Shown here: piece by piece, positions 1 to 62,606 of the stretch
How positions within the stretch are numbered: position 1 is the first letter of the stretch
How the letters are laid out: each line of letters starts with the position of its first letter
Source of the DNA: Gemmatimonadota bacterium
GTDB taxonomy: Bacteria > JAAXHH01
DNA length: 62,606 bases
Direction: 5' to 3'
Assembly: GCA_026706345.1 (NCBI GenBank)
Contig: JAPOYX010000037.1
Span: forward strand, 1 to 62,606
Program-made: the position numbers and the translations under genes
The notes under the pieces: generated by a model
The model's database searches: none
The model's input: only the letters and a program-made list of their open reading frames with translations
Told to the model about the DNA's origin: nothing

Positions 1-313
1 CTCGTGGAAGCAATGCCACGTAACCATAATCGATTCAAGCCTTTGTGGGATTTATACAACAGCTCATCGCCATTCTTACGAGTTCTTTTCAGTAAACGTA
101 CAATGGAGTTTCTAATCTGCTTAGATGCCTTCGTCAGTAGAGTTATGTCCTACAGTAGTATGATGTTTGTGATACTAAAGGACACGACCGCATACTCCGA
201 ACGTCCGCTAAAGCGAATTAGAAGCAGTCACATATTAGACTTTGCTGTGCCGTATCATTACCTTCGTAACCAATCGTAACCAATCGTAACACATATACCT
301 CCGATAGAGAAAC
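1..313. other. No convincing gene; short tandem repeat at its right end
   Basis: I see no gene that I can support here. A 91-codon open frame from position 4 has no ribosome-binding site and an unremarkable composition, and it resembles no family I know. The stretch is AT-richer than what follows. At 265-290 the 10-base unit CGTAACCAAT occurs twice, followed by CGTAAC, just ahead of the YfhO gene. A promoter for that gene probably lies in this stretch, but no clear -35/-10 pair stands out. Confidence 0.5.
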
Positions 314-2782
314 ATGATGGCGAAACGCAAAACCACTGCGTCAACGTCAGAGCAGCATAAAACGGGATTGTCCACCGGTCGGCTAAGAAGCCCAACGGCC
401 CGAAAGCTCCAACCTTATCTCGGGAATCTCCTGTTCTGCCTGATCATCGCGGTGCTTGCCGTCTTCGTGTACCGCGGCTACATCATCGAGGGCAAGGTAG
501 ACCTAAGACCCGATTTCATCGGCCAGGCCATTCCCTTTGATCGTTTCGCGCAGGACTTCAAAAGCCAGTCTGGCGAAACGCCCCTCTGGTACCCCCACAT
601 CTTCGGCGGCATGCCTTTCCAGGCCAGTGGCACGTATCACCACTTGCAGTACAGCTTCGAAGCCCTGGTCAACGCCGTCCTGCCCGACGTGCTCATCAGC
701 GCGCTGCATGGCCGTTTCTTCTTCCACCTGCTCCTCGGCGCGGTTTCCATGTTCTTCCTGGCACGCGTCCTGTCCCTCTCCGGGCCCGCATCTTTCGTCG
801 CGGCGGTGGCCTTCGTGTTTTCCACCCACATGATGGCGACGGAACATGCCAACCGGTTCATCTGCTTCATGCACGTTCCCCTCGTCTTCCTGGCTGCCTA
901 CCAAGTCTTTGATCGTGGCAGGGTGTTCGACGGTATGTTGCTCGGCGGCGCCTTCGGCTCTCAGCTGTGTTCCTTTCATCCCCAGATCGCCTTCTACACG
1001 GCCATGTTGATCGGCCTGTACGCCGTGTACGCAGTCGTAAACGACATACGCGACAAAACGTCCGCAAGCATTATAGCCAGGAAGTCTGCGCTGTTTACCG
1101 GTGGCGTCGTCCTGGCCGTCGCGGTCGCGGCCGTGCTTGTACTCCCCATGCAGGAATACGCGGAGCACTCCGCCCGCGGCCTGTCCGTTGGGGGCAGCGA
1201 CGTGAACGTGCCGTTCGCCACGAGCTGGTCGTTCCCGCCGACTGAAATTCTGACCTTCATCATCCCTTCATTTGCGGGGTTCGGCGGCCCCCTGTACTGG
1301 GGCGACATGCCGTTTACCGATTTTCCGAACTACCTGGGTATCGTGGTTGTCGTCCTGGCCGTGGCGGGATTCGTGCTGAACAGATCGCGCATGACCCTGT
1401 TCCTGGTCATCGCGGCGGTCCTGGCCCTGCTGGTCTCCTTCGGACGGCACCTGCCCCCGGTATCCTACGTCATGCTCCACTTCGTCCCTTTCTTCGGAAA
1501 GTTCCGTGCGCCGGTCATGATCCTGGTGCTGTCGCAGTTCGCCGTCGCACTCCTCGCGGGGTACGGCGTGCATGCCCTCGCCGGGCGCATACGGGCGGGC
1601 AAGGACAGCAGCCTGGGTGTGTTTGCGAAAAGACTGTGCGTCGTTGCCGGCGGAGTATTGCTGCTGGTCCTGGCGCTGACCGTGTTCGAAACCTCCTTCC
1701 AGTCCTATATGACGGATATCTATGTACAGTCTGACGCGTCACACGGAGCCCGCGGCGCCATCTCGAGTAATGCGGACTACTATGCCCGGGTCAATGCCAC
1801 GCGCTTCGATCTGCTCATGGGTGACCTGTGGACGATGGTGTTGTTGCTCTGTGCGGCATCTGCGCTGCTCTTTGCCACCTGCAAGAGTAGCCACGCGCTG
1901 TTCGCCGGCGGCGTGAGCGCGCTGGTCGTCATCGACCTGCTGCTCGTGGCGTCTCGGGTCGTGAACCCGGAAGATGATCCCGCGCAGGTCGAAGCCTACT
2001 ATGCCGTGCGAGAAACCGAGATCGTGCAGGCGCTGAAAGCCGATGCCAGCCCCTATCGCATCCTGCCGCTCTCCGAGTTCTCGTCGAATGAGTACGGCTA
2101 CTTCGGCATTTCCAGCATCGGCGGCTACCACGCGGCGAAACTGGGAGTCTACCAGGAGCTCATGGACCAGGTCGGGTTCAACTCCTTCCCGGTGCTGAAC
2201 ATGCTGAACACCCGGTACCTGGTAACCGGACAACCTCTTCAGATTGAAGAACTTACCCCCGTGGCCGAGTCCGACGCCGGCTACCTCTATCGGAACGAGA
2301 CCGCCCTTCCGAGGGCCTTCCTGGTGGACAGCGTGCGAGTCATCACGGACAGGAGCGCCATCTTCGAAACCATGAGAGATCCCGGGTTCAGCCCCGATGA
2401 ATACGCGATCCTGGAAGAACCCGTCGCGGAGCGGCTAGGTCCGATGGGCGACGCTTCCGTGGAGATCACGCTTTACACGCCGCACCGGATCGAGATGGCA
2501 GTGGATGCGGCCGCGCCCTGCCTGCTGGTGCTGAGCGAGATCTACTATCCTCCAGGGTGGCGCGTCGAGATCGACGGCTCGCCCACGGAGATTCACAAGA
2601 CCAACTACGTGCTTCGCTCCGTGGTCGTCCCGGAAGGCCGCCACGAAGTGGTGATGACTTTCAATCCGCCGAGCTTTACCACGGGTCTTCTCGTCAGCCG
2701 GACCGCCAGTACGCTGGTCCTCGCCGGGTTGATCGTAGCGGGCGCAATGCACATAAGAAAACGCCTGAAGGCCGGAGCCTGA
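314..2782 (+). CDS. YfhO-family multi-pass membrane protein
   Basis: This 822-residue protein has a basic N-terminus, a first membrane segment near residues 35-55, about a dozen further hydrophobic segments to about residue 540, a soluble C-terminal part and a last membrane segment near 795-815. The soluble tail holds the family feature YYPPGWRVEIDG followed by a short beta-rich stretch. YfhO proteins are GT-C-like membrane proteins linked to glycosylation of envelope polymers; the substrate cannot be read here. The next gene, 6 bases downstream, is a polyprenol-phosphate sugar synthase, so the pair plausibly supplies and uses a lipid-linked sugar at the membrane. The start is an ATG-ATG pair with only a weak GAGAA-type ribosome site. 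Confidence 0.85.
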   Translation: MMAKRKTTASTSEQHKTGLSTGRLRSPTARKLQPYLGNLLFCLIIAVLAVFVYRGYIIEGKVDLRPDFIGQAIPFDRFAQDFKSQSGETPLWYPHIFGGMPFQASGTYHHLQYSFEALVNAVLPDVLISALHGRFFFHLLLGAVSMFFLARVLSLSGPASFVAAVAFVFSTHMMATEHANRFICFMHVPLVFLAAYQVFDRGRVFDGMLLGGAFGSQLCSFHPQIAFYTAMLIGLYAVYAVVNDIRDKTSASIIARKSALFTGGVVLAVAVAAVLVLPMQEYAEHSARGLSVGGSDVNVPFATSWSFPPTEILTFIIPSFAGFGGPLYWGDMPFTDFPNYLGIVVVVLAVAGFVLNRSRMTLFLVIAAVLALLVSFGRHLPPVSYVMLHFVPFFGKFRAPVMILVLSQFAVALLAGYGVHALAGRIRAGKDSSLGVFAKRLCVVAGGVLLLVLALTVFETSFQSYMTDIYVQSDASHGARGAISSNADYYARVNATRFDLLMGDLWTMVLLLCAASALLFATCKSSHALFAGGVSALVVIDLLLVASRVVNPEDDPAQVEAYYAVRETEIVQALKADASPYRILPLSEFSSNEYGYFGISSIGGYHAAKLGVYQELMDQVGFNSFPVLNMLNTRYLVTGQPLQIEELTPVAESDAGYLYRNETALPRAFLVDSVRVITDRSAIFETMRDPGFSPDEYAILEEPVAERLGPMGDASVEITLYTPHRIEMAVDAAAPCLLVLSEIYYPPGWRVEIDGSPTEIHKTNYVLRSVVVPEGRHEVVMTFNPPSFTTGLLVSRTASTLVLAGLIVAGAMHIRKRLKAGA

Positions 2783-2788
2783 CACCGA

Positions 2789-3514
2789 ATGCCGCAAACC
2801 ATGAAATCTCTGATCATCGTCCCCACCTACAACGAACTCGAGAACATCCGGCGGCTACTGCCGGAATTAACGGCGTTGGGACAGGATATCCGGGTGCTTG
2901 TGGTGGATGACAACTCGCCGGACGGGACAGGAAAGCTGGTCGATGAAATGGCCGCGGAGAACGAACGGATCAGCGTGCTGCATCGACCCGAAAAGCTGGG
3001 GTTGGGCTCGGCGTACGTGGCGGGTTTCAAGCACGCCGTCCAGCAGGACGTGGACTGCGTTTTCGAGATGGACGCGGACTTTTCCCACGATCCCGCCATG
3101 ATTCCCAGGTTCATCGAGCAGATCGAATTCTGCGACGTGGTGATCGGATCCCGGTACATCAGCGGCATCAACGTGGTCAACTGGCCCATGTCCCGCTTGC
3201 TGCTCAGCTATTTTGCCAACATCTATACCCGCGTGGTCACGGGCATGACGATCCGGGACACCACCTCGGGATACAAGTGTTTCCGGCGCGAGGTGCTGGA
3301 GCACATCGAGCTGGATGAAGTCCGGTCCGACGGGTACGCCTTCCAGATCGAGATGAATTACCGGTGCTGGCGAAAGGGATATCGGATGTGTGAAATCCCC
3401 ATTATCTTCGTAGACCGGCGTTCGGGTACGTCGAAACTCTCCCGGGGCGTGATCAACGAGGCGGTCTGGATCGTCTGGTGGCTGCGCCTGCTGCGCCTGC
3501 TGCGCCGGATCTAG
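2789..3514 (+). CDS. Polyprenol-phosphate mannose/glucose synthase, GT2 family (DPM1-like)
   Basis: The enzyme is predicted to move a sugar from GDP-mannose or UDP-glucose onto polyprenyl phosphate at the inner face of the membrane. The GT-A core is clear: PTYNE at residues 12-16, VVDDNSPDGT at 38-47, the metal-binding DAD at 95-97 within EMDADFSHDP, GSRY, and the C-terminal RRSGTSKLS. At 241 residues it is the short DPM1-like form with no C-terminal membrane domain. It follows the YfhO gene by 6 bases. An internal ATG at 2801 (MKSLIIVPTYNE) fits the family start at least as well as 2789. The C-terminus RLLRLLRRI is encoded by a 9-base tandem repeat (CTGCGCCTG, about 3482-3508). Confidence 0.88.
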   Translation: MPQTMKSLIIVPTYNELENIRRLLPELTALGQDIRVLVVDDNSPDGTGKLVDEMAAENERISVLHRPEKLGLGSAYVAGFKHAVQQDVDCVFEMDADFSHDPAMIPRFIEQIEFCDVVIGSRYISGINVVNWPMSRLLLSYFANIYTRVVTGMTIRDTTSGYKCFRREVLEHIELDEVRSDGYAFQIEMNYRCWRKGYRMCEIPIIFVDRRSGTSKLSRGVINEAVWIVWWLRLLRLLRRI

Positions 3515-3546
3515 ACGTCTCGCTTGCCGATGATGGAGGAAGTCCT

Positions 3547-4344
3547 ATGCTGACCGAACAGCAGCACCTGCACTTCAAGACTTTCGGGTTTGTCGTCCTG
3601 CGGCAGGTCTTCACCCCGGATGAGCTGGACATCATCAACAAGGAATTTGACCACGGTCTGGAAGCCGCCTATCGCCACCTGCCCTTCGACGGCACGGTCC
3701 GTCACTGGGTCACGATGATGGGTCGATCCACGCCTTTTTTCGGAAGTCTCCTCGAGGATCCCCGGCTCTGTGGCGTCGCCGAACAACTCTACGGTGAAGA
3801 TGCGCTGGGCATCGCCACCGACGCTAACCGGTACGTGGGCAACACGGGCTGGCATCCGGACACCCACAGCATACACCAGTACGGCATCAAGTTCGCCTTC
3901 TACCTGCAACCCGTAGGGCCGGAAACCGGAGCGTTGCGCGTCATACCGGGGTCGCACCGCAACCCCTTCCACGGCGAGCTGAGACGGTTCATATCCGAAT
4001 TCGAGCGACACAAGGATGTGCCCTGTTACGTCTGCGACTCCGAACCGGGCGACGTAGTGGGCTTCGACCTCCGGTTATGGCACGCCAGCTACGGGGGCGC
4101 CAGTGACCGGCGCATGTGCACCTGCGTATACTACAACAATCCGAGGACGCCTGAGGAAATCGAAACCACCAGGAGTCAGGGGGCGAACAACGGCAAGGCC
4201 ACCGCCAAGTATAACCGTCCGAATGACCCCCCGGTCGACCCGTACTGGCTCACGAATCCAGATCTCAGTCCGAAGCGGCGACGATGGCTGGACCGCCTTC
4301 TCGAGCTGGGTTTTTATCAGGACATTGGCACCGACGATTCATGA
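3547..4344 (+). CDS. Phytanoyl-CoA dioxygenase (PhyH) family Fe(II)/2-oxoglutarate oxygenase
   Basis: This 265-residue protein belongs to the PhyH family of iron- and 2-oxoglutarate-dependent hydroxylases. The iron facial triad is visible as His103 and Asp105 in WHPDTH and the distal His179 in LWHASYGG, with an Arg near 188 that could bind 2-oxoglutarate. The substrate is unknown; the family covers lipids, betaines, ectoine and natural products. The frame is open from 3478, but GGAGG at 3536-3540 sits 6 bases before the ATG at 3547, which decides the start. Its stop overlaps the next gene's start by 4 bases (ATGA), so the two are translationally coupled. Confidence 0.85.
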   Translation: MLTEQQHLHFKTFGFVVLRQVFTPDELDIINKEFDHGLEAAYRHLPFDGTVRHWVTMMGRSTPFFGSLLEDPRLCGVAEQLYGEDALGIATDANRYVGNTGWHPDTHSIHQYGIKFAFYLQPVGPETGALRVIPGSHRNPFHGELRRFISEFERHKDVPCYVCDSEPGDVVGFDLRLWHASYGGASDRRMCTCVYYNNPRTPEEIETTRSQGANNGKATAKYNRPNDPPVDPYWLTNPDLSPKRRRWLDRLLELGFYQDIGTDDS

Positions 4345-5120
4345 TGAACAGCCGCCTCAAGAACCTGCTGGACGCCAGGAATCCCGCCTTCGGCATACAA
4401 CTCCGGTTCGGATCGCCCGCCATCGCGGAACTGGCCGGACTGGCCGGGTTCGACTGGATTCTGATCGACACGGAGCATGCGCCGCAAACGCCCGTGACCG
4501 TCCAGGCCCAGATTCAGGCGGCGTGCTGCACGCCGGCCACGCCGATCGTCCGGATCACCCGCACCGACCCGGACCTGATCAAGCTGTACCTCGACATGGG
4601 CGCCCTGGGGATCGTCGTCCCCTTCGTGAACACCCCGGAGGAGGCGAAGCGGGGGGCCGAAGCCTGCCGCTATCCCCCGCGCGGCACCCGGGGATGGGGA
4701 CCTCACCGTGCCGCGGGCTACGGGCTGTTCGAGAAGGAATACACCGCTGAGATTGATGACGCCGTAGTTTATCTGCCGATCATCGAATCGACCGAAGCGG
4801 TCGGGCACATCGACGACATCATGGATGTGGAAGGGGTGGACGGCTGTATCGTGGGTCCGGTGGACCTGTGCATATCCCTCGGCATCCCCTTCCGGTTCGA
4901 CCATCCTAAATACCTCGACGCACTCCGCTGTGTGCGGGAAGCCGGACAGCGAACGGGCAAACCCGTGGGCCATCCCCTGCTCGGTTCCATGGAGGACGAG
5001 GAGAACGTCCGTAGACAGGTAGAAGAAGGCGTGCGCCTGCTTCTCGTCGGAGGCGACGAGCCGGTGTTGAGGGAAGGCTTTCGGCGGGCGGTCGAAGGGC
5101 TGGCGTTTCTAAGGAGCTAG
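4341..5120 (+). CDS. HpcH/HpaI-type class II aldolase/citrate lyase family protein
   Basis: At 259 residues this has the length and core of the 2,4-dihydroxyhept-2-ene-1,7-dioate aldolase family, metal-dependent TIM-barrel pyruvate aldolases. Visible marks are FDWILIDTEHAP (about 37-48), the (V/L)PFVNT strand and GCIVGPVDLCISLG, the family's GPxDLs site. It probably cleaves or forms a 2-oxo-3-deoxy acid; the true substrate cannot be told. The ATG at 4341 overlaps the dioxygenase stop as ATGA; the frame is open upstream to 4284, but that stretch lies inside the preceding gene. The pairing with a PhyH enzyme suggests a small catabolic unit. Confidence 0.82.
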   Translation: MMNSRLKNLLDARNPAFGIQLRFGSPAIAELAGLAGFDWILIDTEHAPQTPVTVQAQIQAACCTPATPIVRITRTDPDLIKLYLDMGALGIVVPFVNTPEEAKRGAEACRYPPRGTRGWGPHRAAGYGLFEKEYTAEIDDAVVYLPIIESTEAVGHIDDIMDVEGVDGCIVGPVDLCISLGIPFRFDHPKYLDALRCVREAGQRTGKPVGHPLLGSMEDEENVRRQVEEGVRLLLVGGDEPVLREGFRRAVEGLAFLRS

Positions 5121-5193
5121 GCGCCAGGCGTTGCGCCGGTCTCACGACAATGCGGCGGCGCGGCGGTTCCACGAAACCGCGGCTTCGCGTCCG

Positions 5194-6189
5194 TCATACC
5201 GTTGCCGCCGATTTCCGGGCGATCAGCGCCTGGGTCACCGTTGACAGACCCAACATTATGGCCATCAAATCGATCATGCAACTGACCGACTTGGCAAGGA
5301 AGTTATCGTAGCTGATGATGCTGTACATCAAGCCGGTCGAGCGGGGTGCGTGGGGTTCCATGCCCAGCTTGATGCGGAGGCTTCCGGGCCAATGGCTCGC
5401 TTCGACGATGGCGCCGTGGAACTCGATCTCCAGATCGCCTCCACTGATACAGGCAGCGAGGGCCTTTCGAGAAAACAAGTGGAAGTGTCGAGGGGTACTC
5501 AGGGCCTGCCAGTGGTTCTTGAAGACGTAACGTGACAGCGCGTTCAGATCGGGCGTTTCAAGATAAACGACGCCTCCCGGCTCGAGATGATCCGAAATCC
5601 ATCGGACCAGCCGTCCGGGATCGGTCACGTGTTCGATGGCATGTTGGCAGATGATGGCATCGAACCGCTCCTCGCACGGTACCTCCTCGATAGGTCCTTC
5701 GATAAGCGTTACGCCGCGATCGGATAGGTATGACCGGGCTTCAGGTTCGAACTTGAGGTCATTGGCAAAGAGTTTGAGCGGAAAAGGCGCGATTTCAGCC
5801 AGGTAGGTCAGGTTCCCGCCGAATCCCGCGCCGATGTCCAGCACCCGCGAACCGGCTCGAAGATTCGTGATAACTTTTTGGTTCCATCCCCGGTCGAGCA
5901 CGTTGAGCTTCAGCCACCTGAACGGGGCAAACGCGGGATACTGTGTTTCCGTTACGCGGGCCGTGTAGTTCCTCGGATAGATGCGGTCTATGTCCTCCAT
6001 CCGGACCCTCGGCGACAGATACACGTGCCCGCAATCCGAGCACGCGACGAACCGGAACATATTGTCGCAGGTACGGTACTCGTAGTCGAAGCCCTCGAAT
6101 ACCGGACGCGGTTCTGTGTCCGAACTTCCGCACATCGCGCACGCGACCGGGACGAGGTCCAGTTCGACACCACTGGCTATAGGGTTCAT
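5194..6189 (-). CDS. Zinc-ribbon class I SAM-dependent methyltransferase
   Basis: This 331-residue protein has an N-terminal CxxC...CxxC ribbon (Cys17, Cys20, Cys50, Cys53) followed by a Rossmann methyltransferase domain with motif I VLDIGAGFG at 116-124 and the acidic-His segment QHAIEHV. The layout is that of methyltransferases often found with polysaccharide or natural-product genes (Methyltransf_13/11 type). The acceptor cannot be assigned. It starts 29 bases downstream of the atpC stop on the same strand and may be read through from the ATP synthase operon. The C-terminal 30 residues are hydrophobic and could touch the membrane. Confidence 0.8.
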   Translation of the reverse strand: MNPIASGVELDLVPVACAMCGSSDTEPRPVFEGFDYEYRTCDNMFRFVACSDCGHVYLSPRVRMEDIDRIYPRNYTARVTETQYPAFAPFRWLKLNVLDRGWNQKVITNLRAGSRVLDIGAGFGGNLTYLAEIAPFPLKLFANDLKFEPEARSYLSDRGVTLIEGPIEEVPCEERFDAIICQHAIEHVTDPGRLVRWISDHLEPGGVVYLETPDLNALSRYVFKNHWQALSTPRHFHLFSRKALAACISGGDLEIEFHGAIVEASHWPGSLRIKLGMEPHAPRSTGLMYSIISYDNFLAKSVSCMIDLMAIMLGLSTVTQALIARKSAATV

Positions 6190-6217
6190 GGGATTATAAG
6201 GCCACGCAGCGGGAGGA

Positions 6218-6619
6218 CTACTGCCGGGTCTCCTTGATTCGGTTGAGCGCCCGGTCCAGCGAAGCCCTCGCCCTTTCGACGTCGACGTCTGATTCGCCCG
6301 ATCCCAGGCGCTGGCGCGCCCGTTCCTCGGCCTGCTTCGCCCTTTCGACGTCGATGGTGCCGACCTCTTCGATGGTCTCGGCCAGGACCGTCACCTGGGC
6401 CCGAAGCACTTCGACGAATCCGCCGGACACGGTATACTCCGTACGGCCCTCGTCGTTCCGGATGGTCAGGAGACCCGGCCGCAGCGAGGTGAGCATGGGC
6501 ACATGGCCAATCAGCACTTCGAAGTATCCGTCGGTGCCCGGCGCCAGCACACTACGCGCCTCGCCTTCGAAGGCCATGCTCGAAGGCGTTACGATGACCA
6601 GGGGGTATCCGTCTGCCAT
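6218..6619 (-). CDS. atpC: F1 ATP synthase epsilon subunit
   Basis: This 133-residue protein forms part of the central stalk and can brake ATP hydrolysis. The N-terminal beta-sandwich is seen in PLVIVTPSSMAFEGEA and GHVPMLTSL, and a C-terminal helical hairpin rich in Glu and Arg (about 88-133) follows. It is the last gene of the atp operon and begins 3 bases after the atpD stop. A downstream methyltransferase gene follows after only 28 bases, with no obvious terminator between. Confidence 0.93.
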   Translation of the reverse strand: MADGYPLVIVTPSSMAFEGEARSVLAPGTDGYFEVLIGHVPMLTSLRPGLLTIRNDEGRTEYTVSGGFVEVLRAQVTVLAETIEEVGTIDVERAKQAEERARQRLGSGESDVDVERARASLDRALNRIKETRQ

Positions 6620-6622
6620 GTT

Positions 6623-8915
<2,293 letters not shown>

Positions 8916-8925
8916 GGTACCCTTT

Positions 8926-10458
8926 CTACGACATAAACGTCTTGCTGAATGCTTCTACGGCGGACCGGATGCGCTGCTCCAGATCTTCACTCAATTCCTT
9001 CGTTTCCCGTATCTCGCGGCCCACGTCGGAATGATGCGTTGCCATGTGCTGGAGCAGGCCCCCGACGAAGGGTTGCACCTCGTCCACGGCCAGGTCGTTC
9101 AACATCCCGTTGACGCCCACGTAGAGCGAAATGATCTGTTCCTCGACCGCCATGGGCCGGTACTGGGGCTGCTTGAGCAGTTCTACCAGCCGTTCGCCCA
9201 GATGCAGTTCACGTTGCGTGGTCTGGTCCAGTCCCGACGTGCCGAACCGGGCGAAGGCTTCCAGCTCGCGGTATCGGGCCAGGGACGTTCTCAAAAGCCC
9301 GGCGACCTGGCGCGATTTCATGGCCTTGATCTGCGCGGCGCCACCCACGCGGGAAACCGACAGACCCACGTTGACCGCCGGCCGCTGGCCAGCGAAGAAC
9401 AGATTGGACTCCAGGTAGATCTGGCCGTCGGTGATGGAGATCACGTTGGTCGGAATGTAGGTCGACACGTCACCGAACTGCGTCTCGATTACTGGCAGCG
9501 CGGTAAGAGAACCGCCGCCGTACTCGTCGCTCATCTTGGCCGCCCGCTCCAAGAGCCGGGAATGAAGATAGAACACGTCGCCCGGATAGGCCTCGCGTCC
9601 CGGTGGACGACGGAGGTTCAACGACAACTGCCGGTACGCGACCGCGTGCTTGGTAAGATCGTCGTATACCACCAGGGCGTGCTTACCGCTGTCACGATAG
9701 TATTCGCCCATGGTCGCTCCGCCGTAGGGCGCCAGGAACTGCATAGGCGCCGGGGCGCTGGCCGCGGCCGCGACCACGGTGGTGTATTCCATGGCCCCGT
9801 GTTCCTCCAGGGTGGCGACGGTCTTGGCGATCGTGGAGCCCTTCTGGCCGATGGCGACATAAATACAGGCCACGTCCTCGCCTTTCTGGTTGAGGATCGC
9901 GTCAATAGCCACGGCTGTCTTGCCCGTCTGCCGGTCGCCAATGATCAGCTCGCGCTGGCCCCTTCCGATGGGGAACATGCTGTCGATCACCTTGAGACCG
10001 GTATACATGGGCTCGTTTACGGGCTGACGTTGCACCACGCCAGGGGCCTTCGCCTCTATCGAACGCGCTTCCGCTCCGACAATGGGCCCCTTGCCGTCGA
10101 TCGGCCGTCCCAGGGAATCCACCACACGGCCCAGCATGCCGTCGCCCACGGCGCATTCGGCGATGCGTCCCGTCCGCTTGACGGGATCGCCTTCCTTGAT
10201 CAACTGATCGTCCCCGAAGAGAATGCACCCGACGTTGTCCTCTTCCAGGTTGAGCACCATGCCCACCACGTCATTGGGGAATTCGACGAGTTCGTTCGCC
10301 ATCACGTTGGAGAGGCCCTGTACACGGGCGATACCATCGCCCACCTGGAGCGCGGTACCCGTTTCGTAGATGTCGACCTCTCGCTTGAAGTCGAGCACCT
10401 GCTGCTTGAGAAGTTCGGAGACCTCGTCCGCACGAATTGCTATTTCATCAAATGCCAT
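8926..10458 (-). CDS. atpA: F1 ATP synthase alpha subunit
   Basis: The 510-residue non-catalytic nucleotide-binding subunit has its P-loop GDRQTGKT at 174-181 and the family N-terminus [13 protein letters not shown]. The frame is open four codons further (to 10470), but a GGAG ribosome site stands 7-8 bases before the ATG at 10458, which I take as the start. The gene lies 18 bases after atpH. A 553-codon open frame on the opposite strand is a shadow of this gene. Confidence 0.96.
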
Positions 10459-10476
10459 TGTCTTCTCCATCGAAGG

Positions 10477-11019
10477 TCATTTTCGAACGAGCGCCTGCCG
10501 GACCCGCTGGAGCTGGGTCGCCAGGCTGCTGTCGAACACCTGGTCGCCCACGCGTACCACGAATCCTCCGATTAAGTCCCGGTTTACCGTGGTCCGCATA
10601 CGAACGCGCTGCCCGGTCTGTGCTTCCAGCCTGTTTTTCAAGTCGTCTTCCTGCCCGTCGGTCAGCGCGACCGCGCTCGCGACGTCCGCGTTTACGATGC
10701 CGTCCCATTCGTCCAGGATGGTGCGGCAGGCGTCCAGGATCTCCGGCAGGTTGCGCGCCCGCCGCCTGGAAGCCAGCAGATAGAGGAAATTGAGGGTGAT
10801 GTCCTGGACCTTGCCTTCGAATATCTCACCCAGCATGCGTTGCTTCACGTCAGCGGGTATGACCTTGTCCGTGATGAAATCCACGAAGGGTTGCGAGTCC
10901 CGGCACAACTGCTCGAAAGCCGTGATTTCCCCGCGCACCGCGTCCAGGGAGTCTGTTTCCGCCGCGGCCTCCAGCCACGCCCCGGCATAGCGGTATGCGA
11001 TGTCTGTCTTACTGGCCAT
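10477..11019 (-). CDS. atpH: F1 ATP synthase delta subunit
   Basis: This 180-residue protein links the peripheral stalk to the top of F1 (the OSCP role). The N-terminal helical bundle begins IAYRYAGAWLEAA, and the C-terminal signature reads RDLIGGFVVRVGDQVFDSS, the conserved GG-(F/V) stretch of the family. It lies 7 bases after atpF and 18 before atpA. Confidence 0.94.
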   Translation of the reverse strand: MASKTDIAYRYAGAWLEAAAETDSLDAVRGEITAFEQLCRDSQPFVDFITDKVIPADVKQRMLGEIFEGKVQDITLNFLYLLASRRRARNLPEILDACRTILDEWDGIVNADVASAVALTDGQEDDLKNRLEAQTGQRVRMRTTVNRDLIGGFVVRVGDQVFDSSLATQLQRVRQALVRK

Positions 11020-11026
11020 CGGTCAC

Positions 11027-11533
11027 TTATTCCTTTGAAGGCATCTGCGCGATGAACTCGTCCACGACCTTCCGGTGTTCGGCCGCGTCCAGGGTGCTGT
11101 TCAGGATCCTGCCCGCGATTTCCACCGCCAGGTCGCCCACCTGTGCGCGCAGTTCGGCCACGGCGTGTTCCTTCTCGCGCCGGATCGTGTTGCGCGCCTT
11201 CTCGAGCTCGCGCTCCGCGTCCTGCTGGGTCTGCTCGAGGATCCGGTCGCGTTCCGCGTTGGCCTGGTCGACCGCGGCCTGCATCTTCTCGCGGGCCTCG
11301 GTCTCGATTTCCTCAAGCCGCCGCCTGGCTTCTTCGTGCAGGCGGTCCAGTTCCGCCCGGTCCGCGTCCAGTCCCTCCATGCGGTCGCGGATATCCCGTT
11401 TCCTGTCTTCGATGGCCTGGGCGATGATGCCGAAGACATACTTCCTCAGGATGAAAAACAGGACGGCGAACCCGATCATCTGGATGATCAGGGTGCTCAG
11501 GTCAATACCAAGATCGTGCAAGATATCTAACAC
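11027..11533 (-). CDS. atpF: F0 ATP synthase b subunit
   Basis: This 168-residue peripheral stalk protein has one N-terminal membrane segment (about residues 12-30, ending near FILRKYVFG) followed by a long charged helix rich in Glu, Arg and Ala that forms the stator coiled coil. Only one b-type gene is present, so the stalk is probably a homodimer. It sits between atpE and atpH; the 67 bases between atpE and atpF hold no gene. Confidence 0.93.
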   Translation of the reverse strand: MLDILHDLGIDLSTLIIQMIGFAVLFFILRKYVFGIIAQAIEDRKRDIRDRMEGLDADRAELDRLHEEARRRLEEIETEAREKMQAAVDQANAERDRILEQTQQDAERELEKARNTIRREKEHAVAELRAQVGDLAVEIAGRILNSTLDAAEHRKVVDEFIAQMPSKE

Positions 11534-11600
11534 GCGCTATGCTCCTTCGAACGCCGGCGGCACGCTCAGTAACAGGCGCGCGCCGCAAGCCGCTTGTCTT

Positions 11601-11873
11601 CTACTGGGCGAGGCGGCTCAGTTCCATGACCTGTTCGAAGGACGGCAACTGGCCCTGGAGCATGAAGAACACCAGCAGGCCGTAGATCGCCAGCGATTCC
11701 ATGAACGCCAGGCCGATGATCAACACCAGCTGAATGCGGCCGGCGGATTCGGGTTGACGGGAAATGCCCTGACAGGCCAGACCGGTTGCGATCCCCTGAC
11801 CGACACCCGAGCCGATGGCCGCAACGGAAACGGCCAGCGCCACGCCAAGTCCTAAACCCATGTAGTACAGCAT
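11601..11873 (-). CDS. atpE: F0 ATP synthase c subunit with sodium-type ion site
   Basis: This 90-residue double-hairpin proteolipid forms the rotor ring. The loop contains the conserved RQPE (39-42). The ion site reads Gln26 in GVGQG and Glu59-Ser60...Tyr64 in FMESLAIYG. The 33-residue spacing and the Gln/Glu/Ser/Tyr set match the sodium site of Ilyobacter c subunits (Gln32, Glu65, Ser66, Tyr70), so sodium coupling is inferred; Leu61 replaces the Thr next to the site. A frame opens 15 codons upstream, but AAGGAG lies 8-9 bases before the ATG at 11873, fixing the start. Confidence 0.95.
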
Positions 11874-11934
11874 GAAGCGAGCTCCTTTCGGAATGGAGAA
11901 TGAACTACGACAAATCAAACATCTCTATCAAAAC

Positions 11935-11962
11935 CGGTTATATCGCATTCGGTTATATCGCA
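11935..11962. repeat. 15-base tandem duplication just after the atpB stop
   Basis: The unit CGGTTATATCGCA plus two variable bases occurs at 11935-11949 and 11950-11964, immediately downstream of the atpB stop codon (11964-11966, minus strand). The repeat sits in the 90-base atpB-atpE gap. Confidence 0.85.
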
Positions 11963-11963
11963 A

Positions 11964-12776
11964 TCAGTGGTCTTCCTCCCCGTGGTCGTGATCCAGGAAC
12001 TGGGCCACGTAAACGGCGCTCAGCACCGAGAAGATCATCGCCTGGACCGTCCCTGAAAACACGCCGAACATCAGCATCGGAACCTGCATCGGCACGAAGG
12101 GCACCTCGAGGGCGCCAATAAGAAACACCGGGGACAGGCCCAGCAGCACCAGTACGATCATCTCTTCTCCGAACACGTTTCCGAAGAGGCGGATCGACAG
12201 GGAGATGACCTTGGCGAACTCGCCGACGATATGAAGCGGGCACATGAGTACGCCCATCCACTTGGGCTCGCCCCAGAAATGCCAGAGATAGGCTTTGAGT
12301 CCGATCTCGCGCAGGCCGATGAGATGGGCCGAGACGATGGAGATCAGGGCGAATCCGAGGGTGGTGTTCAGATCGGCGGTGGGCGACTGCATGCCGGGTA
12401 TGACGCCCAGCATGTTCATGAACCAGATGTAGATGAAGAAGGAGGCGAAAAAGGGTATGTACTTCCGGCCGCGCTCCCCGACGATGTTGAGGAAGAACCC
12501 GGTCAGTCCCTCGACGGCCATCTCGAATAGCGTCTGGACCGAGCCTTCGGGTATGCGCTTGAACGATCTTACCGCGATGGTTACGAGAACGAGAACAATG
12601 ACGAAGACGAGCAGGGTGTTCAGCAGGAGATCCGGCTGTCTGACGGGTTGGGGGATCCAATCGGCCAGTGGGCCCAGCAGGTAAAATATCCCATGTAGAA
12701 TCGAGTAGTGCGCTTCACCGCTTCCTCCCTCGGACGCCATCTCCAGAGAGAGGACACTCGACCACGGACCAGTCAA
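11964..12776 (-). CDS. atpB: F0 ATP synthase a subunit
   Basis: This 270-residue integral membrane stator subunit forms the ion half-channels. The essential arginine is Arg196 in SLSIRLFGN, and several hydrophobic helices surround it. I take TTG at 12776 as start because an AAGGAGG ribosome site stands 7-8 bases upstream; the first ATG (12740) has GGAG directly against it and no proper spacing. The Shine-Dalgarno site lies in the 12-base gap after atpI. Confidence 0.94.
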   Translation of the reverse strand: MTGPWSSVLSLEMASEGGSGEAHYSILHGIFYLLGPLADWIPQPVRQPDLLLNTLLVFVIVLVLVTIAVRSFKRIPEGSVQTLFEMAVEGLTGFFLNIVGERGRKYIPFFASFFIYIWFMNMLGVIPGMQSPTADLNTTLGFALISIVSAHLIGLREIGLKAYLWHFWGEPKWMGVLMCPLHIVGEFAKVISLSIRLFGNVFGEEMIVLVLLGLSPVFLIGALEVPFVPMQVPMLMFGVFSGTVQAMIFSVLSAVYVAQFLDHDHGEEDH

Positions 12777-12788
12777 AGGACAACCTCC

Positions 12789-13322
12789 TTACCGGTACGA
12801 CCGATTCGGCTTGTTCAACGCAGCGGTCCGTTCTGCCCGATCATCCGATGAGCCCTGTCTCATGACCAGGACGAGGCCGCACAGGGTCAGCGTGAAGGGC
12901 GTCAGGGACACGCCCGTCAGCAACCCGATGGGGTGGAACCAGCTCCCCGACGTCACGAAATAAAGCACGATCCCCAGCAGCGGCAGCTTGGCCATCAGCA
13001 ACAGGAACAGCTTGTTGCGGTTCCGCTTGATTTGCTCACCGGGCGTCACGAAACGGCGGACCAGCCAGGCCGTGACGTAGAGCATCATCAGCCCGATTAT
13101 CGACCCGACGAAGAAATTGACGGCAAGCAGATCCGCGCCCGCCACGCGCGCCACGATGGTGCCGACGATGGTCAGCACGGCGCTGATCCGGTAGACGCGA
13201 GGCAGGAACCGCCTCAGCGGTTCGCCGACGCTTCCGGACGGCGCACCGGTGCCGGGTCCGGTTTCAGTGCCCGTTACACTACCGGTCGATGCTCCGCCGT
13301 CATGCTCAGTGCTTCCCACCAT
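12789..13322 (-). CDS. atpI: ATP synthase subunit I (AtpI-like) membrane protein
   Basis: This 177-residue protein has a low-complexity Thr/Gly/Pro N-terminus (about 10-32) followed by four hydrophobic segments, in the pattern of the AtpI assembly factors encoded at the head of atp operons. It overlaps the upstream atpZ-like gene by 17 bases and precedes atpB by 12. AtpI helps assemble the c ring in several bacteria. Sequence conservation in this family is low, so the call rests on hydropathy and position. Confidence 0.72.
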   Translation of the reverse strand: MVGSTEHDGGASTGSVTGTETGPGTGAPSGSVGEPLRRFLPRVYRISAVLTIVGTIVARVAGADLLAVNFFVGSIIGLMMLYVTAWLVRRFVTPGEQIKRNRNKLFLLLMAKLPLLGIVLYFVTSGSWFHPIGLLTGVSLTPFTLTLCGLVLVMRQGSSDDRAERTAALNKPNRSYR

Positions 13323-13575
13323 CTCTCTCCCGCTCCGCCGCTTCGATCTTTCGGTTCAGCCGTTTCAGCGTCCTCGCCATCTCCAAGAACCCGGCCACGA
13401 CCCCGAGCATGGCGCCGACAACGCCGCCCCAGGGTTTCCACTCAGGCCAGGCCAGTTCGACCTGGTGACCCAGGAAGTACCCGATCGCGGTGGCGAATAC
13501 CAGGGTCAGGCCGATTACGGCAAGCTCCCCGGCTTCTCTCATGTACTGCCATTTGCTCTGCGTGTCCCGTGCCAT
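13306..13575 (-). CDS. atpZ: AtpZ/AtpI-family small membrane protein
   Basis: This 89-residue protein has two membrane segments (about 17-35 and 48-66) joined by a short loop, followed by a basic coiled tail. The FATAIGYFLGHQVE and GGVVGAMLGVVAGF blocks match the AtpZ/AtpI family (once called F0F1-ATPase subunit or Ca/Mg transporter). It opens the ATP synthase operon, ahead of AtpI, which is the usual place. Confidence 0.75.
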   Translation of the reverse strand: MARDTQSKWQYMREAGELAVIGLTLVFATAIGYFLGHQVELAWPEWKPWGGVVGAMLGVVAGFLEMARTLKRLNRKIEAAERERDGGKH

Positions 13576-13585
13576 AGACCATCAG

Positions 13586-14065
13586 TCAACGCCCGTAGGG
13601 ATATTGTGATCCGCCTGTACCGGACGTACCGGATGCGGCGGCGTCTCCGCCGTCCACGCGGTCCGCCTGGTCCGCTCGGTTCGCCTGGTCCGATCCGGCG
13701 GGTTCGTCCGACATGGCCGAGTTTCCGTGGAAGACCGCTCCTTCCTCGATGACGAGGGACTTGGTTTTCAGGTCACCGACGAAGGTGGATTTGCTGCCCA
13801 GCAGCACGTGTTGGGAAACGGTAAGTTGACTCTCCACGTAGCCATTGATAATCGCGGTCTTCGACTCTATGGACGATCCTACGATCCGGCCGGACTTTCC
13901 GACCTCGACCCCGTCGGTGGCCTTCACATCGCCGTTTACGGTGCCGTCTATCCGGATATTGCCTTCCACGTCCACCGAACCGTTCACTTCAGTGCCCTTG
14001 GCAATGATCGTCATACCGCGCTCCCGATCTTGTACTGCGCCGGATGGACCGCCTGATCCGAACAT
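13586..14065 (-). CDS. bacA: Bactofilin (polymer-forming cytoskeletal protein)
   Basis: This 159-residue protein has a beta-helical bactofilin core from about residue 18 to 115, seen as regular six-residue turns (GSVDVEGNIRIDGTVNGDV, then GRIVGS and GSKSTFVGDLKT). Bactofilins polymerise without nucleotides and place cell-wall enzymes. The gene lies 1 base after an M23 endopeptidase gene, the pairing seen for bactofilin-recruited peptidases, so joint control of cell shape is likely. The C-terminal tail (DQANRADQADRVD) comes from a 9-base minisatellite and is probably flexible. The start MFG is typical of the family. Confidence 0.92.
   Translation of the reverse strand: MFGSGGPSGAVQDRERGMTIIAKGTEVNGSVDVEGNIRIDGTVNGDVKATDGVEVGKSGRIVGSSIESKTAIINGYVESQLTVSQHVLLGSKSTFVGDLKTKSLVIEEGAVFHGNSAMSDEPAGSDQANRADQADRVDGGDAAASGTSGTGGSQYPYGR
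13658..13697. repeat. Minisatellite of 9-base unit CTGGTCCGC inside bactofilin gene
   Basis: Degenerate copies of CTGGTCCGC lie head to tail on the plus strand and are translated in the minus-strand bactofilin as a DQA-type tail. The same unit in the other orientation fills part of the TPR-parvulin gene near 29955-29996. Confidence 0.7.
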
Positions 14066-14066
14066 G

Positions 14067-14972
14067 TCAGCGTTGCGTTCGCATGCTCACCAGCAGATCG
14101 TCCCACTGGATGACATCGGGCAGGTAGCCGCGAGGATCGACGGGGGCGTTGTCCTTCCAGACCTCGTAATGCAGATGCGGCGCCGTACTGCGGCCCGTAT
14201 TCCCGACCAGGGCAATGATCTGCCCGCGGCGGACCAGTTGGCCGCGGTCGACCCGCAGCCTGGCGTTGTGGCCGTATCGCGTCGCCAGGTCGTAGCCGTG
14301 ATCGATTTCGACCAGCCAGCCCAGGTTCTGGTCCCAGTCCGCGAACGTCACAATCCCGTCGGCGGTGGACAGGACAGGCGCGCTCTCACGGGCGGCGACG
14401 TCCAGGCCGAAATGCGGCGCGACGATCGAATCGTCCCCCTGTTGAAACTCCCGCGTCACCCAGCCCGCGACCGGCCATATGGACGGCATGTACCGGAGCG
14501 GCGGAGTGCGTTCTCCGGCCGCAACGGCCTCAACCCCCGCCGGAAGGCCGCCATCCGTCAGAAAGGGCAATCCGTCCCGGCTGGCGGCCAGAAGTCCGTC
14601 TTCATCCACCCGCATCGGAGATTCGGAATCGAACCGCTCGACGCCGGCCAGCCTTCGTATGCTTCTGGCGGTCTCCTTCAATTCCTCCAGTTGCCGGGTC
14701 AGTTCCATGGACTTTTCTTCTAACGACCTCATCTGCGCTTTCCAGCTGTGGCCGAAAGTAACATCGACTATACCCGCCGGCAGGGCCAGAACAACCACCG
14801 GCGCAAGCAAGCCGAGAACGACCACCGAGACGAGCAGGACGAACAGGGGCCTCGGCATGCGCAGTTCGCGCGTCCGACCCGATCGCTCAGAGACGAAAAC
14901 CAGCGACATCCAGTGCATTCTGAACATGGTCAATACCGCCTGGCATACGCGTATCCGTCCATGTTCCGCCAC
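14067..14972 (-). CDS. M23-family peptidoglycan endopeptidase, membrane anchored
   Basis: A LytM/M23 zinc peptidase expected to cut peptidoglycan cross-bridges in the periplasm. A basic N-terminus and one membrane segment (about 40-66) are followed by a coiled-coil (about 78-105) and the catalytic domain (about 185-290). The zinc ligands are seen in PHFGLDVAA (HxxxD) and HLHYEVW (HxH). It lies immediately upstream of the bactofilin gene. The start is uncertain: the frame opens with GTG at 14972, and ATGs at 14918 or 14909 would give a shorter cytoplasmic tail. Confidence 0.88.
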   Translation of the reverse strand: MAEHGRIRVCQAVLTMFRMHWMSLVFVSERSGRTRELRMPRPLFVLLVSVVVLGLLAPVVVLALPAGIVDVTFGHSWKAQMRSLEEKSMELTRQLEELKETARSIRRLAGVERFDSESPMRVDEDGLLAASRDGLPFLTDGGLPAGVEAVAAGERTPPLRYMPSIWPVAGWVTREFQQGDDSIVAPHFGLDVAARESAPVLSTADGIVTFADWDQNLGWLVEIDHGYDLATRYGHNARLRVDRGQLVRRGQIIALVGNTGRSTAPHLHYEVWKDNAPVDPRGYLPDVIQWDDLLVSMRTQR

Positions 14973-15090
14973 ACCTCGTGACGGAACCGGCGCAACAGGA
15001 TAAATATAGGCCGCGGGCCTGAAAAGTCAAAGGATATCGGTAAAATAACGGGCTGGAAAGACGTGGCGCGTATCCGGGGTTCGGTGAGCC

Positions 15091-15951
15091 TCACAGTCGG
15101 ACTTTCAGCAGTTCGAGGATGCGGTTCAGATCATCCGCGGAATAGAACTCGATTTCGATCTTCCCCTTGTGCTGCCTGCGGTTGATGTTCACCTTCGTTC
15201 CGAGTATGCGCTGCATGATGGACTCGGCGGCCGCGAGGTCGTGCGGCTTGCGCGCCGGGGCGCTTTCCCGCTTCTCCTCGTAACGTTTCTTGACCAGCTC
15301 TTCCACCTTGCGGACGGACAGGCCCTTTTTCACGATCTGCTTACACAATTCGGCCTGTTCCTTACGGTTTTCGAGTCCCAGCAGCGCCCGCGCGTGGCCC
15401 ATCGAGATCTCGTCGGCCAGGAGGCACTTCTGGACATCGGCCGGCAACTTCAGCAGCCTGAGCGTGTTGGCCACCGTCGTCCTGTTCTTCCCCACGCGGG
15501 TGGCGACTTCTTCCTGCGTGAGGTGACATTCTTCCTGCAGCCGAAGGTAGGCCCGGGCTTCGTGGATCGGATTCAGGTCGTCGCGCTGGATGTTTTCGAT
15601 CAGCGACAGTTCCATCATCTCTTCGGGGGATGAAACCGCCATGACGATGGCCGGTATGGTCTGGTAGCCCGTCTGCCTGGCGGCCCGGAGCCTCCGTTCC
15701 CCGGCGATCAGTTCGTACTCCTCTTTCTCGTTTTTCCGGCGGACGGTGACCGGCTGGATTACGCCCTTTTCGAGGATGGACCGGGCCAGTTCGTCGAGCC
15801 TGGCCTGGTCGAACGACTGACGCGGCTGGTAGGGATTGGCCGAAATCCGGTCTATCGGCACCTGGAGCACGCTCTGCCTGCCTTCCTGGTCGTCCGGAAG
15901 ATCAGGAATCAGCGCTTCCAGCCCCCGCCCCAACGCTTTCCTGGCTGCCAT
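15091..15951 (-). CDS. parB: Chromosome partitioning protein ParB
   Basis: This 286-residue DNA-binding CTPase loads at parS and spreads. The N-terminus KALGRGLEALI is the family's ParA-contact region. The ParB/sulfiredoxin-like box holds GERRLRAARQTG, the helix-turn-helix is around VATRVGKNRTTVANTLRLL, and HARALLGL follows. Its ATG lies inside the 3' end of parA (50-base overlap), an unusually long overlap that implies coupled translation. I saw no parS-like palindrome nearby. Confidence 0.95.
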   Translation of the reverse strand: MAARKALGRGLEALIPDLPDDQEGRQSVLQVPIDRISANPYQPRQSFDQARLDELARSILEKGVIQPVTVRRKNEKEEYELIAGERRLRAARQTGYQTIPAIVMAVSSPEEMMELSLIENIQRDDLNPIHEARAYLRLQEECHLTQEEVATRVGKNRTTVANTLRLLKLPADVQKCLLADEISMGHARALLGLENRKEQAELCKQIVKKGLSVRKVEELVKKRYEEKRESAPARKPHDLAAAESIMQRILGTKVNINRRQHKGKIEIEFYSADDLNRILELLKVRL

Positions 15952-16705
15952 TGGCCATCACCTCTCTGGCTAGATTCATGTAGCTTTCCGCTCCCGACGA
16001 GAGAATATCATAGAGGATGATCGGACTGCCGAAGCTCGGCGCTTCGCTCAAGCGGACATTTCTCGGGATCGTGGTCTGGTAAACCTTGTCTGCGAAGTAC
16101 TGCTTGGCCTCCGCCTCGATCTGTTTCGAGAGGTTGAGCCGCTTGTCGTACATCGTCAGGAGGATGCCTTCTATCTTCAGGCTCCGGTTCAGATGCTTCT
16201 GGATTTTGCGGATCGAATTGAGCAGCTGCCCGAGTCCCTCGAGGGCGTAGTACTCGCACTGTATGGGAATCAACACCGAATCGGCGGCCGTCAGCGCGTT
16301 CAGGGTGAGGAGACTCAGAGAGGGCGGGCAGTCGATCAGGATGTACTCGTATTCGTCGCGTATCGGCTTGATCGCGTCTTCAAGCTTCCGCTCCCGGGCG
16401 ATGGCCGAGACGAGCTCGATTTCGGCGCCGACCAGCCGGCGATGGGCCGGGACGACGCAGAGCGCAGGAATCTCGGTCTGCTGTACGGCTTCCTCGATGG
16501 GGCGCTCGTCCAACAGGACCTCGTAAATCGTCACGTCCAGCGTCCGGTCGTGCAGTCCGAGTCCCGATGTGGCATTCGACTGCGGATCCAGATCGACCAG
16601 AAGGGTCTTCTTTTCCGCGACGCCCAAGCAGGCGGACAGGTTCACCGACGTCGTCGTCTTGCCGACCCCGCCCTTCTGATTCGCGATCGAAATGACCTTG
16701 CCCAT
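15902..16705 (-). CDS. parA: Chromosome partitioning ATPase ParA (Soj type)
   Basis: This 267-residue deviant Walker ATPase moves ParB-parS complexes over the nucleoid. KGGVGKTT follows directly on the N-terminus GKVISIANQ, and DCPPSL and the C-terminal EAPSFG stretch are present. The frame is open to 16750, but MGKVISIANQ from the ATG at 16705 is the normal family start. A tail of about 15 residues rich in Gly, Ala and Ser overlaps the parB start. Confidence 0.95.
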   Translation of the reverse strand: MGKVISIANQKGGVGKTTTSVNLSACLGVAEKKTLLVDLDPQSNATSGLGLHDRTLDVTIYEVLLDERPIEEAVQQTEIPALCVVPAHRRLVGAEIELVSAIARERKLEDAIKPIRDEYEYILIDCPPSLSLLTLNALTAADSVLIPIQCEYYALEGLGQLLNSIRKIQKHLNRSLKIEGILLTMYDKRLNLSKQIEAEAKQYFADKVYQTTIPRNVRLSEAPSFGSPIILYDILSSGAESYMNLAREVMANGSQESVGAGAGSADS

Positions 16706-16741
16706 GCAATACTCCGCGACGGCGCACGGAAACAGTGCGCT

Positions 16742-16792
16742 AAAACGCACTTTACCCGTCGTCGTTCTAAAAACGCACTTTACCCGTCGTCG
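16742..16792. repeat. 23-base direct repeat at 28-base offset spanning the ispF stop
   Basis: A 23-base sequence (core GCACTTTACCCGTCGTCG) occurs at 16742-16764 and again at 16770-16792. The right copy contains the last codons and stop of ispF; the left copy is a duplicate in the ispF-parA gap. The 28-base offset is not a multiple of three, so it does not extend the protein. Confidence 0.9.
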
Positions 16793-17271
16793 GCGGAACG
16801 GATCAATACCACGGCGTGGGCCGCGATGCCTTCTTCCCGTCCGGTGAATCCGAGTCTTTCTGAAGTTGTGGCCTTGATCGACACGCGGTCGTCCGGCAAT
16901 CCGAGGGCTTCGCCGAGGCGGCCGCGCATCAGCGGTACGAAGGGCGACAGTTTCGGACGTTCCGCGACGACGGTGGCGTCCACATTCGATATAGTATAAC
17001 CCGATTCGCCCAGTGCGTCAACAATCCGTTGGAGCAGCAGGAGACTGGAAATACCACGGTAACGTTCGTCGTTATCGGGGAAGAGCACCCCGATATCGCC
17101 CAGCCCGGCGGCGCCGAGCAGGGCGTCGCCTATGGCATGCGAAAGCACGTCCGCGTCGGAGTGGCCCTGCAGGCCGCGTTCGTGGGGAATGGTCACGCCG
17201 CCGAGGACGCAGGGCCTGCCGTCCGCGAATGCGTGGACATCGTAGCCGGTTCCTACGCGCATGTCATCCAT
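16780..17271 (-). CDS. ispF: 2-C-methyl-D-erythritol 2,4-cyclodiphosphate synthase
   Basis: The fifth step of the MEP isoprenoid pathway, forming the cyclic diphosphate with release of CMP. Zinc ligands are Asp11 and His13 in GYDVHAF and His45 in HSDADVLSH; the C-terminal TSERLGFTGREEGIAA stretch is characteristic. At 163 residues it is full length. MRVG at residue 4 is an alternative start. ispD lies 34 bases upstream, so the two MEP genes are probably co-transcribed. Confidence 0.95.
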   Translation of the reverse strand: MDDMRVGTGYDVHAFADGRPCVLGGVTIPHERGLQGHSDADVLSHAIGDALLGAAGLGDIGVLFPDNDERYRGISSLLLLQRIVDALGESGYTISNVDATVVAERPKLSPFVPLMRGRLGEALGLPDDRVSIKATTSERLGFTGREEGIAAHAVVLIRSADDG

Positions 17272-17305
17272 GGCCAGCGTCCTTTGCTGCGTTTACCGGG
17301 TCTGA

Positions 17306-18013
17306 TTACGGTCGGATCCGTCCCTGGCGCCGCAGAATACGCTCCGCGACTTCCAGGTCTTCGGCCGTGGTCACCTTGATGTTGTCGGGGGCGCCCTCGA
17401 TAACCCGCACCACGTATCCGGCCCGCTCCACCAGTTCGGCGTCGTCGGTCCCCGTATAGCCCTCTTCCCGCGCCTGTTCGTGGGCTGCCCGCAGGACCCG
17501 GTACGGAAAGGTCTGGGGCGTCTGCGCCCGCCACAGCGTCGACCGGTCGGGCGTCGCCTCGACCCTTCCGTCCCGGATGATTTTCATCGTATCCGTGGAA
17601 GGGGTGGCCGAAATCACCCCACCGTACCGGGCGCACCCGAGGACGGACGCTTCGAGGGCGTCCTGCTCGACGCAGGGTCGCGCCGCGTCATGAATCAGCA
17701 CGGACCCGACGTCCTCGTCAAGGACCATCAGTCCGAGGTAGACCGACTCCTGGCGTGTGACTCCGCCCGCGACCACTTTCACGAGCTTCGGGTAGGCGCC
17801 GCCCGCCTCGGCCAGATGTTCGCTGCACGACGTCACCCGGGCCGGCTCCACCACCAGCACATATCCGTCCACGGCCGGACACGCCTCGAAGACGGAGAGG
17901 GTGTGGGCCAGAATCGACCTGCAGCCGATGGTGATGTACGGCTTCTCGGTATCCGACCGCATGCGCAGGCCGTGGCCGGCCGCGGGAATGATGGCCATGA
18001 CGGGTTTCAACAC
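17306..18013 (-). CDS. ispD: 2-C-methyl-D-erythritol 4-phosphate cytidylyltransferase
   Basis: The third MEP-pathway enzyme, joining CTP and methylerythritol 4-phosphate. The nucleotide-binding N-terminus AIIPAAGHGLRM, the EKPYITI segment, and VLIHDAARPCV and TDDAELVE further on match the family; 235 residues is the usual size. It precedes ispF and follows queA by 10 bases. Confidence 0.94.
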   Translation of the reverse strand: MLKPVMAIIPAAGHGLRMRSDTEKPYITIGCRSILAHTLSVFEACPAVDGYVLVVEPARVTSCSEHLAEAGGAYPKLVKVVAGGVTRQESVYLGLMVLDEDVGSVLIHDAARPCVEQDALEASVLGCARYGGVISATPSTDTMKIIRDGRVEATPDRSTLWRAQTPQTFPYRVLRAAHEQAREEGYTGTDDAELVERAGYVVRVIEGAPDNIKVTTAEDLEVAERILRRQGRIRP

Positions 18014-18023
18014 CGCTTCCTCC

Positions 18024-19136
18024 TCAGACGATCAGCATGGCGTCGCCATAACTGTAGAACCGGTACTTCTCCCTGACGGCTTCCTCGTACGCGGAAAGGA
18101 TCAGTTCTCTGCCGGCAAAGGCACTGACCAGCAACAGGAGCGTCGACTTCGGCAGGTGGAAATTGGTCAGCAGCGCGTCGACCAGTTTAAATTCGTAGGG
18201 AGGATAAATGTAGCACCGGGTACGGCCCTCGTACCGGCGCGGTTCGAGTCCTGTCGCGGACACGCCTCCTTCGCCGGACACGCCTACGGTTCCGGATGTT
18301 CTATCGGCGGCGGATCCTCCACCATTGCCGCCGCCGCCCGCCGCGATCGTCTCCAGGATGCGCACGACCGTGGTTCCGACGGCCACCACGCGCCCTTCGC
18401 TCCGCCTGCCCAGGATCGCTTCCGCCTGATGCGCGTCCACCCTGTAGTACTCCGCGTCCATCTCGTGGTCCTCTACGGCGCCGGCGCGGATCGGCTGGAA
18501 CGTGCCCGGTCCGACATGGAGCAGGACCGGCACCACGGCCGTACCCCGCGCCCGTATACGGTCCAGCAGGGGAGCCGTGAAATGCAGGCCGGCCGTGGGC
18601 GCGGCCACGGCGCCGTACTCCTCGGCGTAGACCGTTTGGTAACGGTCCCGGTCGGACGTGCCCGGAGCGCGGCAGATGTAAGGCGGCAGCGGCGTACGGC
18701 CCACCTGCTCGACGGCCCGGACCACGTCCGCGTTCCCGGCGAAGCGGACATGGCGGATGTCCGGACCGGGGTCATCCTCCACCGTGGCGGCCAGGGCGCC
18801 GCCCTCCAGCTCCAGGCGCGTTCCTTTTGCGAGGCGGGCGCCCGGCTTCAGCAGGGCTTCCCAGCGGTCGGACGCCATTTCGCGGACCAGCACGACTTCA
18901 ACCCGCCCGCCGGTTTCCGGCCGCACCCCCCGAAGCCTGGCGGACATCACCCGCGTCCGGTTGAGCACCAGCACATCGGCCGGGGCCAGGTAGTCGACAA
19001 TATCCCGGAAAGTCCGGTGTTCGATCACGCCGGCGTGGCGGTGCACCACCATCAACCGGGATGCGTCGCGGGGTTCGGCGGGATACTGGGCGATCAGGTC
19101 TTCCGGCAGGGTGTAGTCGAATTCTGCTATATTCAC
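18024..19136 (-). CDS. queA: S-adenosylmethionine:tRNA ribosyltransferase-isomerase
   Basis: This enzyme makes epoxyqueuosine in tRNA by transferring the ribosyl part of SAM. The N-terminus FDYTLPEDLIAQYPAEPRDASRL, PTAGLHFT, HVGPGTFQP and NFHLPKSTLL are diagnostic. The 370 residues include a Gly/Ser-rich insertion of about 35 residues (near 275-310) that is not part of the usual fold and is encoded by repetitive DNA. It lies 127 bases downstream of ruvB and 10 bases upstream of ispD. Confidence 0.95.
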   Translation of the reverse strand: MNIAEFDYTLPEDLIAQYPAEPRDASRLMVVHRHAGVIEHRTFRDIVDYLAPADVLVLNRTRVMSARLRGVRPETGGRVEVVLVREMASDRWEALLKPGARLAKGTRLELEGGALAATVEDDPGPDIRHVRFAGNADVVRAVEQVGRTPLPPYICRAPGTSDRDRYQTVYAEEYGAVAAPTAGLHFTAPLLDRIRARGTAVVPVLLHVGPGTFQPIRAGAVEDHEMDAEYYRVDAHQAEAILGRRSEGRVVAVGTTVVRILETIAAGGGGNGGGSAADRTSGTVGVSGEGGVSATGLEPRRYEGRTRCYIYPPYEFKLVDALLTNFHLPKSTLLLLVSAFAGRELILSAYEEAVREKYRFYSYGDAMLIV

Positions 19137-19263
19137 GGATGATCGACAGTGTAGGCCGGCGCGCCGGAAATGGGCGGGTCGGACCGTAACGGCGAAGGGC
19201 TGTCCGGCGGATCGCGCCGGCCAAGAGCCGGCCGGACCGCGGCGGCGCGCGTCCTGCCTGCCG

Positions 19264-20298
19264 TCAGTCGAACAGTCCGGCCTGCGGCCTTGGTGGCGCG
19301 GTGAATCCCAGGTGTCCGTACGCCAGTTCGGTGGCCACCCTGCCCCGAGGCGTCCGCTTGATCAGGCCCTGGACAATGAGATAGGGCTCGTATACCTCCT
19401 CGAGCGTCCCGCTTTCCTCACCCACGGCCACGGCCAGCGTATTCAGGCCTACGGGACCGCCCTCGTATTTTTCGATGATGGCCGTGAGGATCAGGCGGTT
19501 CATGTCGTCCAGGCCCATGAGGTCCACGCCCAGCATCTCGAAGGCGGCCTTCGCGGTCTCCCCGGTTATGCGTCCATCGCCTTTGACCTGGGCGTAGTCC
19601 CGAACCCGCTTCAGGTACCGGTTGGCGATGCGAGGCGTTCCCCTGGACCGCCGGGCGATCTCCATCGCACCGGCGTCATCGGTCTCTACACCGATGATTT
19701 CGGCCGCCCGCATGACGATCAGGAACAGTTCGTCCGGCGTGTAGAAATCGAGCCGGATGGGGATGCCGAAACGCGCCAGGAGCGGCGCCGTCAACAGGCC
19801 CGTGCGGGTCGTCGCGCCCACCAGGGTGAAATGGTCCAGGCTAAGGGAAAGGGAACGGGCGCTCGGCCCTCGGTCCACCAGGATGTCGATCTTGAAATCC
19901 TCCATGGCGGCGTACATGTGCTCTTCCACCACGTGGTTCAGGCGGTGGATCTCGTCGATGAAGAACACGTCTCCCGGTTGCAGGTTAGTCAGCAGGCCCG
20001 CCAGATCGGCCGGTTTGTCCAGCACGGGTCCGGCGGTCTGACGTATCTCCACGCCCATTTCGTTGGCGAGAATGGTGGCCAGCGTGGTCTTGCCCAGTCC
20101 CGGCGGTCCGTGGAGCAGCACGTGGTCGATGTGGTTCTCTCCGCGGGTCTTCGCGGCCTCGATGTAGAGCCGCAGCTCCGCCTTGGCCTTTTCCTGGCCG
20201 GGGAATTCATCGAAACGGCCAGGCCTTAGTACGCGGTCGAACTCCGTATCCTCGTCGAATCGGTCCGGGTCGGTCAACGGGTAGTCCCGTTCGTCCAT
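19264..20298 (-). CDS. ruvB: Holliday junction branch migration ATPase RuvB
   Basis: This 344-residue AAA+ motor drives branch migration with RuvA. Walker [12 protein letters not shown], Walker B DEIHRL, and the C-terminal winged-helix with [13 protein letters not shown] are present. It begins directly after the ruvA stop, and ruvC-ruvA-ruvB run in one operon, the common order. Confidence 0.97.
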
Positions 20299-20907
20299 CT
20301 ACCGCCCTCCCTGGCTCTGGAGCACCGATCGTATGATTTCCTCCGCCTCGGGGGACTCCGGGCTTTCGGACATCACGCGGATGACCAGCCTGCGCGCTTC
20401 GGGATGTTCAAAGCCCAGAGACACCAGGCCCATGATCGCATCGTCCACTTCGGGCGACTCTCCCGCCGGCGCCACGGGCAGCGCCTCCGCCGCGCCGGTA
20501 TCCATGGAGGCCAGCTTATCGCGCAGTTCCATGATCAGCCGTTGCGCGGTCTTTCGGCCGATCTTGGGCAACGAGACCAGCTTGCCGACATCTTCGTTGA
20601 TGATCGCGGCGGTAAACTCCGCGACCGTCGCGCCGGAAAGAATGTTCAGGGCCACGCCGGGCCCGATGCCGGGCAGCGTGATCAGCACTTCGAAAAGACG
20701 CTTCTCGTCCACGGTCGCGAACCCGTAGAGCTGCATGCCGTCTTCTCGCGTGTGGAGCACCGTTTCCACGCGGACCTGCGAACGCGGGGGGCCCAGGGCC
20801 CGGTACGTGGACAAGGGAACAAACATTTGCAGGCCGATCCCGCCGACGGAAACCGTGATGCCGTCGGGCTGCTTGTCGACCAGCTCACCTTCGACGAATG
20901 CGATCAA
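20299..20907 (-). CDS. ruvA: Holliday junction DNA-binding protein RuvA
   Basis: This 202-residue protein forms the tetramer that holds the four-way junction. The OB-fold N-terminus (MIAFVEGELV), helix-hairpin-helix segments (LITLPGIGPGVALNIL and LVSLPKIGRKTAQRLI) and the C-terminal RuvB-contact domain (about 150-202) are all visible. Its start overlaps the end of ruvC by 23 bases. Confidence 0.96.
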   Translation of the reverse strand: MIAFVEGELVDKQPDGITVSVGGIGLQMFVPLSTYRALGPPRSQVRVETVLHTREDGMQLYGFATVDEKRLFEVLITLPGIGPGVALNILSGATVAEFTAAIINEDVGKLVSLPKIGRKTAQRLIMELRDKLASMDTGAAEALPVAPAGESPEVDDAIMGLVSLGFEHPEARRLVIRVMSESPESPEAEEIIRSVLQSQGGR

Positions 20908-21403
20908 CTGCCTTGATCCCTCCGGTTATCCTGTGATAGTGACATATCGCGACCGCCAATGCGTCCGACGCGTCCTCCGGCAGGGGTTCCCGGCCGGGGC
21001 CCCGGTCGAGGTTCAGCATGGCGCTTACCATGTACTGGACCTGCTGCTTCGATGCACCTCCCGCACGGACGACGGCCATCTTCACTTCGCGCGGGGCGTA
21101 CTCACAGACCTGCAGTCCCCGGTTCGCCGCGGCCAGGAGGGCGACCCCCCGGGCGTGTCCCAGTACGAGCGCCGCCCTGGGAAACCGTCCGCCGAAAGTG
21201 GACTCGACGGCCACCAGTTCCGGGCTGTTCCGGTCTATGACCTCGCACAGGCCGTCGTAGATGACCTTGAGCCGGTCCGCGAGGGCTTTACGCGATCCCG
21301 GACGCAACACGCCCTGGTCCAACAGCCGGCACTGTCTGCCCCGGGCCTCGATCACGCCGTATCCCGTAATCACGCTGCCCGGATCGATTCCGAGGATGAT
21401 CAT
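20885..21403 (-). CDS. ruvC: Holliday junction resolvase RuvC
   Basis: This 172-residue endonuclease resolves Holliday junctions. The RNase H-like fold shows catalytic Asp7 in LGIDPGS, Glu in AVESTFGG and the C-terminal acidic pair in DASDALAVAICH. It follows the yebC-like gene by 9 bases and overlaps ruvA by 23. Confidence 0.95.
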   Translation of the reverse strand: MIILGIDPGSVITGYGVIEARGRQCRLLDQGVLRPGSRKALADRLKVIYDGLCEVIDRNSPELVAVESTFGGRFPRAALVLGHARGVALLAAANRGLQVCEYAPREVKMAVVRAGGASKQQVQYMVSAMLNLDRGPGREPLPEDASDALAVAICHYHRITGGIKAVDRIRRR

Positions 21404-21412
21404 GGATACCCG

Positions 21413-22162
21413 CTACCCGTTCATTTCCTCCAGCACCTTGTCGTCCACATCGAAATTGGCGTAGACATGCTGCACGTCGTCGTGGTCCTCGAGGACCTCC
21501 ATCAACCGGAGGAGCTGTTCCGCTTCCTTGCCCGCGACGGCCACGGTCGACTGCGGGATGCGGCCGATTTCCGCCCGCATGGAGGCATAGCCGCTTTCTT
21601 CGAGCCGGGTTCTCACCGATTCGAAATCGGAAACGGACGTCAACACATCCAGCGTATCCCCCTCGTCCAGGATGTCTTCCGCGCCGGCGTCGAGGGCGGC
21701 CATCATGACCTCGTCCTCGTCGATCCCGTTCTTGTCCACGACGATCGTGCCCTTCTGGTCGAACATCCAGGCCACGCAGCCCGCTTCCCCCATGTTGCCG
21801 CCGTTCTTGGTAAAGGCATGGCGCATCTCGGACGTGGTACGGTTCTTGTTGTCCGTCACCGCTTCCACCAGCAGCGCCACGCCGGCCGGGCCGTAGCCCT
21901 CGTAGACCAGTTCCTCGTAATGCACGCCGTCCAGGTCACCCGTACCTCGGGCGATGGCCCGGTCGACATTGGCCTGGGGCACATTTTCCGCCCTGGCGGC
22001 GAGTACGGCCGTCCGGAGCCGGGGGTTGCCGGTTACCGAGCCGCCGCCCTGCCGCGCGGCGATGGTGATCTCCTTGATGACCCGGGTGAAGATCTTCCCG
22101 CGCGCCGCGTCTTTCTGTTCCTTCTTCCGCTTTATGGTGCTCCACTTGGAATGACCGGACAC
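21413..22162 (-). CDS. YebC/PmpR-family regulator or translation factor
   Basis: This 249-residue protein belongs to the YebC family, whose members act as transcription regulators or, as shown more recently, help ribosomes through difficult proline stretches. SGHSKWSTIKRKK at the N-terminus and GPAGVALLVEAVTDNKNRT in the middle are diagnostic. The frame is open to 22267, but the GTG at 22162 has GGAGG at good spacing and gives the canonical N-terminus. It heads the yebC-ruvC-ruvA-ruvB order seen in many bacteria. Confidence 0.93.
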   Translation of the reverse strand: MSGHSKWSTIKRKKEQKDAARGKIFTRVIKEITIAARQGGGSVTGNPRLRTAVLAARAENVPQANVDRAIARGTGDLDGVHYEELVYEGYGPAGVALLVEAVTDNKNRTTSEMRHAFTKNGGNMGEAGCVAWMFDQKGTIVVDKNGIDEDEVMMAALDAGAEDILDEGDTLDVLTSVSDFESVRTRLEESGYASMRAEIGRIPQSTVAVAGKEAEQLLRLMEVLEDHDDVQHVYANFDVDDKVLEEMNG

Positions 22163-22172
22163 CTTGGCCTCC

Positions 22173-24398
22173 TCAGGGGATCGTGACGACCCGTTTACCC
22201 GTACCCGTGTTGTTGGACGTGTCCCTGGCGCGAATGGCGAGGGTATGTTCGCCGGCTTCCAGTCCATCCAGGGCGATCTCGAATTCCTCCGTCTCCGAAT
22301 CCGTTACGCCGTCCTCCGGGTGGACCACGCGCCAGTCGCCCCCGTCAATGGCGTAGTCGACCCGGAACAGGGGACTGGCGCCGTCCCGGACCCTGAAGGA
22401 CAGCCTGGCGTCCGCCACATTGATCCCGGATACCAGCGGACCGGTATTGTCCACCAGGAACGGTTCGCTGAGGTATTCCGCCTCCAGCGCCTGGTCCGGC
22501 GGATTCGAAGGCGCGTCGCTGGCCACGACCCGGAGGACGTATGATCCATCCGGAAAGGTCTCGGAATCCCACGAATAGGATGGGACGCGCCTTCCCGACT
22601 CCAGGAGCTTCCAAGTTTCTTCCGCTTCGCCCCGGAAGTAGATGTCGTAGGACAGTCCGTCCCCGTCGGGATCGCTCGCCTGCACAGCCAATGCCCGCAT
22701 GCCCTTCCTGTAAGTGGGGGCGCCCGGCGAGGCCTGCTGTCCAAGGCCGCCGCCGCGACCTCCGATCTGCGCGGCGATACCCGGGGGGAGATCTCTGTTC
22801 TGTTCCCCGGAACCCGCCGGGGCGTCGCGCAGGTAGACCCCCGGTTCGTATACCGTGACCGAATGCACCCTGGGCGGATTGTTCCGCGTAAGGTAGGCAG
22901 CCGAAACGGACAGGACCGAGGGGGATTCTTCGTTTTGCGTGCTCATCACCGCCTTCCACTGCAGGTAGCGGGCGGGCGGGCAGACCAGGGCTTCCCCTTC
23001 CGATTCGGCGTAGGGACCGGTCCAGTCGCTCCAGGTCTGGTCCGGGGAGTCCGTATTTCCGGAGCGTGCGTACAGACGGACCGCCGTCCCCGGGGGTTGC
23101 TCGTCCTCCCATCGGATACGTCCCCACCGGGCGCGGCCACGGGTGTCCTTTACATCGGACTCGTACTCGCCTTCGCCCACGGGCCGCGAACGCAGGTGGT
23201 ACAGATTGCCGCGATTACTCGTTGCCGCGACTACGCCGCCCGAGGCAAAAGGCATCAGCGCCGTGACCTGGGATTCCTGCAATTCGCTCAGCAACGTGCC
23301 GCGGCCCCGTTCCCGGACCCGGTAAAGCCTGCCGCGGGGGCCGGTACCAATGAGCAGTTCACCGTCCCCGCGCAACGCCATGGACAGGCACAGGTCCGCC
23401 TGGGACCGCCACCACTCTTCCACCCGCCCTTCGGGATCTATCCTGTAAACGACGCTTCCTCCCGTGGCGAAACCACGGCCGGGAGGACCGACGGCTCCGT
23501 CCGTCGAAGCCGTCACTTCGACCATGTTCCGTACCGGCTCGCCGCCCTGTTCCTCGGAAGCGCCCTGGGACGGCGGGGGCACAGGCGAACCGGAGCGGCT
23601 GCCCCGGCGCGGTCCACTCTGCGCGGCGGCGAACACGTATCCGTCTTCATCGACCCGCAGGGTGTTCACTTCGCTGTGAGGAGAATCGTAGAGGACCGAC
23701 AGGACACCTGACGGCGTGATCCGGTAGATCCGGCCGCCCGGCTCGGTACCGGCGACCAGCCGGCCGGCCCCATCCACGGCCAGGGCCATGACATGGGCCT
23801 CCTCCAGTTCCGCCAGGATACGTCCCTCCCCGTTTCCGTCGATATGATAGACGCGTCCCTGCTCTCCCGTTCCCGCGTACAGGTTCCCTTCCGCGTCCAC
23901 GGCCAGCGACCAGATGTAACGCGTGTCTCCGTCAGCAGCGCCCTCGTCCGCGGGATCGAAAAACACCGAGTGGGACCCGTCCGGGTCAATCCGGTAGATC
24001 CGGCCGTCGGGGAAGGTGGCGGCGTACAGCCGGTCATTCCGGTCGATCGCGATGCTGCGGATTTCCAGTTCCTCCGCATCGAAAAACACCTCGGATTCAC
24101 CAGTGGAATCGATACGGTACAGCCTGCCGTCGTTTCCCGTACCCGCGTACAGGTTGTCCCTGGAATCGGATGCCAGGCACCATACCAGGGGCTCGTCGCT
24201 CTCGAAGACGGGGTCCAGGACCGGCGAAAGGGTCAGGCGGCCCTTGGCGGTAATGGAAACTCCCCTGGTCTCTCCCTTGAGAAAATCCCCGTGTCCGGCC
24301 TGTTTCCAGATCACCGGCGTCGACGCGAGGACCGCGCCCGCGACCAGCAGAAACACCGCGATCGTACATGGAACACGCCATCCCTGGACCTGGTTCAA
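22173..24398 (-). CDS. Secreted beta-propeller protein with C-terminal Ig-like region
   Basis: This 741-residue protein has a signal peptide (hydrophobic residues about 10-26, ending LAS). Residues about 65-390 hold repeated blades of the kind NLYAGTG..GRVYRID, as in NHL/SMP-30-type propellers. A second part (about 420-741) has beta-rich segments including a QASDPDGDGLSYDIYF block typical of Ig/cadherin-like domains. No catalytic motif is visible. It starts 8 bases after the S55-like protease gene, so the two exported proteins probably act together. The ligand is unknown. Confidence 0.7.
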   Translation of the reverse strand: MNQVQGWRVPCTIAVFLLVAGAVLASTPVIWKQAGHGDFLKGETRGVSITAKGRLTLSPVLDPVFESDEPLVWCLASDSRDNLYAGTGNDGRLYRIDSTGESEVFFDAEELEIRSIAIDRNDRLYAATFPDGRIYRIDPDGSHSVFFDPADEGAADGDTRYIWSLAVDAEGNLYAGTGEQGRVYHIDGNGEGRILAELEEAHVMALAVDGAGRLVAGTEPGGRIYRITPSGVLSVLYDSPHSEVNTLRVDEDGYVFAAAQSGPRRGSRSGSPVPPPSQGASEEQGGEPVRNMVEVTASTDGAVGPPGRGFATGGSVVYRIDPEGRVEEWWRSQADLCLSMALRGDGELLIGTGPRGRLYRVRERGRGTLLSELQESQVTALMPFASGGVVAATSNRGNLYHLRSRPVGEGEYESDVKDTRGRARWGRIRWEDEQPPGTAVRLYARSGNTDSPDQTWSDWTGPYAESEGEALVCPPARYLQWKAVMSTQNEESPSVLSVSAAYLTRNNPPRVHSVTVYEPGVYLRDAPAGSGEQNRDLPPGIAAQIGGRGGGLGQQASPGAPTYRKGMRALAVQASDPDGDGLSYDIYFRGEAEETWKLLESGRRVPSYSWDSETFPDGSYVLRVVASDAPSNPPDQALEAEYLSEPFLVDNTGPLVSGINVADARLSFRVRDGASPLFRVDYAIDGGDWRVVHPEDGVTDSETEEFEIALDGLEAGEHTLAIRARDTSNNTGTGKRVVTIP

Positions 24399-24406
24399 GA
24401 TCGCTC

Positions 24407-26338
24407 CTATCGCTTTACGGTCAGCCGGCTCCAGTTTTGCCCGGCTACGACATAGTCCGTTCGGATCGTTTCTTCGGCCACCACCTTCTCGCGGATCGGA
24501 ATGAAACTGCCTTTCGTCCGCTCGGAATCCATGACGGCGAGGACCGATGGAGGCAGGCCGGGCATCTCCCTCCCCTTCACGATACCGCCCGCGCCCGCCT
24601 GGAACATCTTCAGATAGACCCGGTTTCCCGTGCGGCGGTTGTTGAGCAGCTCGATCAGGCGGGGACCGTCCGTGGGCCTGTACCGCTGGGGAACGGTATT
24701 GAGATCGTGGCGGGTGACGGCCTGGGCGGACCCGACAAGCACCTGTACCGGTCCGTTGGATATGTTCTTGGGAATAGCCACGTCGATCCGCTTGACCAGC
24801 CGGTCTCCCCGGTAGGGCCTGAGGAATATCCTGACCTCCAGCGTGTCGCCCGGCTTCAGGGTTTCCGACCCGAACCAGACGTCTTCGATGACGGCCGTCC
24901 TGCGTTCGTTTGACGAATGGATCCCGATCTTGACGGACTCGATCATCGGGGTAACGAACCGGTTGTCGAGCACGAAATTGAGCACGCTGTTCACATCTCT
25001 CGCCAGGGACGCCAGGGACGCCTGCCCGGAGAACTGGTCGTCGAAGACGACGTCCGGATGGCCCCGCAGGCCGATCCTGCCGCGGAGCGTTATGGTCCGC
25101 TCGCCGGACGCCCGGCCGTTCGCGAAGATCGTATTTGCCACGGCCATGTTCACCAGCAGCGGCGTCCAGCCGTTCGCCATCATCACGTCGAACCGGTAGT
25201 TCCGGTCCGGCCTGGTGTTATCGCCGTAGACAAGCTCCACCGGTATCATGCGCGCCGTATCGCCGAGTTGTCCGTAGATTCCGTTCGTGTGGTCCCAAAG
25301 GACCGAGCCGACTTCGTCCGTCACGCTGCTGATCTTCGTGGACCCGGTCTGGTCCGGAATGACCGTGATGATTTCGGCCCGGTTCATCGGGATGTTCAGG
25401 GCGCCTGTCCACAGGAAGGGATGCCCGAAGGCCAGTATGGCGTCTTCATCACGCCAGGTGACCGTCCCCGTGCCGGAAAGATTGTAATCACCCCGGATAA
25501 GCTGAGCGCTCACGGCGGAGCCGGGCTCCAGAACGGACCGCGCGCCCTTCGACGCCGGGCCGGCCTGTTCCGGGGCCGTGTCGCCGCCGCCCGAAACCGC
25601 ACCGGACACCCCGACTGGAACGCCCCCGCCCGCACTGCCGCCGCCGGAGACCGGAACGAGCCCGTGCCGGCGCAGTTCGTTTTCAAAAAGGCTCACCGTC
25701 ATGGGGTGGAAACCCGAAAACACCATGGGCACGGCGATGGGCTGGAGGCTGGACGGACCCGCGGGCGTTTCCCCCGGCCTGGAGGACTCCGTTGCGGCCC
25801 GGTCGTCGTCCGGCCGCGGGAATTCCGGATCGAAGAACGCGTCGTTCGGCAAATCGCCGCCCCGGCCGTCGCCCATTCCATTGAACGTGTCGCCCGGTGT
25901 GTTCCGCCCCGGTAGAGCATCCGCGTCCACGACATCGCGAATGGCCAGCATATGACTTATCGGCGTGACGCCGCCGATGGGTTTCATCGGAAACTGCCCG
26001 AAGCGGTAAGCCAGCGCGCCGACGAGTTTTCCTTCGATGTACACGGGGCTGCCGCTCATCCCCGCAATTACGCCCGCTTCGTCGACGTATGGCCCCGATA
26101 CCCCGACCATGATGATGTCGTGCTTCGCGTAGAATGTGTTCTTCATGACGCCCAGCACTTCGACGTTGAAAGTGTCGATCCGGGCATCCTGGAAAACCGA
26201 GAGGCCGTATCCGCGCATGCCCGGCTTCACGTCATCGACATCCATGAACCCGCCGGCCGCCTGCCCCGCGGCCGGTGGAGCGGCGGCAAGCAGACACACG
26301 CAGAGCATCGTAAGACAGGCTGTTCGTTTGAAATCCAT
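24407..26338 (-). CDS. SpoIVB/S55-like serine protease, exported
   Basis: This 643-residue protein has a signal peptide at about residues 5-27, then a chymotrypsin-like S55 region with GVIAGMSGSPVYIEGKLVG (nucleophile probably Ser95 in GMSGSP). The N-terminal GxxGYGLSVF region resembles the start of the SpoIVB peptidase domain; the rest is a long beta-rich part. In sporulating bacteria SpoIVB signals through the membrane, but here neighbours give no sporulation context. The frame is open to 26530; MDFKRT at 26338 gives the clean signal peptide and is my choice, although no strong ribosome site precedes it. A Gly/Pro-rich linker lies near residues 255-285. Confidence 0.72.
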   Translation of the reverse strand: MDFKRTACLTMLCVCLLAAAPPAAGQAAGGFMDVDDVKPGMRGYGLSVFQDARIDTFNVEVLGVMKNTFYAKHDIIMVGVSGPYVDEAGVIAGMSGSPVYIEGKLVGALAYRFGQFPMKPIGGVTPISHMLAIRDVVDADALPGRNTPGDTFNGMGDGRGGDLPNDAFFDPEFPRPDDDRAATESSRPGETPAGPSSLQPIAVPMVFSGFHPMTVSLFENELRRHGLVPVSGGGSAGGGVPVGVSGAVSGGGDTAPEQAGPASKGARSVLEPGSAVSAQLIRGDYNLSGTGTVTWRDEDAILAFGHPFLWTGALNIPMNRAEIITVIPDQTGSTKISSVTDEVGSVLWDHTNGIYGQLGDTARMIPVELVYGDNTRPDRNYRFDVMMANGWTPLLVNMAVANTIFANGRASGERTITLRGRIGLRGHPDVVFDDQFSGQASLASLARDVNSVLNFVLDNRFVTPMIESVKIGIHSSNERRTAVIEDVWFGSETLKPGDTLEVRIFLRPYRGDRLVKRIDVAIPKNISNGPVQVLVGSAQAVTRHDLNTVPQRYRPTDGPRLIELLNNRRTGNRVYLKMFQAGAGGIVKGREMPGLPPSVLAVMDSERTKGSFIPIREKVVAEETIRTDYVVAGQNWSRLTVKR

Positions 26339-26595
26339 GGGGATCGCTGCTCGTTGATCGGGGGCGCGGTACGCCATGCGGAACAAGTGCAATATAACGG
26401 CTCTCAGACGCTCCTGGCAACTGCTTTGTAGCAGGCGTGGAACGATAGCTGCCGTGTCGTTAACAAAAGAAATCGCTTGACTTACCGCGATGGATCTTCG
26501 AGATTCAGACAGCGGCGCCAGGGTCCGCAAGGAAAGATCCGTTCCGACCCTGGCACGGCTTGATACTGGTCCTGAAAACCGGAAGACAGGCCATC

Positions 26596-27579
26596 ATGAA
26601 TCGTCCGAGGCGCAGAAAGCCGTCCGACCAGAAACTGGTACCGATCTGCAATATGACCATGTCCGAAACGCGCAGTCAAATCGGTGCGCTGGCCTCCCAG
26701 ATCGTACAGTCCTACGACACGATCGGCGGCCTGAACCGTATCGACGGCAAGAACCTGCCTTCCAGGGAACGGGTCTACGGTATCCTGAAGGACCTGCTCA
26801 CGCTCTGCTTTCCCGGCTACTTCGGCGCCGAGCCGCTCATGACGAAGAACGTGGCCTTCTACGTGGACGGACTGGTGGACGCCATCTACATCCGCCTGAG
26901 AGAGGAAGTGACCCGGAGCCTCATGCACGACGCGCAGTGCAAGGGCAAGGACCCCGTGGCCTGCGAGGAGATCGCCGACAGGATCGCACTCGAACTCCTG
27001 GAGGCCATTCCCGGTATCCGGGAACTGCTCATGGGCGACGTGGAAGCCGCCTACGACGGCGATCCCGCGGCCAAGAGCCACGACGAAATCATCCTCAGCT
27101 ACCCGTGCGTGGAAGCCATCGCCACCTACCGGATCGCCCATGAACTGTATCTGCAGAAAACGCCGCTTATCCCGAGGATCATCTCCGAGCACGCCCACAG
27201 CCGTACGGGGATCGACATCCACCCCGGCGCGACCATCGGCACCCGCTTTTTCATAGACCACGGCACCGGCGTCGTTATCGGGGAGACCGCGCTGATCGGC
27301 AAGAACGTCAAGCTCTACCAGGGCGTGACGCTGGGCGCACTGAGTTTCAGGAAAGATGAAGGCGGCCGTCTCGTCAAGGGCGGCAAGCGCCATCCCACCA
27401 TCGAAGACGACGTGGTGATCTACTCCGGGGCGACGATCCTGGGCGGTGAAACGGCCATCGGGCACGACTCCGTCATCGGGGCCAACGTATGGCTGACGGA
27501 ATCGGTGCCGCCCCATTCCAAGGTCACCATCGGAAACCCGCGGCTCGACGTGGTGAAGCACGACGCACACACGGCCTGA
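26596..27579 (+). CDS. epsC: Serine O-acetyltransferase, EpsC type
   Basis: This enzyme makes O-acetylserine for cysteine synthesis. The left-handed beta-helix hexapeptide region is plain (GIDIHPGATIG, FIDHGTGVVIGETA, GANVWLTESV), and the catalytic His lies in the DHGTG loop. The N-terminal helical part of about 190 residues is that of the longer EpsC form rather than Escherichia coli CysE. The frame opens with TTG at 26560; GGAAG lies 10 bases before the ATG at 26596, and 26653 is a third choice, so the start is not certain. The gene is convergent with trxB. Confidence 0.9.
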   Translation: MNRPRRRKPSDQKLVPICNMTMSETRSQIGALASQIVQSYDTIGGLNRIDGKNLPSRERVYGILKDLLTLCFPGYFGAEPLMTKNVAFYVDGLVDAIYIRLREEVTRSLMHDAQCKGKDPVACEEIADRIALELLEAIPGIRELLMGDVEAAYDGDPAAKSHDEIILSYPCVEAIATYRIAHELYLQKTPLIPRIISEHAHSRTGIDIHPGATIGTRFFIDHGTGVVIGETALIGKNVKLYQGVTLGALSFRKDEGGRLVKGGKRHPTIEDDVVIYSGATILGGETAIGHDSVIGANVWLTESVPPHSKVTIGNPRLDVVKHDAHTA

Positions 27580-27595
27580 CCGCACGGCCTGACCG
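27570..27595. repeat. 13-base tandem duplication spanning the epsC stop
   Basis: CACGGCCTGACCG occurs at 27570-27582 and 27583-27595. The left copy contains the TGA of epsC. The gap between epsC and the convergent trxB is only 21 bases, and no run of T follows, so I do not call a terminator. Confidence 0.85.
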
Positions 27596-27600
27596 GCCGC

Positions 27601-28524
27601 TTAACTCCCGTTTTCAGCGATATATTTCTCCGCTTCCATGGCGGCCGCACAACCCGTCCCTGCCGCCGTAACGGCCTGGCGGTATACGTGGTCCTGCACG
27701 TCCCCGCCCGCGAACACGCCGGGAACGCTGGTGTGCTGCCTCCGGTCGGTCAGGATGTAACCCTGCTCGTCCACATCGAGCTTGTCCTTGAACAGGGCCG
27801 TATTGGGTGTATGCCCGATGGCGATGAAGAGACCCTCGGCGTCCAGGACCTTTTCCCGGTCCGTAGCAAGCTCCCGGACACGCACGCCGGTTACGCCGGT
27901 GGTTTCCTCACCCAGCACCTCGTCGACCACGGATCCCCAGAGGAATGCTATCTTCGGATGTTCCAGGGCCCTTTCCTGCATGATCCGGCTCGCCCGTAAC
28001 TCGCGCCGGCGGTGTATGATCCAGACTCGGCTGGCGAACCGGGTCAGAAAGAGGCCTTCCTCCATGGCGCTGTCGCCTCCGCCCACTACCGCGACCTTCC
28101 GGTCCCGGTAGAAGGCGCCGTCGCAGGTCGCGCAGGTCGACACGCCCCGGCCGAAGAAGGTGGCCTCGCCCGGCACGTCGAGCAGCCGCGGCGACGAACC
28201 GGTACTGATCACCACGGCCTTCGCCGTGTATTCGTTCCGGTCCGTCCTGATCCTGTGCGCCCCCGGATCGAAATCCACCGAAGAGACATCCTCGTACTTC
28301 ATGACCGCGCCAAAGCGCTCGGCCTGCTGCCGCATGCGGTCCATGAGGTCCATGCCGCCCAAGCTCTCGGGGAATCCCGGGAAGTTTTCGATCTCGCTGG
28401 TAAGCGACAACTGGCCGCCGATCGTGCTGCCGGTCAACACGACGGGCGACAGGTTCGCCCGCGCGGCGTACAGGGCCGCCGTGTATCCCGCCGGCCCCCC
28501 TCCGATGATGACGACCTGCTCCAT
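27601..28524 (-). CDS. trxB: Thioredoxin reductase (NADPH)
   Basis: This 307-residue FAD/NADPH enzyme keeps thioredoxin reduced. The FAD site GGGPAGYTAALYAAR, the redox pair CATC in STCATCDGAF, the NADPH Rossmann VVGGGDSAMEE with HRRRELRAS, and the C-terminal GVFAGGDVQD are all in place. Its length matches the bacterial low-molecular-weight class. Confidence 0.96.
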   Translation of the reverse strand: MEQVVIIGGGPAGYTAALYAARANLSPVVLTGSTIGGQLSLTSEIENFPGFPESLGGMDLMDRMRQQAERFGAVMKYEDVSSVDFDPGAHRIRTDRNEYTAKAVVISTGSSPRLLDVPGEATFFGRGVSTCATCDGAFYRDRKVAVVGGGDSAMEEGLFLTRFASRVWIIHRRRELRASRIMQERALEHPKIAFLWGSVVDEVLGEETTGVTGVRVRELATDREKVLDAEGLFIAIGHTPNTALFKDKLDVDEQGYILTDRRQHTSVPGVFAGGDVQDHVYRQAVTAAGTGCAAAMEAEKYIAENGS

Positions 28525-28565
28525 TTCAGCGCCTTCCTTCTTCGAGACTTTCCCTCGCGATCCCG

Positions 28566-28640
28566 GGTGGGACCACCGGCCTGTCGCGCCACCGTGCCAT
28601 TCGAGGTGGGACCGGTCTTTCGCGCCGCCGTGCTATTCGA
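28566..28640. repeat. Tandem 36-39 base duplication at the end of the TPR-parvulin gene
   Basis: Two adjacent imperfect copies, 28566-28604 and 28605-28640, both begin GGTGGGACC and end ATTCGA. The right copy includes the last codons and stop of the downstream-reading gene (stop 28633-28635, minus strand). Confidence 0.8.
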
Positions 28641-30207
28641 TTCGCTTGATGATGTGAAATCCCATTGGCGTCTCCACGATACCGCTTAGTTCACCGACGT
28701 CCAGCCCCATCGCCGCCGCCTCGAATTCCGGGATCATTTCGTCCGGGCCGAAGAACCCGAGGTCGCCGCCTTGGTCACGACTCGAATCGATGGACGTTTC
28801 CCGGGCCAGTTCGGCGAAATCGGCGCCGGCGGTCAACCGTCCCATCACGGCGTCCGCTTCCGCCCGGGTAGCGACGACGATCTGGCGAACGCGGATCTTG
28901 TTGGATTCGATGGCCTTCGCCCGCTCTTCCACGGTCCGCCTGACCCGGTTCAACGCCCCCTTCAACTGTGCGGTATCGGGTGCCAGCTCAAGCGCCTGTT
29001 CATAGTGAGCAATTGCCTGGTCGAAGTCCTCCCGCCGTTCGTGAATCAAGGCGATTTCCGCGTAAATGCGCGGATCTTTCGCGCCCAGGTCGAGTATCTC
29101 CCGGTAGTAGCCCAAAGCGTCGGACAGGCGGCCTTCGGCCAGCGCCAGGCGACCCAGCGCCATACGGGGCACGACCGACCGGCCGCCGACTTCCAGGGCC
29201 CTTTCCCAGACTGCACGCGTGCTGTCGGGCATGTTCTTGCTCTGGTAAGCGGTTCCCAGGTTCATGTAGGCGTCCATGTAGTCCGGCGACAGGTTGACGG
29301 CCCGCTTCCATTCCGTGATCGCGTCGTCGACGCGGTCCATTCCCATGTATGAAACGCCGAGATTGAGATGGATCCTGGGCAACTGTTCCTCCGGGGGAGA
29401 CAACGTGAGCACCTTCTCGTACGCATCGGCAGCCTTTTCGAATTCCTCGGTATCGGTATAGACCTTACCGAGATTCGTATAGGCGTCGACGTAGGAGGAA
29501 TCATCCTCAATGGCCTGCCGGTAATGGTGGATCGCTTCGTTCAGGTACCCGCCCTGGTTATACACGATTGCCATGTCGGTATGGGCGACGGCCAGGTCCG
29601 GCGTTCCCTCCATCAGCCTGTCGTACTGGCTCCGGGCCCAGGCGTAGACGGTATCGGACGGTACGGTATTCATGCGCGCGACGCTAAGCGAATCACCCTC
29701 CACAGTCTTCTTGAACGCCGCCAGCGCCGCGCCCATCTCCCCCCTGGCGTGGTGGACAAGTCCCAGCGTAAGGTAGGCGGCAGCGAACCCGGGCGCGACC
29801 TCCAGGGCATGTTCGATGTGGACCCGGGCGCTGTCGTACTGTCCCTCCTCGTAATAAACGGCGCCCAGGTTGTTCTTCGCGAGGGCGACGGCGGTCAGAA
29901 ACTGCTGTAGTGCCGCCTGCCGGTGTTGCTCAGGTGTCAGGGAAGTGTCCGGTCTGGCCGGACCAGGCGGACCAGGCGGACCAGGCGGACCAGCGGCTTC
30001 CTGGGCGTCCGCCGCACCCGACTGGACCCCTCCGGCGGCCGATGCCTCTGAATGGGGTGGCGCCTCGGTGGACGTCTGCGCCCCGGCCGTGGACGTCTGC
30101 GCCCCGGACGAGGTGATTCCGAGAACGAAAAGATACAGGACGCAAAGGGCCGGCTTCAGGACCGGACTGCCTGGTGCGATACCTCGTGCCTGATTGCCTG
30201 CGCTCAT
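28633..30207 (-). CDS. Exported TPR-repeat protein with C-terminal parvulin-type prolyl isomerase
   Basis: This 524-residue protein has an N-terminal hydrophobic segment (about 17-36, probable signal or anchor), then a low-complexity linker with a GPPGPPGP run encoded by a 9-base minisatellite. About nine TPR repeats follow (about 110-405), and a PpiC/parvulin domain occupies about 430-524 (IRVRQIVVATRAEADA, FAELARETSIDSS, GDLGFFG, GFHIIKR). It is likely a periplasmic folding or assembly factor in which the TPR array holds partners for the isomerase. The parvulin domain keeps its ends but looks shortened. folC lies 28 bases upstream. Confidence 0.82.
   Translation of the reverse strand: MSAGNQARGIAPGSPVLKPALCVLYLFVLGITSSGAQTSTAGAQTSTEAPPHSEASAAGGVQSGAADAQEAAGPPGPPGPPGPARPDTSLTPEQHRQAALQQFLTAVALAKNNLGAVYYEEGQYDSARVHIEHALEVAPGFAAAYLTLGLVHHARGEMGAALAAFKKTVEGDSLSVARMNTVPSDTVYAWARSQYDRLMEGTPDLAVAHTDMAIVYNQGGYLNEAIHHYRQAIEDDSSYVDAYTNLGKVYTDTEEFEKAADAYEKVLTLSPPEEQLPRIHLNLGVSYMGMDRVDDAITEWKRAVNLSPDYMDAYMNLGTAYQSKNMPDSTRAVWERALEVGGRSVVPRMALGRLALAEGRLSDALGYYREILDLGAKDPRIYAEIALIHERREDFDQAIAHYEQALELAPDTAQLKGALNRVRRTVEERAKAIESNKIRVRQIVVATRAEADAVMGRLTAGADFAELARETSIDSSRDQGGDLGFFGPDEMIPEFEAAAMGLDVGELSGIVETPMGFHIIKRIE
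29955..29996. repeat. Minisatellite of 9-base unit GCGGACCAG inside the TPR-parvulin gene
   Basis: Three perfect copies and flanking partial copies of GGACCAGGC are read on the minus strand as Gly-Pro-Pro repeats. The unit is the reverse complement of that in the bactofilin gene at 13658-13697. Confidence 0.85.
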
Positions 30208-30235
30208 ATGCTACCGCCTTCCGGTATGATTCTTT

Positions 30236-31579
30236 TCAACGACTTCGGGTCTCTTCGGGTTCCAACTCCCACAGTACCTCCAGGGCCTCCCCCACCAGTG
30301 CGAAACATCCCGTCATGAGAACCAGATCTTCCCGTTCCGCCCGGCGCATCGATTCCGCGATGGCCGCTGCCACCGAAGGCGCCGTCCGCGCCGGTGTTCC
30401 ACGACTTCTGAGGGCTTCCGCCACTTCCCGGGGATCGGCCTGCCGGTTCCGCAGCACGCGCCGCTCGGGGACGAAAACCTCGTCGGCGTACCGAGCGATG
30501 ACCGAACACAGGGCGCCTACCGCCTTGTCCCAGTGGGCGGACAGCACGACGATGACGCGCCGGGCCGGGAACACGCGGCGCAGGCTGTCTACCAGGCTTT
30601 CGGCCGCGAGCACGTTGTGGGCGCCATCAAGCACTACCCAGGGGCGGTCTTGCAGCACCTGCATGCGTCCCGGCAGCCGAACGGCGGACAGGCCGCGGCG
30701 CACACCGCGGCGCGTGATCTCCATGCCCCGTTCGGCCAGCGCCTCCGCCACGCCCACCGCCATGGCGGCGTTAGCGGCCTGGTACGCCCCTGACAACGAA
30801 AGCGCGACGTCTTCATACCGCCCGGCGGCGGTCTCGATATCAACCACCTGCCGGCCGACCGCTTCTTCCTTGTGCGCGTACCGCACGTCGACGCCCACTT
30901 CCACCAGGGGACTCGACCGGAGCCGGCACGCCTCCCGGATAACCTCCGACGCTTCCCGTGTCTGGGCAGCGGTAATCGTACAGGCGCCGTCTTTTACGAT
31001 CCCGGCCTTTTCGCGGGCGATTTCCGCGATCGTCTCCCCGAGCCGGTCCGTGTGATCCAGTCCGATGGGCGTAATCGCGCAGACCAGGGAATGAATCACA
31101 TTGGTCGAATCCAGCCGTCCGCCGAGTCCGCATTCGATCACAGCCAAGTCGATCCGGCGCTCCTTAAAATACACAAAGGACAGGGCCGTGAGTACATCAA
31201 AAAAGGAGCCCATGTCCCCCTTCCGAAGCCGGACTCGTTCGATGGCCGGGCGCGCGCGTTCCACGAGTTCCGCGAATTCCGGCTCGGATATCGGCGCGCC
31301 GTCGACCTGGATGCGTTCGCGCAACGAGACGAGATGGGGTGACGTGTACAGACCCACGCGGTAGCCGCTTTCGCGGACGATAGCCGCGATCATGGCGGCG
31401 GTGGACCCCTTCCCCTTGGTTCCCGCCACGTGCACCGACTTCCACTGCCGCTCGGGATGGCCCAGGGCTTTCGTCAGGGCGCCGATGCCCGCCAGGTCCA
31501 TGCGTTCCGGCGCGGCGCCCGGCTGCTGTTCGAAGTCCACGAAGCCGTAGAGATAGTCCAGCGCCTCTTTGTAGGTCAT
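30236..31579 (-). CDS. folC: Folylpolyglutamate synthase / dihydrofolate synthase
   Basis: This 447-residue Mur-ligase-like enzyme adds glutamate to folates and, in bifunctional forms, to dihydropteroate. The P-loop is GTKGKGSTAAMI; YTSPHLVSLRERI, ECGLGGRLDSTN, and DGAHN further on are diagnostic. It lies 4 bases downstream of the YheC/D-like gene. Confidence 0.94.
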   Translation of the reverse strand: MTYKEALDYLYGFVDFEQQPGAAPERMDLAGIGALTKALGHPERQWKSVHVAGTKGKGSTAAMIAAIVRESGYRVGLYTSPHLVSLRERIQVDGAPISEPEFAELVERARPAIERVRLRKGDMGSFFDVLTALSFVYFKERRIDLAVIECGLGGRLDSTNVIHSLVCAITPIGLDHTDRLGETIAEIAREKAGIVKDGACTITAAQTREASEVIREACRLRSSPLVEVGVDVRYAHKEEAVGRQVVDIETAAGRYEDVALSLSGAYQAANAAMAVGVAEALAERGMEITRRGVRRGLSAVRLPGRMQVLQDRPWVVLDGAHNVLAAESLVDSLRRVFPARRVIVVLSAHWDKAVGALCSVIARYADEVFVPERRVLRNRQADPREVAEALRSRGTPARTAPSVAAAIAESMRRAEREDLVLMTGCFALVGEALEVLWELEPEETRSR

Positions 31580-31583
31580 GCGC

Positions 31584-32774
31584 TCACCCCGTGCCGGTCA
31601 GGGTCTTCGCGTATTCGAAGGGACGGGCCACCGCCCTGCGGCGAATCGCGCCGTAACGCAGACGGGCCGGGGCGGGGACATCCGCGCTGTGGGCTATACG
31701 CTTGAACACGTTCCGGCCGGGGCGGGCGTTGATTTCGATAATCCACGGCGTGCCGGCGGCGTCCGGCACGATATCGAGGCCCACTTCTCCGATAGGTCCG
31801 AATTCCGATTCCAGTATCCCGCACGCCGCGAAAGACGCCTCGGCGGCGCGGCGCAGGATCTCCTTCCTGAGCGGCCGGCCATACACCGCGTCGAGCACGG
31901 GTTCCGCCTCCTCGGAACGGGCGCCGTTGCTCAGGTTGGCCGTGGGGCCGGCCGTCTGGCTGACGCGGGCCGCCAGGCCGGTCAGGATCCACCGGGCCTG
32001 GCCGGTCTTCTGCATGAGCAACCGCAGGTCGAACCGCGGGAAGCGCCTGTTGTCCGCCGGTTCGGACGATATCCCCTGTTGCACCAGAAAGCCGCGGGAT
32101 TCCTCGCGGAACCGGCCCGCCAATTCCATGACCCGGTCCCTGGCCGGCCGAGCGCCCCATATTTCATAGGTCGCGGCCAGCGTCCTGATGACATGGCGCC
32201 CACCCCCGCCCCGGACGATTTCCATGACGCCCGTTCCCCGGGACCCGGCCCGCGGCTTGATGTACACGTGATCGTAACGGACCAGGAAGTGCCGGAGGGC
32301 GCGCTCGTCAAGGCATTCGGTATGCGGTACGGCAACAGCGCCGGCCGCCAGGCTCCGGCAGGTTTCCAGCTTGTCCACCGCCAGGCGGATGAAGGACCGG
32401 GGATTCACGAAAGGTATGCCCGACCGGTCGAACAGGCCCCGCGCCCGGTCCGCGGCGGGAGAACCGGCGGGATCCAGCACGGGCGCCCGATCGTAGATGA
32501 CTGTCGGAAAGGGTTCTCGGCCGCATTCGACCCACCGGCCGTCCACGACCGTGGCCGGCTCGACCGTCCCCTCCCCGGAATCCACGTCCGCCGCGTCGAA
32601 CACGACCGTGCGCAGGTTCAACTCCGCCGCGGCCTGGCAGCATTCCTCGAAAAAACCCGTGGGCGGACCGAAGGGCCGGCCCCGCTCGTCGGGTGCGCGA
32701 CGGGTCAGTATGCCCACGGTTTCCATGGCCGGTTTCCGGATCTTCCTGCGCTTTGGAGATTCCTTCGTTATCAT
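31584..32774 (-). CDS. YheC/YheD-family ATP-grasp protein
   Basis: This 396-residue protein carries the ATP-grasp core of the YheC/D group: KPRAGSRGTGVMEI in the middle and the metal-binding FGPIGEVGLDIVPD, IIEINARPG near the end. The family was first noted as spore-coat associated in Bacillus but is widespread; it probably ligates a carboxylate to an amine, and the substrate is unknown. The ATG at 32774 overlaps the kinase stop as ATGA. The frame is open to 32831, but that stretch is inside the kinase gene. Confidence 0.75.
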   Translation of the reverse strand: MITKESPKRRKIRKPAMETVGILTRRAPDERGRPFGPPTGFFEECCQAAAELNLRTVVFDAADVDSGEGTVEPATVVDGRWVECGREPFPTVIYDRAPVLDPAGSPAADRARGLFDRSGIPFVNPRSFIRLAVDKLETCRSLAAGAVAVPHTECLDERALRHFLVRYDHVYIKPRAGSRGTGVMEIVRGGGGRHVIRTLAATYEIWGARPARDRVMELAGRFREESRGFLVQQGISSEPADNRRFPRFDLRLLMQKTGQARWILTGLAARVSQTAGPTANLSNGARSEEAEPVLDAVYGRPLRKEILRRAAEASFAACGILESEFGPIGEVGLDIVPDAAGTPWIIEINARPGRNVFKRIAHSADVPAPARLRYGAIRRRAVARPFEYAKTLTGTG

Positions 32775-33868
32775 GATCCACCCGGACGGGCCTGCCGAGC
32801 CATCCGTTTCACTTCTTCCAGCGTAGACCACGTCATGTCGCCCCGTTCCGATAACGACAGCGCGGACAGCGCGGTGCCGTATGAAAGCCCGGCCATCAGA
32901 TCTTCGCGCAGCAGGCCGTACAGCAGGCCGGCATCGAAGGCGTCGCCGGCACCGAGCCGATCGACCGGTTCCACCTCATAAGGGGTCGTATGGACAAATC
33001 CGGTCTCCGCGGACCACCCCACGGCCCCGCCCTCGGCCAGCGTAAGTACGATGATCTCGTTCCCGAACCGCCCGCGCAGGGCGCCGATGGTTTCCTCCGG
33101 AGCGCCGTCCATTCCAAAGATCAACGCCGCGTCGTCGGCTGTCGACACGAGAATTTCGACCTGGTCCAGGAGCGATTCCAGGACGGTGCGGGCCCGTTCG
33201 GGCGACCACAGCTTGGCCCGGTAGTTGATGTCGAAAGACGTCCGGTATCCGCCCTCCGCCCGGCTGCCCAGGACCCGGGCGACCGTCTCCAGGCACGCCG
33301 GGCTCAGGGAAGCCGTTATGCCGGACGTATGCACGATCCGGGCGCCGGACCGCAGCGCGTCTTCCACCACGACGGGCGTCATTCCGGTTGCGGCGGACCC
33401 GGCCCGGTCGTACACGACCCGGCTCCCTCTCGGTGGCGTGCCCGGTTCGAGAAAAAAAACGCCTGCCCGATTAGGTCGCTCGGTCCGCTCGGCTTGCGAA
33501 GGCTGTTCGATCCGCTCGGCCGGCACGGCTTGGTCACCCAGCTCATCCGTCTTACCGTCCCGGTCGCCCTGGTCGGTCCGCCCATCCGACCAGGCCACGT
33601 GGGACGTGTCTACGCCGTGCAGGGCGAGGCGGGAGGCGATCCATCGCCCGGCAGGATGATCTGGGAGGACGGAGACCCAGGCCACGGCGGCGCCCATCCT
33701 GGCCAGGGCCGCCGCCATGTTGGATTCCGTGCCCGCCGCGTCGGCCCGAAGGAAATCGGCCTGTTCCAGCATTTCGCCGTCGACCGGCGAGAACCGGATC
33801 ATCGTCTCGCCGAAGGTAATGACGTCGAACCGCGGCCGGGAATGCCCGTCGGAAGGAGAAGATGACAT
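32771..33868 (-). CDS. PfkB-family sugar kinase (2-keto-3-deoxygluconate kinase-like)
   Basis: This 365-residue ribokinase-fold protein resembles KdgK: the N-terminal GETMIRFSPVDGEMLEQAD, the adenosine-binding and catalytic DRLGAGDAFDAG (catalytic Asp in GAGD), and a typical length apart from an insertion. Residues about 97-137 form a charged Gln/Arg/Asp-rich stretch that interrupts the lid region and is encoded by degenerate repeat DNA (about 33470-33595). The exact sugar is not certain. The stop overlaps the next gene by 4 bases. Confidence 0.85.
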   Translation of the reverse strand: MSSSPSDGHSRPRFDVITFGETMIRFSPVDGEMLEQADFLRADAAGTESNMAAALARMGAAVAWVSVLPDHPAGRWIASRLALHGVDTSHVAWSDGRTDQGDRDGKTDELGDQAVPAERIEQPSQAERTERPNRAGVFFLEPGTPPRGSRVVYDRAGSAATGMTPVVVEDALRSGARIVHTSGITASLSPACLETVARVLGSRAEGGYRTSFDINYRAKLWSPERARTVLESLLDQVEILVSTADDAALIFGMDGAPEETIGALRGRFGNEIIVLTLAEGGAVGWSAETGFVHTTPYEVEPVDRLGAGDAFDAGLLYGLLREDLMAGLSYGTALSALSLSERGDMTWSTLEEVKRMARQARPGGS

Positions 33869-33913
33869 GTTCGGATTAGTGTTGCGGACGCGGCGCCTCA
33901 GACATGCGGCGCC

Positions 33914-34882
33914 TCAGGCATAGTGACAGGCCACCCAGTGGCCGCTGTCGTTTTGTTTGAGTTCCGGCTCGTGCTCGGCGCAGTCGGCCTTCGCGATGGG
34001 GCAACGGGGATGAAAATGGCAGCCGGAGGGCGGGTTGACCGGACTGGGGACGTCGCCCGTGAGCTGAATGCGCTGTTTCTGGCGCCGCTTGCTGATCTCC
34101 GGGACCGCGGAAAGCAGACTCTGCGTGTAGGGGTGCTGGGCGTTGTTCGTCACCTCGTCGGTCCGTCCCGCCTCGATGAGCTTGCCGAGGTACATGACCC
34201 CGATGCGGTCGCTGATGTGGGCGACGACGGCCAGGTTGTGGGCGATGAACATATAGGTCAGGTTGAGCTCACTCTGCAGGTCCTGGAGCAGGTTCAGGAT
34301 CTGGACCTGAATCGACACGTCCAGGGCGGAAACCGGCTCATCGCAGATGATCAGGCTCGGGTTCAGCGCGATCGCCCGGGCGATGCCGATCCGTTGCCGC
34401 TGGCCGCCGCTGAACTCGTGGGGATAGCGGTCGACGTAGGCCTCGCCCAGTCCCACCATCTCGAGCAGGCTGACCAGCCTCTCCCGCCGTTCCGCCCGGT
34501 TGCCCACGCGATGGATGTCGAGAGGCTCCTGTACGATGTTCCCCACCGTCATACGCGGATCCAGCGAGGCGTAGGGATCCTGGAAGATCATCTGGAGCCG
34601 CTTGCGGATGGGCTTCAGATCATCCTCGGACATATCCGCCAGGTCGTTACCTTCGAAGAGAACCTTCCCCGCCGTGGGCCGGTACAATTGCAGGACCGTC
34701 AGTCCCAAGGTGGACTTGCCGCAGCCGCTTTCGCCCACCAGTCCGAAGGTCTCGCCCCGGTTGATGGAGAAGGAAACGCCGTCCAGGGCGCGCACGGTGC
34801 CGCCTTCCTCCTTGCGGCCCAGGCCTTCTTCCAGTTCGAAGTGTTTTACCAGGTTATCCAGTTGCAGCAGGGGCTCGTTCAA
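33914..34882 (-). CDS. Peptide ABC transporter ATP-binding protein (OppF/DppF type)
   Basis: This 322-residue ATPase has Walker [10 protein letters not shown], signature FSGGQRQRIGIARA, Walker B LIICDEPVSALD, and the C-terminal oligopeptide-family extension with CHFHPRCPIAKADC. It powers uptake of peptides or nickel-like solutes with an inner-membrane permease pair. The OppD-type partner is 76 bases upstream, but no permease or binding protein is adjacent, so they must be encoded elsewhere. Confidence 0.92.
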   Translation of the reverse strand: MNEPLLQLDNLVKHFELEEGLGRKEEGGTVRALDGVSFSINRGETFGLVGESGCGKSTLGLTVLQLYRPTAGKVLFEGNDLADMSEDDLKPIRKRLQMIFQDPYASLDPRMTVGNIVQEPLDIHRVGNRAERRERLVSLLEMVGLGEAYVDRYPHEFSGGQRQRIGIARAIALNPSLIICDEPVSALDVSIQVQILNLLQDLQSELNLTYMFIAHNLAVVAHISDRIGVMYLGKLIEAGRTDEVTNNAQHPYTQSLLSAVPEISKRRQKQRIQLTGDVPSPVNPPSGCHFHPRCPIAKADCAEHEPELKQNDSGHWVACHYA

Positions 34883-34958
34883 CGCGTCCTCCAGGATGGT
34901 ACGCGGCCGAGGTCACCGGCCCGATGCCGACGGCCAGTGTCGGTCTCAGCCGCCCATT

Positions 34959-35939
34959 TCAATACAACCAGCAGGCGCAGTCGTGCTCGCTGGCCACGCC
35001 TTTCAACTCCGGATCGTCCGCGCACCGGTCGAAACGGCTCGGACACCGGGGAGCGAACCGGCATCCGGGCGGGAGCTGAATCAGGTTCGGCGGCACGCCG
35101 TCGATGGGTTCCATGCGCTCCTTCACCGTGGGGCCGAGCTTCGGCACCGATTGGAGCAGTCCGTGGGTATAGGGGTGTTTGGGATCATCTAGCAGCGTGT
35201 CCACCGGGCCCGATTCGATGATCCGGCCGGCGTACATGACGATCACCCGGTCGCACACCTCGCCCACGACCCCGAGGTCGTGGGTGATGATGACGACGGA
35301 CATGTTCAGTTCTTCCTGGAGCTTCATCATCAGTTCCAGGATCTGGGCCTGTATCGTAACGTCCAGCGCCGTGGTCGGCTCGTCGGCGATGAGCAGTTTC
35401 GGGTTGCACGCGATGGCCATGGCGATCATCACGCGCTGCCGCATGCCCCCGCTGAACTGGTGGGGGTAGTCGTTGAGGCGCTGCTCCGGACTCGGGATAT
35501 TGACCATCTGCAGCAGTTCGATGCTGCGGTCCGTGGCTTCCTTCTTGTCGAGGCCGAGGTGAAGCTGGAGGGGCTCCCGAAGTTGCCATCCGATGGTCAG
35601 CACCGGGTTGAGGGACGTCATCGGGTCCTGGAACACCATGGAGACGATATTGCCCCGGATCTCCTGCATTTCGCGTTCGGAAATGGTGCGCAGGTCCACC
35701 GCCGGTTCGTCGGCCCCTGGCCTGAACAGGATGTTGCCGTTTACAATGCGGCCCGGCGGACTCGGAATGAGCCGCATGACGGACAGCACCGTGGCGCTCT
35801 TGCCGCATCCGCTTTCCCCCACGATGCCCACCGTTTCGCCTTCCGCCACGTCGAAGCTGACGTCGTCCACGGCACGCACTGCGCCGCCGCGGGTGAAGAA
35901 GTGGGTCGAAAGGTTTTCAACCTTCAGCAAGGGATCCAT
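34959..35939 (-). CDS. Peptide ABC transporter ATP-binding protein (OppD/DppD type)
   Basis: This 326-residue ATPase has Walker [16 protein letters not shown], signature [14 protein letters not shown], Walker [13 protein letters not shown], and the C-terminal [14 protein letters not shown] extension. It pairs with the OppF-type gene downstream. The frame is open to 35972; [11 protein letters not shown] at 35939, with GGAAG 10 bases upstream, is the normal family start. Permease and substrate-binding genes are missing from this locus. Confidence 0.92.
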
Positions 35940-36023
35940 GTATTCACGCTTCCCGCCGGCGGGAGCGAACATCCCAATCCGTTCGCTCCCGCCGGACCGG
36001 TATCCTGTCGATTTGGCTCTCGG

Positions 36024-38105
36024 TCATCCCTCTTCCAGGGCCTTGGACTCTTCGATGACCTTGGTTTCGATTTCCCGGGGCATTTCCTCGTAGCGCACGA
36101 ACTTCCGTGCGTGGCTTCCGCGCCCGTGCGTGATGGAGCGCAACACGGTCGAGTACCGGTACAGCTCGGCCAGGGGCACCTCGGCCCGGACCACCTGGTT
36201 GCTTCCCCGGGGCGACATGCCCAGGATGCGCCCGCGCCGGCTGGAGAGATCGCCCATGACGTCCCCCATGTAATCCTCGGGAACGACCACGTCCACCTCG
36301 TAAATCGGTTCGAGCAGCACCGGCTTCGCTTCCATGAAGGCCTTCTTGAATCCCATGGACGCGGCCACCTTGAAGGCCATTTCAGATGAATCGACCGTGT
36401 GGAAGGAGCCATCGTACAGCGTGGCTTTCAGGTCGACCACGGGATACTTGGCCATCACGCCCTCCACCATGGCCTCCTGGATGCCCTTGTCCACGGCCGG
36501 AATGAAGCGGCTGGGGACAGCGCCGCCGACGATGCCGTTGTCGAATTCGTAGCCTTCGCCGCGCTGCCTGGGCTCCACGCGCAGCCAGACGTCGCCGAAC
36601 TGTCCGCGTCCGCCGCTCTGCCGTTTGAACCGGCCCTGGGCCTCGGACCTGCCCTTGATCGCCTCCCGGTAAGGGATGCGTGGCTGCACCATCTCCACTT
36701 CCACGCCGAAACGGCGGCTGAGCCGTTCGACGATGAGGTCCAGGTGCATCTCGCCGGCCCCCGCCAGGATCAGCTGCTTGATCTCGCTGTTGTACTGGAA
36801 GGTAAAGGAAGGATCTTCTTCGTGCAGCCGGGAGAGGCCGGTGCTGATCTTCTCCTCGTCATCCTTGCTCTTCGGCAGGACGGCCACGTTCGCCACGGGC
36901 TCGGAGAACTCCACCCAGTCCACGTCGAAGGCCTTCTGCCTCGCACACAGCCCGTCGCCGGTGTGGGTGTCCTTCAGCTTCACGGTGGCGCCGATCTCGC
37001 CGGCGCGGATGGCGTTCAGTTCATGCCGTTCGTGGCCGTTCGTCTGGTAGATCTGTCCGAACCTTTCCGAGGTGTTCTTGGACGAGTTGTATACGTCGCC
37101 GCCGTGCTTGATCTCGCCGGAATACACCCGGAAATAGGTGAGTTCCCCGATGTGAGCCTCGGAGACCGTCTTGAACACCAGCGCGGCCAGGGGGCCGGAA
37201 GGATCCGGATCCAGGGCGACTTCCTCGCCGTCGCCCGAACGGGTGACTGTGACCGGCGGGCGGTCCGCCGGCGACGCCATGTACGCGGCCGCCGCGTCCA
37301 TGACGCCGGAGACCCCGATGTTTCCCGAAGCGCACGTGGCCAGGACGGGAAAAACGGCACCTTCCCCCACGCCCTTGCGTAGCCCTTCCAGGAGCTGTTC
37401 ATCGGTCAGGGCGCCTTCGTCGAAGTAGACCTCAAGCAGTTCATCGTCGGACTCCGCCACCGTCTCCATCAGCTTCTCGCGATATTCTTCGGCCTGGTCG
37501 GCGAGGTCGCCGGGTATGTCGGCGTGGGTTGCCTTCCCGCCCACGAAGGTCACCGCCTTCATGGCCACCAGGTCGACGACGCCCGAAAACCCTTCTCCTT
37601 CGCCGATCGGTATCTGCAGAGGGACGGCCTGGGTGCCGAATCGTTCCTGGATGCGGCCCAGCGCGTCGTAGAAGTCGGCGTGTTCCTTGTCCAGCAGATT
37701 GATTACCACCATGCGAGGCAGGCCGTACTGCTCCGCGTATTCCCAGGCGCGTTCCGTCTCCACCTCGATGCCTTCGATGGCCTTGACCACGATGGCCACG
37801 TTGTCCGTCACGCGCATCGCGCAGTGCACTTCGCTGGTGAAATCGGAATAGCCCGGCGTGTCCAGAATATGGAGGTTATGGTCGTTCCACTCGCAGTGAA
37901 GGGGCGTTAAGTTCATGGAAATGCGGTGCTCGATCTCTTCCTCGCGGTAGTCGGACACCGTGTTGCCGTCCTCCACGCTGCCGAGCCGGTTCGTGGCGCC
38001 GGCATTGAAGAGCATGGCTTCGGCCAGGGAGGTCTTGCCGCTTCCCCCATGGCCCGCGAGGCAAATGTTTCTGATGTTTTCGATGCTGTATTCCTTCACG
38101 AACAC
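36024..38105 (-). CDS. Elongation factor G paralogue (EF-G2-like GTPase)
   Basis: This 693-residue translational GTPase has EF-G domain order: G domain (about 8-270), then domains II-V. The P-loop reads GHGGSGKTSL instead of AHIDAGKTT, as in EF-G-like paralogues. G3 is DTPGYSDF. The guanine-specificity motif, normally NKxD, reads NLLD (in VINLLDKEHADF), so the lysine is lost. The usual EF-G is therefore likely encoded elsewhere, with its str operon. Role is uncertain: possibly a back-up translocase or a regulatory GTPase. Confidence 0.88.
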   Translation of the reverse strand: MFVKEYSIENIRNICLAGHGGSGKTSLAEAMLFNAGATNRLGSVEDGNTVSDYREEEIEHRISMNLTPLHCEWNDHNLHILDTPGYSDFTSEVHCAMRVTDNVAIVVKAIEGIEVETERAWEYAEQYGLPRMVVINLLDKEHADFYDALGRIQERFGTQAVPLQIPIGEGEGFSGVVDLVAMKAVTFVGGKATHADIPGDLADQAEEYREKLMETVAESDDELLEVYFDEGALTDEQLLEGLRKGVGEGAVFPVLATCASGNIGVSGVMDAAAAYMASPADRPPVTVTRSGDGEEVALDPDPSGPLAALVFKTVSEAHIGELTYFRVYSGEIKHGGDVYNSSKNTSERFGQIYQTNGHERHELNAIRAGEIGATVKLKDTHTGDGLCARQKAFDVDWVEFSEPVANVAVLPKSKDDEEKISTGLSRLHEEDPSFTFQYNSEIKQLILAGAGEMHLDLIVERLSRRFGVEVEMVQPRIPYREAIKGRSEAQGRFKRQSGGRGQFGDVWLRVEPRQRGEGYEFDNGIVGGAVPSRFIPAVDKGIQEAMVEGVMAKYPVVDLKATLYDGSFHTVDSSEMAFKVAASMGFKKAFMEAKPVLLEPIYEVDVVVPEDYMGDVMGDLSSRRGRILGMSPRGSNQVVRAEVPLAELYRYSTVLRSITHGRGSHARKFVRYEEMPREIETKVIEESKALEEG

Positions 38106-38466
38106 CCCTCCTCTACAGGACTGCTTTTCCAGAAATACGAGTCTTTTTCAATTCGATAGGCAACTTACCGGGAAAACTTCAATATGTTACGAACCGACAC
38201 CTGGTGTCAAGTTTTTCGGGCAGCGCATTGTCCTGGTTTAAACCTCGTATTTACGACTCGCAATTATGTTGAAATGGGCTTCAGGGCATTACAATGGGCC
38301 CACGGTGTAGTCACGGTCCGCCAGACTGATCCTTTCGCCAAGAGTTGACGACAACCCGTTAGTCAACTATGTATGTAGTTATATCTCGTAACAAAATGGA
38401 ATGTATCCACGATTCGAACTGCAGAATCGCATTCAGTAGTTATTCACTCGTCCAGGAAGAACACCG
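38106..38466. other. Divergent intergenic region, AT-rich
   Basis: This 361-base gap separates the minus-strand EF-G-like gene from the plus-strand kinase operon and marks the switch from GC-rich housekeeping DNA to the AT-richer accessory block. It contains no gene that I can see. A good promoter for the kinase lies at 38345-38373. The EF-G-like gene's own promoter is not obvious. Confidence 0.6.
38344..38373 (+). promoter_or_regulatory. Sigma70-type promoter with inverted repeat, for the kinase-regulator operon
   Basis: TTGACG at 38345-38350 and TATGTA at 38368-38373 are separated by 17 bases, an ideal spacing. The hexamers GTTGAC (38344-38349) and GTCAAC (38362-38367) form an inverted repeat across the spacer and could bind a repressor. 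The predicted start of transcription is near 38380, leaving a leader of about 87 bases. Confidence 0.6.
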
Positions 38467-41142
38467 TTGAAGACGTTGAAGACACTTGGATTGCGTTACT
38501 TTCTGCTTAGCACGCTGGTCGTGGCGCTTTGCGTGCAAATGGGTCTGGTCGTGTGGACGCTGGTCCGGTTTACACAGATCGAGCACTGGTCGCCGGGTAT
38601 CCAGTTCTTCGGAAATGAAATGATACAGACGAAGGGGCTGACGAAAAGCGCGGTGAACAATCTGCAGGAGGGCACGTGGTTCCATCTCGTTCGCATACGC
38701 GAGGACGGCGGCATCACCGTCACGCAAGTAGAAGCGGACAGCCCTGCGGACAAAGCCGGATTGCGATCGGGTGATATGGTGATCTCCATTGATGGAACGG
38801 ATCTCAGGACACGTCCCGAAGCCTATTTTCAGGCTCGTTTGCGGAGCAGGCCCGGCGATCGATTCGATCTCGCCTGGCTTCGCGACGGCAGGATGCACGC
38901 TGGTATCCTTACGCTTGAGGCCACAGAACAGGTACGGTACGCCGTCGAGGTCAATCAGGAGGAACTCGTATTGGGTGCAGGAGCGATGACGTGGTTCCAG
39001 CGAGGTCCCTATCTGATCTACCCTTTTGTACTTTTATGTTTCGGTTCATGGATCGGATTCAGGCGCCCAGGCAATAAAATCGCTTTTCAATGTGCGTTGC
39101 TCTTCCTCGCAACAGCGCTCTCCGTGTCGCCTGCGTTCCATCCCATGATCGCTGGTTGGCCTGATTGGATGCTATCACTCAGTATTTTCGTCATTACCCT
39201 GGCTTACTTTCTTGAGTTCATGCTCCTGTTCAGCATCCTGACCGTATTTCCAATCGAAACTGAAATCGGATCATGGTTGCGAAAACGGGCGTGGTGGATC
39301 CTGATACCGCTCTTCGCCTGGATCGTCATTCGTATTATCTATCTTCTAAGTCTGACCAATGGCTGGAATAGTACATCGATACAAACCATCACCTCTCTGG
39401 TTGAATCTGTTCCAGTCCCTACGTTACCCGTTCTTGTTGTTTTCATAGCGGCCTGCCTGCTTCTCGCCCAACGTTCCGTCGCGCGCCGACAGCAGTACAC
39501 GCGCCTGGAGTTTATCAACGTCGGATTCGTGTCAGCCTTCATTTTAGCACCGGTTTGGACCATAGTTCAGCCAGGTACATTCATGGCCACATGGGTAGTG
39601 GTACCGCTGCAAGGCGCCTTTTTGCCATTGCTCGTCTGGTTGCTCGACCATATCGTCCTCGTAGGGTTGAAATGCATTCTGCCACTTTCCTTTGCATATT
39701 CAGTTCTGGCTCACCGGATATTCGGCCTCAGGTTCATCGTCGGAAAAAGCCTTCGGCGATTTGTATCCAACCAGGGCGTGAATCTCTTACTGAGTCTCGG
39801 GTTGCTCCTGATTATCTATGAGACAATAACCTTCTGGTCTACCGGTGTAGAAGTCTCCGACCTGTTGATTACGGTTGTTACTGCGGGATTCATCCTGATA
39901 CTCGTCGGTGGCTGGATCCTGGTAAAACCAGCAGTCATCCGGTTTATAGACAGATACCTGTTTCGTGATGAAATCGAGAACCGTCAACGACTTTTCAGGC
40001 TCAGACGCGAGTTAACGCATTTTCAGGAACGAAACGCTCTTCTTAACGGTACCGGAAGTGAACTGCTTGAGGTGCTGGACATCTCATATGTGGCAATCTA
40101 CCTCGGCGACGGATCTCGGAAGTCGATATCGGTTGCCTGGTACGACGTAAACAAGAAGTTCAACAGTGAGCCGAAGAAAGACGGATCCTTCTTCAGTGCG
40201 TCAATTGGCAAAATCGAAGCGTTGTTGAAGCTGATGTCTCCAGAACGACCGTTAGTCGAATCTGGAGACCCTTATGTCCAAAATCGGGTATCAGATCTCG
40301 GTTACGAACTCATCATCTTACTACGTGGTGAATTGCATACTCAAGGTTGTATCGCAATCGGAGCCAAAGTTTCGGAAGAGCCATTTACCGGCGAAGAAAA
40401 AGAACAGTTACTGGTACTGGCTGCTGAGTTGGAGATGGTGCTGAAGAATATAAAAACAACTACATCGCTGAGAATGCAGACACAACGCCTCAAGAGACTT
40501 TCCAACCGACTCATCAACATTCAGGAATCTGAAAGGCGTCGGCTGGCACGGGATCTCCATGATGATACCGGACAGGCGCTTACGGCGCTGAAGATGAGCC
40601 TGGAAATGACCCGGAACGAGTTGTCCGGAGTTGCCGATCATACTGCAAAACGGCTGAATGACGCTGTGGCACTGGCCGACGAGACGCTGGAGAAACTACG
40701 TGCGATCTCCCATAATCTCCGTCCCCCGGCACTGGATACAGTAGGGCTGAATTCAGCATTGGAAAGACTATGCAAGAGTTTCACACAACGAACTCAAATG
40801 CCGGTCTCGTACGTTGGCATGGATACTACGGAGATCTCCAATCCAATCGATATCTGCCTGTATCGTGTACTGCAGGAAGGGCTGACGAACTGCGCCAAAC
40901 ACGGACAAGCCTCTCAAGTGGAAGTCAGCTTGAAACGCAGTGGCGAAGTTGTACGACTATCGATACAAGATAACGGCCGGGGCTTTGATCTTGCCGATAC
41001 ACTTTCGGATCAGGATGAAACAGGAATCGGTTTGATAGATATGCAGGAACGCCTTGAATCGCTGAATGGCCGTATGAGTGTTTACTCGAAACCAGGCGCG
41101 GGAGCCCGTCTGGTCGCTACAATTCCTTTGGAGGAGAAATGA
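38467..41142 (+). CDS. Membrane sensor histidine kinase with PDZ domain (NarL-partner type)
   Basis: This 891-residue sensor has one N-terminal membrane helix (about 9-33), an extracytoplasmic PDZ domain (about 70-150, with ADSPADKAGLRSGD), then about eight more membrane helices (about 178-490). A GAF-like cytoplasmic part (about 515-660) is followed by HisKA_3 with the phosphoacceptor His698 in ARDLHDD and an HATPase domain with Asn808 and the DNGRG box at 835-839. This kinase type (DegS/NarX/UhpB) phosphorylates NarL-family regulators. The start is TTG at 38467, 8 bases after AGGAAG. Its stop overlaps the next regulator's ATG by 4 bases. The PDZ part could sense peptides or protein C-termini outside the membrane. 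Confidence 0.88.
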   Translation: MKTLKTLGLRYFLLSTLVVALCVQMGLVVWTLVRFTQIEHWSPGIQFFGNEMIQTKGLTKSAVNNLQEGTWFHLVRIREDGGITVTQVEADSPADKAGLRSGDMVISIDGTDLRTRPEAYFQARLRSRPGDRFDLAWLRDGRMHAGILTLEATEQVRYAVEVNQEELVLGAGAMTWFQRGPYLIYPFVLLCFGSWIGFRRPGNKIAFQCALLFLATALSVSPAFHPMIAGWPDWMLSLSIFVITLAYFLEFMLLFSILTVFPIETEIGSWLRKRAWWILIPLFAWIVIRIIYLLSLTNGWNSTSIQTITSLVESVPVPTLPVLVVFIAACLLLAQRSVARRQQYTRLEFINVGFVSAFILAPVWTIVQPGTFMATWVVVPLQGAFLPLLVWLLDHIVLVGLKCILPLSFAYSVLAHRIFGLRFIVGKSLRRFVSNQGVNLLLSLGLLLIIYETITFWSTGVEVSDLLITVVTAGFILILVGGWILVKPAVIRFIDRYLFRDEIENRQRLFRLRRELTHFQERNALLNGTGSELLEVLDISYVAIYLGDGSRKSISVAWYDVNKKFNSEPKKDGSFFSASIGKIEALLKLMSPERPLVESGDPYVQNRVSDLGYELIILLRGELHTQGCIAIGAKVSEEPFTGEEKEQLLVLAAELEMVLKNIKTTTSLRMQTQRLKRLSNRLINIQESERRRLARDLHDDTGQALTALKMSLEMTRNELSGVADHTAKRLNDAVALADETLEKLRAISHNLRPPALDTVGLNSALERLCKSFTQRTQMPVSYVGMDTTEISNPIDICLYRVLQEGLTNCAKHGQASQVEVSLKRSGEVVRLSIQDNGRGFDLADTLSDQDETGIGLIDMQERLESLNGRMSVYSKPGAGARLVATIPLEEK

Positions 41143-41792
41143 TCAGGATCGTTGTTGCTGACGACCACCAACTGGTCCGTCAAAGCATCGTATCTCTAAT
41201 CGAAAAGGCCGAGGATATGGAAGTTGTCGGCGAAGCGGCCGATGGTCACGAGACCCTGAACCTGGTACAACGGAAGAGGCCGGACGTAGCCATGTTGGAT
41301 ATCGCCATGCCTTTACTGAACGGTATCGAGACCACGCGGCGGATTCAGACGCTATCCGTCGATACCCGCGTCGTCATACTATCCATGCATTCGGATAAGG
41401 ACGTGGTACACCAGGCACTCAGATGCGGGGCCAGCGGGTATCTCCTCAAGAAATCCGGCGTGGAGGAACTCCTGATCGCCATCCGGTCCGCCAACAAGGG
41501 CGAAATCTATCTTTCTCCTTCGATTGCACAAACGGTGCTATCGGGATTCCTGCAGACGGAATCGACGAATGAGTCATCGACCGTACTGGAGCAGCTTTCA
41601 TTCCGCGAACGGGAGATACTTCAACTCATCGTCGAGGGACATACCAACCAGGCCGCCGCGCAGGTCCTGGGCATCAGCGCCAAGACCGTGGAAAAACACC
41701 GCGCGATCATGATGAAGAAGTTGGAAGTTCACAACCTGCCGGATCTCATACTCGTAGCCCTCAAGCACCGTCTTGCCTTCCTGGATGAATGA
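41139..41792 (+). CDS. NarL/FixJ-family response regulator 1
   Basis: This 217-residue regulator has a receiver domain with Asp8/Asp9 and phosphoacceptor Asp54 (VAMLDIAMP), the conserved Lys in LLKKSG, and a LuxR-type helix-turn-helix at about 148-210 (LSFREREILQLIVEGHTNQAAAQVLGIS). It is coupled to the kinase gene by an ATGA overlap and is therefore its most likely partner. It is a good candidate to bind the palindromes at 41887, 42706, 56220 and 58948. Confidence 0.92.
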   Translation: MIRIVVADDHQLVRQSIVSLIEKAEDMEVVGEAADGHETLNLVQRKRPDVAMLDIAMPLLNGIETTRRIQTLSVDTRVVILSMHSDKDVVHQALRCGASGYLLKKSGVEELLIAIRSANKGEIYLSPSIAQTVLSGFLQTESTNESSTVLEQLSFREREILQLIVEGHTNQAAAQVLGISAKTVEKHRAIMMKKLEVHNLPDLILVALKHRLAFLDE

Positions 41793-41886
41793 TCCGTTGT
41801 CTTTCCCCGCCTGGTAGCAATCCGGTCGGCCGCAGCCTTCCTCTCTCACCTTTTTCAACCCCTGATACCGTCCGAAAATGCGGAAC

Positions 41887-41903
41887 ATAGGGAAACACCC
41901 TAT
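41887..41903 (+). promoter_or_regulatory. Palindromic operator site 1, upstream of regulator 2
   Basis: A perfect inverted repeat, ATAGGG-AAACA-CCCTAT. A -10-like TAAAAT follows at 41926-41931, with 22 bases between. If that box is real, the palindrome is centred near -43 and overlaps the -35 position, the normal place for an activator of the class II type. Confidence 0.75.
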
Positions 41904-41987
41904 GGATGTTCTTCTTTTTCAGTGTTAAAATTGAGCAAGAGCCGGATGATCCATATAACGACCTCAAGAGGAGATGACGAACATCAT

Positions 41988-42620
41988 ATGATACACGTAG
42001 TGATCGCAGACGATCATCATCTGATTCGGCAGGGACTTCGGGATTTGCTCTCGAAAGAACCCGATATACAAATAGTCGCCGAGGCCACGGACGGCCGCGA
42101 CGTGATTGATGTCGTGCATCGAGTCCGGACGGACGTCATCGTGATGGACGTTGAGATGCCCGGTATCGGTGGCATCGAAGCGACGAGGAGGATACGCGCG
42201 TCGTTTTCCGAGATCCAGGTGGTCATGATGTCGATGCATTCAGATCCCGATCTGATCCGGAAAGCGCTGGACAACGGCGCCAGGGGCTACGTGCTCAAGA
42301 AATCAGCCGGCGAAGAGCTGGTCGAAGCGATACGTACCGTTTGCAGGGGCGTCACTTACCAATCCCGGGCCATGGATCATGCCGATTACCTGTATGGGGA
42401 GTACCCCCACGGCACACCGCCCCAGCTTACTCCCCGGGAGCGCGAAATCCTTCGACTTATCGTATCGGGGCGGTCCAATCCCCAGATAGCCGAAACCATG
42501 CGAATCAGTATAAAAACCGTGCAAAATCATCGCATCAATCTGATGGCGAAACTGAACACGCACAGTCTTCCCGATCTGATCCGAACGGCGGTCAAACTCG
42601 GTCTGATCAATCTGGAATAA
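41988..42620 (+). CDS. NarL/FixJ-family response regulator 2
   Basis: This 210-residue paralogue of regulator 1 has acidic pocket Asp8/Asp9, phosphoacceptor Asp54 (VIVMDVEMPG), a conserved Lys in VLKKSAG, and a C-terminal LuxR helix-turn-helix (LTPREREILRLIVSGRSNPQIAETMRIS). The frame is open from 41922, but the ATG at 41988 gives the normal receiver start MIHVVIADDH; GAGGAG lies rather far, about 14 bases upstream. It has its own operator-type promoter (site 1), so it is probably made only when the system is on, which would give feedback amplification. Confidence 0.9.
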   Translation: MIHVVIADDHHLIRQGLRDLLSKEPDIQIVAEATDGRDVIDVVHRVRTDVIVMDVEMPGIGGIEATRRIRASFSEIQVVMMSMHSDPDLIRKALDNGARGYVLKKSAGEELVEAIRTVCRGVTYQSRAMDHADYLYGEYPHGTPPQLTPREREILRLIVSGRSNPQIAETMRISIKTVQNHRINLMAKLNTHSLPDLIRTAVKLGLINLE

Positions 42621-42671
42621 TGAACCGTTCGTTAAAGGAGACACTCCACCCCGTGCAATACTGGGCAACAG

Positions 42672-42698
42672 GGTTTTTTCGATTCCGGTGAAAAAACC
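42672..42698. other. Inverted repeat (hairpin) between regulator 2 and operator site 2
   Basis: GGTTTTTTC at 42672-42680 and GAAAAAACC at 42690-42698 can form a 9-base-pair stem with a 9-base loop. It may end transcription of regulator 2 before the S41 promoter, although the usual trailing T run is absent. Confidence 0.4.
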
Positions 42699-42705
42699 GG
42701 GCGAA

Positions 42706-42722
42706 ATAGGGATACACCCTAT
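42706..42722 (+). promoter_or_regulatory. Palindromic operator site 2, upstream of the S41/precursor/maturase run
   Basis: A perfect inverted repeat, ATAGGG-ATACA-CCCTAT, followed by AGATA as at site 3. The -10 box is less clear than at the other sites; the best match, TATGGG at 42751-42756, stands about 6 bases further out than expected. The S41 gene starts 121 bases downstream. Confidence 0.7.
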
Positions 42723-42843
42723 AGATATCCGGTCCGGCTTTCCGTTCCTTTATGGGTAGATCGTTCCAGTGTTCCATCTCTTCATGTCGGTGCTATTACA
42801 AAAGGCCCTTTCGGTATACAACTCTGAGCAAGGAAGGTTCGAA

Positions 42844-44865
42844 ATGAACGCCGGAGCAACTTCAAACAGGATGACAACCTGGTGTTTGCCGGTTCTGCTG
42901 TCTTTGCTTGCTATGGTTCTGATCGATTACCACGATGGAATGTGTGCCGAATGGAAAGTGGTAACGAAGAGATACGAGCCATCCGAAGTACTGTACGCCA
43001 TTCAAGACGAGGGCCTTGAGAAACATACCAGGTTCTATTTCCCGGAATACAGAATGGACGACAAGGCGCTCTACTCAGGTTACAGACCGATAGAACAAGG
43101 TGAGGATGTCGAAAAGCGCAGTGAGGCGGCGGATTTCCGGCATGTATGGAAAACCCGCTTCAGCAAACCGATAGTGCCGGGTGAAACCGTGTTCTTCTAC
43201 AGTCGGATTTACGTTGAGAACGTAGACCGATACAGCATATCCCTGCACCTGTCGAAGAGTGATGTCTGGATTGAGAAGATGGTCAATATTCCCTTTACCG
43301 GCTATCAACTCCCTTTGAACAGTCCGCTGTCATCCTGGCGTGGCAAGATCGATAACGTGGAAACGAGCCAAGATACCAGGGAAGCTGATACAGTCGATAA
43401 GATGCTCATTAAGGTCTATCCTAAAGGAGATCAGTATGACTTCGTAATCGGTGATCTTAAAATCTACAAAATGGAATGGGTAGACAAGAACTACACGCAT
43501 CCGCTTTTCAGACCAATCCTGACAAATTACACCGAGGGTGCGCTTGATTTTGACTACAAACCTCCGGGGGTTCCCCTGGCATCTTCGTCCGTCGCCTGGC
43601 GATCGTTAGTCGGCCATAACGGCGATCCGTATTACATAGAACCGGCTGCAAGTTCAACGGCGACTTCGTACAGTCCCGTAGACCTACGTGAACTCAAAAC
43701 GACCATGTTTCGACAGTTCATGGACAAGTATCCCTTCTATAAAGAGCGCGGTTTAGAGAAATCGGACCTGCTTGCCCGGTTCAACAGTTTCGCGACCGTT
43801 CCCATCTCTCACAGAGAGGCGTTCAACGATAGTCTGATCGCCCTGGTATCGACTTACAGCGATCCGCACTTCAACGCATCGAAGATCGGTGCCAGGCGAT
43901 CTTCGGGGCGAAGATCGACACCTCCCGTTGTCTTCTATGAAATCCTTGGAGAGGTTCGCGTTGCGGCGGTTTTCGCAACAGAATTGAAGGACGAGATCAA
44001 GCCAGGTATGCGACTGTTCAGCGTTCAGGATCAGCCAATACAGGATGTCATTTCAGAGTTGTCTGAACGATTCCGTGGATCGGCATACAGCCGGAGACAA
44101 AAAGCAATATCATCCATACTGAGATACCTGCCGGATTCCTCGGAAATCGCAATCGGTTTAGCGTCGGAAGATGAAAATGGGGAGATGGTAGAAGTACGGC
44201 TTAACACAGGCGGGGATTACAGAATTCCGCCGAATTTCGTACCGAGACATGGAGAGTTCAGGGTACTTGATGGAGATATAGCTTACTTCAGAATCAGCCG
44301 ATGGTCATTAGATGTCTGGACTCGATTCTCGAATCACATGTCCGACTTTAAGAAAGCAAATGGACTGATTATCGATCTGCGTTCCAATCCCGGTGGAGAA
44401 GCCACCAGCGTTATACGGATTATCTCCTTATTCATAGATGAACCAACCCTCTACAGCCGGGAGTACACTCCAGCCAATGGAAGAACCGAAGACCTGATCA
44501 TCCGTCCAAAGGAACAGTACCATATCGACCTGCCTGTCGCGATTCTGGGAAACGGACAGACTACCTGTGCAAGCGAGGATTTCATAGATACCATGCAATA
44601 TGCTAAAAAAGCGGCCTTTGTTGCGAATCACAAAACAGCAGGTTCCGTATCTGCCATGATTCGCGTTGTGTTTCCTGACGGACTGATGGTAGGAGTAAAT
44701 TCCTGGTCGAACAGGCTCAGTCCTGCGGGAAGACATATCGAAGGGCGGGGGATCACCCCCGACATCCGGGTGGATATCAACACGGTAGATGATCTAGCCC
44801 ACCATAAAGATAAGATGCTCAATGTAGCGAAGAGTTTCCTGCAACAAAATACAGATACCTATTGA
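42844..44865 (+). CDS. Exported S41-family (C-terminal processing/tricorn-like) peptidase homologue
   Basis: This 673-residue protein has a signal peptide at about residues 11-35. Residues 335-500 may hold a PDZ-like part, and the S41 core follows (LIIDLRSNPGGEATSVIRI, then GNGQTTCASEDF, then ANHKTAGSVS). In S41 enzymes the nucleophile is the Ser three residues before Glu in SxxE; here that position is Cys (codon TGT). The lysine of the Ser/Lys dyad in CtpA types is also not at its usual place, though the tricorn/IRBP-like subgroup does without it. It may be a cysteine-type or an inactive relative. The frame is open to 42769, but AAGGAAGG stands 7 bases before the ATG at 42844. It is the first gene after site 2 and lies 73 bases ahead of the precursor. 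Confidence 0.78.
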   Translation: MNAGATSNRMTTWCLPVLLSLLAMVLIDYHDGMCAEWKVVTKRYEPSEVLYAIQDEGLEKHTRFYFPEYRMDDKALYSGYRPIEQGEDVEKRSEAADFRHVWKTRFSKPIVPGETVFFYSRIYVENVDRYSISLHLSKSDVWIEKMVNIPFTGYQLPLNSPLSSWRGKIDNVETSQDTREADTVDKMLIKVYPKGDQYDFVIGDLKIYKMEWVDKNYTHPLFRPILTNYTEGALDFDYKPPGVPLASSSVAWRSLVGHNGDPYYIEPAASSTATSYSPVDLRELKTTMFRQFMDKYPFYKERGLEKSDLLARFNSFATVPISHREAFNDSLIALVSTYSDPHFNASKIGARRSSGRRSTPPVVFYEILGEVRVAAVFATELKDEIKPGMRLFSVQDQPIQDVISELSERFRGSAYSRRQKAISSILRYLPDSSEIAIGLASEDENGEMVEVRLNTGGDYRIPPNFVPRHGEFRVLDGDIAYFRISRWSLDVWTRFSNHMSDFKKANGLIIDLRSNPGGEATSVIRIISLFIDEPTLYSREYTPANGRTEDLIIRPKEQYHIDLPVAILGNGQTTCASEDFIDTMQYAKKAAFVANHKTAGSVSAMIRVVFPDGLMVGVNSWSNRLSPAGRHIEGRGITPDIRVDINTVDDLAHHKDKMLNVAKSFLQQNTDTY

Positions 44866-44876
44866 TTTAAAAACTC

Positions 44877-45135
44877 AGTGTCGATGCTGCTATAAGCCAC
44901 CTCGCTGTGTTACGTTAATCAGATGAAAGGAGACAGCCATGAAAGTCCTGATCAAGCCCGTGGATCTTGACTTTGAAGATGATCAAGATCAAGACGTAGT
45001 CGCATATTGCGACAAAGCCTGTGGTATCAACAATTGTGATAAAACTTGTGGTATTAATAATGGAGACGATGAAGTGGATGATATCCTGTTCTGACTCAAT
45101 GGTACGCATGCTTTAGACATAGCAGCATCGACACT
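44877..45135. repeat. Perfect 17-base inverted repeat enclosing the precursor gene
   Basis: AGTGTCGATGCTGCTAT at 44877-44893 is exactly reverse-complementary to 45119-45135. The arms begin 12 bases after the S41 stop and end 57 bases before the maturase start, with the small precursor gene in the 225-base loop. In RNA this would be a stable closing stem; in DNA it could also be the ends of a small mobile cassette. Confidence 0.92.
44939..45094 (+). CDS. Candidate RiPP precursor peptide, 51 residues, tandem CDKxCGINN
   Basis: AAAGGAG stands 6-7 bases before the ATG, the best ribosome site of the cluster. The peptide begins MKVLIKPVDLDF and has an acidic leader-like part (1-22, rich in Asp/Glu/Gln). 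A core follows with two near-identical nine-residue repeats, CDKACGINN (24-32) and CDKTCGINN (33-41), giving Cys24, 28, 33 and 37. The tail is acidic (GDDEVDDILF). A small, Cys-repeat peptide 98 bases upstream of a radical SAM/SPASM enzyme is the standard layout of sactipeptide/ranthipeptide-type systems, but this repeat is not one I recognise. It could be cut and cross-linked through its Cys or Asn residues. The function of the product is not known. Confidence 0.78.
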   Translation: MKVLIKPVDLDFEDDQDQDVVAYCDKACGINNCDKTCGINNGDDEVDDILF

Positions 45136-45192
45136 AATCTATTGATAATCCACCTACATATCTGAAACCAGTCGTCAAAGTGGAGAATGGTC

Positions 45193-46698
45193 ATGAACAG
45201 TGTAATCTACAAAACGAGTTACTACAATTTCTATGTACCTGTACCGGAAAACGACTGTTATCTGCTCTACAATTCCCGGACGAACGGACTGACTGAAATG
45301 GAATCAGAAGTAGTTCGGCAGTTAATACATTGGTCAAAGCTGGACAAGATTCCTTCCAAGGAGTTGAAATGCCTCAGCCCGGATATCTTGGACAGTTTGA
45401 TCGAGTCTTCTTATGTCGTGAATGCGTGTGTTGACGAAAAAGAACTCATCCATAAGCGTATTGTTCGACAACGGCGGGCATCCTACAAAAACGCTTCTTT
45501 CGAGTTGACGATCACTCCGACGTTGTCATGCAACATGGGCTGCCCATATTGTTTCGAAGGTCCCAAGCCGTACCGCAATTTCATGAGTGAAGAAACCATA
45601 GATGACATCGTTCAGTTTATGGAAAGAGAAATCCAGAATAGCGATATCGTCGAGTCATTCAGAAAAGTCAGAGTTACATGGTATGGCGGCGAACCTCTGC
45701 TCAGACCTGAAGTAATAGAGAATCTCTCTTCGAAAATACTGGTGCTTCAGGAGAAGTATGATCTCGAATACGACGCCAACTGTATTACTAACGGTCTATT
45801 ATTAACACCGGAGAACTGGGCCCTATTGGAACGGGCGAAGGTCTCGTCCGTTCAGGTAACCATTGACGGATACAAAGATACGCACGATTCGCTTAGGCCG
45901 CTTCTGCCTATGTACGGGTCTGAGGATCAGGGCAATTACGAAAGGATCCTCGATAATCTTTCAGCCCTGAAACAGTCATCGTCTATCAGAGTGAACATCA
46001 GAATCAACTGTGATAAAGTCATAATGAAACACATGGAACTGTTCCTCGATGATTTGGAAAACAGGGGTATCTGGCCGCAACGACATGATCAGTTTAAAAT
46101 GTATATCGCCCATAAGAAACCTCCACCTGACGGTTTGCCAGTTGACGAGGTGTCTGATTACTATTCGTCACGAGAATTTGGAAAACAGGTTGATCATTTC
46201 AGTTCGTTAAGACGAGATAGATACAACCATTGGGCTAGAAAGAATCAAAAGCAACCGGCCCGAACCAGAATGAATCTTCCGAAACCAGCCGCGTTTCTCT
46301 GTGGTTCCGCGTCACTACCCTATAGCATCGTGTTGGATTCAGCCGGCTACGTTCATCAGTGTTGGGAACACGTCAATCACAATACGACGCGCGCTCATCA
46401 CATCAGTGAACCCTACGATCTGCAGCATCCCCGAAGAAGCCTGTTCGTACACTGGGATAAATTCATGCAGAATCCCATGTGTCGAGATTGCAAGATCCTC
46501 CCTGTTTGCGATATGGCCTGTCCCCATCTCGATCCGCCGAACGCCTGCCCCGATATCAGGTGGTCCTTACCGGATCGTTTGAAAAGTCAGTATCTGATGA
46601 CGAAAGAGACGCCGGAGCAAATCCAGTCATTCGAGGAGTTCGATAACGATCTTCAGAACGCCTTCTCACTCTCTGTTAAATGCGATGAGATTAACTGA
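45193..46698 (+). CDS. Radical SAM/SPASM peptide maturase
   Basis: This 501-residue enzyme has a short N-terminal region with the YNFYVPVP...LLYNSRTNGL pattern common in peptide maturases and a radical SAM core with CNMGCPYC (CxxxCxxC, Cys113, 117 and 120 from this start). The GGEPLL motif, a SPASM domain with Cys in FLCGSAS...HQCWE, and CRDCKILPVCDMACP near the C-terminus complete the auxiliary cluster ligands. It should use SAM to make a thioether or carbon-carbon link in the upstream peptide. The frame begins at ATG 45187, but GGAG ends just before that codon; ATG 45193 has correct spacing, so I start there. Confidence 0.9.
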   Translation: MNSVIYKTSYYNFYVPVPENDCYLLYNSRTNGLTEMESEVVRQLIHWSKLDKIPSKELKCLSPDILDSLIESSYVVNACVDEKELIHKRIVRQRRASYKNASFELTITPTLSCNMGCPYCFEGPKPYRNFMSEETIDDIVQFMEREIQNSDIVESFRKVRVTWYGGEPLLRPEVIENLSSKILVLQEKYDLEYDANCITNGLLLTPENWALLERAKVSSVQVTIDGYKDTHDSLRPLLPMYGSEDQGNYERILDNLSALKQSSSIRVNIRINCDKVIMKHMELFLDDLENRGIWPQRHDQFKMYIAHKKPPPDGLPVDEVSDYYSSREFGKQVDHFSSLRRDRYNHWARKNQKQPARTRMNLPKPAAFLCGSASLPYSIVLDSAGYVHQCWEHVNHNTTRAHHISEPYDLQHPRRSLFVHWDKFMQNPMCRDCKILPVCDMACPHLDPPNACPDIRWSLPDRLKSQYLMTKETPEQIQSFEEFDNDLQNAFSLSVKCDEIN

Positions 46699-46717
46699 CT
46701 GTTTGAGGAAACGAATC

Positions 46718-47320
46718 ATGAGCGATCACACCAGAGAAGAGATGATCGATGTCGTGAAGGAAGGGCGCAAAACCGTTTTCGCCTGGCGAGAAAGGAATCC
46801 GTTCGAAAGAATGAATCTATGCCATGCCCAACTTCCGGGAATAGATCTATCCCTCGCAAATTTGAGGGATTTCGACCTCGTCGGCGCTGATCTCTCCATG
46901 GCAAAACTCGTTCGCGCATACCTGAGCGGAGCCGATTTGCGTGATGCAAAACTGGAAAACGCCGATCTGCGTTTCGCCGCCCTGGGATGGTCGAATCTGC
47001 ATGGCGCCGATTTGAAACAGGCAAACCTTACCGGCGCCTACCCATACAAGGCCGAGTTTGCATCGGCAGACCTGCGCGGAACCGATTTTACGAACGCCTA
47101 TTGCAATGAGGCGGATTTCAGCAACGCCGTCTTAGGTGAGACCAACTTCTCATCGACAAATCTGACGAACGCAATCGGCCTGGAATCTTGCACCTACAGT
47201 GCCCCCGTCTTTGCCGACAGCGTGACGCTGTTGAAATCCGGGAGCCTGCCCGTGGTTTTCCTGGAACACTGCGTATATCTGCCGGAGAAAGACCACGACA
47301 TGTCAAACCGACTAAACTGA
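46718..47320 (+). CDS. Pentapeptide-repeat protein
   Basis: This 200-residue protein has about 20 consecutive pentapeptide units of the A(D/N)LxX type (for instance GADLSMAKLV, ENADLRFAALG, GADLKQANLTG) from about residue 35 to 150, forming a right-handed beta-helix. The N-terminal 30 and C-terminal 45 residues are not repeats. Similar proteins protect DNA gyrase, act as self-resistance factors or serve as scaffolds; here immunity to, or folding of, the peptide product is possible but unproven. AGGAA stands 7 bases before the ATG at 46718. The gene follows the maturase closely. Confidence 0.85.
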   Translation: MSDHTREEMIDVVKEGRKTVFAWRERNPFERMNLCHAQLPGIDLSLANLRDFDLVGADLSMAKLVRAYLSGADLRDAKLENADLRFAALGWSNLHGADLKQANLTGAYPYKAEFASADLRGTDFTNAYCNEADFSNAVLGETNFSSTNLTNAIGLESCTYSAPVFADSVTLLKSGSLPVVFLEHCVYLPEKDHDMSNRLN

Positions 47321-47335
47321 CGGGACCTGGTTATC

Positions 47336-49228
47336 ATGCGAATCGCGATCATCGACAGTGGCATCGATATCAATCATAAAAGGCTGCGAGGTTGTCGCTG
47401 TGCGGGAGTCTCACTCGTATTGAAATCATCCGGCGAATTGGCTTTTACGGATGAGTACGACGACTCGTTGGGACACGGGACCAGTTTAGCCGCGATAGTA
47501 CATCGAATTACTCCATCGGCGGAATTGGTTGCCGTCAGGATATTCCACCAGGAACTGGCAGCCACGGAAAAGCTGCTTTGTGAATCGCTCAGCTGGTGCC
47601 TGGACAACGACATAGACATCATCAATCTTTCGCTAGGGGTCCAAACGAGTTCCCCATCCAAGGAGCTATACCAGTTATGTGCCGACGCGCATGAACGAAA
47701 CGTCGTTATCATCTCCGCGGCCCACACGGATCTTTCCTCTGAATCGTATCCGGCTTACTTCCCTACGGTATTGGGTGTTACCTGGGGCAAAGTCGGCAGT
47801 GACACCGAATATGGTTTCATCCCTGATTCGCCGATTGAGTTCATCGCAAGAGGGACGCTCCAGCGAATCGCCTGGAAAAACGGCGGGTTTACCATATCCA
47901 GCGGCACGAGTCTCGCATGCGCGTACTTTACCGGCATAACCGCAAAGACTATGCAGTCTTTCAACCATACGCCGTCTATCGACGCCTTGAAAACCAGGCT
48001 CAAGGAAGGCGCTGCGCCCGGCCTTACGCCTTTGCAGTTCGGCGGAAAAGCATATAACGACAACGTTCCCACGATCAAAAGCGACGGCGTCAAGACAGAC
48101 TTGGAGGGCGTCTTCAAACGACGTTTTTCAGATTGGATTGGAAACCTCGCCGTGTTCCCCGCCAGCGAGAAAGAGATGAACGCATTTTCAGATTTTCCGG
48201 AGTATTGTATCTCTCCCGTTGTTCAGTATTTCGACTATCCCCGGAACCTTGCTTACACCTCACCGGGCAAGGCAGCACCGAATGGTGGTGTAACGCGCTC
48301 GGACCGATTCGATCGATTCGACACGCTTGTTACGGGTTACTTCACAGATCAGCTTTTCGAAACCAATATCAAGTATGGTTCAGAACTCCTGACCAGGTCG
48401 TTGTCTTGCGGCAAGAACGTCTTCAGCTACGATCGCAGACTACACGACCATATAGAGCAATACCGAACAGAACAGGGATACAGCGGTGCGGTCTATGTCC
48501 CGGAAGTAACGGAAGAACACTATGAGGAGCTACTTCCCTTTCGCTATCTGGGATCCGTCGATGTCCCGATGCTATGCGTTTTGGGAACCAGCAATCGTCA
48601 GGGGAAGTTCACCGCTCAACTGCGCATAAAAGGGATTCTCGAGCGAGAAGGATACAGGATCGGCTTCCTATCGACGGAACCCCAGGGCGAACTTTTTGGC
48701 GCAACGCACAGTTTTCCCTACGGCTACAGGGGGACGGTCTCGCTGGATAAGAAAAAATGGTCTTACTATCTCAGAATCCTCACCAGAGGCATGCAGGAGT
48801 ACCTGGAACCTCACCTCATCTTAACCGGAACGCAGGGGACTTCCATACCCAGGGGCAAAAGCAGGAAACTCCTGGGAAACGAAACGGATACGCTGGATTA
48901 CGTGATTGGCGTCAACCCGGATGCGTTCGTGTGCGCAATAAACCCGCAGGATACGATCGGCTACATAAAAGACACCTGCGAGACCTTCAGGATCTACTGC
49001 GGCGCCGAACCGGTCTTCTTCGTCATGACTCCGTGGATGCGGGAGTTTCAGAAACGGAAGAACGGTCGTACGATGGCCCGTCATCGATTTCTCAGCGATG
49101 AAGAGAAACACACCCAAATTAGGTATTTTCAGGAGGAAATCGGAAAGCCCGTTTTCGATATCATGGATAAGGCCAATGACGGGGCGATCCTTGAACTCAT
49201 TCAGGGGTTCTTTTCAAAACGTCCGTGA
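47336..49228 (+). CDS. Subtilisin-like (S8) peptidase fused to a DUF1611-like P-loop domain
   Basis: This 630-residue protein starts with an S8 domain (about 1-235) with the triad Asp7 (IIDSGID), His47 (GHGTS) and Ser192 (SGTSLAC), but without signal or pro-region, so it is cytoplasmic. The oxyanion-hole Asn (normally AAGN) is replaced in SAAHTD. Residues about 290-400 resemble the Rossmann-like N-part, and about 405-630 the P-loop part, of the DUF1611 family (GTSNRQGKFT at 417-426; LILTGTQGTSIP; VNPDAFVCAINP), a family that includes the acyltransferase-like DgcN. I know no described enzyme with this pairing. It is a good candidate to cut the precursor leader inside the cell. Confidence 0.8.
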   Translation: MRIAIIDSGIDINHKRLRGCRCAGVSLVLKSSGELAFTDEYDDSLGHGTSLAAIVHRITPSAELVAVRIFHQELAATEKLLCESLSWCLDNDIDIINLSLGVQTSSPSKELYQLCADAHERNVVIISAAHTDLSSESYPAYFPTVLGVTWGKVGSDTEYGFIPDSPIEFIARGTLQRIAWKNGGFTISSGTSLACAYFTGITAKTMQSFNHTPSIDALKTRLKEGAAPGLTPLQFGGKAYNDNVPTIKSDGVKTDLEGVFKRRFSDWIGNLAVFPASEKEMNAFSDFPEYCISPVVQYFDYPRNLAYTSPGKAAPNGGVTRSDRFDRFDTLVTGYFTDQLFETNIKYGSELLTRSLSCGKNVFSYDRRLHDHIEQYRTEQGYSGAVYVPEVTEEHYEELLPFRYLGSVDVPMLCVLGTSNRQGKFTAQLRIKGILEREGYRIGFLSTEPQGELFGATHSFPYGYRGTVSLDKKKWSYYLRILTRGMQEYLEPHLILTGTQGTSIPRGKSRKLLGNETDTLDYVIGVNPDAFVCAINPQDTIGYIKDTCETFRIYCGAEPVFFVMTPWMREFQKRKNGRTMARHRFLSDEEKHTQIRYFQEEIGKPVFDIMDKANDGAILELIQGFFSKRP

Positions 49229-49241
49229 GAGGGGAACGCAA

Positions 49242-49508
49242 ATGACCACCGAGGCCGACATCAGAAAAACGCTGCATGACTTGACGAGCGATTTCGTTGC
49301 AAGAGAAATCAGTACTGAAGCGGATGAGTCGTACGCGTTGCAAGAAATTGCCAGTGAATCCATGCAGGCCATAGAATACATCATGCTGCTTGAAAGCGAA
49401 TTCGAAATGGAGTTTGACGATAACGAGGTCAATGTCGAGTTCTTTTCGAACCTGGATAACATCGTGGCCCTTATCGCCCAGCAGTCAGAGATACCCAAGT
49501 CGACCTGA
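49242..49508 (+). CDS. Acyl-carrier-protein-like small protein
   Basis: This 88-residue helical acidic protein has an ACP signature in its second third: IASESMQAIEYIMLLES, with Ser40 in the place of the phosphopantetheine Ser of the usual DSL. The following EFEMEFDDNEV is the typical helix II region. The frame is open upstream to 49098, but GGGGA lies 7 bases before the ATG at 49242. Next to a peptide maturase such a carrier could hold an acyl or aminoacyl group for transfer onto the product, perhaps by the BtrH-like protein at 55026. No ligase that loads it is visible in the cluster. Confidence 0.82.
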   Translation: MTTEADIRKTLHDLTSDFVAREISTEADESYALQEIASESMQAIEYIMLLESEFEMEFDDNEVNVEFFSNLDNIVALIAQQSEIPKST

Positions 49509-49543
49509 TCAGGAAGTGCCTTGAAGGCCTTCAATCTGATCAG
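49505..49543. other. Nested palindromes between the carrier and permease genes
   Basis: CTGATCAG occurs at 49505-49512 and 49536-49543, flanking a perfect 14-base palindrome, TTGAAGGCCTTCAA (49521-49534). It overlaps the end of the carrier gene and lies 30 bases ahead of the permease start. A regulator site or RNA processing hairpin is possible; no T run follows. Confidence 0.5.
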
Positions 49544-49572
49544 ACCGATGGAGGACACCGGAGGTACCCGAG

Positions 49573-51987
49573 ATGATACGCAACTATATTACGACCGCGG
49601 TAAGGAACCTTCTAAAGTACAAAGGATATTCCGTAATCAACATGATCTGCCTTGCCATCGGACTGGCGGGGTGTATTCTGATGTCCCTGTATATTCAATA
49701 CGAATTCAGCTACGATGCATATCATGAAAAAAAGGATCGCATCTACCGGTTGGAGAATCACTCCGTAACGTCCGGCAGGGAGCAAAAAATAGCTATTTCT
49801 CCCGCTCCATGGGGTCCGGCCCTGCTTGCCGATTATCCGGGCATAGAATCCATGGCCAGACTGAAAGTCGCACTGGCCCGCCATACCGTAACATCTGGTG
49901 ATAAAGCATTTTACGCGGAAGCCGTCCTCTTCGCTGATTCCACTCTGTTCGATATCTTCACGTTCCCTCTGGTCAAAGGGAACCCCCGCACGGCCTTGAC
50001 GGCCCCCTTTACCGCGGTCATTTCGGAATCCTTCGCCAGGACACATTTCGGAGAAGCGGACCCGATTGGCGTGCCGCTTAACGTAGCCGGTCTTTTTTCC
50101 GTGACCATAACGGGCATCATGAGCGACGTTCCCTTGAACTCGCATATGCGATTCGATTTTCTGATCTCTTACGCCACGTACACCTCGTTAGGTTGGGGTG
50201 GACCTGATACCTTCCAGAACAAGGGCTTAAGCAGCGAAGTCCGTACATACCTCCTATTGAAAGAAGAGTATTCCGTCCGGGAACTGGAAGCACAAATGCC
50301 GCGGTTCATTGAAAGATACCTTGGGGACCGGATGCGTTCATTCGGAATCAAAGTAAACCCGTTTCTTCGACCAATTGAAGATATCCATCTCTACAGCCGA
50401 GATATAGAGTGGAGCTCGGGACTGCTGACTAAGACCGGAGGCGGGGATATTCGTTCCATCTATATCGCTATTTCTCTCGCGGTCTTCATCCTGGTCATCG
50501 CCTGTATCAACTTCATCAACCTGACCACGGCCAGGGCGGACCGACGCGCACGGGAAGTAGGCATGCGCAAAGTCCTCGGCGGCAGCCGGACGCACATCGT
50601 GCTTCAATTCATTGGCGAATCTGTATTGTTGAGTTTGTTCGCTCTGGGTTTGGCTATTGTATTGGTCCAAATGCTTCTGCCCTTTTTCAACGATCTGTTC
50701 GGCAGGGGAATCACCATGGGATTTTCGTTGGGCCTGGCCTTGATGCTGTCGGGGATGGTCTTGCTCGTCGGGATGCTGTCGGGCGCCTATCCCGCATACG
50801 TCCTTTCATCCTTTCGTCCGACGGACATGCTGCAAGGATCGAAGAAAACCGGAACCGCCAGGGCGATCTTCCGCAGCATCCTGGTAGTGTTTCAATTCGT
50901 GATCGCTATCATTATGATTTCCGGCGCCGGGGTGATCTACGATCAGCTCGACTACATGCTGGACAAGGATCCGGGATACGATGCGGAAGGCGTCGTCATC
51001 GTCGGGATGCCGTTGGGCGAGGGGGCCATTCAAAAGTACGAATTTTTCAGAGAAAACGCCCTGAGCTATCCTGACGTCCTGTCGGTGAGCCGTCTTGCGA
51101 ATCTACCGGATAACCTGCCTACGGGTGGAGTAAGGACAGCGAACGCACCGGAGGATCAAGCGACAAGATTCCAGATGGTCCATGGCGGTTACGATCTCCA
51201 TAACGTTATGGGCTTTGAAGTGGTTCACGGGCGTTATTTCTCTCGGGACAGGTCCACCGACGCCGATGCGTGCGTGATCAACGAGACGGCGGTTCGTACC
51301 CTCGGATGGGATGATCCAGTCGGTAAATCGCTTATCAACCCGTATTCGCAGTCTCAAACGGTGATCGGAGTCGTAAGAGATTTCCATGCGCGATCATTTC
51401 ATCACGCGGCAGCACCAATGTGGATTGGTCCTCCTGATCAGAGTCAGCAATACGCATATATCGCCATTAAACTCCGGGTTGAAAATACCGCCACCGCCCT
51501 CGGCGTTCTCGGGGATCAATGGCGGCAGGCATACCCCGATCAACCCGAGATGGAGTATTCGTTCCTGAGCGATTTGGTAGAAGAACAATATAGGGGAGAT
51601 CGGCTTCTTGGGACGATCTTCACCGCCGGTACCGTGGTATCGATAGTGATCGCCTGCCTGGGACTCCTGGGCCTGTCCGCCTTCATGGTCCAGAGTCGTA
51701 CTAAGGAGATAGGGGTTCGTAAGGTCCTGGGATCATCGGTCGGGCAGGTCGTTATTCTCCTGTACCGGGAATTCACGCTGTACGTCCTCATTGCGTGTGT
51801 CGTCGGTATCCCGTTGATCTACTATATGGCGGATGTGTGGCTGCGCGACTTCGCCTATCGCATCGAACCGAATCCGTGGACTTTCATCTTCACCGGCGTC
51901 GTCGTGATGCTGATCACCTGGTTTACCGTGGGATTCCAGACCGTGAAAGCGGCAGAGACGAACCCGGTTGAAGTGCTCAGGGGATAG
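49573..51987 (+). CDS. FtsX/MacB-type ABC transporter permease 1
   Basis: This 804-residue permease has an N-terminal membrane helix (about 20-42), a periplasmic MacB core domain, three helices (about 290-420), a second periplasmic domain and three final helices (about 680-800), so it is the duplicated FtsX form usual in FCB bacteria. The start MIRNYITTAVRNLLKYKGYS is conserved with permease 2. GGAGG at 49560-49564 sits 8 bases before the ATG. No ATPase is adjacent; it may share the ATPase and adaptor at 59-61 kb with permease 2. Confidence 0.9.
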   Translation: MIRNYITTAVRNLLKYKGYSVINMICLAIGLAGCILMSLYIQYEFSYDAYHEKKDRIYRLENHSVTSGREQKIAISPAPWGPALLADYPGIESMARLKVALARHTVTSGDKAFYAEAVLFADSTLFDIFTFPLVKGNPRTALTAPFTAVISESFARTHFGEADPIGVPLNVAGLFSVTITGIMSDVPLNSHMRFDFLISYATYTSLGWGGPDTFQNKGLSSEVRTYLLLKEEYSVRELEAQMPRFIERYLGDRMRSFGIKVNPFLRPIEDIHLYSRDIEWSSGLLTKTGGGDIRSIYIAISLAVFILVIACINFINLTTARADRRAREVGMRKVLGGSRTHIVLQFIGESVLLSLFALGLAIVLVQMLLPFFNDLFGRGITMGFSLGLALMLSGMVLLVGMLSGAYPAYVLSSFRPTDMLQGSKKTGTARAIFRSILVVFQFVIAIIMISGAGVIYDQLDYMLDKDPGYDAEGVVIVGMPLGEGAIQKYEFFRENALSYPDVLSVSRLANLPDNLPTGGVRTANAPEDQATRFQMVHGGYDLHNVMGFEVVHGRYFSRDRSTDADACVINETAVRTLGWDDPVGKSLINPYSQSQTVIGVVRDFHARSFHHAAAPMWIGPPDQSQQYAYIAIKLRVENTATALGVLGDQWRQAYPDQPEMEYSFLSDLVEEQYRGDRLLGTIFTAGTVVSIVIACLGLLGLSAFMVQSRTKEIGVRKVLGSSVGQVVILLYREFTLYVLIACVVGIPLIYYMADVWLRDFAYRIEPNPWTFIFTGVVVMLITWFTVGFQTVKAAETNPVEVLRG

Positions 51988-52067
51988 TGTGCACGATATG
52001 AACGCGTCATCGAACGCATCCTGAAACTTCTGGGGAGCCTTGGTTTATCTGGAAGGGGGTTTGTGCC

Positions 52068-53246
52068 ATGAACATCCTGATGGTTTCATTAGGGACGCCT
52101 GGATTCGTCTATCCATCGATGGGTCTTGCCCTGAAACTTGAAGAGAAAGGCCATACGGTTCATTTCGCCACAGATTCGCGGTTTTACAATATTTTGTCGA
52201 AACAGGGTATAAAGAACGTTTACGGGAAAGATAAGACGTATCGGATAAACTCCTGGTGGGACCTGCTGACGTTGCGCAGGCAGATACGGCATCTCGAGTC
52301 GATCATTGAGAGCAATTCTGTCGACGTTATGGTTACCCACATTTTATCACTCGGCGCTGTCTGCATCAGTAGAAAGCACAACATACCCATCGCCGTGACG
52401 GGGCTTTCGGCCTATATCTGGCCGACAACCGAACCCTGCCTGGATCTCATCTCGGAGACCGAAGCAAGAAACCGCCAATGGAATTACGATGAAATGATGC
52501 GAGTATACAACAAACTGCTGACGTCGCTACAACTGCCAACCTGCACGACAGAGTATGAGGAATCGCCATTACTCGGAGATCTGTTTCTCATTCAGAGCGT
52601 ACCGGAATTCGAGCCGTATCTCCATCTTCTTCCCGGGAAGGTTCACTGCGTAGGGAACTGTCAATGGGAACCCCATGTCGATGACCACGAGGTCGATACC
52701 TGGATCGAGGAATCACGAGATCTCGATATGCCGATAATATACGTACAGATAGGCAGAGCATTCGAAAAAGAGAGCTTCTGGCCATATCTGACGGATGTTT
52801 TCGGAGGACAGTCCGTGCGAATCGCGGGATCTGCCGGACGATCGGATGAAGACGAATTCGATATCCCTCAAAACTTCTTCGTCAGGGACCATGTTCCTCA
52901 GGAAAGGGTACTCGGACACGCCCGTGCCGTGATTTCCAATGGACATACCACGTCAGTGCTGGGCGCCCTGTCACATGGGCTTCCGATGCTGTTGTTTCCA
53001 AACGGCAGCGGGACATACGAAATTGCCCTGCGCTGTCGGTCCGCAGGGGTAGCCATCGGGTTATCGACCAAGAAAATCAATGCCGGCGTGGTGGAAGCGA
53101 GTTTCCACAAGATTATGGATGACGAGTTCAAGGCGAATGCGAACTATTTTCAGACTTTGTATAGCAGATTCAATGGTCGGGACTATGCCGCAGGACTCAT
53201 CGAAGAACTGGCAAATACCCAAAAAGCGGTCCTCCGGGAATACTAG
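52068..53246 (+). CDS. GT1-family glycosyltransferase (UGT/MGT type)
   Basis: This 392-residue GT-B enzyme starts MNILMVSLGTPGFVYPSMGLA and has the MGT pattern: MLPGKV-like mid-region, then NFFVRDHVPQERVLGHARAVISNGHTTSVLGALSHGLPMLLFP, the donor-binding block of GT1 enzymes. A GAAGGGGG ribosome site precedes the ATG. Such enzymes put sugars on natural products, so a glycosylated peptide is a possible product. The acceptor is unknown. Confidence 0.88.
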   Translation: MNILMVSLGTPGFVYPSMGLALKLEEKGHTVHFATDSRFYNILSKQGIKNVYGKDKTYRINSWWDLLTLRRQIRHLESIIESNSVDVMVTHILSLGAVCISRKHNIPIAVTGLSAYIWPTTEPCLDLISETEARNRQWNYDEMMRVYNKLLTSLQLPTCTTEYEESPLLGDLFLIQSVPEFEPYLHLLPGKVHCVGNCQWEPHVDDHEVDTWIEESRDLDMPIIYVQIGRAFEKESFWPYLTDVFGGQSVRIAGSAGRSDEDEFDIPQNFFVRDHVPQERVLGHARAVISNGHTTSVLGALSHGLPMLLFPNGSGTYEIALRCRSAGVAIGLSTKKINAGVVEASFHKIMDDEFKANANYFQTLYSRFNGRDYAAGLIEELANTQKAVLREY

Positions 53247-53261
53247 AACAGGTAATTGACC

Positions 53262-54950
53262 ATGCTCCGCGATATCGGAAACAAACTCAAACTGTACGGC
53301 GTTGTCGAATCGCTCCACAACAACGCGTGGCAAATCGCCGTATTTGTCGTTTTGTCAGTTGTTTCGGTCGTCTTGAACATTGCCAAGCCGATCGTTTTCT
53401 CCAGGATCATCGATACCGGTTTGATCGAACAAGACTGGGACAACGTATTGTACTACTGTATTGCCTTTTCGGTCATTGCGGTTCTGATAAGCGTCAATTC
53501 ACTGGGTTACGGAATGATCACCTCGCTTGTTTCGAATCGTTTTGTCGCGACCATCAAGAAATCGCTCATCAACCGTATCTACCTGCTGGATTATCACTTC
53601 TTCAACAAGACGAGCGGCGGGGACATTCTGACCCGATTGAAAAGCGATACCGATAACATCCGTAATTTCTTCATGGCTGTACTCAATAACAGCCTGGTCA
53701 GTTTCCTGGGTTTTCTTTCCGCCATGATATATATCGGCGTAGTGGAATGGAAGATGTTGATCCCGGGATTTGCGGTTGTGCCGTTTCTGATCTGGCGCAC
53801 TCATGCTTTTCGGGACCGTATACATGCGGCCAATACGCGCGTATTCGAATCGGATTCCCATTCTACCGAACAGATCGCATCGGGTATTAACAACATCGTG
53901 TATCTGAGGCAAATCGGCCTTCATGGCTGGTCTCTTCGCAAGATCACGGCTTCATTCGACCGATTTCAGGCCGACAGCATAAACCGGGACAGATGGAATC
54001 TGGTCAGCGAGACGAGTGTTTCGCTCATCATGGCCGCCGGCTATATCGTAACCGTGGGTTATGGCGGCTGGTTGGTGGTAGATGATCAACTCACCATCGG
54101 CAGCTTGCTTGCCTTTCTGACGCTCAGGCAGCGTTTTACGGCGCCGATGCAATTCGTAAGCCAGACGTACCACGGTTTCATCAACGCCAGGGCAGCTTTC
54201 GAACGCCTATGGGACTTCTATGCCAATCCTATTGAAGTGGGAATCGATCGTGGCGCGGAAGAACCGGACCCGGATTTTGAAGAACTTTCCGTTGATGACG
54301 TGGAATTCCGTTATCACGAGGAAGGGAACGGGCTCGAAGGCACCGCCACGTTTATCCGGGGATGGAACGAAGTTCACGGAAGCAATGGTTCGGGGAAGAC
54401 CACATTGATTCGATTGTTGATGAAGATACTGACTCCTCAGAAAGGACGCGTAGCGGTCGATGGCCGGGATATAGCCCATATCAACAACCACGCGTGGCGA
54501 AAGAACATAAGTATCGTTCCCCAACATACTTATCTGTTCAACGAATCCGTTCGCGAAAACATCCGCCTGTTCGATGATCGGATAAACGATGATATGATAT
54601 GCGAAGTGCTGGGCAAGTTGAACGCCAAGGACGACTTGTTCGATTGCGTTCAGGGTCTGGACGCCGAGGTTGTTGAAGGCGGTAGGAATCTATCCGGAGG
54701 ACAACGCCAGAAAATCGCAATAGCGAGAGCATTGTTGAGAAACACGCCTGTTTACATTCTGGATGAACCGTTTGTACATATCGATAAGGAAACCAAAGAT
54801 CGTATAAGGGATTATCTGCGTGACATACTCCGTGACAGAATAGTCATATACATCTCACATGATGATTTTAGCGACTTGAACGCAGATAACAGAATAGATA
54901 TCTGGAATGGCGGGATAAGGACAATGTCAGCGGTCGGAGAGTCTGCGTGA
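53262..54950 (+). CDS. ABC exporter with fused membrane and ATPase domains
   Basis: This 562-residue half transporter has a six-helix membrane domain (about 20-320) and an ATPase domain (about 335-562) with Walker A GSNGSGKTT, signature NLSGGQRQKIAIARA, Walker B VYILDEP and the SHDD His loop. It lacks an N-terminal C39 peptidase domain, so it would export a peptide already cut or cut elsewhere. The frame begins with TTG at 53256, but ATG 53262 has the better spacing to AGG. It lies 15 bases after the glycosyltransferase. Confidence 0.9.
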   Translation: MLRDIGNKLKLYGVVESLHNNAWQIAVFVVLSVVSVVLNIAKPIVFSRIIDTGLIEQDWDNVLYYCIAFSVIAVLISVNSLGYGMITSLVSNRFVATIKKSLINRIYLLDYHFFNKTSGGDILTRLKSDTDNIRNFFMAVLNNSLVSFLGFLSAMIYIGVVEWKMLIPGFAVVPFLIWRTHAFRDRIHAANTRVFESDSHSTEQIASGINNIVYLRQIGLHGWSLRKITASFDRFQADSINRDRWNLVSETSVSLIMAAGYIVTVGYGGWLVVDDQLTIGSLLAFLTLRQRFTAPMQFVSQTYHGFINARAAFERLWDFYANPIEVGIDRGAEEPDPDFEELSVDDVEFRYHEEGNGLEGTATFIRGWNEVHGSNGSGKTTLIRLLMKILTPQKGRVAVDGRDIAHINNHAWRKNISIVPQHTYLFNESVRENIRLFDDRINDDMICEVLGKLNAKDDLFDCVQGLDAEVVEGGRNLSGGQRQKIAIARALLRNTPVYILDEPFVHIDKETKDRIRDYLRDILRDRIVIYISHDDFSDLNADNRIDIWNGGIRTMSAVGESA

Positions 54951-55025
54951 TCTCCCATTCGTTGACGGGTATTTGCATTCCGAAGAAGCGGAATAGTATG
55001 GTCACAGCCGTCTCAGGATAAAAAG

Positions 55026-56132
55026 ATGAAAAAGAAGATTCCCGTTCAAGAGCCTCCCGTAACGTCTTACCTGTTCAGCATGTATCCGTTGTCAATCATG
55101 CGTCCCCACATGGCGTTTACACCGTGGATATGCAGTAACTACATCCAACTTTACCATTACAAAGATCACTTTCTGAGATTCTACGTCAATCCCTTGTCAC
55201 CGAAAGGAGGAAAGAAGAACTACTATTTTATTACCTGTCCGTTCCTGGACATTCAAAGGCTTGAACAAAGAATCATTCTGCGGACATATGATGACGTTGT
55301 CCAGTTCGTCATTTCGAGTATTGAAGAAGACTGCCATGTACAGTTGGACGTTGATTACTACTACCTACCTTCTACAGAGCCATACAGGAGATTTCATTTT
55401 ATGCATGAACTGCTGGTCTCCGGCTATGACGACACCAACCAGACATTTGAGATATCCGGTTACAATGAGTCGTGGAATTACCATATCGCAACGATCACGT
55501 TTGATGAACTTTACCAGGCCGTGAATACCGTCAATATCAATGCCCCGTATGGCAACCTTTATCAGGTCGACCAACTGGAAGAAAGCCCCATGGTCTTTCT
55601 ATATAGAATTGATAATCGAAAAACATATGAAATCAATATCCGGCAAATATGCGAATTGCTCTCGGATTATCTGGAATCAGTGAATACGGCTGAAAAGTAT
55701 CGCATGCTGTTTGTTCCTGAAGAGGAAGGGCTTTGGGGAGTATCAGTGTATTCGTACCTGACAGAATCACTGGATCGGGGTCGAAATCTGGAAACGCTGA
55801 CTATTCCTCTGCGCGTCCTATGGGAACACAAAAAGGTAATGACGGAACGCATCAGGTATCTGCAAGAACAGGGATACATCGATTCTGGCAATCGTCTCTT
55901 CGAAGAGTATTCGGAGATAACAAGAATGGCGAACCACGCAAGGTGGCTCTTTCTTAAATGCCTCAAGAAGCCGAAAGCATCATTAGTAAGGAGCGCCATG
56001 GCTATCTTGCAGGAAACAGCAGAAAGTGAGTATCACCTCCTGGTTGAACTTCACAATACTTTGAGCGGCTCAATCGAGAGCGCCGACATCGGCTCAAAGG
56101 TGATCGAACAAGATGTAATCAATTTGAAGTAG
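55026..56132 (+). CDS. BtrH-like protein with C39-peptidase-like N-terminal domain
   Basis: This 368-residue protein resembles the BtrH N-terminal family, where the butirosin enzyme BtrH moves an acyl group from a carrier protein to an aminoglycoside. The visible match is moderate: an N-terminal segment with a single Cys (WICSNYIQLY), then the family's VDYYYLPSTEPYRRFHFMHE followed by LLVSGYDD, where the His before Glu-Leu-Leu is the likely catalytic partner, and ISGYNESW. The C-terminal helical part (about 200-368) is not recognisable. With the acyl-carrier-like protein at 49242 it suggests an acyl transfer step. AGGAT stands 7 bases before the ATG. Confidence 0.55.
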   Translation: MKKKIPVQEPPVTSYLFSMYPLSIMRPHMAFTPWICSNYIQLYHYKDHFLRFYVNPLSPKGGKKNYYFITCPFLDIQRLEQRIILRTYDDVVQFVISSIEEDCHVQLDVDYYYLPSTEPYRRFHFMHELLVSGYDDTNQTFEISGYNESWNYHIATITFDELYQAVNTVNINAPYGNLYQVDQLEESPMVFLYRIDNRKTYEINIRQICELLSDYLESVNTAEKYRMLFVPEEEGLWGVSVYSYLTESLDRGRNLETLTIPLRVLWEHKKVMTERIRYLQEQGYIDSGNRLFEEYSEITRMANHARWLFLKCLKKPKASLVRSAMAILQETAESEYHLLVELHNTLSGSIESADIGSKVIEQDVINLK

Positions 56133-56219
56133 CATCCTTCCTGCAGGTCCCTCTATTCCCCTTCTCACTTCCAATAGCTATCCGGATTTTCCGGGTTGTT
56201 AGGGAACTTTCGAGAGAAA

Positions 56220-56236
56220 ATAGGGAATCACCCTAT
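56220..56236 (+). promoter_or_regulatory. Palindromic operator site 3, upstream of permease 2
   Basis: A perfect inverted repeat, ATAGGG-AATCA-CCCTAT, with AGATA following. TATTAT at 56260-56265 is a -10-like box 23 bases after the palindrome, close to the spacing at sites 1 and 4. The predicted start of transcription is near 56272. Confidence 0.75.
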
Positions 56237-56361
56237 AGATAGTCGGTCTGATTTCCTTTTATTATAGATAAAGGCATGATTGCGGGTACGATCAGCGTCA
56301 ACTGCGCTTCCGAAGGAATCTATTGGGTATGTTTGCCGAGAGGTTGTAAGAGGACGGAACG

Positions 56362-56458
56362 ATGATTAGGAACTACCTGCCTACGCCGGACATAGCATTG
56401 AAACGGACAGACCATATGCGCGAGTGACGTTCAGAATCTACTGCGGCACCGAATCAGG
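56362..56458 (+). pseudogene. Remnants of a permease 5' end and of the S8/P-loop gene 3' part
   Basis: At 56362 a ribosome site and ATG open a 21-residue frame, MIRNYLPTPDIALKRTDHMRE, whose first residues repeat the start MIRNYITT of both permeases. It stops at 56425-56427. Directly after, 56428-56458 matches 48983-49013 of the S8/P-loop gene (27 of about 31 bases; TFRIYCG is preserved in translation). The two pieces are out of their normal context and look like leftovers of a duplication and deletion. Confidence 0.6.
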
Positions 56459-56469
56459 AGATACCTACC

Positions 56470-58914
56470 ATGATACGCAACTACATTACGACAGCGATTC
56501 GGAATCTTTTAAAGCACAAAGGGTATTCCCTGGTCAACTTAATCGGTCTCGCCCTTGGCCTGGCGGGATGCATCCTGATGCTGCTCTACATTCGGTACGA
56601 AACCAGTTACGACGATTTTCATTTGAAGAAGGACCGCTTGTATCGGATTGAAGTCAATCATCTTCATGACGGCCGCGAGAACAAATTCACTACGACTCCA
56701 TCGGCCTGGGCCCCCGTTCTACTTGCCGACTACCCTTCCATAGAAAACTTGACCAGGCTACGGCCCTTGTTGGAACAGCAGTCGGTACAACTTGAAGACA
56801 GGTCGGTACGCGGCAAAGCGTCTTTCTTTGCCGATTCGACCCTGTTCGACGTCTTCACCCTGCCCCTGGTCAGAGGCACGCCCGCCACGGCACTGACCCG
56901 GCCTCATACGGTCGTCATATCGGAATCCATGGCGAATACATGCTTTGGCGAGACGGATCCCATAGATGCTCTGATCACCCTGAACCTGGAAAAATTGGGA
57001 AACCCGTTGCCGCTGACCGTAACGGGCGTCGCCCGTGACCTTCCGGAGAATTCGCATGTGCACTTCGATTTCCTGATCTCCTACGTCACGCTTGAGTCAT
57101 TGGGTTGGGGCGAGCCCGCCAACATGCAGGATCATGGTGGCAATTACACCATCTATACCTACCTCCTATTGCGAGAAGGGTATTCCGCCCTGGAACTGGA
57201 CGAGCAACTGCCCGGTTTCGTCGAAAGATATCGCGGAGATGTGAATCGGGCATTCGGCCTCGTAACGACTCCTTATCTGCGGCCTGTCGGGGATATACAC
57301 CTGTACACCTACGATATGACACGAGGAGGCGGCACCGGGGATATCCGTACCGTCTACGTCGCCTTCCTTCTGGCGGCCTTCATACTGGTGCTCGCCTGCG
57401 CCAACTTCATCAATCTGACTACGGCCAGGTCGATGAGTCGCGCGAGTGAAGTGGGTATGCGGAAGGTGCTGGGCGGCACGCGGGCTCACGCCATACTGCA
57501 ATTCATAGGCGAATCAGTGTTGTTGACTATGTTTGCGCTGGGATTGTCCATCGTGCTGCTTCAGGTCCTGCTGCCCGCTATCAACGATCTGTTCAACCAG
57601 CACATCAACCTGGAGTTTACGTCGGACACGATGCTGATGCTCGCGGGTGTGGTCCTGCTCGTCGGGATACTCGCGGGTACCTATCCCGCTTTCGTCATTT
57701 CGTCCTTCCAGCCGACGGCCGTGCTGCGAGGTTCGTCTGAATCCGGGGCCACGGGCGCGCTCTTCCGAAGAATACTCATCGTGTTTCAGTTTACCGTCTC
57801 GGTCGTCCTGATCATCGGCACGTGGACGATCTCGGACCAGCTTGACTACATGCTGAGTGAAGACCTGGGGTTTGAGGAAGATGGCGTCGTCCTCATCGAT
57901 ATGCCGGAGCGCGCCTATGAAGTATTCAGAGACAACGCACTCAGATATCCCGATATCCTGGCGATGGACCGGTCGTCAACGATATTTGGAGACACGTATA
58001 ATACCGGCGGAGTATGGCCGGAAGGCGTTCCGATGGACCAGCAAACGGAATTCCAGATTTTCAGCGCAGACTACGGGCTTCCCGATGTACTGGGGCTTGA
58101 GTTGGTTGAAGGGCGTTTTTTCTCCCGAGAACGATCTGCGGACGCCGGTGCGTGCCTGATCAACGAGACGGCGGTACGCGTCCTGGGTTTGGAAGACCTC
58201 GTCGGTACGACACTGCTGGGTCCAAGTGCCATGGTCCGCAATGGGTCAATTGTGCCGGTGCCGTGCGAGGTGATCGGAGTCTTACGGGACTTCAACATGG
58301 AATCATTGCGCCAGGAGATTCTTCCCATGAGGATCGCATTGGGTCAATTCGGTCAACAATACAGTGATGCTCATCGATACGGTTCTATTGTCGTCAAAAT
58401 CAACAGCAGCAACGAGGCAAACGCGCTCCGCATCCTGAGGGAACAGTGGAACAAGGTTTATCCCGATCTTCCGGAGCCGGAGTTCGCGTTACTGGAAGAT
58501 AAGGTGGCCGGGCTGTATGAAGACGATCGCATACTCCGGACCGTTTTCACGGCAGGGTCCACCGTATCGATTCTGATCGCCTGCCTCGGTCTCCTGGGCC
58601 TGTCCGCCTTCATGGTCCAGCGCCGCATCAGGGAGATAGGTATTCGTAAAGCCCTGGGGGCCACGGTCGGCCAGATCGTTGTTCTACTGTACCGGGAATT
58701 CACGCTGTACGTCCTCATCGCGTGGGTTGTCGGCGTCCCGTTGATCTACTATATGGCGGATGTGTGGCTGAGCGACTTCGCCTATCGCATCGAACCAAGT
58801 CCGTTGACGTTCATCTTCACCGGCGTCGTCGTGATGCTGATAACCTGGTTTACCGTGGGATTCCAGACCGTGAAAGCGGCAGAGACGAACCCGGTTGAAG
58901 TGCTCAGGGGATAA
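56470..58914 (+). CDS. FtsX/MacB-type ABC transporter permease 2
   Basis: This 814-residue paralogue of permease 1 has the same two-part FtsX layout and N-terminus (MIRNYITTAIRNLLKHKGYS). The last 220 or so bases are much more alike between the two genes than the rest; the encoded C-terminal 30 residues are the same, which suggests gene conversion. It has its own operator-type promoter (site 3) and is followed by the adaptor and ATPase genes, so it is the likely core of the MacAB-like pump. GGAGATA precedes the ATG at about 9 bases. Confidence 0.9.
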   Translation: MIRNYITTAIRNLLKHKGYSLVNLIGLALGLAGCILMLLYIRYETSYDDFHLKKDRLYRIEVNHLHDGRENKFTTTPSAWAPVLLADYPSIENLTRLRPLLEQQSVQLEDRSVRGKASFFADSTLFDVFTLPLVRGTPATALTRPHTVVISESMANTCFGETDPIDALITLNLEKLGNPLPLTVTGVARDLPENSHVHFDFLISYVTLESLGWGEPANMQDHGGNYTIYTYLLLREGYSALELDEQLPGFVERYRGDVNRAFGLVTTPYLRPVGDIHLYTYDMTRGGGTGDIRTVYVAFLLAAFILVLACANFINLTTARSMSRASEVGMRKVLGGTRAHAILQFIGESVLLTMFALGLSIVLLQVLLPAINDLFNQHINLEFTSDTMLMLAGVVLLVGILAGTYPAFVISSFQPTAVLRGSSESGATGALFRRILIVFQFTVSVVLIIGTWTISDQLDYMLSEDLGFEEDGVVLIDMPERAYEVFRDNALRYPDILAMDRSSTIFGDTYNTGGVWPEGVPMDQQTEFQIFSADYGLPDVLGLELVEGRFFSRERSADAGACLINETAVRVLGLEDLVGTTLLGPSAMVRNGSIVPVPCEVIGVLRDFNMESLRQEILPMRIALGQFGQQYSDAHRYGSIVVKINSSNEANALRILREQWNKVYPDLPEPEFALLEDKVAGLYEDDRILRTVFTAGSTVSILIACLGLLGLSAFMVQRRIREIGIRKALGATVGQIVVLLYREFTLYVLIAWVVGVPLIYYMADVWLSDFAYRIEPSPLTFIFTGVVVMLITWFTVGFQTVKAAETNPVEVLRG

Positions 58915-58947
58915 TCAGATCAAGAATAGGGGATGGATTTTTAAAAT

Positions 58948-58964
58948 GTAGGGAAACACCCTAT
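58948..58964 (+). promoter_or_regulatory. Palindromic operator site 4, upstream of the adaptor and ATPase
   Basis: The inverted repeat GTAGGG-AAACA-CCCTAT has one mismatch to the other three sites (G for A at the first base). TATCAT at 58987-58992 follows after 22 bases, the same spacing as at site 1. The adaptor ATG is 75 bases downstream of the palindrome. Confidence 0.72.
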
Positions 58965-59039
58965 AGAAACGAATCCGCGTTCCGGGTATCATGCTGATAG
59001 CACATGGCGACGAGCGTAATCAGGATGAGGAGGGTCACT

Positions 59040-60374
59040 ATGAGCGAGTCAACACAGAACGGCGAAAAGCCGAAGGGTCTCGTGGAGATGTTCTCATCAG
59101 ACAGCCGTAGGGAACACGAGGGCACGATGGACCGCAGGATCGAGAAGAAGCGCTTCACGCCGCGCCGGATGGCGTTCGGCGGCCTGGCCGCCGCGGTGGT
59201 CGCATTCGGGGCCTACGCGCTGCTCAGCGTCAACCAGTCCTCGCTGAACGTGGAAGCCGAGAAGCTGACCCTGGCCCCGGTGACCTACGGTCCTTTTCTC
59301 GAGTACATCGTGGAGCAGGGCGCGGTGATGCCGCTCACGACCTTCTACCTGGACGCGGTGGAAGGCGGGCGCGTGGAGGAGGTCTACATTGAGCAGGGCA
59401 CGCACGTGGAGGAAGGCACACCGATCCTGCGCCTGTCCAACGCCAACCTGCAACTCAACGTGATGCAGAGGGAAGCTGAGCTTTTCCGCGAGGTGAACCG
59501 GCTCAGGGAGACGCGGGTCTCCATGGGGCAGCGCCGTCTGAGCATGCGCGCCGATCTGGTGGAAACGGAATACCAACTGCGCCAGGCGGAACGGGAGTAC
59601 ACACGACAGGACGCCCTGCTCGCGGCCGACCTGGTCTCGCGGCAGGAATACGACGAGGCAAAGGACAACCTGGAATATCTCACACGCAGGCGGGAAGTCA
59701 CCGTTGAGACGCTGCGCCAGGATTCACTCTTCCAGATGATCCAGATCCAGCAGCTGGAGGAATCGATCGACCGGCTTCGCCAGAACCTGGAAGTCATCAA
59801 GCAGAACGAGGAGAACCTGACCTTACGCGCGCCGATCACGGGACTTCTGTCCTCGCTCATCGCCGAGGTGGGCGAGTCCAAGCCCGGCGGCGATCGGCTG
59901 GGCCAGATCGACGTGGAGGACCGGTTCAAGGTGCGCGCGGCCATCGACGAGCACTACATCGCCCGTATCCGCTCGGGCCAGGCCGGTTCCTTCGATTTCG
60001 CGGGCGGGACCTACAACCTGGTGATCAGCCGGGTGTATCCCGAGGTGATCGAAGGGCAGTTCGAGGCGGACATGGAGTTCCCCGAAGGCATGCCCGTAGG
60101 ACTCCGCCGCGGCCAGACGCTGCAGGTGCGGATCGCGCTGGGCGAGTTGGCCGACGCCATGCAGGTGCCCCGGGGCGGTTTCTACCAGAAGACGGGCGGG
60201 CGCTGGATATACGTGCTTGATCCTGCCGGTGAGACCGCCGAGCGGCGCCAGATACGGCTCGGCCGGCAGAACAGCCAGTACTTCGAGGTCCTCGAAGGCC
60301 TCGAAGAGGGCGAACAAGTCATCACCTCCATGTATGATAACTTCGGCGACATGGAACGGCTGGTGTTGCAGTAG
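59040..60374 (+). CDS. HlyD/MacA-type periplasmic adaptor protein
   Basis: This 444-residue adaptor has one N-terminal membrane helix (about 42-62, GGLAAAVVAFGAYALLSV). A barrel-sandwich half with AVEGGRVEEVYIEQGTHVEEG is followed by a long coiled-coil (about 140-260) and the second half (NLTLRAPITGLLSSLIAEVGE) plus a beta barrel. It links an inner-membrane pump with an outer-membrane channel. GAGGAGG lies 6 bases before the ATG at 59040, which settles the start against the frame opening at 59004. Codon use and GC content are higher again than in the cluster to the left. Confidence 0.9.
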   Translation: MSESTQNGEKPKGLVEMFSSDSRREHEGTMDRRIEKKRFTPRRMAFGGLAAAVVAFGAYALLSVNQSSLNVEAEKLTLAPVTYGPFLEYIVEQGAVMPLTTFYLDAVEGGRVEEVYIEQGTHVEEGTPILRLSNANLQLNVMQREAELFREVNRLRETRVSMGQRRLSMRADLVETEYQLRQAEREYTRQDALLAADLVSRQEYDEAKDNLEYLTRRREVTVETLRQDSLFQMIQIQQLEESIDRLRQNLEVIKQNEENLTLRAPITGLLSSLIAEVGESKPGGDRLGQIDVEDRFKVRAAIDEHYIARIRSGQAGSFDFAGGTYNLVISRVYPEVIEGQFEADMEFPEGMPVGLRRGQTLQVRIALGELADAMQVPRGGFYQKTGGRWIYVLDPAGETAERRQIRLGRQNSQYFEVLEGLEEGEQVITSMYDNFGDMERLVLQ

Positions 60375-60513
60375 TACGGGTGGGGAGACCGTGAAGTACT
60401 GTTGCCTAAAGACGTAGCGTCTTCATCACCTCTGAACGAAACAATGTGCATTGTAAGCAAGACGATAGATTAAACCGCGTTGCATACCGATTAAACCTCA
60501 AAGGGGGCGTGTG

Positions 60514-61188
60514 ATGATTGCGACACAGAATCTCAAGAAACTCTACGCGACGGAAGAGGTGGAGACGACGGCACTCAACGACGTGACCATGACCGTTGAC
60601 GAAGGGGAGTTCGTGGCGATTATGGGACCCTCGGGCTGCGGCAAGTCGACCCTGCTCAACATCCTCGGCCTCCTCGACAACCCCACGGGCGGGGAGTACC
60701 ACTTTGTAGGTGAGGAAGTTTCCGCCCACTCCGAGCGGCAACGGGCCAACCTGCGCAAGGCCAACATCGGCTTCGTTTTCCAGAGCTTCAACCTGATCGA
60801 CGAACTGACCGTGTATGAAAACATCGAGCTGCCCCTGATCTACCTGGGCACGTCAAAGCAGGAGCGCAAAGAAAGGGTGGAAGCAGCCATGGAGCACATG
60901 CAGATCCTCCACCGGCGGAACCACTTCCCACAGCAGCTCTCCGGCGGCCAACAGCAGCGCGTGGCCGTGGCGCGGGCGGTCATCGGGAATCCGAAGCTGA
61001 TCCTGGCGGACGAACCGACCGGTAACCTGGACTCTGCCAACGGTGCGGAGGTGATGGAATTGCTCAACGGCCTCAACGAGGCGGGCACGACCATCATCAT
61101 GGTGACCCACGACCAACCGCTGGCCGATCACGCCCACCGTATCATCCGACTCTTCGACGGGCGGATCGTGAACGGGGCCTCGGCTTAG
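60514..61188 (+). CDS. MacB/LolD-type ABC transporter ATPase
   Basis: This 224-residue ATPase has Walker A GPSGCGKSTLLNILG, the Q loop in FVFQSFNLIDELTVYEN, signature LSGGQQQRVAVARA, Walker B LILADEPTGNLDS and the His loop in VTHD. This is the class that powers FtsX-type permeases, so it should work with permeases 1 and 2. A GTG at 60511 also opens the frame, but the AAAGGGGG site spaces better to ATG 60514. The 139-base gap after the adaptor holds a small hairpin (AAGACG...CGTCTT, 60409-60423) and nothing else I can name. Confidence 0.93.
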   Translation: MIATQNLKKLYATEEVETTALNDVTMTVDEGEFVAIMGPSGCGKSTLLNILGLLDNPTGGEYHFVGEEVSAHSERQRANLRKANIGFVFQSFNLIDELTVYENIELPLIYLGTSKQERKERVEAAMEHMQILHRRNHFPQQLSGGQQQRVAVARAVIGNPKLILADEPTGNLDSANGAEVMELLNGLNEAGTTIIMVTHDQPLADHAHRIIRLFDGRIVNGASA

Positions 61189-61404
61189 GAGGAAGCGTGC
61201 AGGATATTTTGTGAGGTCGCCCACCTGGACCTACCTGGTGAATTGCCATTCCTAGATGAAGGATTGACGTGGCTGCGGGCGACAAGAGGAACGGGCGACT
61301 GGCGCGTCCGTAAACAAGGTCTCCGACGAGTCGTCCGCTGAATGAGAAGTCGTCGGAGGCCATCGCCGCCGACCGGCAGCCAAAAAAGTTGTATTCACCC
61401 CCCA

Positions 61405-61440
61405 AATAGAAAAGGCGCCCGAAATGAATCGAGCGCCTTC
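61405..61440 (-). terminator. Rho-independent terminator of the rRNA operon
   Basis: On the minus strand AAGGCGC (61433-61439) pairs with GCGCCTT (61412-61418) around a 14-base loop, followed by TTTTCTATTT. It lies just beyond the 5S gene and closes the rRNA operon. Confidence 0.82.
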
Positions 61441-61447
61441 TCAGCAT

Positions 61448-61566
61448 CCCCCGGCAGCGTCCTACTCTCCCACAAGGTCACCCAAGCAGTACCATCGGCG
61501 CAAGAGGGCTTAACTACTCTGTTCGGAATGGGAAGAGGTGTTTCCCCTCCGCTATCGCCACCGGAA
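61448..61566 (-). rRNA. rrf: 5S ribosomal RNA
   Basis: The minus strand reads GGTGGCGATAGC..., ACACCTCTTCCCATTCCGAAC and GGGAGAGTAGGACGCTGCC, all standard 5S landmarks; the ends pair through CCGGTGGC and GCTGCCGG. End positions are accurate to a few bases. It lies about 55 bases after the 23S gene, with no tRNA between. Confidence 0.95.
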
Positions 61567-61620
61567 GAAATGGGTTGCAATTACAAGGAATGAGGAAACG
61601 ACGTCGTAGCAAAGGAGCGC

Positions 61621-62606
<986 letters not shown>

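Follow-up and report, generated by a model that had tools for sequence, protein, structure and literature searches.

A gene cluster for a small cysteine-rich peptide, close to two poorly understood RiPP families

Peptides with a DD(I/V)LF tail, such as FlmA and OhkA, are published orphan RiPPs. The published examples are from Bacteroidota and were found by their association with a peptide arginase (PF12640); products and cleavage sites are stated to be unknown (PMC12703449). Clusters of the CLI_3235 type carry genes for a radical SAM enzyme, a TIGR04066 protein, an ACP-like protein, a subtilase and an ABC transporter. These are described for Roseburia (PMC4573289) and SacP23 (PMC10731318). In the quinohemoprotein amine dehydrogenase system, the protease QhpE cuts the leader after radical SAM cross-linking and before ABC export (PMC7876137).

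We analysed a stretch of 62,606 nucleotides, here called the window. It holds a RiPP cluster close to the first two of these families, both described and poorly understood. The cassette spans positions 42769-56132. A sequence-only reading had placed a small cysteine-rich peptide gene beside a radical SAM/SPASM maturase, and this pairing is confirmed. All other features that it named are present in the order claimed, but it overlooked two genes, one for an S41 protease and one for an FtsX permease. The cassette genes are as follows.

42769..44865, + strand: S41 peptidase with an N-terminal hydrophobic segment, probable start 42844 (PF03572, 92.5 bits)
44939..45094, + strand: precursor peptide, 51 residues, leader MKVLIKP..., four-cysteine core, tail DDILF (recurrence at related loci, codon pattern)
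45187..46698, + strand: radical SAM/SPASM peptide maturase, FlmE/OhkG-like (NF052473, 409 bits, cut-off 500)
46685..47320, + strand: pentapeptide repeat protein, possible self-protection (profile matches)
47336..49228, + strand: S8 subtilase (QhpE-like) fused to a TIGR04066/DUF1611-type P-loop domain (profile matches, invariant motifs)
49242..49508, + strand: acyl carrier protein-like, conserved Ser40 (weak models only, 23 bits)
49573..51987, + strand: FtsX/MacB-type permease inside the cassette (ADOP 280 bits, DarB 97 bits, both under cut-off)
52068..53246, + strand: GT1 (MGT-like) glycosyltransferase (profile matches)
53256..54950, + strand: ABC exporter without a peptidase domain (profile matches; no C39 domain)
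55026..56132, + strand: BtrH-like protein, papain-like/acyltransferase family, weak match (PF14399, 26.9 bits)

The matches of the maturase, precursor, ACP, BtrH-like protein and TIGR04066 domain all lie below curated cut-offs, which counts against the best explanation offered below.

The precursor has the sequence MKVLIKPVDLDFEDDQDQDVVAYCDKACGINNCDKTCGINNGDDEVDDILF, contains no arginine and is preceded by AAAGGAG. A small open reading frame with the same leader and tail occupies the equivalent position at three related loci. Hence, the precursor is conserved at four syntenic loci. Tails are DDILF in the window and DDVLF in G004, both exact DD(I/V)LF; the other relatives have DEILF and GDILF. 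Across the whole window, an ending of the form [DE][IV]LF occurs in 1 of 1525 stop-to-stop segments of at least 20 residues. The best profile match of the precursor is the FlmA family (14.2 bits in the window, 17.2 bits in L001, NCBIfam cut-off 30 bits). Leader codons show 10 synonymous and 5 non-synonymous changes, against 8.6 and 15.4 in the core. This pattern is typical of a constrained leader and tail with a free core, as judged from codon comparison. Between the two closest loci, identity falls to 0.63 only in the part that covers the precursor and the beginning of the maturase gene. The cluster had been described as built around a CDKxCGINN peptide. We rejected CDKxCGINN as the defining repeat because the leader (MKVLIKP) and the acidic tail ending in LF are conserved while the four-cysteine core varies; the repeat is one variant of that core.

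Of the 12 genomes from the genus, an identical set of 4 has the precursor, the maturase and the S8 fusion, which upholds the assignment as a RiPP-type cassette. The fusion was found in 4 of 384 genomes overall. Co-conserved with precursor and maturase are the genes for the S8-TIGR04066 fusion, ACP, ABC exporter, BtrH-like protein and S41 protease. All four cassette loci come from one genus. Hence, they are not fully independent. Homologous loci keeping the other genes and lacking the peptide had been proposed as a counter-case; none was found among the 12 genomes. These data also bear on whether the precursor is a chance open reading frame beside an orphan radical SAM gene, with neighbours forming an unrelated efflux and regulatory locus. 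In favour of this, the two-component and FtsX/HlyD genes are also found where no cassette is present. However, conservation at four loci, constraint on leader and tail, an in-frame variable core and co-occurrence with the maturase and S8 fusion already contradict this idea, which we consider hardly credible.

The maturase matches the Pfam Radical_SAM and SPASM models (SPASM 38.6 bits, cut-off 27) and exceeds the TIGR04085 cut-off. Among 62 families, its best match is NCBIfam FlmE/OhkG (NF052473), covering model positions 2-468 of 481. Next are TIGR04463 (228 bits), Clo7bot (187) and CefB (134); TIGR04068 gave only 68 bits (cut-off 500). The CxxxCxxC motif (C115/C119/C122) and all seven SPASM cysteines (C372, C392, C432, C435, C441, C445 and C454) are invariant in four relatives. 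A genome-wide search for FlmE/OhkG outside the genus, across a sample of about 370 genomes from other groups, gave no match, and no positive control gave a signal either. The same was true, with silent positive controls, for three phyla guessed to be Bacteroidota from T9SS tails. Literature searches on FlmE/OhkG, Clo7bot, BtrH in RiPPs and Owenweeksia returned nothing; FlmA gave PMC12703449.

Residues 3-222 of the fusion form the S8 domain. Its triad (D7, H47 and S192) is invariant and its best match is QhpE (124 bits, cut-off 165). In the P-loop domain, GTSNRQGKFT is invariant. This domain matches DUF1611_C (29.2 bits, cut-off 25) and is a distant relative of TIGR04066 (48 bits, positions 86-355 of 361, cut-off 200). 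A PDB sequence search with it gave no useful match. Structure predictions were too poor for use (mean pLDDT 45 for the fusion and 34 for the BtrH-like protein). DgcN suggested that TIGR04066/DUF1611 might be an acyltransferase; a literature search for this idea found no paper, and it carries no weight in what follows. In the S41 protein, the serine of CASE and a D-x-H motif are kept in relatives and the FGKG lysine is absent. L001 has the pentapeptide gene; L008 and L010 lack it.

Both the S8 domain and the set of genes recall the qhp operon, and the same radical SAM, ABC and S8 genes were read directly in L058. Hence the idea of a cofactor or enzyme-maturation system, in which the small protein, like QhpC, would be a subunit with cross-links or would carry a cofactor, and no natural product is secreted. 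This we regard as improbable: no gene for a dehydrogenase or other catalytic subunit lies nearby, the core differs greatly among close relatives, and glycosyltransferases and two exporters are present.

Ser40 of the ACP-like protein is invariant among the relatives compared. General ACP models matched it weakly, and TIGR04069 was not among the matches. The cassette holds no gene for an ACP-loading enzyme. BtrH-like proteins score 26.9 (window), 27.2 (L001) and 23.7 bits (L010), all under the PF14399 gathering score of 29.7, and a PDB sequence search gave no useful match. H127 is kept in all BtrH-like proteins compared and C36 in the cassette proteins only; the cysteine of the four is not kept in two Paenibacillus relatives. 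Outside relatives adjoin an NRPS gene (L021) or lie in a cluster with an ACP and an adenylating enzyme (ligase; L022). The BtrH-like gene directly follows that of the ABC exporter, with a four-base overlap in L010. GT1 is swapped for GT4 in L008 and L010.

Two readings of these proteins were compared. In one, the same RiPP cassette makes no acylated product; the ABC exporter is served by the BtrH-like protein as a separate papain/C39-like peptidase, and the ACP-like protein carries the peptide or acts as a scaffold. Consistent with this are the grouping of BtrH_N near C39 peptidases (PMC10318531), the position and overlap of the gene behind that of the exporter, and the lack of an acyl-loading enzyme. 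However, a leader protease is already present in the form of the S8 domain, the closest outside relatives of the BtrH-like protein accompany carrier-protein systems, and Ser40 is invariant. We consider the peptidase reading unlikely. Acylation of the peptide is a tentative proposal, somewhat short of an even bet; for glycosylation the odds are evenly balanced.

Resident genes and palindromes flank the cassette.

38467..41142, + strand: sensor histidine kinase (PDZ + HisKA_3), resident regulator (profile matches, comparison of loci)
41139..41792, + strand: LuxR-type response regulator 1 (profile matches, comparison of loci)
41887..41903, no strand: palindrome ATAGGGAAACACCCTAT before response regulator 2, putative operator (palindrome search of window)
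41922..42620, + strand: LuxR-type response regulator 2 (profile matches, comparison of loci)
42706..42722, no strand: palindrome ATAGGGATACACCCTAT before the cassette (palindrome search)
56220..56236, no strand: palindrome ATAGGGAATCACCCTAT before FtsX2, one mismatch (palindrome search)
56470..58914, + strand: FtsX/MacB-type permease (FtsX2), resident exporter (profile matches, comparison of loci)
58948..58964, no strand: palindrome GTAGGGAAACACCCTAT before the adaptor gene, one mismatch (palindrome search)
59004..60374, + strand: periplasmic adaptor, DarC-like (182 bits, cut-off 450)
60511..61188, + strand: ABC ATPase, DarD-like (280 bits, cut-off 375)

The window has four copies of the palindrome against 0.04 matches expected by chance. 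Copies also occur at matching places of related loci; the one before the cassette has a counterpart at the equivalent position in L001 (with one mismatch), in L008 and in the cassette-less G007. Sister genome G007 has the two-component and FtsX/HlyD locus and no cassette. The histidine kinase is kept without the cassette in G007 (L042, 91%) and G002 (L041, 88%). DNA of the form ATAGGGNNACACCCTAT is a putative response-regulator target. The shared palindrome would tie the cassette to the resident two-component system and the MacB-like exporter.

On comparison of the sequences, we conclude that the gene cluster is real and serves to make and export a small modified cysteine-rich peptide. Cross-linking, acylation and glycosylation of that peptide are what we infer. 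Our main reading, to which we give a probability of about 75%, is an exchangeable cassette for a RiPP of the DD(I/V)LF or FlmA-FlmE kind, in which the peptide is cross-linked, loses its leader to the S8 domain and is exported. The best explanation of its setting is that it is plugged into the regulon of the resident two-component system, as the palindromes suggest. Briefly, response regulators would turn on the regulon and the maturase would cross-link the core cysteines, most likely as thioethers. The leader would then be cut off by the cytoplasmic S8 domain, much as QhpE acts ahead of export by QhpF. The BtrH-like protein, possibly together with the P-loop domain, may transfer an ACP-borne acyl group to the peptide or its sugar, and the glycosyltransferase would add the sugar. 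The product would leave through the ABC exporter, which has no peptidase domain, and the MacB-like system. Beyond the cytoplasm, the S41 protease may trim the tail. A possible role of the pentapeptide protein is to protect the producer.

The locus joins two families, pairing a DD(I/V)LF tail with the CLI_3235-type protein set, in which the presence of ACP-like and TIGR04066 proteins is unexplained. A carrier protein and a BtrH-like protein are natural partners, and the locus makes the acylation hypothesis directly testable. A new structural class, in which a radical SAM cross-linked cysteine peptide is acylated by ACP and BtrH and glycosylated, with S8-TIGR04066 coupling leader removal to acylation, is doubtful. 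If true, it would be the first explained carrier-protein role for both families. Four natural precursor variants and a cassette-less locus are available for comparison. The main interest is an unusually well-equipped variant that could help show what both peptide families make.

How does the locus compare with known systems? Clo7bot, TIGR04463 and CefB maturases are the next-best families, but their precursors differ (many tandem Clo7bot peptides; one long peptide with a cysteine at every fifth position) and the loci read are without the accessory set. As in darobactin DarBCD/MacB-type systems, an FtsX permease, adaptor and ATPase are found, here flanking the cassette and carrying its palindrome. 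Unlike in DarBCD, all scores are under cut-offs and the exporter is also resident in a cassette-less genome. With QhpD-QhpE-QhpF the locus shares a radical SAM enzyme, a cytoplasmic S8 protease that cuts the leader, and an ABC exporter, all for one small cysteine-rich peptide. It differs in having no dehydrogenase, another maturase subfamily and an S8 score under the cut-off.

DD(I/V)LF RiPPs (NF052472/NF052473) likewise have a short precursor with this tail, and the match to the FlmE/OhkG maturase model is nearly full-length. However, the window precursor and maturase score under both curated cut-offs, the precursor has no arginine, the core has four cysteines and the host phylum is not Bacteroidota. 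The comparison covers the tail and the profile models. Peptide arginase (PF12640) was detected in 0 of the 4 cassette genomes, where controls gave no signal either. With CLI_3235/CcpM clusters the locus shares a cysteine-rich precursor, a radical SAM enzyme, a TIGR04066 P-loop domain, an ACP-related protein, an S8 protease and an ABC exporter. Here, however, the maturase is of another subfamily (by TIGR04068 score), TIGR04069 is not matched, S8 and TIGR04066 are one protein, and S41, glycosyltransferase, BtrH-like and pentapeptide genes are additional. The sequence-only reading had not recognised the combination of genes. That view does not hold: the tail defines a published orphan RiPP family, and radical SAM, TIGR04066, ACP-related, subtilase and ABC genes are already published as a set. 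What is new at the locus is the S8-TIGR04066 fusion, the lack of a detected arginase, a GT1 or GT4 enzyme, the BtrH-like protein, the S41 protease and the common palindrome.

The interval was translated and the products scanned against Pfam and NCBIfam. The cassette is a genuine RiPP cassette and a variant of kinds already known. All genes named by the sequence-only reading were correct, but it had overlooked an S41 protease and a permease.

Genes of the cassette
42769-44865, S41 peptidase (probable start 42844), leftmost gene
44939-45094, precursor peptide of 51 amino acids
45187-46698, radical SAM/SPASM maturase
46685-47320, pentapeptide repeat protein
47336-49228, S8 subtilase fused to a TIGR04066/DUF1611-type P-loop domain
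49242-49508, acyl carrier protein (ACP)
49573-51987, FtsX/MacB-type permease
52068-53246, GT1
53256-54950, ABC exporter with peptidase domain absent
55026-56132, BtrH-like protein, rightmost gene

Scanning genome contigs identified one relative (L001, recorded as Gemmatimonadetes bacterium SB0665_bin_8). Two further relatives, L008 (genome G011) and L010 (G004), are from the same genus and have maturases 48% identical. In each, the S41 and maturase genes flank a small ORF. On alignment, the four precursors share an invariant MKVLIKP start and a tail ending DDILF, DEILF, GDILF or DDVLF. Four cysteines lie between leader and tail; spacing and residues here differ. A profile of the four precursors gave a single hit in every genome with the maturase and S8 fusion (four genomes), and none in the remaining 8 of 12 genus genomes. 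The precursor is real. Precursor, maturase and fusion co-occur; loci keeping the rest without the peptide, raised as a contrary case by the sequence-only reading, were not seen.

Between the window and L001, synonymous and non-synonymous changes numbered 10 and 5 in the leader, 3 and 1 in the tail, and 8.6 and 15.4 in the core. Nucleotide identity was 0.82-0.97 in the S41 gene; between the maturase 3' end and the ACP gene it was mostly 0.89-0.96. Over the precursor and maturase start (window 44800-45400) it dipped to 0.63, against 82-97% elsewhere. This dip suggests that the precursor module was exchanged by recombination.

The cassette is preceded by genes for a histidine kinase and two response regulators of LuxR type. 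It is followed by genes for an FtsX permease, an adaptor and an ATPase, three proteins with relationship to DarB, DarC and DarD. The corresponding locus of genome G007 encodes elongation factor G, the kinase, both regulators, FtsX and the adaptor, with no cassette genes; an ABC/ABC-2 pair occupies the cassette's place. In the window, palindrome ATAGGGNNACACCCTAT occurs at four places (0.04 expected).

Palindrome ATAGGGNNACACCCTAT at four putative promoters
41887-41903, before response regulator 2
42706-42722, before the cassette; its first base is where the sequence-only reading began its interval
56220-56236, before the downstream FtsX gene
58948-58964, before the adaptor gene

The palindrome is found at matching places in L001, L008, L010 and the cassette-free loci L041 and L042. 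The simplest reading of these sites would be a single regulon with the cassette inserted into it, probably controlled by the response regulators. Genomes lacking the cassette also have ATAGGGNNACACCCTAT near these two-component/FtsX loci, so the regulon is likely genus-wide.

The window has two FtsX permeases (49573-51987 and 56470-58914) versus one in L001 (14229-16787). The L001 permease has the position of the first, yet is 99% identical to the second. Hence, the permeases appear to have been shuffled around the cassette. In L041 (G002, contig C4, 12300-16900), the same regulator locus has an FtsX gene inserted between both response regulators; the site looks like a gene-exchange hot spot.

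The ACP retains the serine predicted to bear phosphopantetheine. BtrH is an ACP:aminoglycoside acyltransferase and belongs to a papain-like group close to the C39 peptidases (PMC10318531). The closest outside relatives of the window's BtrH-like protein are encoded beside NRPS genes on a plasmid of Paenibacillus (L021) and in a gene cluster that also has ACPs and an adenylating enzyme (L022). These neighbours favour a carrier-protein partner and speak against the main rival, that the protein is a peptidase and not an acyltransferase. Against a carrier-protein partner stand a BtrH match below the Pfam cut-off, a cysteine not conserved in the L021 and L022 relatives, and the lack of an ACP-loading enzyme within the cassette. 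For these reasons, we treat acylation as a hypothesis.

The pentapeptide and GT1 genes are missing from L008 and L010, which have a GT4 instead. Their BtrH-like proteins carry a C-terminal extension of ~390 residues with GT-A-like motifs (DNG, CDGD) by motif reading, and no match in Pfam, NCBIfam or PDB.

BtrH-like proteins with C-terminal extension
L010, 10977-13295
L008, 4176-6500

For one and the same cassette, the glycosyltransferase thus differs between two lineages, an argument that the product may carry a sugar. The pentapeptide protein may provide self-protection.

Radical SAM, TIGR04066, ACP-related TIGR04069, subtilase and ABC transporter genes form a set known from CLI_3235-type clusters, for example those of Roseburia (PMC4573289) and Paenibacillus SacP23 (PMC10731318). 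In the present cassette, a single polypeptide contains the S8 and TIGR04066-like domains. This fusion is conserved over its full length at each of the four loci and was seen in no further genome among 384 sampled. For its S8 part, QhpE is the best match. During qhp maturation, the radical SAM enzyme QhpD forms Cys-to-Asp/Glu thioethers, then QhpE cuts the leader before export by QhpF (PMC7876137). This is the best analogy for the order of steps in the cassette; cross-linking, probably through thioethers, would precede leader removal by S8, then export. The S41 peptidase might trim the tail. Operons of qhp type were found in L058-L060. A separate gene for a QhpE-like S8 protease (L061, G000:C101, 290-1249) lies in the same genome as the window, on a short contig that includes a masked run of N.

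A DD(I/V)LF C-terminal tail marks orphan RiPP precursors such as FlmA and OhkA, which were investigated for their arginases; according to the paper, neither the mature products nor the core and cleavage sites are known (PMC12703449). No peptide arginase was matched in the four cassette genomes, but the search gave no signal in any control either. The window precursor lacks arginine. FlmE/OhkG was the best maturase model (409 bits; cut-off 500), far ahead of the second (228 bits). The FlmA model matched two of four precursors weakly (14-17 bits; cut-off 30). Because the motif is present but these curated cut-offs were missed, we do not file the precursor as a plain family member. The window tail bears the same signature, and the precursor probably resembles the DD(I/V)LF/FlmA family in its mode of working, as a distant branch.
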